Virus record (IMG/VR): IMGVR_UViG_3300009151_000197
Location: 1-35,512 of that record
DNA length: 35,512 nucleotides
DNA from: a virus
Strand: one strand, 5' to 3'
A program made the translations under genes and the position numbers. Each line of letters begins with the position of its first letter. The stretch's first letter is position 1. The notes beneath the pieces are model-generated. The model was not told where the DNA came from. It worked only from the letters and a program-made list of their open reading frames with translations, and did no database searches. Below, in pieces: positions 1 through 35,512 of the stretch.

Positions 1-182
1 CTGGGTCGCTAGTGCCTGATGCTAGTGCTAATAAAGGTTCGGTGGTTTCAACTTTGCTAAGCCTTACTGCTGGTCAGGTAGTTTGTGCAGCCTTAGTCTC
101 CACTGGAGGAACTCCTGCTACGGCGTACTCCTATGACGCTACTCGTCATTACCTGACCCTAGAATTTGTGAGCGTAGCGTAA
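1..182 (+). CDS. C-terminal end of a virion (probably tail fibre) protein, truncated by the window edge
   Basis: An open frame runs in from the left edge (first full codon at base 3) and stops with TAA at 180-182, sharing its last base with the ATG of the endolysin gene (TAATG). The visible 59 residues are rich in Ser, Thr, Ala, Val and Gly. They end in an alternating hydrophobic pattern (LTAGQVVCAALVS, then HYLTLEFVSVA) like the last beta strands of jelly-roll C1q/TNF-like tips found on phage tail fibres and minor tail proteins. That assignment is inferred from strand pattern and position before the lysis cassette. The rest of the gene lies outside the window. Confidence 0.6.
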   Translation, partial: GSLVPDASANKGSVVSTLLSLTAGQVVCAALVSTGGTPATAYSYDATRHYLTLEFVSVA

Positions 183-838
183 TGACCGATGTAAGAAGCA
201 ACATTGTCGCATGGGCCAAATGGGGCGCTGCCAACCACAACCTCTTTGTGTACACCGAGGACTCAAAGCGCATGAACTGCGTCAAGAACGGTGGTGATCG
301 TCCTATTTACGGTGACTGCTCTGCTTTTGTGACTGCTTGCTATGCATGGGCAGGCGCTCCAGACCCCAACGGGCTGGGCTACAACGGCACCGGATACACC
401 GGCACCCTCCTTTCGCACGGCGTTGCTATCTCTAGGGAGCAAGCCACAGGTGGCGATGTAATCGTTTATGGCTCCGGTACTGGGGATCACACGGCTCTCA
501 TCATTGAGGGCGGTAACGACCCACTCACGGTGTCTCACGGGCAACAGGGCGACCCGTCCATCATGCGAGTCAGCCAAGATGGTCGCCAGCCCCAGAGGTT
601 CCTCCGTTTTGACACGACCAAGGGTAGCCACCCACGCCAGCCTCAGGCTAAGCACCGCACCACGATTCAGCAGGGTGCCCACAATGCCGATGTCGTGTAC
701 CTTCAGAAGCGCCTTGGCCTTTCGGCTGATGGACTCTTTGGCCCTCAAACTTCTAACGCTGTCCGTGCATTTCAAGCCAGCCACGGTCTGACCGTTGATG
801 GCGTTGTCGGAGTAGCAACTTGGTACGCATTAGGTTGA
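182..838 (+). CDS. Endolysin: NlpC/P60-like cysteine peptidase with peptidoglycan-binding domain
   Basis: 218 residues in two modules. Residues about 1-145 look like an NlpC/P60-type cell-wall peptidase, with Cys46 in GDCSAFVTACY as nucleophile, His103 in GDHTALII as base and His119 in VSHG as the probable third residue. Residues about 158-218 are a PG_binding_1 domain with the usual LQKRLGL...DGLFGPQTSNAVRAFQ...DGVVG pattern. No signal peptide is visible, so release would need a holin. The start overlaps the upstream stop (TAATG), and two membrane-protein genes follow directly, the usual order of a lysis cassette. Peptidase class is inferred from motifs; a CHAP-type amidase is the main alternative. 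The lysin role itself is well supported. Confidence 0.88.
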   Translation: MTDVRSNIVAWAKWGAANHNLFVYTEDSKRMNCVKNGGDRPIYGDCSAFVTACYAWAGAPDPNGLGYNGTGYTGTLLSHGVAISREQATGGDVIVYGSGTGDHTALIIEGGNDPLTVSHGQQGDPSIMRVSQDGRQPQRFLRFDTTKGSHPRQPQAKHRTTIQQGAHNADVVYLQKRLGLSADGLFGPQTSNAVRAFQASHGLTVDGVVGVATWYALG

Positions 839-839
839 G

Positions 840-1148
840 ATGTTTTCTACTACCTTTTGGAATACAACCAACTTAGCCAACTGGGGAACGATCCTTGGTG
901 GGCTAGCGGTAATTGTCGGTGGGATATCTTTCGGCTGGCGCAGATTCTTGCGTCACTTGCGGGAGGAAATGCTGCCGGTAACTAACGCTGTAACTAGAAA
1001 CGGTGGCTCATCTATGGCCGATGCTATTTTTCGCATTGAGTCTACGCAGAAGCACATTCATACTCAACTTGACAAGATGGAAAACAAGTTGGATGGCACT
1101 AGCAAAGAACTTAACCAGCACATCGGCTGGCACAAGGGCACGAAATAA
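840..1148 (+). CDS. Small membrane protein with one N-terminal TM helix, holin/lysis candidate
   Basis: 102 residues. One clear hydrophobic segment at about residues 14-33 (NWGTILGGLAVIVGGISFGW) is followed by a basic patch (RRFLRHLR) and a polar, probably coiled-coil tail (IESTQKHIHTQLDKMENKL). This architecture is common in actinophage lysis cassettes and in one-TM holins or holin partners. The gene starts one base after the endolysin stop, and its own stop overlaps the next start (TAATG at 1146-1150), so the three genes are probably translated together. Function is inferred from position and topology only. It could act as holin, antiholin or an accessory lysis factor. Confidence 0.7.
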   Translation: MFSTTFWNTTNLANWGTILGGLAVIVGGISFGWRRFLRHLREEMLPVTNAVTRNGGSSMADAIFRIESTQKHIHTQLDKMENKLDGTSKELNQHIGWHKGTK

Positions 1149-1528
1149 TGTGGGGTGACATTGCCTTCCTTTCATTTATCGGTTGTATTGGTATGGCCGT
1201 ACAAGATTCGGTGGGCACCTTCCTTGTCCGTGCTATTAACACCAACCGTCCATCTCTGGCCGGTCTTATGGATGTGGCTGGTGACATTGCTAAAGTCCTA
1301 ATCCTTTCCATCAGTGCCAACGACCTAACTCACGGCTACGGCTGGAAGGGTTACCTTGGCCTGCTGCCCGTCCTTGTTACTGCGTTTTTTGTCACCTACC
1401 ACGCCACCAAAGTGTCATCTTCCATGGTGGATGAGGGAGAAGTTGCCGAAGATAGCGAACGAGACTCAAGGATCAAGGCATTAGAACACAAGGTTAATGG
1501 ACTGGAGCGTGCCAATGGAAGGGTTTGA
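1148..1528 (+). CDS. Multi-spanning small membrane protein, holin candidate
   Basis: 126 residues. Hydrophobic stretches at about residues 5-26, 43-57 and 66-86 suggest two or three membrane spans, followed by an acidic, charged C-terminal tail with coiled-coil character (residues about 97-123). Size, several spans and a charged tail fit a holin. It sits immediately after the endolysin and another membrane protein and begins in a TAATG overlap with the latter. No family-specific motif is recognised, so holin is a positional inference. Which of the two membrane proteins forms the lethal hole cannot be decided from sequence. Confidence 0.72.
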   Translation: MWGDIAFLSFIGCIGMAVQDSVGTFLVRAINTNRPSLAGLMDVAGDIAKVLILSISANDLTHGYGWKGYLGLLPVLVTAFFVTYHATKVSSSMVDEGEVAEDSERDSRIKALEHKVNGLERANGRV

Positions 1529-2015
1529 GCCGGGAGACTTGGTATTCTGCCATTCCAAGGGCATCATTGGCCGAGCCATTCGTGTAGCCCAGCGCCTCCG
1601 CAACTCTCCCGAAGATGCCATGTGGAATCACGTGGCAATTATTGACAAGCGGGATAAGTTCGGCAATTATTACGTTATACAAGCAGAGGCTAAGGGAGTA
1701 ACCAACAATAAACAATTGGGAAGCATTGCCCCCGGTGGTAGATTTAAGATTGTTCCTTTCCCTGCTACCGCTGACCGAGCCAAGTTCCTTACCTTTGCCC
1801 GCTCTCAGGTTTCCGATCCTTATGGATACCTTACTATCCTTAGTATCGCCCTTGATTTTTTGCTGCCCCGTAGGGTAGCGCTTAGGAAGTCTGGTACGTG
1901 GGTGTGTAGCGCACTCGCAGCAGGTGGTTTGTGGTACTCTGGGTTTCCTAAAGCAATGACGTGGCCTGACCTATATCAAGTTACGCCAGCCGACCTATAC
2001 GGTGCCCTTGGGTAA
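1515..2015 (+). CDS. Permuted NlpC/P60 (YiiX-like) papain-fold hydrolase
   Basis: 166 residues from ATG 1515. This start is preferred to the in-frame ATG at 1497 because GGAG at 1504-1507 lies seven bases upstream. The order of motifs is that of the circularly permuted NlpC/P60 or YiiX-like group: FEPGDLVFCHSKG at the N-terminus, then His39 in WNHVAII, a conserved acidic/Ala segment (VIQAEAKGV), and the nucleophile Cys131 in WVCSALAAGGLW. Such enzymes cleave amide or ester bonds in cell-wall peptides or lipids. The gene overlaps the end of the upstream membrane-protein gene and belongs to the lysis cluster, so it may be a second muralytic or envelope-active enzyme. The substrate is unknown. 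Confidence 0.75.
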   Translation: MEGFEPGDLVFCHSKGIIGRAIRVAQRLRNSPEDAMWNHVAIIDKRDKFGNYYVIQAEAKGVTNNKQLGSIAPGGRFKIVPFPATADRAKFLTFARSQVSDPYGYLTILSIALDFLLPRRVALRKSGTWVCSALAAGGLWYSGFPKAMTWPDLYQVTPADLYGALG

Positions 2016-2030
2016 CCGGGAAGGGGAACC

Positions 2031-2870
2031 ATGAAGAAAGAACTTCGTACTCCCACCCACATAGTCATCCCTGATACGCAGTGTCGCCCCGGCGTCCCTG
2101 ACGATCACCTTAAATGGGCAGGGCAATACATCGTAGATGAATTTGCTGGCAAGGACAAGGTAAAGATCATTCACCTTGGTGACCATGCTGACATGCACAG
2201 CCTTTCTATGTATGACCAAGGCAAGATGTCCATGGAGGGCAGGCGCTACCGTGAGGACATTGACGCTGCCAACGCAGGCTTTGATCTGCTCAACGCTCCG
2301 CTTGTGGCATACAACAAAAGTCGGTCAGCCAAGTGGCTACCAGAACGGCACATCCTTATGGGGAACCACGAGGACCGCATTAACAGGGCCATTGAATCTG
2401 ATGCCAAGTTAGAGGGTGTCATCGGTCTGCAAGATCTGAACTACGAAGCAAGTGGTTGGAAGGTTCATGCTTTCCGTGTGCCCGTTTGCATTGACGGTGT
2501 GTACTACGCCCACTACTTTTACAACCCGATGACGGGCAAGCCCCTCGGTGGCATGGTGGACACTCGGCTCAAGACGCTGGGCCATTCGTTCTCGCAGGGC
2601 CACCAGCAGACGCTATCGTATGCGCTTAGGTTCGTGGCGGGCCAGAGTCAGCACGGTCTAGTTGCTGGAGCGTTCTATCTTCACGATGAAGATTACAAAG
2701 GGCCACAGGGTAACGCACATTGGCGTGGCTTGATTGTCTGCCACCAAGTTGAGAACGGTTCCTATGACCCCATGTTTGTGAGCATGGATTATCTGTGCCG
2801 CAGGTACGAGGGCATGCGCCTTGAAACATTTATGAAAAAGAAATACCCCGCCGCTAAGCGTGGTTGGTAG
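2031..2870 (+). CDS. Calcineurin-like metallophosphoesterase
   Basis: 279 residues. Metallophosphoesterase motifs appear in order: PDTQ near residue 14 (DxQ in place of the common DxH), GDHAD near 50, GNHEDR near 111-116, AHYF near 160, and a late GHxxxQGHQQ motif near 185-195. These residues build the two-metal site that hydrolyses phosphomono- or diesters. A purine-rich ribosome binding site (GGGAAGGGG) precedes the ATG. Phage members of this family are variously proposed to be DNA or RNA phosphatases, nucleases or end-processing enzymes. Its position after the lysis genes gives no further clue. Fold assignment is strong; substrate is unknown. Confidence 0.85.
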   Translation: MKKELRTPTHIVIPDTQCRPGVPDDHLKWAGQYIVDEFAGKDKVKIIHLGDHADMHSLSMYDQGKMSMEGRRYREDIDAANAGFDLLNAPLVAYNKSRSAKWLPERHILMGNHEDRINRAIESDAKLEGVIGLQDLNYEASGWKVHAFRVPVCIDGVYYAHYFYNPMTGKPLGGMVDTRLKTLGHSFSQGHQQTLSYALRFVAGQSQHGLVAGAFYLHDEDYKGPQGNAHWRGLIVCHQVENGSYDPMFVSMDYLCRRYEGMRLETFMKKKYPAAKRGW

Positions 2871-2898
2871 TAACATTCGGTGATACGGTGGAAGTCCG

Positions 2899-3081
2899 AT
2901 GAGACTTCTGTACCAATGCCCCAAATGCGAAAAAACCTATTCACTTTTTGATGGGCACCCCTCCAGTTTTACCAATAATCGGCAGTTTCTGGAGGCATTG
3001 GCTGATATAGACGCTACTCACCCATGCTTTGATGGCACGTTTACCGTGAGCCGCCCTCAGTTGGCCGCTCCGGGCCTCTAA
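2899..3081 (+). CDS. Small zinc-ribbon-like protein
   Basis: 60 residues beginning MRLLYQCPKCEKTYSLFDG. The CPKC pair resembles one knuckle of a zinc ribbon; a single Cys near residue 43 (HPCFDG) may contribute to a second. A GGTGGAAG ribosome binding site sits four bases before the ATG. It is the last gene of the rightward late block. Its TAA (3079-3081) overlaps the stop codon of the converging minus-strand gene. No function is recognised. Coding status rests on the good ribosome binding site, the CxxC pair and tight packing with neighbours. Confidence 0.6.
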   Translation: MRLLYQCPKCEKTYSLFDGHPSSFTNNRQFLEALADIDATHPCFDGTFTVSRPQLAAPGL

Positions 3082-3422
3082 CCTCCGGCGTTACGGAACG
3101 ATGCGGCAAGGGTTCTCAATGCGTCTAAGCGGCTCTGAGAAGCCCTCATTGACTCCCTTGCGGTGGTCAGGCGGGACTGAGCCAGATTGTGCTGGAGCCT
3201 CTGGTGTTCGGTGGCTTCAACAGCAATGTCCTCAGCCATAGCCTCGGTCACCTTGCGGTCTTTGTCGGCTCTGGCAATCAGTCGGGATCGGGCATGGCCC
3301 ACCTTGAAAACAACTTCCGCCTCGGCAGCCTCCATGCCCGCATCTCTGACCTCGCTTACTAGGTCGTCAATCTTTTTGGCTTCCCTGAGGATGGCCTCTT
3401 GAATCTGTCCAAGGTTCATCAT
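3078..3422 (-). CDS. Coiled-coil protein of the phage recombination/nuclease neighbourhood, function unknown
   Basis: 114 residues, almost entirely helical and highly charged, starting MMNLGQIQEAILREAKKIDDL and ending in ALRTLAASFRNAGG. Similar helical phage proteins with an ALRSL-type C-terminal motif are often encoded near ERF/RecT annealing genes; this resemblance is from memory of the motif. GGAGG seven bases before the first ATG supports the start, which lies inside the stop region of the preceding small gene. It is the promoter-distal end of the leftward early operon. It may be a structural cofactor for recombination, but there is no catalytic signature. Confidence 0.7.
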   Translation of the reverse strand: MMNLGQIQEAILREAKKIDDLVSEVRDAGMEAAEAEVVFKVGHARSRLIARADKDRKVTEAMAEDIAVEATEHQRLQHNLAQSRLTTARESMRASQSRLDALRTLAASFRNAGG

Positions 3423-3538
3423 CGCTGGGCCTCCCCGTGGCAGATGTCACAGAAGCGCTCGCCAGCCTGCGCATGGCCTAGGTCACCCTCCGGCAATAGG
3501 GCTGAACATCCTGAACAGGACCAGTCGGTGTCACTCAT
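3419..3538 (-). CDS. 39-residue double-CxxC zinc-finger microprotein
   Basis: A 39-codon gene filling the space between two larger ones. The protein starts MSDTDWSCSGCSALLPEG and ends with FCDICHGEAQR: two CxxC pairs (CSGC and CDIC) about 20 residues apart, a minimal zinc ribbon. Its ATG overlaps the TGA of the upstream nuclease gene (ATGA at 3538-3535). Its own TGA lies within the ATGATG start of the downstream coiled-coil gene. Such back-to-back coupling and the Cys spacing make a real gene likely despite its size. No specific role is known; small phage zinc ribbons often bind nucleic acid or host proteins. Confidence 0.65.
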   Translation of the reverse strand: MSDTDWSCSGCSALLPEGDLGHAQAGERFCDICHGEAQR

Positions 3539-3873
3539 GCTTTTAACTCCCTCAAGATACGGCTGAATTGTTCCAGCGTCATTACTACATACGATGCCGA
3601 AGTAGGCTTTAGCCTTCGCTTAGCCACCACAACGGCGTATTCTGCATCGGCGTTGGCACGCTCACGCTCTGCCTCACCCATCCATCCGGCAAAGTCCAGC
3701 GCCTTTTGGTTCTTACACTCCAGCACCCACCCCGGTAGGCCGGTAATGTCACCTCGGTCGTCTTGGCGACCAGCACCGTAGGCTCGCTCCACCCAGCGGT
3801 GTCCGGTTTCCTTGAGATACTGAACCACATCTCGTTCATACTGGCTACCTTTAGCCTTTTGTGGGTTGGTCAT
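3535..3873 (-). CDS. PD-(D/E)XK nuclease resembling archaeal-type Holliday junction resolvase
   Basis: 112 residues. The N-terminal KGSQYERDVVQYL carries the helix-1 glutamate (Glu13). GRQDDRGDITGLPGWVLECKNQ gives Asp42 and the paired Glu52-x-Lys54 of the PD-(D/E)XK core, followed by a helix containing several Glu and Arg residues. This order and size fit Hjc/VRR-NUC-like resolvases or small phage nucleases. Four-way junction resolution after ERF-mediated annealing is the inferred job. The ATG lies 23 bases inside the upstream gene with GAGG six bases before it, and the stop overlaps the next microprotein start. The nuclease fold is well supported; the exact substrate is not. Confidence 0.78.
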   Translation of the reverse strand: MTNPQKAKGSQYERDVVQYLKETGHRWVERAYGAGRQDDRGDITGLPGWVLECKNQKALDFAGWMGEAERERANADAEYAVVVAKRRLKPTSASYVVMTLEQFSRILRELKA

Positions 3874-4102
3874 AGCGAACCTCTTTCATGGTTTCAATCC
3901 ATACATGCGCACCACAGGACAGAGGACTGTCGGGACGGTACACCACACGGGCTACCTCGCTACCGTCGTCGTCCATGATGATGGCAGAATGAGCATAGTG
4001 GTTGTCCTTGTAGGTCTTGATTGTTAGCACAGGCTCATTGTCATCGTTCTTGCGATTGCTCTTGATCTTGTGCTGGTTTACATGAATGATTGTCTTAATC
4101 AC
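3851..4102 (-). CDS. Conserved phage hypothetical protein (HVNQHKIKSN family)
   Basis: 83 residues, starting MIKTIIHVNQHKIKSNRKND and containing PVLTIKTYKDN and VVYRPDSPLSCGAHVWIET. Short beta-rich proteins with this N-terminal HVNQHxIxxN and the PLxCGAxVWIET ending are recurrent in actinobacteriophage early regions, where their function is unknown. The start codon is GTG at 4102-4100, embedded in the stop of the upstream gene (GTGA), and the 3' end overlaps the nuclease start by 23 bases. There is no catalytic motif or membrane segment. Confidence 0.75.
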   Translation of the reverse strand: MIKTIIHVNQHKIKSNRKNDDNEPVLTIKTYKDNHYAHSAIIMDDDGSEVARVVYRPDSPLSCGAHVWIETMKEVRYDQPTKG

Positions 4103-4281
4103 ATAGCCGCCTTAAGCGCTACGTACAAAGACTTGTTGATGTTAATGCGTGCCGTAATGTCTGCCTTCATAAATTCCTCGGTCAGTTCTTCCTGTTCAGG
4201 AGCAGTCACCATAAACTGTTCGGCGTCACGCCTACTGATAGTCACCGTGATAGTGACTGGCTTGTTATTTGAAACTCTCAT
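4099..4281 (-). CDS. Small hypothetical early protein
   Basis: 60 residues starting MRVSNNKPVTITVTISRRDA. The first part is beta-like, followed by an acidic helix (EQEELTEEFMKADI) and a final helix (NKSLYVALKAAM). The ATG at 4281 overlaps the TGA of the HNH gene (ATGA), and its stop overlaps the GTG of the next gene. It is not recognised as a member of any family. Coupling on both sides and the absence of any gap support it as a true gene. Confidence 0.65.
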   Translation of the reverse strand: MRVSNNKPVTITVTISRRDAEQFMVTAPEQEELTEEFMKADITARININKSLYVALKAAM

Positions 4282-4673
4282 ATGTGGTCATCCTGACAAT
4301 CGTTGTTATTGGAACATACTAGCGCTCTATGTTTCGCTGCGTGTAGTAATCCTCTGGGGTCGTCCATCCATGATGGAAGCGACCAGCCATGGGCCTTGGC
4401 TTTTCTGGGGTTAATGGTGACCCAGTGGTGGCAGGGCCTGCACAGGGAGATGAATAACTCAGGTCGTAATTCTGCATCCTTTGTCTGGCTCCGGTTGATG
4501 ACCTCATGCACATCAACTGCCCCTTTGCCACAGCGCTCGCACAATGGGTGGTTCCACAACTGGGATTCCACTAGGTATTTTCTTGTCCTCATTTTCGTCT
4601 TTCTTTGTGGGGATACTGGCCTCAATGGTGACCGGCGCAGACCCACACTCCGTTTGAGCGGGCTTCTTTTCAC
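4278..4673 (-). CDS. HNH endonuclease-like protein
   Basis: 131 residues from a GTG at 4673. AAAGGA stands six bases upstream, and the resulting N-terminus, MKRSPLKRSVGLRRSPLRPV, is the basic leader typical of phage HNH proteins. An upstream GTG at 4712 is in frame but has poorer signals. The core has Cys45/Cys48 (CERC), the DVHEVINRS element with His56, and CRPCHHW with Cys78/Cys81 and His82/His83: a zinc-bound beta-beta-alpha-metal nuclease. The first 161 bases overlap the metalloprotease gene in another frame. It might assist packaging, restrict competitors or be a domesticated homing enzyme. It is far from the terminase, which makes a packaging role less obvious. Confidence 0.75.
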   Translation of the reverse strand: MKRSPLKRSVGLRRSPLRPVSPQRKTKMRTRKYLVESQLWNHPLCERCGKGAVDVHEVINRSQTKDAELRPELFISLCRPCHHWVTINPRKAKAHGWSLPSWMDDPRGLLHAAKHRALVCSNNNDCQDDHI

Positions 4674-5013
4674 CCTGTTTCCTTTCGTACTTGCCAGCCT
4701 CTCGCCCTCCACCCATCAGGGTAAGGGTCTGACGCCAGCGCTTAGTGTGGTGTTCACCGGGGCAACGTAGGTGTGCGATCTCGTGCAGAAGAACTTGAGT
4801 GGGGCGACCCGTCTTGGTCAGTACCCGACCCGGCTTATCAAAACACAGCCAGCCATACCATTCGTCCTCTGGGTCATTGTGTGCGTGAGCAAGAATACCA
4901 CGCCACTCTAAAGGAGACTCTGCTGAGACGCAACCCATCCCCACATAGATCCCCCAAACTTCTGGGTAGTCCAGCCCTAAGGCAGTCGGCCTGTTAGCGC
5001 CGACCCGAAGCAT
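4513..5013 (-). CDS. HExxH zinc metalloprotease-like protein (SprT-like)
   Basis: 166 residues. The motif HEIAH (residues 77-81) with nearby GEHH (His88/His89) as likely third metal ligand is that of small zinc metallopeptidases of the SprT/M78-like kind. The preceding strands (WYGWLCFDKPGRVLTKTGRPTQVLL) fit the edge strand of the fold. AGAGGG six bases before ATG 5013 supports the start, and the gene overlaps the end of the WhiB gene by 20 bases. The last 55 residues are charged and low in hydrophobics, and their DNA is shared with the N-terminus of the HNH gene, so this tail may be an overprinted extension. Target proteins are unknown. Confidence 0.75.
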   Translation of the reverse strand: MLRVGANRPTALGLDYPEVWGIYVGMGCVSAESPLEWRGILAHAHNDPEDEWYGWLCFDKPGRVLTKTGRPTQVLLHEIAHLRCPGEHHTKRWRQTLTLMGGGREAGKYERKQGEKKPAQTECGSAPVTIEASIPTKKDENEDKKIPSGIPVVEPPIVRALWQRGS

Positions 5014-5380
5014 CTCGTGCCCTCTTGTGAGCCATACGCTGACGGGCTAAGTCGTTGTATGCACGCCTGCATTTGTCGCAGGGTTCTTCCTTCTTGGCCT
5101 TGTGCCTACGGTATGCACTCTCAGTGCCACAGGTAGCAGGCACACGTGAGCGGGGCTTCTTGCCTCGCATCTTGTTGCGCTGTTCCTCTGTGGTGCCACC
5201 CCAGTAGCCACGCTCGTCATTCTCCATGGCCTCCATCAAGCAATCATCCTTGACGGGACACGACATGCAGAGATCCCTAACGTGTATGGGTATGACAGAC
5301 CTGCGGGTTTCCCCAATAAAATCTGATACATCGTAACCCTTGCAGGCTGCGTGCTCTCTCCACTCCTCCGAATAGATCAT
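4994..5380 (-). CDS. whiB: WhiB-family Fe-S transcriptional regulator with C-terminal Cys domain
   Basis: 128 residues from ATG 5380, which overlaps the upstream stop (TAATG); a TTG ten codons further up is less likely. Four cysteines (13, 38, 41, 47) in the order C...CxxCxxxxxC plus the GYWGG turn at 58-62 define a WhiB-like [4Fe-4S] protein. The extra C-terminal part has CGTESAYRRHKAKKEEPCDKC (Cys84, Cys101, Cys104) and a basic helix, a RH/GExxCxxC module often attached to phage and actinobacterial WhiB proteins. WhiB proteins occur only in actinobacteria and their phages, so this is the best host indicator here. It may redirect host sigma-A promoters or control phage early promoters. Confidence 0.92.
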   Translation of the reverse strand: MIYSEEWREHAACKGYDVSDFIGETRRSVIPIHVRDLCMSCPVKDDCLMEAMENDERGYWGGTTEEQRNKMRGKKPRSRVPATCGTESAYRRHKAKKEEPCDKCRRAYNDLARQRMAHKRARDASGRR

Positions 5381-5553
5381 TAAATCCAGAGCCTCATTAC
5401 TGGGAAGCAAACCTCTCCGTCTGTATCCAGAATGGTTATCTCCTCATCGGTCATGTCAGGGTTGTCATGCGACCAGCAATAACTGTCGGTGCACCATCCC
5501 TTTTCAATGCCAAGTCGTAGCCATTCCAGCATGGTCATCTGATGGTTGGACAT
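5380..5553 (-). CDS. Small early protein, function unknown
   Basis: 57 residues from ATG 5553, chosen over an in-frame ATG at 5574 because GGAGGAGG lies six bases before it. It begins MSNHQMTMLEWLRLGIEKGW, an amphipathic helix, followed by CTDSYCWSHDNPDMTDEE and an acidic strand. Short actinophage proteins with this WLRxGxExGWC..xxCxxH..PxxxxEE pattern are common near whiB and SSB genes and are unassigned. The Cys/His pattern might hold a metal. Its stop overlaps the WhiB start. Confidence 0.7.
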   Translation of the reverse strand: MSNHQMTMLEWLRLGIEKGWCTDSYCWSHDNPDMTDEEITILDTDGEVCFPVMRLWI

Positions 5554-6038
5554 TCGTATCCTCCTCCTGCCCATGGACTTGTGCCCATGATGCTCTTTAG
5601 TTTATAAGCCGCTTCAATTTGTGTGGCCACTGGTGCATCTTGTGGTGCCCCAGCATACCCCACACTTGCCCATGTGGATGGCAGGAATTGAAACAATCCC
5701 CCTGCCCTGCTACTGGTGTTCACTACCTGCGGTTGGTCCCTGCTCTCACGCCATGCAACGCAGGCAAAGAACGGGTCAAGCCCATAGGGGTTTGGCACCG
5801 TCTGTACAGTTTGTACAACTGGTACTACATCTGGTACTACATTTTCAGGTTCGGGAATAACTTTTAATTGGTTTACCCCTAGTCTTTGGGCATGCACTTG
5901 AAACACATTGGCGTCAGCGGCTTGGTAAGTCGCTCCACAAGTTCCAACAAAAACTCCGATTGCTGCAATGTATTTGGGTACCACTTTGCGCCAGTTCTGT
6001 ACTGGTCTAGGTTCTTTTGACAATCTTCTACTCTCCAT
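5535..6038 (-). CDS. Rpf-like lytic transglycosylase with N-terminal membrane anchor or signal
   Basis: 167 residues. A hydrophobic stretch at about residues 22-42 (PKYIAAIGVFVGTCGATYQAA) follows a basic N-terminus, fitting a signal peptide or anchor. A Pro/Val linker (52-86) leads to a transglycosylase domain of the resuscitation-promoting-factor group: FFACVAWRESRD with catalytic Glu98, then AGGLFQFLPSTWASVGYAG. These enzymes cut peptidoglycan glycan strands outside the membrane. The gene lies in the early operon directly before whiB, not with the late lysis genes. The first 160 bases overlap the previous gene in another frame. It may remodel the wall or wake dormant hosts; this role is inference. 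Confidence 0.8.
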   Translation of the reverse strand: MESRRLSKEPRPVQNWRKVVPKYIAAIGVFVGTCGATYQAADANVFQVHAQRLGVNQLKVIPEPENVVPDVVPVVQTVQTVPNPYGLDPFFACVAWRESRDQPQVVNTSSRAGGLFQFLPSTWASVGYAGAPQDAPVATQIEAAYKLKSIMGTSPWAGGGYECPTIR

Positions 6039-6166
6039 GCTTCTTCAGGTTTAAGAGATCGGTTGGCACGTAGCCGTTCAATCTCCGCAATCATCCAACG
6101 CCCATATTCTCCTGACTCTGGGTATAACCCTGATTCAAAGTGAGCCTTAGCCTTCTGTAGATCCAT
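5879..6166 (-). CDS. Small helical early protein overlapping the Rpf-like gene
   Basis: 95 residues from ATG 6166 (a TTG nine codons upstream is an alternative). It begins MDLQKAKAHFESGLYPESGE and continues YGRWMIAEIERLRANRSLKPEE. The first half looks like a normal soluble helical protein. The second half (from about residue 45) is encoded by the same DNA as the start of the transglycosylase gene, in a different frame, and contains CFKC near the end. No family is recognised. The 5' end overlaps the preceding gene by 20 bases. Confidence is lower for the exact 3' part than for the 5' part. Confidence 0.55.
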   Translation of the reverse strand: MDLQKAKAHFESGLYPESGEYGRWMIAEIERLRANRSLKPEEAWRVEDCQKNLDQYRTGAKWYPNTLQQSEFLLELVERLTKPLTPMCFKCMPKD

Positions 6167-6494
6167 TCTGTTCTCTTTTCTTGACCCTTTCAACGGGCCA
6201 CTCTATTAGGCGTGGGGCATGGTCAAGTTTGACCGTGACCGTGTCTTTGCCGTTTACCTCGTGCGTTTCTGAGACTGTGTACCCGTAGTGTGGGTGTCCG
6301 TACCTGTCGTGGCAAACAACTTGATCTTGAGCCTTGATAGATAGGGCATGCTTACGCTCAGCCTGATGTCTAGCACGGGCATCACAAGCGGAACACAACC
6401 CGTTACGGTAGACGATGCGATGACACTGCGAGCAGATGTTTTTGCGTCTGGGTATAATCTCGTGCGATTCGTTATCGTCCAACCAAAGGTCCAT
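6147..6494 (-). CDS. Zinc-ribbon protein, function unknown
   Basis: 115 residues. Two CxxC knuckles (CSQC near residue 21 and CSAC near 34, separated by HRIVYRNGL) form a typical short zinc ribbon, followed by a basic helix (ARARHQAERKHALSI) and a beta-rich region (VVCHDRYGHPHYGYTVSETHEV, DTVTVKLDHAPRLIEWPV). Zinc ribbon plus basic helix suggests nucleic-acid or protein binding. The ribosome binding site is weak, but the gene starts nine bases after the previous stop and fills its space. Another frame on the same strand (6254-6583) is a shadow. Confidence 0.68.
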   Translation of the reverse strand: MDLWLDDNESHEIIPRRKNICSQCHRIVYRNGLCSACDARARHQAERKHALSIKAQDQVVCHDRYGHPHYGYTVSETHEVNGKDTVTVKLDHAPRLIEWPVERVKKREQNGSTEG

Positions 6495-6503
6495 GAAGAT
6501 AGG

Positions 6504-6887
6504 TTACTCTGCATGGTTACGTTCCCACCTTTGCACTTCAACAACTCCGATAGCACCGTATGAACAGATGTCTTTAAAATCATCTTCTAAAGAATCATGT
6601 GACATGGATACTGTACCAAACTCTAAATATTGTTGTACTGCTGACTGTATCCTAAACATTTTATCTTGAATCCGAATAGATACACCAATCCAAGAAGGCA
6701 GGCCGAACGCCTCACTGCCCTTGATGTTGGCTAATGGGTCAGCGTTGGTGCCATAGTCCCTGCTCTTGCTCTGGTGCAATTCCTTGATGCCCTCTAATAC
6801 TGTTATGAATTCAGGGCTACCGGATTGCTTAAGGGTAAAGTGCATGGTGTCGTAAGGCCAGCCCGGTTCCCCTGTAAGGTCGGTCAT
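6504..6887 (-). CDS. MazG-like / Nmad1 (DUF1599)-like all-alpha protein
   Basis: 127 residues, mostly helical. KSRDYGTNADPLANI, then SIRIQDKMFRIQSAV, then HDSLEDDFKDICSYGAIGVVEV follow the pattern of the Nmad1/DUF1599 family, a branch of all-alpha NTP pyrophosphohydrolases with acidic metal-binding residues (ExxxD-like LEDDFKDI). Nmad1 proteins are predicted to act on modified nucleotides; phage relatives may clean nucleotide pools or support DNA modification. The ATG overlaps the upstream stop (ATGA). The fold prediction is from motif memory, and plain MazG-like is the alternative. Confidence 0.6.
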   Translation of the reverse strand: MTDLTGEPGWPYDTMHFTLKQSGSPEFITVLEGIKELHQSKSRDYGTNADPLANIKGSEAFGLPSWIGVSIRIQDKMFRIQSAVQQYLEFGTVSMSHDSLEDDFKDICSYGAIGVVEVQRWERNHAE

Positions 6888-7114
6888 ATACCCAGCCCCA
6901 TTCTGGCGATGGCCTTCGCCTCGTCTACCTTGCGTTCTTCTTTGGCAGGAATCCTGACATGGTGTGCCAGCCTATCCACGTCACACCTAAAGTAGTAGTC
7001 CTCAATGTAGCGCCTAGCCAAATGACCCAGCAGTTCATTGCTAGCCTCAGGTACCGCAGCCCGACACACAATCAAAGCCGCAGTACCCACCTGTTTCTTG
7101 GTTGGCTTAGACAT
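6884..7114 (-). CDS. Small early protein, function unknown
   Basis: 76 residues from ATG 7114, with GGGG five bases upstream; an ATG ten codons earlier would overlap the preceding microprotein entirely. Sequence begins MSKPTKKQVGTAALIVCRAA and continues with a helix (NELLGHLARRYIEDYYFRCD) and a basic segment (HHVRIPAKEERKVDEAKAIARM). It is soluble, helical and unassigned. The stop overlaps the Nmad1-like start (ATGA), and the start lies eight bases inside the membrane microprotein gene. Confidence 0.65.
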   Translation of the reverse strand: MSKPTKKQVGTAALIVCRAAVPEASNELLGHLARRYIEDYYFRCDVDRLAHHVRIPAKEERKVDEAKAIARMGLGI

Positions 7115-7187
7115 CTGAACCCCACACTGATATTGCCAGCACAATTAAAACGCCAAGGACAATAGCGGAGTAGATGTAGTTAATCAT
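7107..7187 (-). CDS. 26-residue single-span membrane microprotein
   Basis: Between ssb and the next gene is a 26-codon frame. Its ATG (7187-7185) shares its A with the ssb stop (TAATG), the junction type used throughout this genome, and it ends just inside the downstream gene. The peptide begins MINYIYSAIVLGVLIVLAIS and ends VWGSDV: essentially one transmembrane helix with short polar ends. Coding is inferred from the overlap arrangement and the hydrophobic pattern, since length alone is no evidence. Function is unknown; tiny phage membrane proteins often modulate host envelope processes or superinfection. Confidence 0.55.
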   Translation of the reverse strand: MINYIYSAIVLGVLIVLAISVWGSDV

Positions 7188-7585
7188 TAGAAGTAATCGT
7201 CTGCCGCTACGGGCTGTGCCGGTGCCTGACGTGGTGTGCTGGTGCGCTCACTGCGTACTACCTGTGCAGTGTTCCACTGAAGGGACGGGCCAATGGCAGT
7301 AGCCACAACCTCTACCTTGTAACGCTTGCTTCCATCCGGTGCATCCCATGAGCGCTGTTCCAAGCGCCCGTCAATGACAACCGCATCGCCCTTGTGCAAA
7401 GACGCTGATGCGTTTTCAGCCATCGGACCCCAGATCACCACGTCAAAGTAGGAGGTCTGTTCTTTGTCCTCCCACTTGCGAGTGACAGCCACGCTGGTAG
7501 TGGCCATAGGCTTACCGTTCTGCGTGTACCGCATCTCTAAATCATGGGTGAGATTACCGCTTATTGCTACGCTTGCATGTGCCAT
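7187..7585 (-). CDS. ssb: Single-stranded DNA-binding protein
   Basis: 132 residues with a typical bacterial SSB OB fold: MAHASVAISGNLTHDLEMRY, then TTSVAVTRKWED, YFDVVIWGPMAENASASLHKG, VVIDGRLEQRSWD and VVATAIGPSLQW. A Gln/Pro/Ala linker follows, and the acidic C-terminus ends in DDYF, resembling the DDxxPF tip that recruits partners in host SSBs. It coats single-stranded DNA during replication and annealing. Its ATG overlaps the stop of the ERF gene (TAATG), so it is co-translated with the recombination genes. Confidence 0.95.
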   Translation of the reverse strand: MAHASVAISGNLTHDLEMRYTQNGKPMATTSVAVTRKWEDKEQTSYFDVVIWGPMAENASASLHKGDAVVIDGRLEQRSWDAPDGSKRYKVEVVATAIGPSLQWNTAQVVRSERTSTPRQAPAQPVAADDYF

Positions 7586-8268
7586 TAGAATGGCTCCTCT
7601 CCGTTGGCCATCTCCGCTCCGGGGAAGGCATTGGTCATTACTGTTTCGGTTTTCTTGTTCTGCAATTCGTCAATCCATACGGATGCCTCCTTGCTGGTGA
7701 GTTGCTTCTCTGGCTTGCCCCACCGTTCCATGCACGCTGACTTCAATTCCACGCCAGCGCTCTTGGTGATTGCGTACAGAGCCTTGGCCTGCTTCTCACT
7801 GATGGGGTTGCCTGCTCCCGCCTGTGGTGCCTGCTGTGGTGCAGACTGTTGGCGTGGTGCCTGACGTGGTTGCGAAGCCGCATTGCCATCATCGTCATCA
7901 TCAGCCACAAGGGACAGGATGCTCATGTATGAGTAGCGCCGTGCGTAGGTGACCGCACTGCCCTGACCCTGCGGGTCGTCCTTGACAAGATGCAGACGCA
8001 TGCGAGACACAAGGAACTGGCCACTGGTATGCAAGAGCCACGTCTCTAGCGTGTCGTGTCCGTCCTCGTAGCCAATGTGCTGACTGATAGACAGTCCGTG
8101 CTTGGCAAGGATCGGGCCTGCGGTTTCCACCACCTGAGGCAGACCGGCATACCGGCTCTTAAAGAATGGGTTGGAACTGTCCTTGGGGATAGCACCTACC
8201 TCACTCTGAAACTGCACTAGGGCTGTGGCCAATTCATTCAGGCCTGTTGGTTCTTGGTTATATATCAC
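7585..8268 (-). CDS. erf: ERF-family single-strand annealing protein
   Basis: 227 residues from a GTG at 8268, preceded at five bases by AGGAG and overlapping the exonuclease stop (GTGA). The N-terminal domain has IPKDSSNPFFKSRYAGLPQVV, LHTSGQFLVSRMRLHLVKDD and the ERF signature SAVTYARRYSYMSILSLVAD followed by an Asp run and GN. A Gln/Pro/Ala linker (about 136-160) leads to a C-terminal helical part (ISEKQAKALYAITKSAGV) of the kind often appended to phage recombinases. ERF proteins anneal complementary single strands in phage recombination and circularisation. It probably works with the upstream exonuclease and downstream SSB. Confidence 0.92.
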   Translation of the reverse strand: MIYNQEPTGLNELATALVQFQSEVGAIPKDSSNPFFKSRYAGLPQVVETAGPILAKHGLSISQHIGYEDGHDTLETWLLHTSGQFLVSRMRLHLVKDDPQGQGSAVTYARRYSYMSILSLVADDDDDGNAASQPRQAPRQQSAPQQAPQAGAGNPISEKQAKALYAITKSAGVELKSACMERWGKPEKQLTSKEASVWIDELQNKKTETVMTNAFPGAEMANGEEPF

Positions 8269-9128
8269 TGGTTCTCCTCTGGTATCGGGATGACACCCTC
8301 GCCATCTGCTTTGCACTGGTCAGCATAGGCGCAATAGCCATTGCATTTCCAGTACCTGTCCACGTTGATGTGCTCAACGTACCCCGTAGTCTCGGTGACA
8401 TGCGTGCGATCCTCTAAGAATCCACTGTCCAGCGTCGCCTTGATGTTGCTTAGCCTACGTAGTTCTTGCTCTGCTGCTGGTCGCCATACGTGCTCAGGAA
8501 TCTGCCACTCAGCGATGAAACGCTGGTCATCAGAGAATCCCATAGCCTCAGCGATGCCCTTGCTCACTGCCTCAAGGGAGATGGCTCCCACGATTACAGT
8601 TTGACAGTCATTAGCCAACGCATTAAGTCCAGCCTGAAGAATAGTGCCAATGGCAGGGCCTTCAGGGTTCTTAATCTCCTTGGCCCTACGCTTCAGTCCA
8701 GTCTGACGATCCCACCGAGACATGCCCATGGACTTCAGTTCGTAGAGAACATCTCCGCCATCCCATCCGGGATGTGCCTGCTCCATGTCAGAAGCAGGGA
8801 TAACTGCGTCACAGTGGCCAGAGATGATGTCTTGCAGGTTGGTTGGCACTTCCAGTTTGGCATTGGGATAGCGCTTGACTAGCGCCTCTTGAAGCCACTC
8901 ATGGATGCGTGTGCCCAGCCCGGTGACCCAGACCCCGGCTGAATCCATGTCACTGCCCATGCTGGTGTCCAGCGATGCGTAGGATAGGTACCTAGCGCAG
9001 TCACCGGCTGAACTGTAACGGAAGGGAGTGTCAAAAGCCTTGGCCTTCTTGCCCCGTTCCCTCTCAGCCTGCACCCAATCTTGGATCAGTGCGTTACTAA
9101 CTAGGGTCGGTGTCGTGTACCTGTACAC
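8265..9128 (-). CDS. Cas4/RecB-like PD-(D/E)XK exonuclease with Fe-S cysteines
   Basis: 287 residues from a GTG at 9128, chosen because a full AGGAGG lies six bases upstream; the in-frame ATG at 9143 falls just before that Shine-Dalgarno sequence. Nuclease residues appear in order: His76 in TRIHEWLQE, Asp107 in SGHCDAVI, Glu130-x-Lys132 in LYELKSM and Gln165 in ILQAGLNAL. Cys44 near the N-terminus and Cys262, Cys266 and Cys272 near the C-terminus match the one-plus-three cluster of Cas4/AddB-type [4Fe-4S] nucleases. It would resect double-strand ends to feed the ERF annealing protein encoded next. Polarity of digestion cannot be read from sequence. Confidence 0.88.
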   Translation of the reverse strand: MYRYTTPTLVSNALIQDWVQAERERGKKAKAFDTPFRYSSAGDCARYLSYASLDTSMGSDMDSAGVWVTGLGTRIHEWLQEALVKRYPNAKLEVPTNLQDIISGHCDAVIPASDMEQAHPGWDGGDVLYELKSMGMSRWDRQTGLKRRAKEIKNPEGPAIGTILQAGLNALANDCQTVIVGAISLEAVSKGIAEAMGFSDDQRFIAEWQIPEHVWRPAAEQELRRLSNIKATLDSGFLEDRTHVTETTGYVEHINVDRYWKCNGYCAYADQCKADGEGVIPIPEENQ

Positions 9129-9273
9129 TTGTTGCCTCCTCATTGTTGATGCTCGTCCCCATGATGAAGCCGAGAATTGCCTTGCTCATTGCCTGCACGC
9201 TGGCTGACATTACAAGATTAGACCATGTAAACACTAGGTTCACAATTAGAAGTATTAAGATTGCTATGCTCAT
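9097..9273 (-). CDS. 58-residue membrane protein upstream of the exonuclease
   Basis: ATG 9273 follows an AAGGA ribosome binding site. The product begins MSIAILILLIVNLVFTWSNL and has a second moderately hydrophobic segment (KAILGFIMGTS) before a polar tail ending VQVHDTDPS. Two membrane passes, or one pass plus a re-entrant helix, are likely. The 3' end overlaps the exonuclease start by 32 bases. It is the first gene after a 119-base gap that carries two inverted repeats. No family is recognised. Strong hydrophobic pattern, a good start and its position make coding likely. Confidence 0.6.
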   Translation of the reverse strand: MSIAILILLIVNLVFTWSNLVMSASVQAMSKAILGFIMGTSINNEEATSVQVHDTDPS

Positions 9274-9286
9274 CGTTTTCCTTTAT

Positions 9287-9340
9287 GGTAGTGGTCACCA
9301 CCGGGGCGCTCTATTAAGTTACGGGCCGGAGGCAGGCCCG
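9287..9340. other. Two inverted repeats in the only sizeable gap of the leftward operon core
   Basis: The 119-base gap between 9274 and 9392 holds GGTAGTGGTCACCACC (9287-9302, near-perfect palindrome) and CGGGCC/GGCCCG arms with a 7-base loop (9322-9340). Neither is followed by a T tract on the minus strand. No promoter matching the three repeated early promoters is seen here. The structures may be a processing site, an attenuator or an operator between the recombination genes and the upstream small-gene block. Confidence 0.45.
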
Positions 9341-9392
9341 GAGCATCCCCGATGGCAACCAATGAATAGTTTGCCTCTCTTGTTACGTTACG

Positions 9393-9704
9393 TCAAGCGT
9401 TTGCTGGTTGGTTTTCCTCAACAAAGCGAACGTAGGTCTTGTGTGTGCCGTCTCCATTGCTACGGACACAGGCTTGGTAGGGCAGAGCCTTACGATCCAG
9501 ACCAGTAGTAACCTTCAAGCCCATCAGGGAGCGAATGGCAAGGTCTGCGCCATTGCTAGGCCCAGTCTCACGCCACACAAACCACTGGTTTGGGTTCTCA
9601 GTCAAGTGCTGACGGTAGTACAGGGTACGCTCTGACGTATTGCGTCCACGTCCCCGCCGTGACGGAGCCGGATCTTCCTGCTTGATGTTGATGATGCTAT
9701 TCAT
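9393..9704 (-). CDS. Basic early protein, function unknown
   Basis: 103 residues. A basic, disordered N-terminal stretch (PAPSRRGRGRNTSERTLYY) precedes a compact domain with QWFVWRETGPSNG, LAIRSLMGLKVTTGL and YQACVRSNGDGTHKTYVRFV. Actinophage proteins with an RGR-type basic motif and a W(F/Y)xW...YVRYV body are common but uncharacterised; DNA binding is plausible from the charge. The ATG overlaps the stop of the upstream helical gene (TAATG) with GAGGAGG a few bases before it. Confidence 0.7.
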   Translation of the reverse strand: MNSIINIKQEDPAPSRRGRGRNTSERTLYYRQHLTENPNQWFVWRETGPSNGADLAIRSLMGLKVTTGLDRKALPYQACVRSNGDGTHKTYVRFVEENQPANA

Positions 9705-9916
9705 TATGCCTCCTCGGCGTACTCATGGACAGCCACTCTGACCGCCATATCTAAATCGGTAAGCAACTTGTATGCCTCCCGCCTCTGCTCTCGCAGTTCT
9801 TGCTCCAACCTGTGCACTTCAGCCAGTGCTTTGGTCAGTAATTCCTTGTCATCTGGTGAGGCTAAAGCCCCAGCCAATGATCCTAAATGCTCCTCTAATT
9901 CCTTGGCTATACCCAC
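9704..9916 (-). CDS. Small coiled-coil protein
   Basis: 70 residues, nearly all helix: KELEEHLGSLAGALASPDDK, then a heptad-rich stretch LTKALAEVHRLEQELREQRREAYKLL and an acidic end (VHEYAEEA). It starts with GTG at 9916 inside a TAGTG overlap with the upstream stop, AAGGA preceding, and ends in a TAATG overlap. It probably dimerises. No known family is recognised. Confidence 0.7.
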   Translation of the reverse strand: MGIAKELEEHLGSLAGALASPDDKELLTKALAEVHRLEQELREQRREAYKLLTDLDMAVRVAVHEYAEEA

Positions 9917-10533
9917 TATTCCTTGTGTCCTCTCATGTTAATTGCCATCGCTATGTCCTCGCACATTTCGGCTTTTCTGTGCTCCCCTATATACCCTCCG
10001 CTCGTGTCCATGACACGATCATCAGGATAGTATACAGCCCAGAAAAAAGTTTCGTTCCGGTGCCACGCCAATAGATCTTCTACCTCTTGGCGCATCATTT
10101 GATTAGCCATATTTTCATTCCATAAACCAATGTTCAAGGCTGACCAGATTTTGCGGTTGCTCCAGACCAGTCCGATAGGGATACGTGGTGGGTCATACCC
10201 GCCCGGCTTGCCACCAACCCATATCCTAGGGTTTTCTTCCGCATAATCTGAATAGATATAGCGCACGTGCCCCACTTCATCCCCGAATCTTTTATAAAAA
10301 TCCCCATCGCCACCCTCAAGAGCGTATGGCAACATCCTTTTGTCGCTCAACTTAGTCCAAGGTTGCTTGAAGAAAATAATGTGGCTTAAATGATCCACTT
10401 CCCTAGGGTTGGGGCAGCCTTCGTAGTGACCCAGTAGACAGCCCCATTGCGTGCCGTCATCGTCCACTGCGAACACGTTACGTCCGGGCACCCTGTTCTG
10501 GTATGCCTCCAATACTTCGCCTCCGGTAATCAT
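9916..10533 (-). CDS. Hypothetical early protein of 205 residues
   Basis: Begins MITGGEVLEAYQNRVPGRNV and contains VFAVDDDGTQWGCLLGHYEGCP, HIIFFKQPWTKLSDKRML and, near the end, AHRNE-like aromatic-rich segments (WHRNETFFWAVYYPDD). Many Trp, Tyr and acidic residues suggest a compact globular protein; no catalytic signature is recognised. AGGAGG lies nine bases before ATG 10533. It is one of the largest unknowns in the small-gene block and has no paralogue in the window. Confidence 0.7.
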   Translation of the reverse strand: MITGGEVLEAYQNRVPGRNVFAVDDDGTQWGCLLGHYEGCPNPREVDHLSHIIFFKQPWTKLSDKRMLPYALEGGDGDFYKRFGDEVGHVRYIYSDYAEENPRIWVGGKPGGYDPPRIPIGLVWSNRKIWSALNIGLWNENMANQMMRQEVEDLLAWHRNETFFWAVYYPDDRVMDTSGGYIGEHRKAEMCEDIAMAINMRGHKE

Positions 10534-10548
10534 TAGTTCCTGCCTCCT

Positions 10549-10707
10549 CTACTCATGGATAGACCTTAGGTGTGCGTCAGAATCATATTCCGTTTCACAG
10601 TCGTTACAATACATCAACCCTTTCCATTCACCCTGATGGTCAGTCAAACGGTCGCAAGTTTCGCACCAGTAAACTGCCTCGTCTAATTCTGGTGGTTCAT
10701 AATTCAT
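10549..10707 (-). CDS. 52-residue zinc-ribbon protein
   Basis: ATG 10707 shares its A with the upstream stop (TAATG), with GAGG eight bases before it. The protein begins MNYEPPELDEAVYWCETCDR and continues MYCNDCETEYDSD. The CETC and CNDC pairs are 16 residues apart, a classical zinc ribbon with an acidic surround. Too short for standard length cut-offs, but the coupling and paired CxxC support it. Function is unknown. Confidence 0.65.
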   Translation of the reverse strand: MNYEPPELDEAVYWCETCDRLTDHQGEWKGLMYCNDCETEYDSDAHLRSIHE

Positions 10708-10931
10708 TACAGTTCCTCCCCGTTCTCGTCAAAATAAGCAAGTTCGTGACGACTGATAGGACTGCGCATGTCATCGTAAATCCAGTCCGTTAAATATTCC
10801 AGCACCCCGTCAAGGTCTATCTCTAGGTCATTGGGGTCAGGGTGCTCGGACACTAGCCTTATGTCGGCTATTGTTTGGGCCACATCGTAGGTGTAAGTCC
10901 GTGTGACGGTAATTCTCTCTGGCATACTCAT
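10707..10931 (-). CDS. Small acidic early protein
   Basis: 74 residues starting MSMPERITVTRTYTYDVAQT. An N-terminal beta strand with alternating Thr/Val/Tyr is followed by an acidic helix-rich part (DLEIDLDGVLEYLTDWIYDDM) and the ending RHELAYFDENGEEL. Strong negative charge is shared by several neighbours and could reflect DNA mimicry or binding to basic host proteins; that is speculative. Both ends are TAATG overlaps. Confidence 0.68.
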   Translation of the reverse strand: MSMPERITVTRTYTYDVAQTIADIRLVSEHPDPNDLEIDLDGVLEYLTDWIYDDMRSPISRHELAYFDENGEEL

Positions 10932-11149
10932 TAGTTATCCTCCTCAATCTTGAAATAGCCCACGCTATTACCAGATGGCCAATCTTCGTGAGTTGGTTTG
11001 TGAGGTGACCCATCGTGTTGTCCATTCTTATTACAGCAGTAGTCGCCCTGTTCATCGTCCCAAATCTTACAAAGGCCGGACATGGTGCCAGAGTAAGTGA
11101 TTTTTACATTACAATGCTCACAAATGCCTTCTTCAGTTGCTTCCTGCAT
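10931..11149 (-). CDS. Cys-rich small protein, probable zinc finger
   Basis: 72 residues: EEGICEHCNVKITYSG gives one CxxC pair, and GLCKIWDDEQGDYCCNKNGQHDG provides further Cys and His ligands. The tail is acidic (FKIEEDN). The layout resembles a compact zinc-binding domain, perhaps with ligands Cys10, Cys13 and a later Cys/His pair. ATG 11149 overlaps the upstream stop (TAATG) with GGAGG shortly before. It has no assigned role. Confidence 0.68.
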   Translation of the reverse strand: MQEATEEGICEHCNVKITYSGTMSGLCKIWDDEQGDYCCNKNGQHDGSPHKPTHEDWPSGNSVGYFKIEEDN

Positions 11150-11265
11150 TACTTATCCTCCTTAGATGCTGTCCATTTGCTTTTGTTGGATGGGCATTTG
11201 TGTCCCACTTCAACAGCCAGCGCTTTGGTTATCAGTCCACACTTCGGACACTTGAATGTTTTCAC
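11149..11265 (-). CDS. 38-residue zinc-finger microprotein
   Basis: Starts with GTG 11265, four to five bases after AAGGA. The peptide begins MKTFKCPKCGLITKALAVEV and continues GHKCPSNKSKW. CPKCG and GHKCP resemble half of a rubredoxin-type zinc ribbon. The stop overlaps the next ATG (TAATG at 11151-11147). Together with the Cys pattern this coupling supports a genuine gene filling an otherwise empty 120 bases. Function is unknown. Confidence 0.58.
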   Translation of the reverse strand: MKTFKCPKCGLITKALAVEVGHKCPSNKSKWTASKEDK

Positions 11266-11274
11266 AGGTTCCTT

Positions 11275-11625
11275 TCATCCGTAGATCACTTCACCCATTA
11301 GGGCACACTGTAACACGATGTCAGCCACACAAGCATCCCATTCGTCAAGGTCATGTGCCACTTTCAGACCACAGTGCTGGTATCCCTTGTCAATGGCAAT
11401 CGCCAGACCACGCAACAGGTCATCAACACTCACTTTTCCACGCCCCTTACCCTCACCCTCGTCACCCTCTGGCAAGTCGTAGGATACCGCAACCTTCATA
11501 CCCTCTTTGTATTCTCCGTAGGCGTACCTACTAAGCCACGGGCTGGTGCTAATCCACAGGTTATTAAATACTGAATCCATCAAATGCTCGGAATCAACAT
11601 CTATCTCAATCAGTAACTTTGGCAT
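11275..11625 (-). CDS. Hypothetical early protein
   Basis: 116 residues beginning MPKLLIEIDVDSEHLMDSVF, with NLWISTSPWLSRYAYGEYKEG, a Gly/Lys/Glu-rich loop (EGDEGEGKGRGKVS) and a helical second half (DDLLRGLAIAIDKGYQHCG, DEWDACVADIVLQCALMG). Similar alpha/beta proteins ending in a DLDxxDAxxADxxLQxAxxGxxxYG motif are frequent in actinophage genomes without known function. GGAGG precedes ATG 11625. Confidence 0.72.
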   Translation of the reverse strand: MPKLLIEIDVDSEHLMDSVFNNLWISTSPWLSRYAYGEYKEGMKVAVSYDLPEGDEGEGKGRGKVSVDDLLRGLAIAIDKGYQHCGLKVAHDLDEWDACVADIVLQCALMGEVIYG

Positions 11626-11636
11626 TAGTTATCCTC

Positions 11637-12011
11637 CTAACCCTTGCAGTAGTGGAGACGACCATCGTCTCCAATTAGTAAATAAACGGCACCCAAAGCG
11701 TGGGCTGAATCTGTCAGATTTTTCCCAAGGTCGCCTAGGCCACGATCCCAGAATCCTGCTCCGTGACCATTGCGTGTTAGCCACAGGTCATGGCCTAACG
11801 CTCCCCAACTCATAGCCTTAGCATACGCCAGACAGTCATCCCAGTTGGCCAACACCCACGAGGTGATTTCGTGAACCTGTAGCATCCACGATGCTTCATT
11901 GGTGTTAGGTAGCGTGGTGTCCCTGTCCCAATTGTGTGAATCTGTCCATCCGGCACATTCACTGTATCCATCTAGGAAATCTGCGATCTCCTGTTTACTT
12001 ACTGTTATCAT
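11637..12011 (-). CDS. Conserved phage hypothetical protein (first gene after early promoter A)
   Basis: 124 residues. SKQEIADFLDGYSECAGWTD is followed by SHNWDRDTTLP, a helix with DCLAYAKAM, the characteristic HDLWLTRNGHGAGFWDRGLG and LTDSAHALGAVYLLIGDDG. The HDxWLTRNGHGxGFWDRG segment is shared by many phage proteins of unknown function. GGGAGG five bases before ATG 12011 and a promoter about 30 bases further up make it the leader gene of a transcript running left. Confidence 0.78.
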   Translation of the reverse strand: MITVSKQEIADFLDGYSECAGWTDSHNWDRDTTLPNTNEASWMLQVHEITSWVLANWDDCLAYAKAMSWGALGHDLWLTRNGHGAGFWDRGLGDLGKNLTDSAHALGAVYLLIGDDGRLHYCKG

Positions 12012-12040
12012 GGTTACCTCCCATTTGTTTGTGTACCACT

Positions 12041-12069
12041 AGTATAGTGGCAACTTTTCTAAACGTGAC
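12041..12069 (-). promoter_or_regulatory. Early promoter A (repeat-family promoter)
   Basis: On the minus strand GTCACG (12069-12064) and TATACT (12046-12041) are separated by exactly 17 bases, with an A-rich stretch upstream. Two other copies with the same boxes, same spacing and related flanks lie at 13310-13338 and 14795-14823. The gene at 12011 starts about 30 bases downstream, giving a short leader with GGGAGG. The -10 box is close to the bacterial consensus; the -35 is unlike TTGACA but constant in all three. Confidence 0.75.
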
Positions 12070-12074
12070 TTTTC

Positions 12075-12353
12075 TTATTCTTCTGTAAGCCCATCTGCGA
12101 TTTCTTGCCAGTTGATTCTGTACACACTTCCGACATCGTAAAGGACTTTCATAGCCTCCGCATTTATCGGTTCATCTCCGTCTGTGTAAGTGGCAGGGTC
12201 TAAGATTTCTTCCCACAGGTCTTGTAGGGCTTTGGCTCCTCCCCATTCCACAGTTTCGCAACTCGTTCGGTAGTCTCCTTCATCGTTAGTGATGTGTAGG
12301 TTCATACACCACGTCTCCCGATTTGTCCAACCTCCGTAGGTTTCATCCTTCAT
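12075..12353 (-). CDS. YGGWTNxETW-family phage protein (DUF7249-like)
   Basis: 92 residues starting MKDETYGGWTNRETWCMNLH, then ITNDEGDYRTSC, a middle helix (AKALQDLWEEIL) and VLYDVGSVYRINWQEIADGL at the end. Proteins opening with YxGWTNxETWxxxLWxxND and closing with an IDWxEIAxxL helix are widespread in tailed phages and some plasmids; none has a clear function. The family number is from memory. The gene overlaps the end of the upstream gene by 11 bases. Confidence 0.75.
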   Translation of the reverse strand: MKDETYGGWTNRETWCMNLHITNDEGDYRTSCETVEWGGAKALQDLWEEILDPATYTDGDEPINAEAMKVLYDVGSVYRINWQEIADGLTEE

Positions 12354-12660
12354 TTTCTTCCTCCCATAATCCGAAACTTCCCACGTCCCAGCCCCACCAA
12401 TGGTTGTCTAGCGCACAATTCTCGTTAAGCCATTCCTCTGCCTCAGTTGCCAATCTGTCCAGTTCATCACTAGCCTGAACATCTGTTAGGACATCCTCCG
12501 ACTCGTGTAAGACTGCCATGGCCTCGCTTGCTCGCCACATCAGGTCGTAGAGTTCCTTGGAATCCAACTCTATGGAGAAACTGTAGGCGATCTCACAGAC
12601 CTTGTAGTTCCCTTCCGATACCGTGCACTGATGACCGTCAATCCACTGTCCTGTCTCCAT
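12343..12660 (-). CDS. Acidic early protein, function unknown
   Basis: 105 residues: METGQWIDGHQCTVSEGNYK, a strand pair ending IAYSFSIELDS, a long acidic helix region (ELYDLMWRASEAMAVLHESED) and a Trp-rich end (NHWWGWDVGSFGLWEE). Acidic and Trp-rich, without catalytic motifs. ATG 12660 overlaps the upstream membrane microprotein stop (TAATG), with GGGAGGG a few bases before. Confidence 0.7.
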   Translation of the reverse strand: METGQWIDGHQCTVSEGNYKVCEIAYSFSIELDSKELYDLMWRASEAMAVLHESEDVLTDVQASDELDRLATEAEEWLNENCALDNHWWGWDVGSFGLWEEENEG

Positions 12661-12794
12661 TACTTACCCTCCCTTTTCTCGTGTCCTAGCCATCCATAGT
12701 GGATGCTTAGGTGATAAACGCTTGTCCAAATCACACCTAGCGCTAGGCCTACTGTGACTAGATCTTGAATCATCATCTCCGCTATCAGTTCCAT
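12660..12794 (-). CDS. 44-residue single-span membrane protein
   Basis: The frame begins MELIAEMMIQDLVTVGLALG, continues VIWTSVYHLSIHYGW and ends LGHEKREGK. It has one hydrophobic helix (about residues 11-30) and a basic C-terminus. The ATG at 12794 lies 10 bases inside the pentapeptide-repeat gene with GGCGG seven bases upstream, and the stop overlaps the next ATG (TAATG). Later ATGs at codons 7 and 8 are possible starts. Coding is inferred from the coupling and hydrophobic pattern. Confidence 0.55.
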   Translation of the reverse strand: MELIAEMMIQDLVTVGLALGVIWTSVYHLSIHYGWLGHEKREGK

Positions 12795-13096
12795 GCTGTC
12801 ACCGCCTTGCGTGTCAGGTATCCGTTGACAATCTCCCAGCCATCGCCGATGAAGGCTCCGGTCAAGTCTGCTCCGGTCAGGTCGGCACCGATCATGTCTG
12901 CATGGTTCAGGTTGGCTCCGCCGAGGTCTGCACCGTTCAGGTTGGCGGTGAACAGGTTGGCTCCGCTCAGGTTGGCTCCCGTCAGGTAGGCTTCGCGCAG
13001 GTCTGCTCCGATCAGTTTGGCACGGGTCAGGTTGGCACGGGTCAGGTTTGCACCGTTCAGGTCTGCATTACGCAGGTTCTTGGTTTGTGTTTTCAT
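12785..13096 (-). CDS. Pentapeptide-repeat protein
   Basis: 103 residues. Residues about 10-84 are fifteen consecutive A(D/N)LxX pentapeptides (for example NADLN GANLT RANLT, GADLG GANLN, GADLT GADLT), which fold into a right-handed quadrilateral beta helix of nearly four coils. A short non-repeat tail follows (WEIVNGYLTRKAVTAWN). Larger actinobacterial relatives such as MfpA mimic DNA and bind gyrase. This one is about half that length, so a gyrase role is only a possibility. GAGGAG precedes the ATG, which overlaps the upstream stop (ATGA). The repeats also show as short-period DNA repeats at 12840-13070. Confidence 0.9.
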   Translation of the reverse strand: MKTQTKNLRNADLNGANLTRANLTRAKLIGADLREAYLTGANLSGANLFTANLNGADLGGANLNHADMIGADLTGADLTGAFIGDGWEIVNGYLTRKAVTAWN

Positions 13097-13281
13097 GCTG
13101 TCTCCTCTGCGATTAGTTCAACAAAATAGTCATCGTAGTAATGTTCGTAATCGGGATGGCTCTCCTCCGGCATAGGGTCTTGCTCATAAATCCATCCCCA
13201 TCCTTCATCAAAGGAATTAAATCGCTTGTCATCCCACAGAATATTACCCATCCAATCTTGGATACGATACTCTTTCCTCAC
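13093..13281 (-). CDS. Small aromatic-rich early protein (first gene after promoter B)
   Basis: 62 residues from GTG 13281, beginning MRKEYRIQDWMGNILWDDKR and ending YYDDYFVELIAEETA. GGAGG lies five bases before this GTG. A TTG at 13293 is in frame, but its only Shine-Dalgarno-like sequence would lie at or before the predicted transcription start of promoter B, so the GTG is preferred. Trp, Tyr and acidic residues dominate (EGWGWIYEQDPMPEE). No family is recognised. Confidence 0.65.
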   Translation of the reverse strand: MRKEYRIQDWMGNILWDDKRFNSFDEGWGWIYEQDPMPEESHPDYEHYYDDYFVELIAEETA

Positions 13282-13309
13282 ATCTACCTCCAATGTTCTG
13301 TCTCCTAAC

Positions 13310-13338
13310 AGTATAGCGGTTACTTTTCTAAACGTGAC
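13310..13338 (-). promoter_or_regulatory. Early promoter B (repeat-family promoter)
   Basis: Minus strand: GTCACG at 13338-13333, 17-base spacer, TATACT at 13315-13310. The predicted start lies near 13303, and the leader shares AGACAGAACA with promoter C before its GGAGG. A palindromic 20-mer (13349-13369) sits immediately upstream of the -35 box. Of the three copies, this and copy A are most alike through the spacer (TTTAGAAAAGT). Confidence 0.78.
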
Positions 13339-13348
13339 CTTTATTTTC

Positions 13349-13369
13349 TTGAATTGAATTTAATTCAAT
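13349..13369. promoter_or_regulatory. Palindromic operator candidate, copy 1
   Basis: ATTGAATT-T-AATTCAAT (13353-13369) is a perfect 8-bp inverted repeat around one base. The longer block TTGAATTGAATTTAATTCAA (13349-13368) recurs with 18 of 20 matches at 15178-15197 in the control region. It lies about ten bases upstream of the -35 box of promoter B, where an activator or a repressor could act. It also covers the last codons of a small gene. Confidence 0.6.
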
Positions 13370-13457
13370 CATTCCTAGTTTTCCACATTTGCCTAGCGAA
13401 GATTATCACTACTGTCCATGCTGTAATCTGTACTAGTGTGGTCAGTAGTCGGTTCAT
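13365..13457 (-). CDS. 30-residue membrane microprotein
   Basis: The ATG (13457) overlaps the TGA of the preceding gene (ATGA). The peptide begins MNRLLTTLVQITAWTVVIIF and ends ARQMWKTRND: one hydrophobic helix and a basic tail, an N-out/C-in arrangement by charge. Its stop codon falls in the palindrome upstream of promoter B. Length is minimal, so confidence rests on the coupling and on several similar microproteins in this operon. Confidence 0.5.
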   Translation of the reverse strand: MNRLLTTLVQITAWTVVIIFARQMWKTRND

Positions 13458-13747
13458 GGGCCTACATAGCCTTCCAATTCGTGCCATGTGGCGAACCTGT
13501 GCCTAGACCCTGCTAGAAAACTTTTGCAGTAGTCACACTGACTTTTAGAAAAGTGTTCTATTCCGTCCTCATCTTCGGCATCCCAATTTGGCATAAAGTG
13601 AGTGCCAACATTTGACCATTCTGACCAACGCTCCTCTAGTAATTTCTGTGTGTCACTGTTTTCTGGCAATTCTCCATTGACCACATAGTGCGTGCAATCT
13701 TGGCATAGCCATGAGTCGCCCATGTCCCTGATACTTATTTTAGCCAT
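13454..13747 (-). CDS. Actinophage zinc-binding protein (CQDC ... CDYC)
   Basis: 97 residues from ATG 13747, with AGGAG four bases before; an ATG 29 codons upstream would cross a strong hairpin and lacks a good site. It begins MAKISIRDMGDSWLCQDCTH and has a second knuckle in HFSKSQCDYCKSFLAGSRHR. The pattern CxDC-VNGE ... FSxxxCDxCxSxLxGxRH is a recurrent actinobacteriophage protein of unknown function with four Cys and a conserved His, almost certainly zinc-binding. The stop overlaps the next microprotein start (ATGA). Confidence 0.78.
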   Translation of the reverse strand: MAKISIRDMGDSWLCQDCTHYVVNGELPENSDTQKLLEERWSEWSNVGTHFMPNWDAEDEDGIEHFSKSQCDYCKSFLAGSRHRFATWHELEGYVGP

Positions 13748-13811
13748 TCTGCTCCTATTCTGTTGTGTGTGTGTCTGTGCGATCTTTGATAGGGAGACTA
13801 TGGGGTTCCCA

Positions 13812-13833
13812 TGGGGGATATTGCTATCCCCCA
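13812..13833 (-). terminator. Strong intergenic hairpin, possible terminator or processing site
   Basis: TGGGGGATA, loop TTGC, TATCCCCCA: a perfect 9-bp stem with a 4-base loop between two leftward genes. There is no T run after it on the minus strand, so it is not a textbook intrinsic terminator. It may stabilise mRNA ends or attenuate transcription between the gene at 13850-14248 and the zinc-binding gene. Confidence 0.5.
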
Positions 13834-13847
13834 CAGGAGTTCCCTTA

Positions 13848-13930
13848 GTTCAGTCCGGCTGTGGCTGTGCTTTGTAGGTGATTGCGTAGTTCAGTTCCGG
13901 CTGTGGCTGTGCTGTGTAGGTGATTCCGTC
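13848..13930 (-). repeat. Tandem 41/42-bp duplication at the end of a gene
   Basis: Two adjacent units, 13848-13888 and 13889-13930, share nearly the whole sequence (GGCTGTGGCTGTGCT, then TGTAGGTGATT). On the minus strand they encode two copies of ITYxAQPQP. The 3'-terminal copy lacks one base, converting GAA CTG AAC into GAC TGA AC and creating the present stop codon. Confidence 0.85.
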
Positions 13931-14248
13931 AATCACGAGGGTGGATGGAAGAACGCCAGTGGCGAACTTCTCCATCCCCTTAATTGCACTGTAAATCTCC
14001 TCCAACATTTCGTCAATGGCCTCAGTGGCCTCTGACCAGTCAGAGTCAATCTCGTAGTCCATATCACGTAGGTCTACCGTAATATCTACAGTGCCCCCAT
14101 AGTTGGACACGTTCACCTCAGGATCTCCGCTTGCCTCCACGTTCCAGTCCTCTACCCTCACGTGATCTTCAATCATAGACCCGGCTCCGGCTTGGAATTC
14201 GTGCACCAAATCTGCCAGTGCCAACAGTTCCGTCATGATGTTGCTCAT
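13850..14248 (-). CDS. Acidic hypothetical protein with duplicated C-terminus
   Basis: 132 residues: MSNIMTELLALADLVHEFQA, a beta section (NYGGTVDITVDLRDMDYEI), an acidic helix (EATEAIDEMLEEIYSAIK) and an end with two near-identical segments, ITYTAQPQPELNYA and ITYKAQPQPD. Strongly acidic. GGGAGACAGC just before the ATG matches the leader used by neighbouring genes. The C-terminal copy arose by tandem duplication. Function is unknown. Confidence 0.7.
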   Translation of the reverse strand: MSNIMTELLALADLVHEFQAGAGSMIEDHVRVEDWNVEASGDPEVNVSNYGGTVDITVDLRDMDYEIDSDWSEATEAIDEMLEEIYSAIKGMEKFATGVLPSTLVIDGITYTAQPQPELNYAITYKAQPQPD

Positions 14249-14316
14249 GCTGTCTCCCTATTCCTATGTCAATGTGCTGTGCCTATTTGGCGTGCCCTAG
14301 GTAGGTCTTGCGCCTA

Positions 14317-14339
14317 CTAATGTTCCTCGTGGAACATAT
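14317..14339. promoter_or_regulatory. 23-bp palindromic element, copy 1
   Basis: CTAATGTTCC-T-CGTGGAACATAT. The core TGTTCCTCGTGGAACA (14321-14336) is an inverted repeat with one central mismatch. The whole 23 bp matches copy 2 (14632-14654) except for one base. It lies in a 114-base gap after the gene at 14363-14596 and before the gene starting at 14248; the rest of this gap contains only a weak GTAGG/CCTAC hairpin and no convincing gene. Confidence 0.65.
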
Positions 14340-14362
14340 CTCTCCATGTCTAGGGCTGTGTT

Positions 14363-14596
14363 CTAGTTACTGCTGTCCCAATGCCGAACTTTCCGGCAAA
14401 TATTTTGGTGTCGGCTAGTTGTGTTGCTGTAGTAACGATCAGGGATGTCCCAACCGGAACCGGGTGACCAAATTGCTATCACTGTCCTGTAACTGAGCAC
14501 TAGATAATCGTCCCCGGATAGAACAGCGCTCATGCTGTTTCCGTTGAATGGAACCTTACCGCTAACCAATGCGGGAATCTCCCGGTAGTTTTGCAT
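14363..14596 (-). CDS. Conserved small phage protein (TTSRHQ family)
   Basis: 77 residues: MQNYREIPALVSGKVPFNGN, then SMSAVLSGDDYLVLSYRTVI and DRYYSNTTSRHQNICRKV. Short phage proteins with a GNSxxA, YxVxSYxTxIA and YSxTTSRHQ order are widespread and uncharacterised. AGGAGACAGG sits directly before the ATG. Flanking gaps on both sides carry the two copies of the 23-bp palindromic element. Confidence 0.72.
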   Translation of the reverse strand: MQNYREIPALVSGKVPFNGNSMSAVLSGDDYLVLSYRTVIAIWSPGSGWDIPDRYYSNTTSRHQNICRKVRHWDSSN

Positions 14597-14631
14597 CCTG
14601 TCTCCTATTCCTTTGTATATTCTGATCTTGT

Positions 14632-14654
14632 CTAATGTTCCACGTGGAACATAT
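14632..14654. promoter_or_regulatory. 23-bp palindromic element, copy 2, with parS-like core
   Basis: The core TGTTCCACGTGGAACA (14636-14651) is a perfect 16-bp palindrome differing at one position from the bacterial ParB site TGTTCCACGTGAAACA. Flanks CTAA and TATA-like ATAT are shared with copy 1. It lies just after the first early gene and before the gene starting at 14596. A hairpin in mRNA or an operator are the alternatives. Confidence 0.65.
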
Positions 14655-14657
14655 TAC

Positions 14658-14762
14658 CTAGAATCCCCAAACAGCGTCCACGTCTCCGCTAGTCCGGTGT
14701 TCTTCGGGTTCGTATTCTGGCGTCCAATTTTCTTCCGGTAATGCGTCCATCTCGTAATCCAC
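14658..14762 (-). CDS. 34-residue acidic peptide, first gene of the leftward operon
   Basis: GTG 14762 follows AGGAGG by six bases, and promoter C lies about 30 bases upstream, giving a compact leader. The product starts MDYEMDALPEENWTPEYEPE and ends EHRTSGDVDAVWGF. It is very acidic and rich in Pro and Glu, so probably disordered. Too small for routine calling, but perfect expression signals make it likely. It might be a leader peptide or a host-targeting early protein. A longer frame on the same strand (14689-14940) crosses the promoter and is rejected. Confidence 0.65.
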   Translation of the reverse strand: MDYEMDALPEENWTPEYEPEEHRTSGDVDAVWGF

Positions 14763-14794
14763 TAGGTGCCTCCTGTGTTGTTCTGTCTGGTGAC

Positions 14795-14823
14795 AGTATA
14801 GGGGGATTTCTTCCAAACGTGAC
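14795..14823 (-). promoter_or_regulatory. Early promoter C (repeat-family promoter)
   Basis: GTCACG (14823-14818), 17-base spacer, TATACT (14800-14795) on the minus strand, with an A-tract upstream. It drives the 34-residue gene at 14762 and probably the whole first block of early genes. Spacer sequence has diverged more than in copies A and B, while the boxes and spacing are unchanged. Confidence 0.78.
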
Positions 14824-14994
14824 CTTTTTCTGAAGGTTTTTTTTAGAAGATTTTCCTAGTCCCTGTTGCTGTCTCCCTGTTTGGTTGATGTAGGGAGTAT
14901 GCATGAATTTGGGAGGCTTGTGGTATCTTTTAGGTGACATTTAGATGAACTTTGTGTGAACTTTTATTAGAAGATTATTCTAGGCAGGGAGCGT

Positions 14995-15097
14995 GGGCGA
15001 ACGTGTGTTCGTATGACGATGTTATATGACAGTGCTATATGACGTTGCTATATGACAATGTTATACGAACGTGTGTTCGGGCGAACGTGTGTTCGGT
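14995..15097. repeat. Iteron-like 13-bp direct repeats bracketed by inverted repeats
   Basis: TATATGAC occurs at 15023, 15036 and 15049 at an exact 13-base period, with degenerate units in phase at 15010 (CGTATGAC) and 15062 (TATACGAA). CGAACGTGTGTTCG, with CGAAC/GTTCG arms, occurs three times, at 14998-15011, 15066-15079 and 15082-15095, bracketing the array. The arrangement resembles iteron origins or a cooperative repressor-binding array. It contains no open frame of note. Confidence 0.85.
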
Positions 15098-15177
15098 AGG
15101 TGTAATGCTAAACCCAGTTCAACCGTCCGAAAGTTGCGCACACTGTATGCAATGCCGAGAATAGTAGAACATTCTTC

Positions 15178-15197
15178 TTGAATTGAATTCAGTTCAA
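15178..15197. promoter_or_regulatory. Palindromic operator candidate, copy 2
   Basis: TTGAATTGAATTCAGTTCAA matches 18 of 20 bases of the element upstream of promoter B (13349-13368), and TCTTGAATTGAATT is shared at the left end. A third partial match (CAGTTCAAC) lies at 15115-15123. Occurrence at both the control region and an early promoter suggests one regulator acting at both. Confidence 0.6.
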
Positions 15198-15199
15198 CT

Positions 15200-15237
15200 G
15201 GGGGTCTGCCGGGGGGGGGTGGTGTGGTGTGGTGAGG
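15200..15237 (+). other. G-rich tract, possible G-quadruplex
   Basis: G5 at 15200-15204 and G9 at 15211-15219 are followed by three TGGTG-type repeats and a final GGG. Enough G runs are present for a G-quadruplex on the plus strand. The homopolymer is also a likely spot for sequencing or length variation. Confidence 0.5.
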
Positions 15238-15380
15238 GATGAACCGAACGGCGAAAGTTCATTTTGGTGTCATTCACCGGGTCACACTGAGCCAGTAGCG
15301 AAGTGCTATGCTGGTCACGTTCATCGTGGTTGCTTTGCATTTCCCAGTTAGTAGTGCATCTGCATTTAGGGAGGGTTCTT

Positions 15381-15554
15381 TTGGAAGATAGATATACAAA
15401 TTTAATAGCAGATGCTCACACAGCCCGGTGCACTAGGGCTTCTCTTGGAAAGATGCTGCACGTGGAAACGGGGGGGATCTTAGAGATCCTAGTAGCCATG
15501 TGTTACGATACGTCAATACCCCTATTATTACTGGTGTTGCTATTTGCCACTTGA
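15381..15554 (+). CDS. Possible small protein with C-terminal hydrophobic helix
   Basis: 57 residues from TTG 15381, with GGGAGGG five bases upstream. The product begins MEDRYTNLIADAHTARCTRA and ends MCYDTSIPLLLLVLLFAT, a probable membrane anchor. An ATG at 15309 would add a less protein-like N-terminus and lacks a good ribosome binding site. A short inverted repeat (GGATCT-TAG-AGATCC, 15475-15489) lies inside. It is the only candidate gene between the control region and TerL on the plus strand. Coding rests on the ribosome binding site and is uncertain. Confidence 0.42.
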   Translation: MEDRYTNLIADAHTARCTRASLGKMLHVETGGILEILVAMCYDTSIPLLLLVLLFAT

Positions 15555-15607
15555 TTGGTAGTAAATAGAAAGCCCTTTGTTTGCAAGGGTAAACCGTGGT
15601 ACCTGAT

Positions 15608-15637
15608 TTATCCCCAGCACGTCGCTGTTTATCCCCA
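15608..15637 (+). other. Pair of DnaA-box-like 9-mers
   Basis: TTATCCCCA occurs at 15608-15616 and 15629-15637, 21 bases (two helical turns) apart. It differs by one base from the DnaA box TTATCCACA. The pair lies just upstream of terL, within the 100-base gap 15555-15655, which also has a CCCTT/AAGGG hairpin (15573-15589). Significance is uncertain. Confidence 0.4.
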
Positions 15638-15655
15638 CACCTGTGGAGAACTTGA

Positions 15656-17563
15656 TTGTGCTACCATTGGCATGTGGCGATCTTACCCTCTCAACGCAAT
15701 AAATACTTTACTCTGCGGCGGGAAGGTTACGCTATGTCTCGTGCTGCTGCTGCGGCAGGCTTCTCTACCTCTACGGCCAAACGGCTAGAGGGCAAGAACG
15801 GCAATGAGGAGGGTGTAGCCCTTGTAAACTCTAAGCGGGAAGCGGACCTCAGTGGCCCTAAGAAGTTTGAGGACCTAAGCCCAGAAGCCGCCAGAGCCTT
15901 AGAGGACTTTGGGTATTTCCAACAGCGATACTTTGGGCGCATTGCTACCCCGTGGCAGATTGAGGCCGCCAACCGAATGATTGAGTGGCTGGACACCCCA
16001 GAAAAAGAATACGTAGTAGTTAACTGCCCTCCCGGTGCTGGTAAGACTACCCTGTTCTCCCACGACATCCCTGCTTGGGCAACTTGCAGAAACCGTGCCG
16101 TGCGTGGTTTGCTGGGTTCTGCCACCATGACCCTAGCCAAGCGTAACCTCATGCGTCTTAAGCGATCTTTTGAGCGTGTCTTGCCAGAGAAAGGCGATGA
16201 CATCTCTGTGGCCCGTGGATTGGCGCTAGATGCTCAGAGCACCCTTGCCTATGACTTTGGACGCTTCAAGCCCGTAGACCGTGAACTGTGGTCTGCTGAG
16301 GCCTTTGTGGTTATGCAGCATGAAGAAGCCGGGCAAATCTCTGAGAAAGAAGCCACGTGGTCTGCCTATGGTATGGACACCGGGTTCCTTGGTTCCCGTC
16401 TAGATTTTGTTATCTGGGACGACCTTGTGGACCCCCGCAAAATACGTACCTCAGAGCAAAAAGAAGCCCTTGAAAACTTTTGGCAAGACGTTGGTGAAAC
16501 CCGTCTAGAGCCGGGTGGCCTGCTAATCCTCCAAGGACAACGCATTGCCAGTGACGACCTTTACCGCTTCTCTCTAGACATGATTAAACCCGCAGATGAA
16601 GAAGAAGATGACGAGGATGCCTTCCTTGAAGAAAAAATTTCTTTAGACTCCCCGGTGGCAGGGGACAGACGGGATAAGAAATACCACCACATTATTTTTA
16701 AGGCTCATTACGAGGAGAACTGCGATGGGACAGAGCACAAAAAAGCGGCAAAACCCTACCCTGACGGGTGCCTCCTTGATCCCCGTCGCCTTGGCTGGCG
16801 TGAAATTAGCACGCTTCAAGCGAACCGTGGGGAAAGGTTTGAAGTTATTTATCAACAAAGGGACCTTGACCCTAGCGAAGTCTTGGTGCCCCATGCATGG
16901 GTTTTTGGACACGACGAATTCCCCGGATGTATTGACAAAGACCGAGATAGACTCCAGATTCCCGAAGGGATCAACGCCTCTGATTGCATATCTGTGGCTT
17001 CTGCTGACCCCTCGCCTACCATGTTCTGGGCAGTACAATGGTGGATCTACCACCCACCGTCCGACCAACGATTCCTCATTGACCTAACCCGCAAAAAGAT
17101 GGATGCTCCTGATTTTCTAGACTATGTGGCTCAAGAAAACAGGTTTGTTGGAGTTATGGAAGATTGGCAAAACGCTAGCGAAACCCTTGGTTTCCCTATC
17201 ACTACATGGATTGTAGAGGCTAACGCAGCCCAACGATTCCTGCTTCAGTATGACCATGTAAAGCGTTGGCAGGCCCGTCATGGGGTAGACATTATTCCCC
17301 ATACAACTCACCGAAATAAATCTGATAAAGATTTTGGTGTTGAAACCATCGCACCGCACTACAAGTTTGGTAGAATTAGACTACCGGGTAAAGGTGAAGG
17401 TAAGGTAGTCTCTATGCGTCTGATTGACGAAGTGACTCGCTATCCTCACGGAAGAACAAACGACTGCGTTATGGCTCACTGGTTTTTTGAGTGGCAGTTG
17501 CCAAACATTTATAATCCAGCGCCCCTTGGACGGGCAGCATGGCGACCAAGTTGGGTGGGTTAA
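15656..17563 (+). CDS. terL: Terminase large subunit with N-terminal helix-turn-helix-like segment
   Basis: 635 residues from TTG 15656, which has GGAG seven bases upstream; GTG 15674 is an alternative with no Shine-Dalgarno. ATPase motifs: Walker A CPPGAGKTT (124-132) and Walker B LDFVIWDD (249-256). The RNase H-like nuclease half has VASADPSPTMFWAVQ, TWIVEANAAQRF and HGRTNDCVMAHWF. The first 45 residues (RNKYFTLRREGYAMSRAAAA, GFSTSTAKRLEG) look like a helix-turn-helix, as though part of small-terminase DNA recognition is fused; no separate terS was found. It packages DNA into proheads and cuts concatemers. An acidic loop (ADEEEDDEDAFLEE) sits between the domains. Confidence 0.93.
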   Translation: MCYHWHVAILPSQRNKYFTLRREGYAMSRAAAAAGFSTSTAKRLEGKNGNEEGVALVNSKREADLSGPKKFEDLSPEAARALEDFGYFQQRYFGRIATPWQIEAANRMIEWLDTPEKEYVVVNCPPGAGKTTLFSHDIPAWATCRNRAVRGLLGSATMTLAKRNLMRLKRSFERVLPEKGDDISVARGLALDAQSTLAYDFGRFKPVDRELWSAEAFVVMQHEEAGQISEKEATWSAYGMDTGFLGSRLDFVIWDDLVDPRKIRTSEQKEALENFWQDVGETRLEPGGLLILQGQRIASDDLYRFSLDMIKPADEEEDDEDAFLEEKISLDSPVAGDRRDKKYHHIIFKAHYEENCDGTEHKKAAKPYPDGCLLDPRRLGWREISTLQANRGERFEVIYQQRDLDPSEVLVPHAWVFGHDEFPGCIDKDRDRLQIPEGINASDCISVASADPSPTMFWAVQWWIYHPPSDQRFLIDLTRKKMDAPDFLDYVAQENRFVGVMEDWQNASETLGFPITTWIVEANAAQRFLLQYDHVKRWQARHGVDIIPHTTHRNKSDKDFGVETIAPHYKFGRIRLPGKGEGKVVSMRLIDEVTRYPHGRTNDCVMAHWFFEWQLPNIYNPAPLGRAAWRPSWVG

Positions 17564-17564
17564 G

Positions 17565-19451
17565 TTGATTTCAGCAGAGCAGGTAGCGCAATTATATCAC
17601 CAACGGCGCTTGGAGCGACAGCCACACCTTACTCGCATGGATGAAATTAGGCGGCACTACAACGGTTCTATTGTTGTCCCCCTTCCCGAACTAGACGAAG
17701 CCGAAAAACCCGCAGTTGCCAACTTGATTGCTCAGGGTATTGACCAGTTTGCTATGCGTGTGGCTTCAGTCATGCCAATGATCTCTTACCCAGCCCTGCG
17801 CCCCGGTATCCAAGGTTCAGAAACCAAGGCCCGCAACCGCATGCTTGCCAACGAGGGATGGTGGGACATGAACCGCATGGGCACCAAGATGCGCAGGCGT
17901 GCTCGCTTTCTAACCGCTTATGGTACCGCTCCGGTAACTATTAGCCCGGTATCTATTGACCCTTCTGAAAAGCGCAAGATCCCATTCTGGCGTGCCCGCA
18001 ACCCTCTTTCCACCTTTCCCGCTCCCATCATTGACCCTGATTCCATGGAACCGGCAGACTGCATTTTTGTGGACCGCCGCCCTTTGTCTTGGTTGCGTTT
18101 TCATTATCCAGAGCAGGCTCGTGTGCTATTTACTGGAGACGCCGGACAAGACACTTTGTTTGAAATTCTTGAATTTGTTAATGCTGAAGAAACTGTTCTT
18201 GTGGCTATGGGTTCAAACCGCAAACCTCAAGATGATTACAACGCACAATCACAAGGTGTTGCCAGTCAAATGCTTCTTGAGCGTGTTCCTAACCGTGCAG
18301 AGATTTGCCCTGTGGTTATGCCCGGTCGCATTACCCTTGATCGTTTGATGGGACAGTTTGACACCATGTTGGGCATGTACCAACGTCAGGCTAAATTGGA
18401 TGCACTTAACACCATTGCGGTATTCCGCTCAGTGTTCCCTGACGAGTGGGTTGTGGGTCACGCTAACTCTCCCGGTAAACCCCGTATTGCTCAGGAAGCC
18501 GATGGCAAGATGGGTATTCGTGGTGTAGTTGAGAACGGTAACATTATGACCGTTAACCTTCAGCCCGGACAAATGGGTGAGCAAGCCATGGACCGCATGG
18601 AACGTGCACAGCGTCTGACTGCAGGCATCCCCGCAGAGTTTGGTGGCGAGTCTCCCACCAACGTCCGCACAGCCCGTCGTGGTGAAATGGTCATGGGTAA
18701 CACCGTGGACATGCCAATTCAGGAATACCAAGAGATCTTTGCCGCTTCAATGGAAGCCGAAAACCGTCGTGCCGTTCGTATTATGAAAGCGTATTACGGT
18801 GATCGCCCTAGTCAATTTTTTATGGGTAGTGATGGTGCGGTATTGCGTAATGACTACACACCTAATGACGATTTTGAAACTGATTTGTCTTACGTTAAAT
18901 ATGCAATGCCGGGATCAGATGTTAACGGCATGGTTATTTCCATTGGTCAGCGCATTGGTACTGGGCAAATGTCCGTACAGACTGCTCGTGAAATGGACCC
19001 TGCTATTGAGGACCCAATCCGTGAGCGTGACCAAGTTGAAATTGAAGGATTGCGTAAAGCCGCTCTGGCTGGCCTTGAACAGCAGGCGTCACAAGGTCAA
19101 CTAGATCCTCAAGTTATTGCCCGTATTGCGCTAAAGAAAGCCGAACGTCACATGACGTTAGAAAAAGCGTTACTTGAAGTTCATCAAGAAATGCAAAATG
19201 AGCAGGCTGCCCAACAGCAACAGCAACAGCAACAGGCTGGCTCAGAGGGCGCTCAAGGTGCCGAACAGGCCGGTTCGTCTCCAGAGGCTCAGGCTGGCAT
19301 GGCGGCACCCCCTCCCGGACAGGATAGCGGCAACCCTCCCGGCACAGCCATTGCCCCTCCCGAAGCGTCAGAAGCCAATCTTTCCTCACTTCTTGCTTCC
19401 CTTCGTCGCCCCACTCGTCAGACTCCACAGGAACAAGGGCTAAGCGGCTAA
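17565..19451 (+). CDS. Portal protein
   Basis: 628 residues from TTG 17565, one base after the TerL stop. The N-terminal region (ISAEQVAQLYHQRRLERQPH, then HYNGSIVVPLPE) and the later RLTAGIPAEFGGESPTNVRT with ARRGEMVMGNTVDMPIQEYQ fit the wing and stem of SPP1/HK97-type portals. The C-terminal 90 residues are low complexity: a Gln run (residues about 548-560) and Ala/Pro/Gly/Ser. The product forms the dodecameric DNA gate of the head. Identity rests on size, motif pattern and position right after terL. Confidence 0.85.
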   Translation: MISAEQVAQLYHQRRLERQPHLTRMDEIRRHYNGSIVVPLPELDEAEKPAVANLIAQGIDQFAMRVASVMPMISYPALRPGIQGSETKARNRMLANEGWWDMNRMGTKMRRRARFLTAYGTAPVTISPVSIDPSEKRKIPFWRARNPLSTFPAPIIDPDSMEPADCIFVDRRPLSWLRFHYPEQARVLFTGDAGQDTLFEILEFVNAEETVLVAMGSNRKPQDDYNAQSQGVASQMLLERVPNRAEICPVVMPGRITLDRLMGQFDTMLGMYQRQAKLDALNTIAVFRSVFPDEWVVGHANSPGKPRIAQEADGKMGIRGVVENGNIMTVNLQPGQMGEQAMDRMERAQRLTAGIPAEFGGESPTNVRTARRGEMVMGNTVDMPIQEYQEIFAASMEAENRRAVRIMKAYYGDRPSQFFMGSDGAVLRNDYTPNDDFETDLSYVKYAMPGSDVNGMVISIGQRIGTGQMSVQTAREMDPAIEDPIRERDQVEIEGLRKAALAGLEQQASQGQLDPQVIARIALKKAERHMTLEKALLEVHQEMQNEQAAQQQQQQQQAGSEGAQGAEQAGSSPEAQAGMAAPPPGQDSGNPPGTAIAPPEASEANLSSLLASLRRPTRQTPQEQGLSG

Positions 19452-19654
19452 TGGAATTAACCGTTTATATTCACGGTGATTGTTGGCGCTGTGGTTATGA
19501 TGATGTAGAATTAGTCACTGACCCCATGATGGAACCATTGCCCAACTTTGGTGCATTTGGCATGGACCTTATTGCAGTATGCTGTGATTGTGCCGCTGAA
19601 CGGTATGTAATTCACCACGAAAGAAAGGCAAAGAATCGTGCCAAGGAAGGGTAG
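19451..19654 (+). CDS. Small zinc-ribbon protein in the head module
   Basis: 67 residues beginning MELTVYIHGDCWRCGYDDVE, with a second pair in LIAVCCDCAAERYVIHH. CWRC and CCDC form a likely zinc ribbon, followed by a basic tail (ERKAKNRAKEG). The ATG overlaps the portal stop (TAATG). Small Cys-rich proteins at this spot are seen in other actinophages, role unknown. It could be a head accessory or a regulator carried in the late operon. Confidence 0.7.
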   Translation: MELTVYIHGDCWRCGYDDVELVTDPMMEPLPNFGAFGMDLIAVCCDCAAERYVIHHERKAKNRAKEG

Positions 19655-19664
19655 GGGAGGAAAA

Positions 19665-20099
19665 ATGAATGGTGAAGTTGGAACTGCTTATGCCCAGCGC
19701 ACTGACTTGCACAACAACCCAATGCCAGTTGAAGCCGCTCCCAATCAGGGATACGGTAAAGCCGGTGCACAACGTCAATCCCAACGCATAATTCCCGTGT
19801 CCCCCCAACAGATTGCGACTTCTGCTTTGCCCACCAATGCCCCCAATGCCCCTAGCGCTCCCAGCACTCCGGCAGCCCCCGCACCCGGTCCCGGTGATTT
19901 TTTGTTTACCCACCCCACTGAACGTCCCGGTGAACCAACTACGCATGGTTTGCCTAGCGGACTTGGAGATGGTCCGGAAGCACTAAACCTTCCTCTTAAT
20001 TCTCAACAAGGGTTGGCTAATAGCATCCGCAGCCTTGGGCAAGATCCTTTTGCATCTGAAGGTGTCAAAGCATTGACCAGCCTGTTGGGTTCCGTATAA
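19665..20099 (+). CDS. Pro/Ala-rich small virion-module protein
   Basis: 144 residues from ATG 19665, with GGGGAGG four bases before it. Residues about 55-85 are almost only Ala, Pro, Ser, Asn and Thr (TNAPNAPSAPSTPAAPAPGP), so the middle is disordered. Ends are more ordered (GLANSIRSLGQDPFASEGVK). The stop overlaps the start of the giant gene (TAATG), so the two are co-translated and might interact. No family is recognised. It may be an assembly chaperone or a minor head component. Confidence 0.65.
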   Translation: MNGEVGTAYAQRTDLHNNPMPVEAAPNQGYGKAGAQRQSQRIIPVSPQQIATSALPTNAPNAPSAPSTPAAPAPGPGDFLFTHPTERPGEPTTHGLPSGLGDGPEALNLPLNSQQGLANSIRSLGQDPFASEGVKALTSLLGSV

Positions 20100-23000
20100 T
20101 GGCCGATCAACCTCAACCATCTAGCGAAGCAGATCAGACTGCGTACTGGAACAACGCTCTGGCTAGCCAGTACGATACCATTCACACAGCATCATCTTAT
20201 GCTTTAAACCCCACCACCTCTATGGCCATTGCTCGTCAACCGGGCCTAACGTCGCAACAGGGCATAGATTACAGCCATTTGATGGCTGGTGGTTTGATGG
20301 CACAAGGCATTGCTAATGCTCACGCCTCTACAACTGCTGACCTGCACCACGATACAAGTGGTTATCTTAACGGTATTCTTGACACTGGCTGGGGAATGGC
20401 AAAAAACTTTGGCCTGAGTCACTGGCACTCTTTAATTGACCCATGGAATCATTGGTTTGGCCAAGGAGGTTCTTTTCAAGCCTCAGGTGGTCAAATAGGT
20501 GCCGCAGGAAATATTAAGGGCGGTTTTTCTATAGACAATGTTGCAGGTGGCATTGGTTCGTTTATTAGCAATGTTGTCAATTCTACTATTGGCAACATAC
20601 CAATCATTGGTAAGCCTTCTGCTTGGATAGTCACTAACCCTATTCACCATGCGGCTAGCGGTGTGGGCAAAACCTTAGATGAAATTAACCACCCAACTGT
20701 TGGTGGCGTTGGCGACATGTATGACGCTTTTGTTCCCGCAGATTTTCGTAGTCCCATTAAGGGCGCAGGCAATGCGCTTAATACTTTGACTCCTATTATT
20801 GACAACCTTGCTCATTCATGGCGTTATTTTCAAGAACTTAAAGCAGCGCATGGTCTTGCTTATGCTCTTGGTTCTGCTCAAACCGTAGCCTTGCCCGCCG
20901 TTGTTTTAACCGCTGCTTCGTTGGGAACCGCTACTCCCGAAGCCTCTGCACTACTTGCTGAATCTTTGGGTACCATGGCGGAAACAGTTGGAGCCGCAAC
21001 TACTGTTGCAGAAGCCACAGCAGCAGGAAGTCGCATGGCATCTGCTCTTGCAAAAGTTAAAGAAGCCAGTCAATTGCCCGGCACCCTTGCTTCCAAATTG
21101 ACTGCCAGAGGAGAAATTGTTGGTCGCCTTAAAGCAACGCTAGAACAAACTAAAATTGCTGACGCACAAATGCAATCGTCACTTAACAATTTTTACGACG
21201 CTCTCTCAGAAGCAGAAACATTAGGCAATGAACAACTAGCATCCAAACTTATTGACGATATTGCTAGAGTGCACAGCGATCTAAAAATTAACAATGCTCG
21301 CATGTGGGGATTTCGCTCCGCTATTGCCGCATCAGACGTTACCCGCCCAGCATTTCGCACCATTGGTTTGGTAACTAAGCCTCTGGGTAAGGTAGCCATG
21401 TCTCCTACAATGAACGCTATTCACGCAGGTATTCTTGGTTGGTCTAACGCTGATAAAGCGCTGTGGGCAAAATCTGCGGATGGCAACAAATGGATTGACC
21501 CTAATACCAAAATGCACGAATCATTTGGTCAAAGCGTATTGGCCACCTTTGGTATGGCTCCTCCCGCTAGTGGTGTAGGCCCAGCATGGTACAACGGTTT
21601 AACGGGCACCATGGACTTCCTGAACAAAATGGTTATTCCCGATCCACTCGGTGCAGCCGGTCAACTTGTTGGTGACATTCGCAGCGCAGAAGGTTTGGGA
21701 CAAGCAGGAAGCCTGTTGAACAAACGGTTTAGCGGCACAGCGCTGGAAAGGCAAACCATAAATAAGCAAGGCGTTACTGTTGACAGAGTAGACCAAATGC
21801 TTACGCAAGACTCCATTCGTATTCCCGGCACCCAAAAGCGCATTGGTTCGCTAATGGGTATTAACTCTACTTTTGGTCGTTTAGCCAAAATGACCGAAGG
21901 GCAAATTAGAGAGGCCCGTCCAGAACTAGCACCCATTGCTGACAGGCTTGGAGCCGCCCGTTCCCCCGAAGCCGTAGCAGAAGTGTTTCGCAACGCAGCC
22001 CGTGTTATGGAATTGCGCACCGCAATTAAAACTGGTTCCATCCCAACTATTCCGTTTTACACGTTTAACAGGGTAACCCGTACTAACGAAGGCAACTTGA
22101 TGGAACGGGTTGGCAAGTTAATGACCGTACCAGCCCCTGCTGACAAATTGCTTCAACGCAAATCTTTTGCTCTGCGTTACAATGCCTACGTTGCACGTAT
22201 GGTGGACCGTGGCATGCAAGCACGTTTGATGTTTGCCAAGCAAGCAATTTCCTACAGCGAAGCAGCCGGAAAGTTTGAAAACAAAGACATCATTCCCGGT
22301 GATAAATCTTCTATTGAAGCCATGGGTATTAACCTTATTGCAGCCGGTGAGGACCGCAAGGTAGTACAAGACATGATGGAACTTTTGCACGGTACATCTG
22401 ACCCTTCAGAATTTCGCCATATTTGGAACACGTCAGTGGCTAATTTGTTAAGAAGCCGCACGCAAGCCCTTATGTTTGACCCAGCGTTGCAAGGCGTAGC
22501 AGAATCGTTGGACAAAGTGTACGTAACATTAGCCAGACAAATGGCTGGTGGTGAACGGTTTGGCATGGGTGGCCCATATGTCAATGGAGAAACTGGTGAA
22601 GCAGCCAGCAAGGTTTTTACCAGAGATGAATTTGGTTTTCCTTTGGAAACACAGGCTGCTCTAACTCCCAAAGATCTTTCTAAACTGCACTTTATTTCTC
22701 CCAAGGAAGTTAACCGTGCCGTGCGTGCTGTGGCTGGAATTGCTATTCACGCCAACAAAGAACTAATTGAAGCAGTTGAAACGGCAGCGCTTGACGCAGC
22801 AACCATTGAAGAATTAACTGCTTACATGAAAGACATTAACTTTAATAGAAATAATTTATTGGATGCTATTAGAGAAGGATTACTTTTTAAAGGCGAAAAA
22901 CCAGAAAATAAAGTATTTGCTTGGATGCCCAAAGAAGGAGATCCTGTTACTCCCGGTACTATTTCTGCTTCTCCACAAAATTTAGAACGTGCAAGATTAG

Positions 23001-26000
23001 GAGGAATTGAACTCATTTTAAGTAAAGCAGAATTGGCATTTTTAAATAGCGACCATTTTATAGATGGCAAACAACTAAGTAAAATATTTCAGGATTTACA
23101 TGCTGACGCATTGCAAACAACTTTTAACGATTTAAGAATGTACGGCAGTTTGCCCGACAAAGCAATTCCTGTTAGTGAAGAAGTTTCGGCTGAGTTGTAT
23201 GCAGCCGCCATTCAAGGCATGGATCAAGCCCCAGAAAAAATTCGCATGCTTCTTAATAATCACCTTGGCGGTTTTGATGTTGAGGAGTTGATGGCAAAAG
23301 CAACTGACTTGCGCAACTTAACTCGGCACGACCCAATGGCTCCAGTGTATGAACAAGTACGTGACATTCCTTTGGTTCAACGCATTGCGGGCACAGCCGG
23401 AGGGGCTGCTAAAAATGAAAAGCAAATCTTTGACCGCCCTTATCGTACTAAGGGTCAAGTGTGGCTTGACAGCGCAGACTATTGGGTTAACAGGATTTTC
23501 TTTGCTATTCCTGCTCTGCTTACACCGGGCTGGGCGGAACGTGTTTCGTTGTCAGAAATGCTGCTCAACTCCATGCGCTTTGGCCCAGTAACTTATGGCC
23601 GTGCTATGCGTGCAGCCAAACTGGCTTCTAAAGAATGGCACCTTACCAACAACGAAGTTGGGTTGTTTGGGTCCGTCACTCGTGGATTGCTTATGGGTAT
23701 ATCGGCAACCCGACTTGAGGCAGCCAACCAAGCCCGCCTTGTGGAAGATGCGTTTAACCTTGTGGGTTCTAATGACGGACACATGAACCTATCAGGCGTG
23801 GATTCAGTTCACAACCGTTATGACCAAAGCGTAGAAAACATGGCTCATTATTACGATGGCCAAATGGTTCACCTTACGCCAGACCATGTTCAAATTAAAG
23901 ACGAAAAAGGCAAGGTACTAGGCCTCTTTACTCGTCAGAACGAAGGCAGTACGGCTCCTCAATGGAAGTACAGCAAAGTTTGGCGCACCAATACCTACAA
24001 GCATAACGATCCCTATGGCATGGCATACCCCGATGATTGGCATGCACAAGTCAGCCTTGCTACTCAAGACCCATGGATGAAAGAAGTTGCCGGGATTATT
24101 TGGAATGTTAAACAAAAATCACGGGAAGCACTGGAAGGTGAATTTGGCCAAGGATACCGGGGCCGACGTTGGGGACAGCCAGAATCAAGTCGTGTGCATT
24201 TGCGTGGCAGGGAAGCAACTCCAATGCTTTACAACGTCGGTGCGTTTCAAACCGAATATTGGCAAGAAAACGATTCTATTTATACTCAAGTAGAACGTTT
24301 TCTTAAATCACAACCTGATTCTGTTCGTGAACAATTTTTGCGCAACAAACTTTCCAGCCAAGGAAACAATGAAGAAAATCCTATTAGAAGTTGGGCAGAA
24401 GATCTTTCTAATCACATGTGGAGCCTTGTTCACAACGCTTTGCCTCACGAAAGAGAATGGCTAGGCGTCGGGCACGAAGCGCAACAAGTACTTATTTACC
24501 ACGAAGAAGTTTTGCGTCAAATTGTAGATGATGCAGTGCAAAGCCCCCGTGACTTTGCCCATTACATTGAGCATGGTTTTTTTCCTCATCTCCGCACTGA
24601 GTTGATGCACCGTGACCTAATTGACTTGGCTGAGCACAGCCCTCATGCTACAGATTTAACGGCAAGAGAAATTCAAAGAACGCCACCACGAGTAAAGGCT
24701 TTGATTACTTGGGGCGACGTTCGCAACGTACCCGGTTGGCAAGAAGGCCAAAATATTCCTGTTGAAATTACAGAAGATGCTGCTGCGTTTAGGGAATTTA
24801 TTGAATCTGAACAATTAGGTACGATGTTCCATGGTGCCAAGCATCGGCTTCCTCCAGAAATTCTAACCTTTCGCAATCATTTCCCGCCCGACAATAATGT
24901 TTACGGTCCGGGACTTTATGAAACCACTGATCCTCAAACAGCGTTGGGGTACATGGTTGCTGATCCTAAAGAAGATGTTAAAAATGGCCGTTCTATATTG
25001 TCTACACAACCACAAAAAGGAGTCCGCTACCTTAGTTTGCACGATCCGCTGTCGCTAGAATTAGCAGACAAGGTGCACACTTTTTGGGTAACCGATCACT
25101 TGCCTAAAATAGAATCCTTGCTTCGCACAATAAAAAAAACAACTTTGCGCAACGAATTTCCTGAAATGACAGAAGCACAAATAATGGAAAAATTAAAGGC
25201 TGCAAAAATTGAAGATTTGTTAACAAGAGATTTTAGGCATCACATATCTGAAGGATTAGAAGAAGGCTATACAGATATAGAAACTGGAAGTGCCAACGAT
25301 GAAGGTTATAATTCTTATGGTCCCAGCACGTACAAATTTCACCGTGAACTAAGAAATGATTTATATGATGCAATACGTTGGCTAGATAGCACGTATGGCG
25401 CATTAGAATCCCACAGCCAAAAAATAGCCGATATTGTAGGTGGAATAGATCCGCAATGGCTAGCCAAATTTGGCGACGACCCTAAAGCACTTGCCATTAT
25501 GATTGGTGAAAGGCTTTACTACGATTCCGTTAAGCCTATTCAAGACGCTGGTTACGATGGTTTTGCTCATATTGGTGGCAACCTCACCCGTAATGACCGC
25601 AACCACGTTGTAACCGTTACTTTTCAACCAAATAAAACTAGAAAAATTATGCACGTGGAACAAGTAGATGACCATTTAGTTGAACAAGATCTTCGTACTT
25701 ATGGTGCAGACCAGAAAAAGGGCGACGTTATGTTTGCCCCCGAAACTGTTGGCAAGCGTGCATTTGCTTCACACGAATTGCCTCAAAAAATTGTGGCTCA
25801 AGACATTGACACTAATTTTCGTCTTGACAAAACAATTCAAAGAGTTTCAGATTTTGGCCATGCCAAGTTTCTTGGGCCTATTGTGAATCGCCTATCTCGT
25901 CAACCAACTTTCCTGTTGGACTACCACCGTGAAATGAACATTCTGCGCAGGCGTATTCAAAATTTGCAAGAGGGCAAAATTACAACCAACGCCTTAACTG

Positions 26001-28294
26001 AAAAAGTTATGCACCTCACGTTTAAAAACATAGAAGAACGTGAAGCACACAAATGGCCGACAGAGCCTCTTGACGATGGAAAAGTAATAATTCCAGAGGC
26101 GCAATCACACGAAATTGAAATGATGCCTTTAGCCAAAGCACTTGAATTGGCTGGCGTGGAGAGTGGTAAAAACATTACTAATGATCCCCCACTCTATCAA
26201 ATGAAACACCTTTCAGAAGATGGATTTCAAAAGCCCATTGAAATTAACTACTACGCTCCTAGTGATCAACCACACACTGCTCACATAGATAGAAGATCAC
26301 AAGAGGGGTATAATCTTGTTCTCTTAGACGCAGCCCAACAACTAGGTTTGACTCATGTTCCAGTATCAGTACTGAGGGGCGACTGGATAGCAAGCCACGC
26401 TGTAACGGTATCTGGTTATGAATCAGGGTTTAACAATGCTCCGGCGTCAGTGCGCAAAGTTATTTCATTTGACCGACCAATGATACCAAGCCGACCTTTG
26501 GCATCTGACATTGGCTTGACTGCTCACGATCCCGAAGATCTTGTAATAAATGGTGACCTGACAAAAGAACAAGCAGTTCAGTTAGCACACGAACGTGCAG
26601 TACGTCAAACCATTCGTTTTGTTCACAACCCCCAAGACAAAACTAACTTTGAAGCGTCTATGAGCGCTGTTGCACCGTTTTACTTTGCTCAGATGCAGGC
26701 ATGGCGTCGTGCTGCTCGTTTGTTTTTGAACAACCCCGGCAAATTTGAACAGTACATGAAAGCAAGTCTGGCTGTAACTAACTACATTCAAGGAGCCACT
26801 TCTTCCAACGGTCCCATCTTAATGATCCCCGGTTCCCAGTTAATGGGTGCTGGCGTTGGCATGCTGGCTTCTGGCATGGGATGGAAACTAGGATTGGTCG
26901 CTGGTTCCGGTGGTCTGAAATCCGCCATACCCACAGGCATTGTAGGTGGTGGCGTCAAGGGACTTATGGAAGCAATAATGCCTTCATTTGGCCCGCTAGT
27001 TACGGTTCCCGTCAAAGCACTAGGCCATGTGGTTCAAAGAATGATTGGCACAGATGATCCAAAAGATCAGGCCATGGTAGAAAAGGCTATGGAAATTGTG
27101 CTTGGTCCCATTTCCGCCCGAACTCCTCTATGGGGAGATTTTATTCCTAACTCCATGCTTCGCAATGCTGTGGTTGGCATTGTTGGTTCATCCAGCGCAG
27201 GCAACAGCCTTGCTACTTCTATGAGCGCATCATGGGCCAACGCTCAGGTTTCATCCTTGAACTCCTACATGCAAGCATGGTTTGAAAAAGAAGCCCGCCG
27301 TATCCATGAAAATCAACCCAGCATGCCAATGTCTGGTGTATGGAATACAGCGTATGCCAACTGGGGCGACTGGGCTAGGCATAACCAAACACAAATTTTG
27401 GCTGATGTGCATAAGGGCGCAGTCATGTCTTGGATTGCTCGTTCGGCTGCTCAAGCGTTCATGCCGTTCTCCCTATGGTCACAAGATCAGGGCGTAGAGT
27501 TTAACAAAAAACTTTTGGATGACGTAAGCAAGTATGGTTTAACTGAAGGTTTTGCTCACTACGAAAAAAACAACCCCGATCATTTGTTGAGCGAAACAAT
27601 GAAAACTGCTAGCCCATACGGCTCCGTTTCTTACAGCGAAAAATCTTGGAAGTGGATGTCTGAAAACCCTGAAGCAGTAGCCAAGTACCCTCGCATCATG
27701 CCTTACCTGCTGCCACGCAACGACACATCGTTCTCGCCACAAGCCTTTGCTTACGAATTGGCCACTGGTCTGCGCACACGTCAGACACCCGCAGATGCTT
27801 TGAATTCCATGCTGATGATTGCTGGTAACCACTATTTCTATGATGAACTTAAGCCTGCCGTAGATGCGTACAAACAGCAACTGTTGGATAGCGGACATAA
27901 CGAGGCTAGCGCAGGCTATCTTGCAAGCCAAATGGAAACCAAAAATGCTGATGCTTTTGGCCAAGCGTACAATCCTTATTGGGCTGACCACCGCAAGTCT
28001 TTCCAGAAAAAGGCAGACGCCGTTGACGCACTGAAGCAACTAGAAAACCTTATTAAGGACAAATCTGTACCCATGCCTGACGAAAACTTTCGTCAAAATA
28101 TGGACACGGTTTACAAATCATTTGTAAGTTACAATGACCAATACAAGCAAGCAGAAACAAACAACGACAAAAGCACAATGTCAGCGGTTAAAACTGCGTG
28201 GTGGAATTACACAGATCAAATTTCCAAAACAAATAAAACTGTAGACGCCGTGCTTCGTGGCGTCTACTATCGTATTCCTCTAGGGAGCATCTAA
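20099..28294 (+). CDS. Giant virion-associated protein with ADP-ribosyltransferase-like domain
   Basis: 2,731 residues, a quarter of the window, between portal and scaffold genes. It lacks an obvious single fold. Visible parts: Ala/Val-rich hydrophobic helices at about 255-300; long helical regions with many coiled segments; an ADP-ribosyltransferase-like core with FHGAKHRL (His1578), YGPGLYETTDPQTALGYM (Gly1605-Tyr1607) and, about 210 residues later, GYDGFAHIGG (1818-) plus VTVTFQPNKTRKI; an RFVHNPQ...PFYFAQMQAWRRA region near 2190; and a Gly-rich hydrophobic stretch at about 2238-2308 that could enter membranes. Such polyvalent proteins are usually packaged in the head and ejected with DNA. 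ART activity and ejection are inference. Several segments are AT-rich compared with the rest. Confidence 0.8.
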   Translation: MADQPQPSSEADQTAYWNNALASQYDTIHTASSYALNPTTSMAIARQPGLTSQQGIDYSHLMAGGLMAQGIANAHASTTADLHHDTSGYLNGILDTGWGMAKNFGLSHWHSLIDPWNHWFGQGGSFQASGGQIGAAGNIKGGFSIDNVAGGIGSFISNVVNSTIGNIPIIGKPSAWIVTNPIHHAASGVGKTLDEINHPTVGGVGDMYDAFVPADFRSPIKGAGNALNTLTPIIDNLAHSWRYFQELKAAHGLAYALGSAQTVALPAVVLTAASLGTATPEASALLAESLGTMAETVGAATTVAEATAAGSRMASALAKVKEASQLPGTLASKLTARGEIVGRLKATLEQTKIADAQMQSSLNNFYDALSEAETLGNEQLASKLIDDIARVHSDLKINNARMWGFRSAIAASDVTRPAFRTIGLVTKPLGKVAMSPTMNAIHAGILGWSNADKALWAKSADGNKWIDPNTKMHESFGQSVLATFGMAPPASGVGPAWYNGLTGTMDFLNKMVIPDPLGAAGQLVGDIRSAEGLGQAGSLLNKRFSGTALERQTINKQGVTVDRVDQMLTQDSIRIPGTQKRIGSLMGINSTFGRLAKMTEGQIREARPELAPIADRLGAARSPEAVAEVFRNAARVMELRTAIKTGSIPTIPFYTFNRVTRTNEGNLMERVGKLMTVPAPADKLLQRKSFALRYNAYVARMVDRGMQARLMFAKQAISYSEAAGKFENKDIIPGDKSSIEAMGINLIAAGEDRKVVQDMMELLHGTSDPSEFRHIWNTSVANLLRSRTQALMFDPALQGVAESLDKVYVTLARQMAGGERFGMGGPYVNGETGEAASKVFTRDEFGFPLETQAALTPKDLSKLHFISPKEVNRAVRAVAGIAIHANKELIEAVETAALDAATIEELTAYMKDINFNRNNLLDAIREGLLFKGEKPENKVFAWMPKEGDPVTPGTISASPQNLERARLGGIELILSKAELAFLNSDHFIDGKQLSKIFQDLHADALQTTFNDLRMYGSLPDKAIPVSEEVSAELYAAAIQGMDQAPEKIRMLLNNHLGGFDVEELMAKATDLRNLTRHDPMAPVYEQVRDIPLVQRIAGTAGGAAKNEKQIFDRPYRTKGQVWLDSADYWVNRIFFAIPALLTPGWAERVSLSEMLLNSMRFGPVTYGRAMRAAKLASKEWHLTNNEVGLFGSVTRGLLMGISATRLEAANQARLVEDAFNLVGSNDGHMNLSGVDSVHNRYDQSVENMAHYYDGQMVHLTPDHVQIKDEKGKVLGLFTRQNEGSTAPQWKYSKVWRTNTYKHNDPYGMAYPDDWHAQVSLATQDPWMKEVAGIIWNVKQKSREALEGEFGQGYRGRRWGQPESSRVHLRGREATPMLYNVGAFQTEYWQENDSIYTQVERFLKSQPDSVREQFLRNKLSSQGNNEENPIRSWAEDLSNHMWSLVHNALPHEREWLGVGHEAQQVLIYHEEVLRQIVDDAVQSPRDFAHYIEHGFFPHLRTELMHRDLIDLAEHSPHATDLTAREIQRTPPRVKALITWGDVRNVPGWQEGQNIPVEITEDAAAFREFIESEQLGTMFHGAKHRLPPEILTFRNHFPPDNNVYGPGLYETTDPQTALGYMVADPKEDVKNGRSILSTQPQKGVRYLSLHDPLSLELADKVHTFWVTDHLPKIESLLRTIKKTTLRNEFPEMTEAQIMEKLKAAKIEDLLTRDFRHHISEGLEEGYTDIETGSANDEGYNSYGPSTYKFHRELRNDLYDAIRWLDSTYGALESHSQKIADIVGGIDPQWLAKFGDDPKALAIMIGERLYYDSVKPIQDAGYDGFAHIGGNLTRNDRNHVVTVTFQPNKTRKIMHVEQVDDHLVEQDLRTYGADQKKGDVMFAPETVGKRAFASHELPQKIVAQDIDTNFRLDKTIQRVSDFGHAKFLGPIVNRLSRQPTFLLDYHREMNILRRRIQNLQEGKITTNALTEKVMHLTFKNIEEREAHKWPTEPLDDGKVIIPEAQSHEIEMMPLAKALELAGVESGKNITNDPPLYQMKHLSEDGFQKPIEINYYAPSDQPHTAHIDRRSQEGYNLVLLDAAQQLGLTHVPVSVLRGDWIASHAVTVSGYESGFNNAPASVRKVISFDRPMIPSRPLASDIGLTAHDPEDLVINGDLTKEQAVQLAHERAVRQTIRFVHNPQDKTNFEASMSAVAPFYFAQMQAWRRAARLFLNNPGKFEQYMKASLAVTNYIQGATSSNGPILMIPGSQLMGAGVGMLASGMGWKLGLVAGSGGLKSAIPTGIVGGGVKGLMEAIMPSFGPLVTVPVKALGHVVQRMIGTDDPKDQAMVEKAMEIVLGPISARTPLWGDFIPNSMLRNAVVGIVGSSSAGNSLATSMSASWANAQVSSLNSYMQAWFEKEARRIHENQPSMPMSGVWNTAYANWGDWARHNQTQILADVHKGAVMSWIARSAAQAFMPFSLWSQDQGVEFNKKLLDDVSKYGLTEGFAHYEKNNPDHLLSETMKTASPYGSVSYSEKSWKWMSENPEAVAKYPRIMPYLLPRNDTSFSPQAFAYELATGLRTRQTPADALNSMLMIAGNHYFYDELKPAVDAYKQQLLDSGHNEASAGYLASQMETKNADAFGQAYNPYWADHRKSFQKKADAVDALKQLENLIKDKSVPMPDENFRQNMDTVYKSFVSYNDQYKQAETNNDKSTMSAVKTAWWNYTDQISKTNKTVDAVLRGVYYRIPLGSI

Positions 28295-28296
28295 TT

Positions 28297-29043
28297 ATGA
28301 CCGACACCATGCCAACCGCACCCATGCCAGAGCAGCCCGCAGAGCCGCCAGTAGATCAAGGCCCACCTGCGGATGCCGTACCACAGGACATGCAGACCAC
28401 CGCTAACTCCGATGGTTCGCCCATCCCTCAGCAATCTATTGCCGAAGCCAATGGAGAACCTTCCCCCGTGGCTGATACTACTGCTGGCACGGCACCACTT
28501 CAGGCACCTACGGCAGACATGCAACCCGATGATGAGGATGCCGGTGGCCATGACGCTGTGGCTACGGTGATTATTAACATGGCTCACGATTACATGGTGC
28601 CCATGTCAGACCAATCCAAAGTTGAATGGGTGCACCATCTTGCTGAATCCAAAGCCACCCCAGAAGAAGCCAAGGCAGCGTTTCAACCTTTTGCAGAACA
28701 GATTGCCATGGGCTTGTACCCAACCTTTGTTCCTCAAATTCAAGCAGGCATCCCTGTAAAATTGCTTCTTGACCCCTACGTGGAAGTGGCTAAGCAGATG
28801 CTTGGCAGCGAACAACAGCCAGACTTTACTGATCCCAAGTGGAGCGCAGCATTGGACGGTGGCCGTGATCCCAAGACTGGTCGCCCTGTTCCCATGTCTC
28901 TATCTGAATGGCGACAAAACATTATGTCTAACCCAGTCTTTGACTGGAAGCACACCAAGCAAGGTCAAGAAACCATGGCCAACATGGCCGAATCCCTACA
29001 CCAATCCTTTAGTAACGCACAACCGCAGGAGCAACAACCATGA
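28297..29043 (+). CDS. Virion-module protein with Pro-rich disordered N-terminus
   Basis: 248 residues. The first 85 are Pro/Ala/Gln-rich and acidic (PTAPMPEQPAEPPVDQGPPA). The rest is a helical domain with HDAVATVIINMAHDYMVPMS, EEAKAAFQPFAEQIAMGL and SLSEWRQNIMSNPVFDWKHT. The ATG is three bases after the giant gene stop, and its TGA overlaps the next ATG. A head-internal or assembly role is likely from position; no family is recognised. Confidence 0.7.
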   Translation: MTDTMPTAPMPEQPAEPPVDQGPPADAVPQDMQTTANSDGSPIPQQSIAEANGEPSPVADTTAGTAPLQAPTADMQPDDEDAGGHDAVATVIINMAHDYMVPMSDQSKVEWVHHLAESKATPEEAKAAFQPFAEQIAMGLYPTFVPQIQAGIPVKLLLDPYVEVAKQMLGSEQQPDFTDPKWSAALDGGRDPKTGRPVPMSLSEWRQNIMSNPVFDWKHTKQGQETMANMAESLHQSFSNAQPQEQQP

Positions 29044-30527
29044 ACTACCTCCAGTATCTAAACGATAGCAAAGGCATTAAGCGGGAACGTGGGCCTAAGC
29101 GCAAAAAAGCAACTGATCCGCTGGTGGATACGCCGGGAAGTACGGCTAACTCCTCTACAGGAGGTCCAATACAAGGCGGGTTTCGGCTTGGCGCTGATTA
29201 CTGGAATTTGCTTAACGGCCTATACCAATCTCAAACCGGCAAGACGTTACCTGAATTTGGCGTGTTTCACGGTACCCCTATGGAAATTGCACAAAAAATT
29301 ATGCAAACCGTTCCCGTGGAAGTGCTCCCATATATTTCCAAAACCATGGGTGTGGATATAAACAAATATAATTTGGCAGGCAAAGACCCACGTTCAGAGA
29401 AAACTTTTCTTACATATCTTGCAAGCGGAATTACTGGCGTTCACGACGGTGTTGCAGCGGGTCAAGCCGCTAACTTGAGCCAATGGCTAAGTTTGCACCC
29501 CAACGCTGGCGTGCAGCCCGGTGGTAAGGGAATGACAGGTAGGCAATTTAAGGAAGCGCAAGCAGCCGCCTATGCTGCTCAGAATCCCACCAATGGCCCT
29601 ACGTCCCAGCCTGACCCGTCTGCTCAGCAGATGTACACGTCATACGAAAACGTAGTTAACCAGTACCTAGACGTATGGGGACTAGGGCCTAGCGGAAGCC
29701 ATGATCTTTCTGATCAGTTGTTTGAAAAAGTTACTCAAAACCATTGGATTAACCAAAAAGAATTATTGACGTGGGTGCGATCCACCGACGAATACAAGCA
29801 AACCTTTCCCGGCTTAAACGAGCACAACGCTGACCCCACCAAAAACAATATGACCGAAGCCGATTACATGAACTACCGCAATACTGCGGGGGAATTGGCT
29901 GGTCAATATGGTTTGCCTGCTGGCTTTATGACCAAAGATCGTGTTGCCAAACTGGTAGAAGGTGGCGTTTCCACTGCCGAATTAAGCGAACGGTTCTCCA
30001 AGGTGGCCACCGCAGTCAATAGCGCTGATAAGAATGTTCTAAAAGCCTTAGGCAAAATGGGTGTAGATACAGGACATCTCGCAGCATACTATCTTGATCC
30101 TAAAAATCATTTGAAAGAAATGGAAAAAACAGTAACTACTGCTCAGATGATGGGTTTTGGCGCAGACGTAGGACTTACCGGAGCGAGCGACAAACTCTAC
30201 CGCCAGATTGCTACGCAGGCACGAGGTTTGGCTACAGGCGCAGGTCAGCCCTATGACCTCTCACAAGCCCGTGCAGCCATTCAAAGTGCCAACAAGGACA
30301 TTTCCCTTACCCGCTCTGCCGCAGGCGCAGGGGGCACCTCACAGCCCATAGTTTCAACCGCACAGTTGGTTGGTTCCCAGATGGCTGGTGTCGGTGGCGG
30401 CAACATGATTAAGGCTCAGCAGGCAGTACAGCGTGCAGAACAAGCCCGTATAGCCCCATTCCAAAAGGGAGGCGGTTATGTCGCTTCTATTAAGGGAGTA
30501 GAGGGCGCAGGAGTTTCAAAAGCGTAA
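29040..30527 (+). CDS. Virion-module protein of 495 residues, function unknown
   Basis: Begins MNYLQYLNDSKGIKRERGPK, basic and disordered for 45 residues, then helical blocks with SQTGKTLPEFGVFHGTPMEI, YENVVNQYLDVWGLGPSG and TWVRSTDEYKQTFPGLNEHN. Similar YxxVVxxYLxxWGL...LxxxVRxTxEYxxxFPG modules occur in large structural proteins of freshwater and actinobacterial phages. The C-terminus is Ala/Gly/Gln-rich. The start overlaps the upstream stop (ATGA). It may be packaged with, or assemble onto, the giant protein. Confidence 0.7.
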   Translation: MNYLQYLNDSKGIKRERGPKRKKATDPLVDTPGSTANSSTGGPIQGGFRLGADYWNLLNGLYQSQTGKTLPEFGVFHGTPMEIAQKIMQTVPVEVLPYISKTMGVDINKYNLAGKDPRSEKTFLTYLASGITGVHDGVAAGQAANLSQWLSLHPNAGVQPGGKGMTGRQFKEAQAAAYAAQNPTNGPTSQPDPSAQQMYTSYENVVNQYLDVWGLGPSGSHDLSDQLFEKVTQNHWINQKELLTWVRSTDEYKQTFPGLNEHNADPTKNNMTEADYMNYRNTAGELAGQYGLPAGFMTKDRVAKLVEGGVSTAELSERFSKVATAVNSADKNVLKALGKMGVDTGHLAAYYLDPKNHLKEMEKTVTTAQMMGFGADVGLTGASDKLYRQIATQARGLATGAGQPYDLSQARAAIQSANKDISLTRSAAGAGGTSQPIVSTAQLVGSQMAGVGGGNMIKAQQAVQRAEQARIAPFQKGGGYVASIKGVEGAGVSKA

Positions 30528-30542
30528 CGCTCGTGCTATGAT
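30514..30542 (+). promoter_or_regulatory. Extended -10 promoter before the scaffold and capsid genes
   Basis: TTTCAA (30514-30519), 17-base spacer, TATGAT (30537-30542), with TGC directly before the -10 box (extended -10). It overlaps the end of the upstream gene and points into a 150-base leader, an unusual gap in an otherwise packed late operon. GTGCTATG is also found at 15303-15310. It would raise expression of scaffold and major capsid protein. Confidence 0.6.
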
Positions 30543-30549
30543 TTAAATA

Positions 30550-30601
30550 AGGGAATGGCCCTGTTTTTACAGGTGACGCTACTCCCTAACCCGGCTTGGG
30601 T
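30550..30601 (+). promoter_or_regulatory. Structured leader upstream of the scaffold gene
   Basis: Nested stems: AGGGA (30550-30554) with TCCCT (30583-30587), enclosing CCTGT-TTTT-ACAGG (30560-30573); then ACCC (30589-30592) with GGGT (30598-30601). The rest of the gap to 30691 has no gene and ends with GAAGGAG, eight bases before the scaffold ATG. It may stabilise capsid mRNA or attenuate read-through. Confidence 0.5.
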
Positions 30602-30691
30602 GGCACAACCAAGTTGCGTACAGAGTGCGTCAGAATATATTTCCATATCCATCACCTCCGGTGGGTGTGCGTAACCGAAGGAGCGGAAGCC

Positions 30692-31180
30692 ATGAGTAAC
30701 GACTTTGACTTTGAGTTGGACGAAACTGAAGATGTACAACCTAGGGTTCTTGACCCTAACATCAGAGAACAGTTAAAGACAGCAAAAAGGATTCAGCGAG
30801 AGCGGGATTCCGCATTAGCAGAATTGGAAACCTACAAGCGTGACGCAGAGTTCACGAAGATGGGGATTCCTGACATTGGCGTTGGTCGCCTTTTCAGAAA
30901 GGCTTACGATGGGGATGTCACCCCCGAAGCAGTCCTAGCGGCTGCTAAGGAATACGGCATCCTTGAGAGTAGGCCACAGGATCAGGCAAGGCACTCGGAT
31001 ACTGACGCAGAACTAGCGCAACTTGCAAGAGTGCAAGGAGCCACCGTTGGGAGTAGCGGGTCAAACCCCGTAGCCCCCGAACAACAGTTTGCAGCAGGGT
31101 TAGCAGACGCTAACACTCCAGAGGAAGTCATGGCTTTCATACAGAACATGCGCTCGGAATATCCCGACGCAGGTTTCTGA
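30692..31180 (+). CDS. Capsid scaffolding protein
   Basis: 162 residues from ATG 30692, with GAAGGAG eight bases upstream; the frame extends up to 30596 but without a ribosome binding site. The order is typical of scaffolds: acidic N-terminus (DFDFELDETEDVQPR), a central coiled coil (QLKTAKRIQRERDSALAELE), then LFRKAYDGDVTPEAVLAAAK and a polar tail. Position immediately before the major capsid gene supports the role. The scaffold would guide prohead assembly and leave before DNA packaging. Confidence 0.85.
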   Translation: MSNDFDFELDETEDVQPRVLDPNIREQLKTAKRIQRERDSALAELETYKRDAEFTKMGIPDIGVGRLFRKAYDGDVTPEAVLAAAKEYGILESRPQDQARHSDTDAELAQLARVQGATVGSSGSNPVAPEQQFAAGLADANTPEEVMAFIQNMRSEYPDAGF

Positions 31181-31230
31181 TTTCGGTAACGCTTACCAAT
31201 CGGTAAACCTCAACAGGAGTTTTCAATCTA

Positions 31231-32424
31231 ATGGCAGATACCTACACCCAGTCCAGTAACTTGGACTTTTCCCAGAAGGCATACGACCGGATGGCGTACT
31301 TCGCCCTCCGTCCCGAACTGTACTTTGACCAAGTTGCCGACGTTCAGCCTACTGCGCAGAGCATGCCCGGTACGAGCGTCACCTTCACCATTGTCAACGA
31401 CCTCAGCATTGCTGCTGCGCCTATCACTGAAGCCACGGATGTGTCCGCCGTTTCAATGTCAGACAGCATTGTTACGCTGAGTCTCGCTGAGTATGGTAAC
31501 GCAGTCATCACCACCGCCAAGTTGCGTGGTACTTCATTCGTTGAGATTGACCCCATCGTTGCCAACGTGGTTGGTTACAACGCTGGTGTGTCCATTGACA
31601 CGGTTGCCCGTAACGCCCTTGGTCTTGGTACCAACGTTGCCTACGCCACTGGTTCAACCCGTGCGGCTCAGGGTAACTCCAACATGCTGACCGCTGCTCA
31701 GATCCGTACCGCTCGTGCCCGTCTGCGCTCGCAGAACGTGCCGACCTTTGGCGGAATGTACGTTTCGTACATCCACCCAGATGCGGTATATGACCTCCAG
31801 AGTGAGTCCGGTGGAACGTCCAATGCAAACTGGCGTGACCCGCACATCTACTCGCAGCCCGGAGAAATCTGGAGCGGTGAGTTGGGTGCCTTTGAGGGTG
31901 TCCGTTTCATTGAGACTCCTCGTGCCCTTGCTTACGCAGGCGCAGGTTCCGGTGGAAGCACCACGACCCTGAGCACGACCGCTAATTCAACTGCCGTTTC
32001 ATGGTCAAGCGGAAACGCTCCCGTGTCGGGTGACCTCGTTACCGCTGTGTCCTCCTCGGTCACCGCCGGTACGGTCCTCATTTCGGTGGATGCTGTGAAC
32101 AAGACTGCCGTTCTTTCGGCTGCTGCTCTCACGACTGGTACCGCTACCGTTTCAACGGGTGGAGCCAACGTGTTCGGTACGGTTGTTCTGGGTCGTCAGG
32201 CTCTGGCTAAGGCTCACTCTATCGTGGACGGTAACGGCCCAGTGCCTCACGTGGTTCCCGGTCCTGTGACTGACCACCTCCGCCGCTTTGTCCCAATGGG
32301 TTGGTACTGGCTTGGTGCTTACGGAATCTTCCGTCAGGCTTCGGTCTACCGCATTGAGCACGGTTCCTCACTTGGTGCCGACCTCACTGGTGGTTTTGGT
32401 CCAGACATTGACGAGGGCGAATAA
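31231..32424 (+). CDS. Major capsid protein, HK97-like fold (N4 gp56 family) with inserted surface domain
   Basis: 397 residues. The first 230 residues (LDFSQKAYDRMAYFALRPEL, DLSIAAAPITEATDVS, LAEYGNAVITTAKLRGTSF) and the end (GRQALAKAHSIVDGNG, GWYWLGAYGIFRQASVYRIE) follow the N4-gp56/HK97 major capsid pattern. Residues about 236-311 are an inserted Ser/Thr/Val-rich segment (LVTAVSSSVTAGTVLISVD, KTAVLSAAALTTGTATVS) like a small beta-sandwich displayed outside. Codons are unusually C-ending (ACC, GTC, CTC), as expected for the most abundant protein. AGGAG lies 11 bases before the ATG, with a GGTAA/TTACC hairpin (31185-31197) after the scaffold gene. Confidence 0.93.
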   Translation: MADTYTQSSNLDFSQKAYDRMAYFALRPELYFDQVADVQPTAQSMPGTSVTFTIVNDLSIAAAPITEATDVSAVSMSDSIVTLSLAEYGNAVITTAKLRGTSFVEIDPIVANVVGYNAGVSIDTVARNALGLGTNVAYATGSTRAAQGNSNMLTAAQIRTARARLRSQNVPTFGGMYVSYIHPDAVYDLQSESGGTSNANWRDPHIYSQPGEIWSGELGAFEGVRFIETPRALAYAGAGSGGSTTTLSTTANSTAVSWSSGNAPVSGDLVTAVSSSVTAGTVLISVDAVNKTAVLSAAALTTGTATVSTGGANVFGTVVLGRQALAKAHSIVDGNGPVPHVVPGPVTDHLRRFVPMGWYWLGAYGIFRQASVYRIEHGSSLGADLTGGFGPDIDEGE

Positions 32425-32451
32425 CGCTAATTAACGAGGGGATGGGATTAC

Positions 32452-32619
32452 ATGACTTGGCCTAAGGCTTGCGCCAACTGTAGAAGTTTAGACATACAGG
32501 CAGCAGTACACGAAGTATTGTGCCTAGTGTGTGGGCGCTTAACCGATGCGCTGGGTCATGTGATCCCACTCCACGTCCAGTTCACCTCAGACGATTACCG
32601 AACCGAGGTTAAAAAGTGA
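32452..32619 (+). CDS. 55-residue zinc-ribbon protein after the capsid gene
   Basis: Starts MTWPKACANCRSLDIQAAVH and has a second pair in VLCLVCGRL; CANC and CLVC form a zinc ribbon, with a tail ending SDDYRTEVKK. GAGGGG and GGGATT lie before the ATG. The stop overlaps the next start (GTGA). Short zinc-ribbon proteins after the capsid gene occur in several actinophage groups, role unknown. Confidence 0.68.
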   Translation: MTWPKACANCRSLDIQAAVHEVLCLVCGRLTDALGHVIPLHVQFTSDDYRTEVKK

Positions 32620-32798
32620 CAATTCCTACCGGAAAAGGCGAAGTCCGTGGCCCTGAAGCCGCTGACCTCCCCGGCAATCCACTCCCATCCCGCCCATCAA
32701 GGGCAAAGGCCAATGACGCAAGCGCAGTTCATGGGATCACTCCCAAGAATGACCGTGCCCACCTTGGCCTTATTGACATGAAGGCAGGTAAGAAGTAA
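32616..32798 (+). CDS. Small basic virion-module protein
   Basis: 60 residues from GTG 32616, overlapping the previous stop (GTGA). Sequence MTIPTGKGEVRGPEAADLPG, then Pro/Arg/Lys-rich, ending HLGLIDMKAGKK. Low hydrophobicity suggests an extended protein that could line the head or neck or bind DNA. The stop overlaps the next ATG (TAATG). No family is recognised. Confidence 0.62.
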   Translation: MTIPTGKGEVRGPEAADLPGNPLPSRPSRAKANDASAVHGITPKNDRAHLGLIDMKAGKK

Positions 32799-33079
32799 TG
32801 GCAGCAGGACGCCCAATGTCTGACAGCGAATTGCGTGGTCGCCTTCCCGGTGATTTCCACCTTGCACCTGCCAGTTCTACTTTTAAGACTCCCGGACCCG
32901 GAAGGCTCCGTGGCATGGAAGCCAACACAAACGTGTCTAAGGGCATGAACCTTCCTCCTCAGTCTGGCACTTGGTGCTGTGACCGTGACATTGCTACCTC
33001 TGAGTACCCTGTCAAGGACATTCGCCGTGAGCGCCCCACTGAGAGCGCCGGTCTTATGCGTGACGGTGGCATCTACTAA
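32798..33079 (+). CDS. Small virion-module protein
   Basis: 93 residues: MAAGRPMSDSELRGRLPGDF, Gly/Pro-rich centre, GTWCCDRDIATSEYPVKDIR and an ending MRDGGIY. A Cys pair (CC) is unusual. Both junctions are TAATG overlaps in a cassette of five small genes after the capsid. It probably belongs to head completion, but no motif proves it. Confidence 0.65.
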   Translation: MAAGRPMSDSELRGRLPGDFHLAPASSTFKTPGPGRLRGMEANTNVSKGMNLPPQSGTWCCDRDIATSEYPVKDIRRERPTESAGLMRDGGIY

Positions 33080-33465
33080 TGTCTAGGTCAACTGGTGGTG
33101 GCCCAGCCCCCAAGAGCATGGAAGAAATGCACGCCTATCACGACTCTGTGATTAAGTCTGCTGCTTCCCACGACATTGGCAATGGTCACATTCGTAGTGG
33201 TGGTGGTTCTGAGTTTCGTGGCTTTTCCAAGTCACAAATTGCAAGTATGTCTGATGGGCATGGTTCCGGCATCTACACTTTTGCAAAAGGTAGTGCATTG
33301 AGAAAAGATGGCATCATGGCAGGCACCTTAACAGGACCCAATGGCTCGCATTTGAACGCCGATTCTGTTAAACGGATTGCTAAGGGTACCGAACTTACCC
33401 GTGGAGAACTTAGAAACATTCGTGATGATGAACCCAATTTTGGGAAAAGGGGCAAGAAGTACTAA
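33079..33465 (+). CDS. Small Gly/Ser/His-rich virion-module protein
   Basis: 128 residues starting MSRSTGGGPAPKSMEEMHAY, with HDIGNGHIRSGGGSEFRGFS and MAGTLTGPNGSHLNADSVKR, ending basic (FGKRGKKY). Position suggests a head-tail connector or accessory; composition does not resemble the usual helical connector. TAATG overlaps at both ends. Confidence 0.65.
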   Translation: MSRSTGGGPAPKSMEEMHAYHDSVIKSAASHDIGNGHIRSGGGSEFRGFSKSQIASMSDGHGSGIYTFAKGSALRKDGIMAGTLTGPNGSHLNADSVKRIAKGTELTRGELRNIRDDEPNFGKRGKKY

Positions 33466-33680
33466 TGCCAGCCAAGCCAGAACAAGTTGACACCCGCAGC
33501 AAAGCCCATGTGGAAAACCACGCCATTAACTTTGCCCCTATTTCCATTCTTGAAGAAATTCAACGTGGAGGTTGGAACCCGCGCACGACCCCTGTTGGTC
33601 ATGGTAAGGTTAAGCCTAGCCAAGACCTCCCCGGCAGCCGTGGCGCTGGAGACTACTACACCCCTAAGGAGCATAACTAA
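33465..33680 (+). CDS. Small virion-module protein
   Basis: 71 residues: MPAKPEQVDTRSKAHVENHA, then INFAPISILEEIQRGGWNPR and a Gly-rich end (DLPGSRGAGDYYTPKEHN). Polar and extended. TAATG overlaps on both sides place it firmly in the operon. No family is recognised. Confidence 0.62.
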   Translation: MPAKPEQVDTRSKAHVENHAINFAPISILEEIQRGGWNPRTTPVGHGKVKPSQDLPGSRGAGDYYTPKEHN

Positions 33681-34324
33681 TGCCATTGACGGGATACGGA
33701 GACGCTTATTCTCTTAAGACCCTGTTTGGCAAGTCCAACTCGGTTCCTGCTGACTACTTCATTGGCCTGATTCAGGCTAAGAGCATTTGGACTGCCTCGA
33801 CTGCATTTGTTGTTGGCGACATTGTGGTGCCTATTAACTTTGTTAGCACCAACAAGATTTTCCGTTGCACAACTGCTGGTACTACTGGTAGTAGTGAGCC
33901 TACTTGGGTAACAACTGCTGGTGCCACAACCTCTGACAACACCGCTGTTTGGACTGAGGCTACGCCTTGGTTTTATGTGTCCTCGCAAGTCATTGCTAAG
34001 GAAGTTGCTGCTACTGGTGGCTACACCCGTGCAACCTTGAACAACGCTACGCTTTCAACCAAGTGGGTTGACCCAACTACTTCAGTTCCTGCGGCTTCTC
34101 CTGCTTCAACCAACTGGGGTAGTACGATCAACTTCCCAGTTTCCACTAGTCCCGGCTGGGGTTCTGGGCCTATTGTTGGGTTTATTTTGGCTGACACATC
34201 TACTACTTCGGGTGCTGGCAGTGTCTGGGCATGGGGAACGCTCTCCGCTTACATCACAGTTGCTTCATCGGGCATCACGGTATCGCTTCCTGCGACCACC
34301 GGAGTCACCGTAACGCTGAACTAA
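33680..34324 (+). CDS. Beta-rich tail/neck protein
   Basis: 214 residues. MPLTGYGDAYSLKTLFGKSN is followed by a module with IWTASTAFVVGDIVVP, then KIFRCTTAGTTGSSEPTW and TTSDNTAVWTEA. This W-x-YxxGDxV...YxCTTAGTTGSSEPTW...DxTVxW pattern is common in tail and fibre proteins of phages. The second half is Ser/Thr/Gly-rich beta structure (GSGPIVGFILADTSTTSGAG). It is probably a virion surface or tail-associated component; the major tail protein is another possibility. Confidence 0.65.
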   Translation: MPLTGYGDAYSLKTLFGKSNSVPADYFIGLIQAKSIWTASTAFVVGDIVVPINFVSTNKIFRCTTAGTTGSSEPTWVTTAGATTSDNTAVWTEATPWFYVSSQVIAKEVAATGGYTRATLNNATLSTKWVDPTTSVPAASPASTNWGSTINFPVSTSPGWGSGPIVGFILADTSTTSGAGSVWAWGTLSAYITVASSGITVSLPATTGVTVTLN

Positions 34325-34333
34325 GGGGTCCGA

Positions 34334-35512
34334 ATGGCAGCCCCTACTGAAGGCGCTTGGACTTCCATAGCCGCTACTTATTCTGGTACGGCCCTTATTG
34401 CTAATAGTTGGTCAGCCGCTACTGTTGCTGATGGCATTGTTCTTGCTGTTGTTAAAGGCGGGACTACCGCTGCCGGTGGGTACACCCTTGGTACCAACAC
34501 TGCGGCTGCTGGCACCTATTCATGGTCTGCGCTTTATGCATACACCGTAGCAACTGGTAACTTTACTTATGGTGTTTATTGGGCACCGGCCCTTGCTGGT
34601 ACTGCTTCTCAAAATAAACCCACTGTTACCTGCACCAATACAGGTGTGGTCGTTGCTGCTTCTTTTCATTACTTTAAAGGCGCTGTTCAAGCCGCACCAC
34701 TTAAAGTTCGTAACAGTTTAACAGGTCTAGGAGTTGACCCCGCTACTCAAACAACAGCACAAACTTATAATGCTGCTGGCGTAACTTCTGGTAGTGGACC
34801 CACTCACCGTATTGACGGTTACCCCGATGTTCTTACTGCTACTTGGCTACTGACAACTGGTGCATTGGGATCATCACCAAATGTTTATCCTCCCTTAACT
34901 CTTGGTCCTACAAGTACTACTAGAGAAATTAACACGCTTTCTTCATCACAAGGCATTGGTTATTACCAAGATACTACAACTGGTGCTTCTAATGCTGCCA
35001 ATGCTACGGTTAATAATTTATTTGGTCTAGCTGTTGCTTGTCTCTGGAGTTGGACAACAAGCCGTACAAGCACGGTCATGGCCCTTGTTATCCCTCCGGC
35101 TGTTGCCTCTACTATTTCTCTTTCTCAACAATTGGCTCCTGTTGTAACTGCTGATTCCACAGGTACTCCTACCGGCGCTGTTTCAGCCACAGGTTCAACA
35201 ACAAATCCAGTTGTAACTATTCCGGTAACCCCTTCTGATGTGACCGTAGCGACCACAAGCATGGTTTCAGCCCCTACGCTCAACATCAAAGCCAACTTTG
35301 CAGGTGTTGTAAATAGTGTTTTGTTGGTGCAGGCAACTACCCTTGCTATCACCGCAGGAGTCACAAGCCTGTTTCCATACACTTTTACCAGCCCCCAACT
35401 GGAAGATGTGCCTCAGTACTTGCCTGAATCTAATAGGCAGCAGGTTGGCTTGTACCGCCATTTCAAGCGCAGAATACGCAACCTTGTTGTGGCCCTTCTA
35501 TCGGACTACAGC
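34334..35512 (+). CDS. Beta-rich virion protein, cut by the right window edge
   Basis: At least 393 residues from ATG 34334, open to the last base. GGGG lies five bases before the ATG. MAAPTEGAWTSIAATYSGTA opens a Thr/Ala/Gly/Ser-rich beta protein with few charges. Repeated patterns such as TISLSQQLAPVVTADSTGTP and VTIPVTPSDVTVATTS suggest Ig-like or fibre modules. Near the edge the composition shifts to a more charged end (YLPESNRQQVGLYRHFKRRI), which may be a junction domain. It is probably a tail or head decoration protein. The full gene lies outside the window. Confidence 0.7.
   Translation, partial: MAAPTEGAWTSIAATYSGTALIANSWSAATVADGIVLAVVKGGTTAAGGYTLGTNTAAAGTYSWSALYAYTVATGNFTYGVYWAPALAGTASQNKPTVTCTNTGVVVAASFHYFKGAVQAAPLKVRNSLTGLGVDPATQTTAQTYNAAGVTSGSGPTHRIDGYPDVLTATWLLTTGALGSSPNVYPPLTLGPTSTTREINTLSSSQGIGYYQDTTTGASNAANATVNNLFGLAVACLWSWTTSRTSTVMALVIPPAVASTISLSQQLAPVVTADSTGTPTGAVSATGSTTNPVVTIPVTPSDVTVATTSMVSAPTLNIKANFAGVVNSVLLVQATTLAITAGVTSLFPYTFTSPQLEDVPQYLPESNRQQVGLYRHFKRRIRNLVVALLSDYS

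Follow-up and report, generated by a model that had tools for sequence, protein, structure and literature searches.

A giant phage virion-module protein with a probable ADP-ribosyltransferase domain inserted into a conserved core

What is a single gene of 8.2 kb doing among the head genes of a phage? The question is raised by the window analysed here, a stretch of 35,512 bases that comprises the entire IMG/VR virus record IMGVR_UViG_3300009151_000197. As the initial annotation had described, the gene (20099–28294, + strand) encodes one protein of 2,731 residues; it begins with ATG and runs through 2,731 codons with no internal stop. Because 84 homologues exist, the open reading frame can be regarded as real and not as a product of chance.

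The head module and its largest gene

The downstream half of the window is a head module in which all genes discussed here lie on the + strand. It consists of the terminase large subunit TerL (15656–17563; phrog_38, 4e-50), the portal protein (17487–19451; phrog_104, 3e-7), a small conserved virion-module gene (19638–20099; phrog_8200), the giant gene, two conserved partner genes (28297–29043, phrog_6654; 29040–30527, phrog_8424), a probable scaffold (30596–31180; phrog_7813), whose role is deduced from its location upstream of the capsid gene, and the major capsid protein MCP (31231–32424; PF13252, 1e-28, a family to which the capsid protein of phage N4 presumably also belongs). The giant gene had been placed between portal and scaffold, which holds in outline, although a small gene intervenes on the portal side and two further genes on the scaffold side. 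Its placement in the virion module agrees with synteny, as the order TerL-portal-small gene-giant-two genes-scaffold-MCP is identical in every relative whose locus extends far enough. The homologue of the second partner gene has an NlpC/P60-like wall hydrolase domain in one relative (L003), as expected in a module for cell entry.

Searches of Pfam, PHROG and PDB gave no reliable match to the giant protein itself. A capsid protease, MuF or peptidase domain was not found in Pfam and PHROG searches, nor was an RNA polymerase domain when PDB was searched as well, and the protein contains neither a zincin-like metallopeptidase motif (HExxH) nor a Pfam peptidase match. Direct BLAST against 50,697 INPHARED phage records gave no match, the same search with a relative consisting of the core only (see below) gave none either, and there was no match in PADLOC. 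Two Pfam hits to the full protein, PF03186 (CobD, 6e-4) and Cdh1_DBD_1, were rejected as spurious, both being below the curated cut-off and biologically implausible. The hydrophobic stretches that had been thought capable of crossing membranes turned out to be weak: only residues 252–275 exceed a mean hydropathy of 1.4, and these marginally, so that none is convincing.

A probable ADP-ribosyltransferase domain

The motifs MFHG, GPGLYETTDPQTALGY and AGYDGFAH...VTVTFQPNKTRKI, which had drawn attention to a possible ADP-ribosyltransferase (ART), are all present in the giant protein. The region that contains them (residues ~1571–1850; 24809–25648, + strand) is probably an ART-like domain of the ART-HYD type, judged by its remote homology to phage ARTs and by an intact H-Y-D triad. 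The segment 1540–1874 matches phrog_25279 (E=0.0019), and in the reverse direction the phrog_25279 profile matches the window record at 3.2e-5 and none of 14 control genomes. Members of phrog_25279 in turn match the Pfam family ART-PolyVal (PF18760), with 2.9e-11 for GAP32_436 and 8e-14 for XaC1_303; PF18760 has no match to the window giant, and the link to this family runs only through phrog_25279. A custom HMM of 8 phage ARTs recognised the domain at 2.7e-5 and gave the segment 23.0 bits, as against at most 6.8 bits among 2,000 shuffles. Across all giants, clear matches to the phage ART profile were obtained only for the window and for one cluster of three relatives (L084/L086/L088). The segment has no match among plasmids.

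The predicted catalytic residues are His1578 in MFHG (24830–24832), Tyr1607 in GPGLY (24917–24919) and Asp1820 in AGYDG (25556–25558), all on the + strand and invariant in the alignments; the triad is kept despite an overall identity of 22–32% to other phage ARTs. The published active site of the ART-PolyVal / Tox-ART-HYD2 clade has the same layout of H, Y and D (PMC5512222). The catalytic Glu of H-Y-E ARTs was sought and is absent; the relevant clade has an Asp, which is present. The ADPrib_exo_Tox profile does not match the window giant, and in place of R-S-E catalytic residues the domain has H-Y-D.

With ART-PolyVal / Tox-ART-HYD2 and phrog_25279 (GAP32_436, XaC1_303) the window domain shares the H-Y-D order and, across the first two motifs, where most of the profile match lies, a profile similarity; the Asp motif is placed by alignment. 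Unlike them, it is inserted in a virion-module protein, it falls below Pfam detection and its Tyr-to-Asp spacing of 213 residues exceeds that of the phage relatives, with about 100 extra residues. An AlphaFold model of the segment (6-row alignment) was of low confidence, with pLDDT 42 and pTM 0.32. We consider the ART assignment good but not proven, since PF18760 gives no match and the structure prediction is uninformative.

A conserved helical core with recurring insertion sites

The initial annotation needs correcting with regard to the ART. The homology to ARTs stands, but the domain is not the essence of the giant: it has been inserted, in particular lineages, into a helical core that is conserved and that many relatives possess without any ART. 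The 84 relatives, mostly from uncultivated phages, form 55 clusters at 80% identity, with the window in a separate cluster of its own. They were retrieved by pattern-plus-tblastn scans of IMG/VR, which yielded 2, then 22, then 80 sequences; a genome scan gave two further relatives in MAG contigs, one with an Acidimicrobiaceae label. The ‘Legionella’ label of another relative (L027, a short contig in a bin) was left out of host assignment. As retrieval was seeded on motifs of core block C, the sample is biased to members with that motif, and both the size of the family and the statistics on sites are to be read as lower bounds.

In all relatives that are long enough, four core blocks follow each other in one fixed order. 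In the window these are block N (aa 1–930; 20099–22888), block M (aa 1105–1185; 23411–23653; motif ALLTPGWAERVSLSE), block K (aa 1891–1955; 25769–25963) and block C (aa 2146–2731; 26534–28291; motif HNPxDKTxF...VAPFYFAQMQAWRRAARLF), all on the + strand. Each is defined by HMM blocks, with additional evidence from the core HMM for N and K and from a Foldseek match for C. The core HMM, which was built from 25 insert-free members, has 1,971 states, the insert-free core common to the family being ~1,970 residues long. A structure predicted for window residues 1880–2731 (53-row alignment) shows block C as all-alpha, with a pLDDT of about 85.

In Foldseek searches nothing in PDB matched the core fold of the K+C predicted structure. 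In BFVD it matched a protein of Streptomyces phage Manuel (A0A2H4PQW9) and five other viral models, with E from 4.5e-12 to 1.4e-4, and the best matches of the window capsid protein and TerL also include Streptomyces phages. In Streptomyces phage Immanuel3 the core HMMs found gp09 (N block 2.6e-7, C block 1e-3), a hypothetical protein of 1,648 aa at the same genome position as the giant, and in phage ct2KA10 a 1,772-aa protein, which like gp09 is a distant core-only homologue at the corresponding position, matches the C-block HMM at 5e-17, all of these E-values being lenient because the database was small. The two Beephvirinae proteins, Immanuel3 gp09 and Manuel A0A2H4PQW9, are alike to the giant in their distantly homologous core and genome position; gp09, annotated as hypothetical, differs in being only about 1,650 aa long and in having no recognised insertion. 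Microscopy has shown Abafar, another member of this subfamily, to be a podovirus (PMC11536984).

When the window and 21 unusually spaced members were aligned to the insert-free core HMM, the insertions mapped to five recurring sites. The window has two of them. The first, at site D (aa 1491–1890, 400 aa; 24569–25768, + strand; between core HMM states 1313 and 1318), contains the ART and is absent from insert-free relatives. The second, at site E (aa 1956–2145, 190 aa; 25964–26533, + strand; states 1383–1390), lies where L029, L041 and L075 also have insertions. Site A (state ~810) is occupied in L009, L073 and L088, with those of L013/L055, L016 and L075 nearby, site B (states ~1041–1077) in L018, L021, L029, L053 and L058, and site C (states ~1180–1260) in L005, L057, L068, L069 and L072. 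Direct comparison of a filled with an empty site was possible for L088 and L063, where residues 1–918 of the former correspond to 1–915 of the latter at 58% identity and residues 1140–2368 to 917–2141 at 61%, leaving a clean insertion of 221 residues, which in L088 carries the ART domain. In a tree built from 47 C blocks, inserts switch between present and absent at least 16 times, a count that is approximate because the tree was a quick one and thresholds on spacer length were applied.

The recognised cargo differs between lineages. An ADPrib_exo_Tox domain is found in the inserts of L009 (6e-13) and L029 (1.6e-11), an H-Y-D type ART in L084/L086/L088 (25–28 bits with the phage ART HMM; DUF3990, 3e-4), NADAR (1.8e-24) together with two DUF4326 domains (9e-33) in L013/L055, ParB_N in the insert of L016 (6e-7), and HipA/PI3K-like kinase-like domains in L068 (4e-7) and L069 (2.7e-4). 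ADP-ribose chemistry accounts for 5 of the 8 lineages with recognised cargo; for most other large inserts a functional Pfam or PHROG match was not found. A role in processing ADP-ribose products has been proposed for NADAR and DUF4326 proteins, which are typically stand-alone in phages, and frequent packaging has been discussed for ARTs and NADAR proteins (PMC9503650).

By eye, the catalytic motifs of the ART in L009 read R, S-T-S and E-x-E. The second insert of the window has a faint ParB/Srx-like pattern by eye and a low-confidence strand-strand-helix trace; its assignment as ParB-like is not supported by ParB profiles, which give no match.

A probably ejected protein with inserted cargo

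Of the possible explanations, we favour, as probable, one in which the giant serves a podophage as internal ejection protein, with a helical core and inserted effectors, here an H-Y-D ART. We infer this from its position, the gene set, the podovirus relatives and its giant size. The helical core (blocks N, M, K and C) would be packaged inside the phage head and would leave through the portal with the DNA, alongside the proteins encoded by the two genes that follow. A few core loops would tolerate insertions, and phages of this group would repeatedly have placed effector domains there, the main cargo in the window being the predicted ADP-ribosyltransferase of the ART-PolyVal / Tox-ART-HYD2 kind. 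Inside the cell, and ahead of any phage gene expression, this enzyme would use NAD+ to modify a macromolecule of the host, which is probably a protein. It could modify host proteins upon infection, and by analogy with T4 Alt such proteins are its likely targets. We also suggest, more tentatively, that a widespread podophage lineage, mostly uncultivated, uses its conserved ejection protein as a delivery chassis, with enzymes, mainly of ADP-ribose chemistry, being swapped between lineages at a few permissive sites of the fixed core.

A packaged effector that is ejected on entry, as proposed at the outset, would be in keeping with three precedents. Polyvalent proteins (Iyer et al. 2017, PMC5512222) resemble the giant in being large, in being encoded next to portal and terminase genes and in carrying an ART-PolyVal-type domain, and relatives of the giant add effectors of the same repertoire (ParB-like, kinase-like). 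Like them, the giant is encoded among virion/late genes. Polyvalent proteins unite two or more disparate biochemical activities in one polypeptide; in the window protein one enzyme is recognised, beside the core and a second insert, and among the relatives L013, for example, carries two domain types. It differs from them in its helical core family, which is unmatched by the Pfam and PHROG entries tested, in its insertions at recurring sites and in being without the zincin-like processing protease motif that is common, though not universal, there. T4 Alt is a virion-packaged, injected ART, so that, if our hypothesis holds, both are delivered with the DNA; Alt is stand-alone and of the R-S-E type, whereas the window ART is H-Y-D and fused to the giant core. 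The N4 virion RNA polymerase (Schitoviridae gp50, with gp51 and gp52) is, as the window giant would be, a giant ejected podophage protein with two partner proteins (PMC12633501), from which the window giant differs in having no RNA polymerase domain and a core fold unmatched in PDB. T7-type ejection proteins offer a further comparison (PMC8954989).

Three other explanations have to be weighed. The insertions might protect the phage, with the ART, NADAR, DUF4326 and ParB-like cargo countering bacterial immunity based on NAD/ADP-ribose. The predominance of ADP-ribose chemistry among the recognised cargo and the role proposed for NADAR and DUF4326 (PMC9503650) speak for this. However, ARTs add and do not remove ADP-ribose, and therefore the cargo of the window fits host modification better than protection. 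We regard protection as unlikely; it would be compatible with the ejection of an effector. It is quite unlikely that the giant remains in the particle as a structural protein of the capsid interior or a minor one of the head, its enzymes acting during assembly in the producing cell. A location between portal and scaffold and, apart from one marginal stretch, the lack of membrane-spanning regions would be consistent with such a role, but NAD/ADP-ribose, kinase and ParB-like cargo has no plausible function in assembly and resembles the repertoires predicted for injected polyvalent proteins, a partner gene bears a wall hydrolase domain in one relative, and giant ejected proteins are found in other podophages (N4 vRNAP, PMC12633501). 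Finally, it is improbable that the ART-like domain is a dead or structural remnant, an insertion that aids assembly or binds NAD/ADP-ribose and modifies nothing, for although its divergence from PF18760, the long extra region separating Tyr and Asp and its absence in many relatives could be taken in this sense, the three predicted catalytic residues have been retained at such low identity to phage ARTs, and other members have independent ART types with catalytic motifs of their own by eye (L009).

As a general idea, injected polyvalent proteins with several domains, ARTs among them, are already known. Within the literature searched, the core family and the repeated insertion of cargo at recurring sites appear to be new. 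If our reading of the giant as an ejection protein is true, it would be a concrete case of phage ejection proteins acquiring effectors, documented by recurring sites, a filled/empty pair and many independent changes within one family, and the family would be a set of matched natural cargoes for comparison. Ejection would be testable in the cultured Streptomyces podophages that bear the core. The cargo would further suggest that these phages need to manipulate NAD/ADP-ribose in the first minutes of infection and, if the ejection protein does serve as a chassis, each phage would bring into the cell a ready-made effector of its own, linked covalently to its entry machinery.

Insertions within the giant gene

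At site E, an insertion site in the conserved core of the giant protein, the window carries its second insertion (25964-26533, residues 1956-2145). A faint ParB/Srx-like pattern is discernible there by eye, an identity for which profiles give no support. At the same site, the relative L041 possesses an insertion of 1,159 residues (L041:13745-17287) in which no recognisable domain was found. Similar inserts, likewise without a recognised domain, occur in L018/L058, L057 and L072. The GC content is lower in the middle of the giant gene (about 0.44 at 22500-27000) than around it (about 0.50).

Related genes and contigs elsewhere

In the jumbo phage XaC1, an ART-PolyVal gene annotated as hypothetical (L025:2992-3585) stands alone, with a gene for a virion structural protein and an ORF of 4.7 kb as its neighbours. 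A contig of the window's phage family (L027:1-6073) was placed in a MAG labelled Legionella, and is probably misbinned.

The second partner gene

In L003, the homologue (8083-9702) of the second gene downstream of the giant gene (29040..30527, plus strand) encodes an NlpC/P60-like wall hydrolase domain (match to PDB 7cfl, 2e-5); no such domain was detected in the homologues from the window and from L002. As the L072 homologue (15315-17951), at 879 codons, is nearly double the usual length, this gene may be a second place for inserted cargo.
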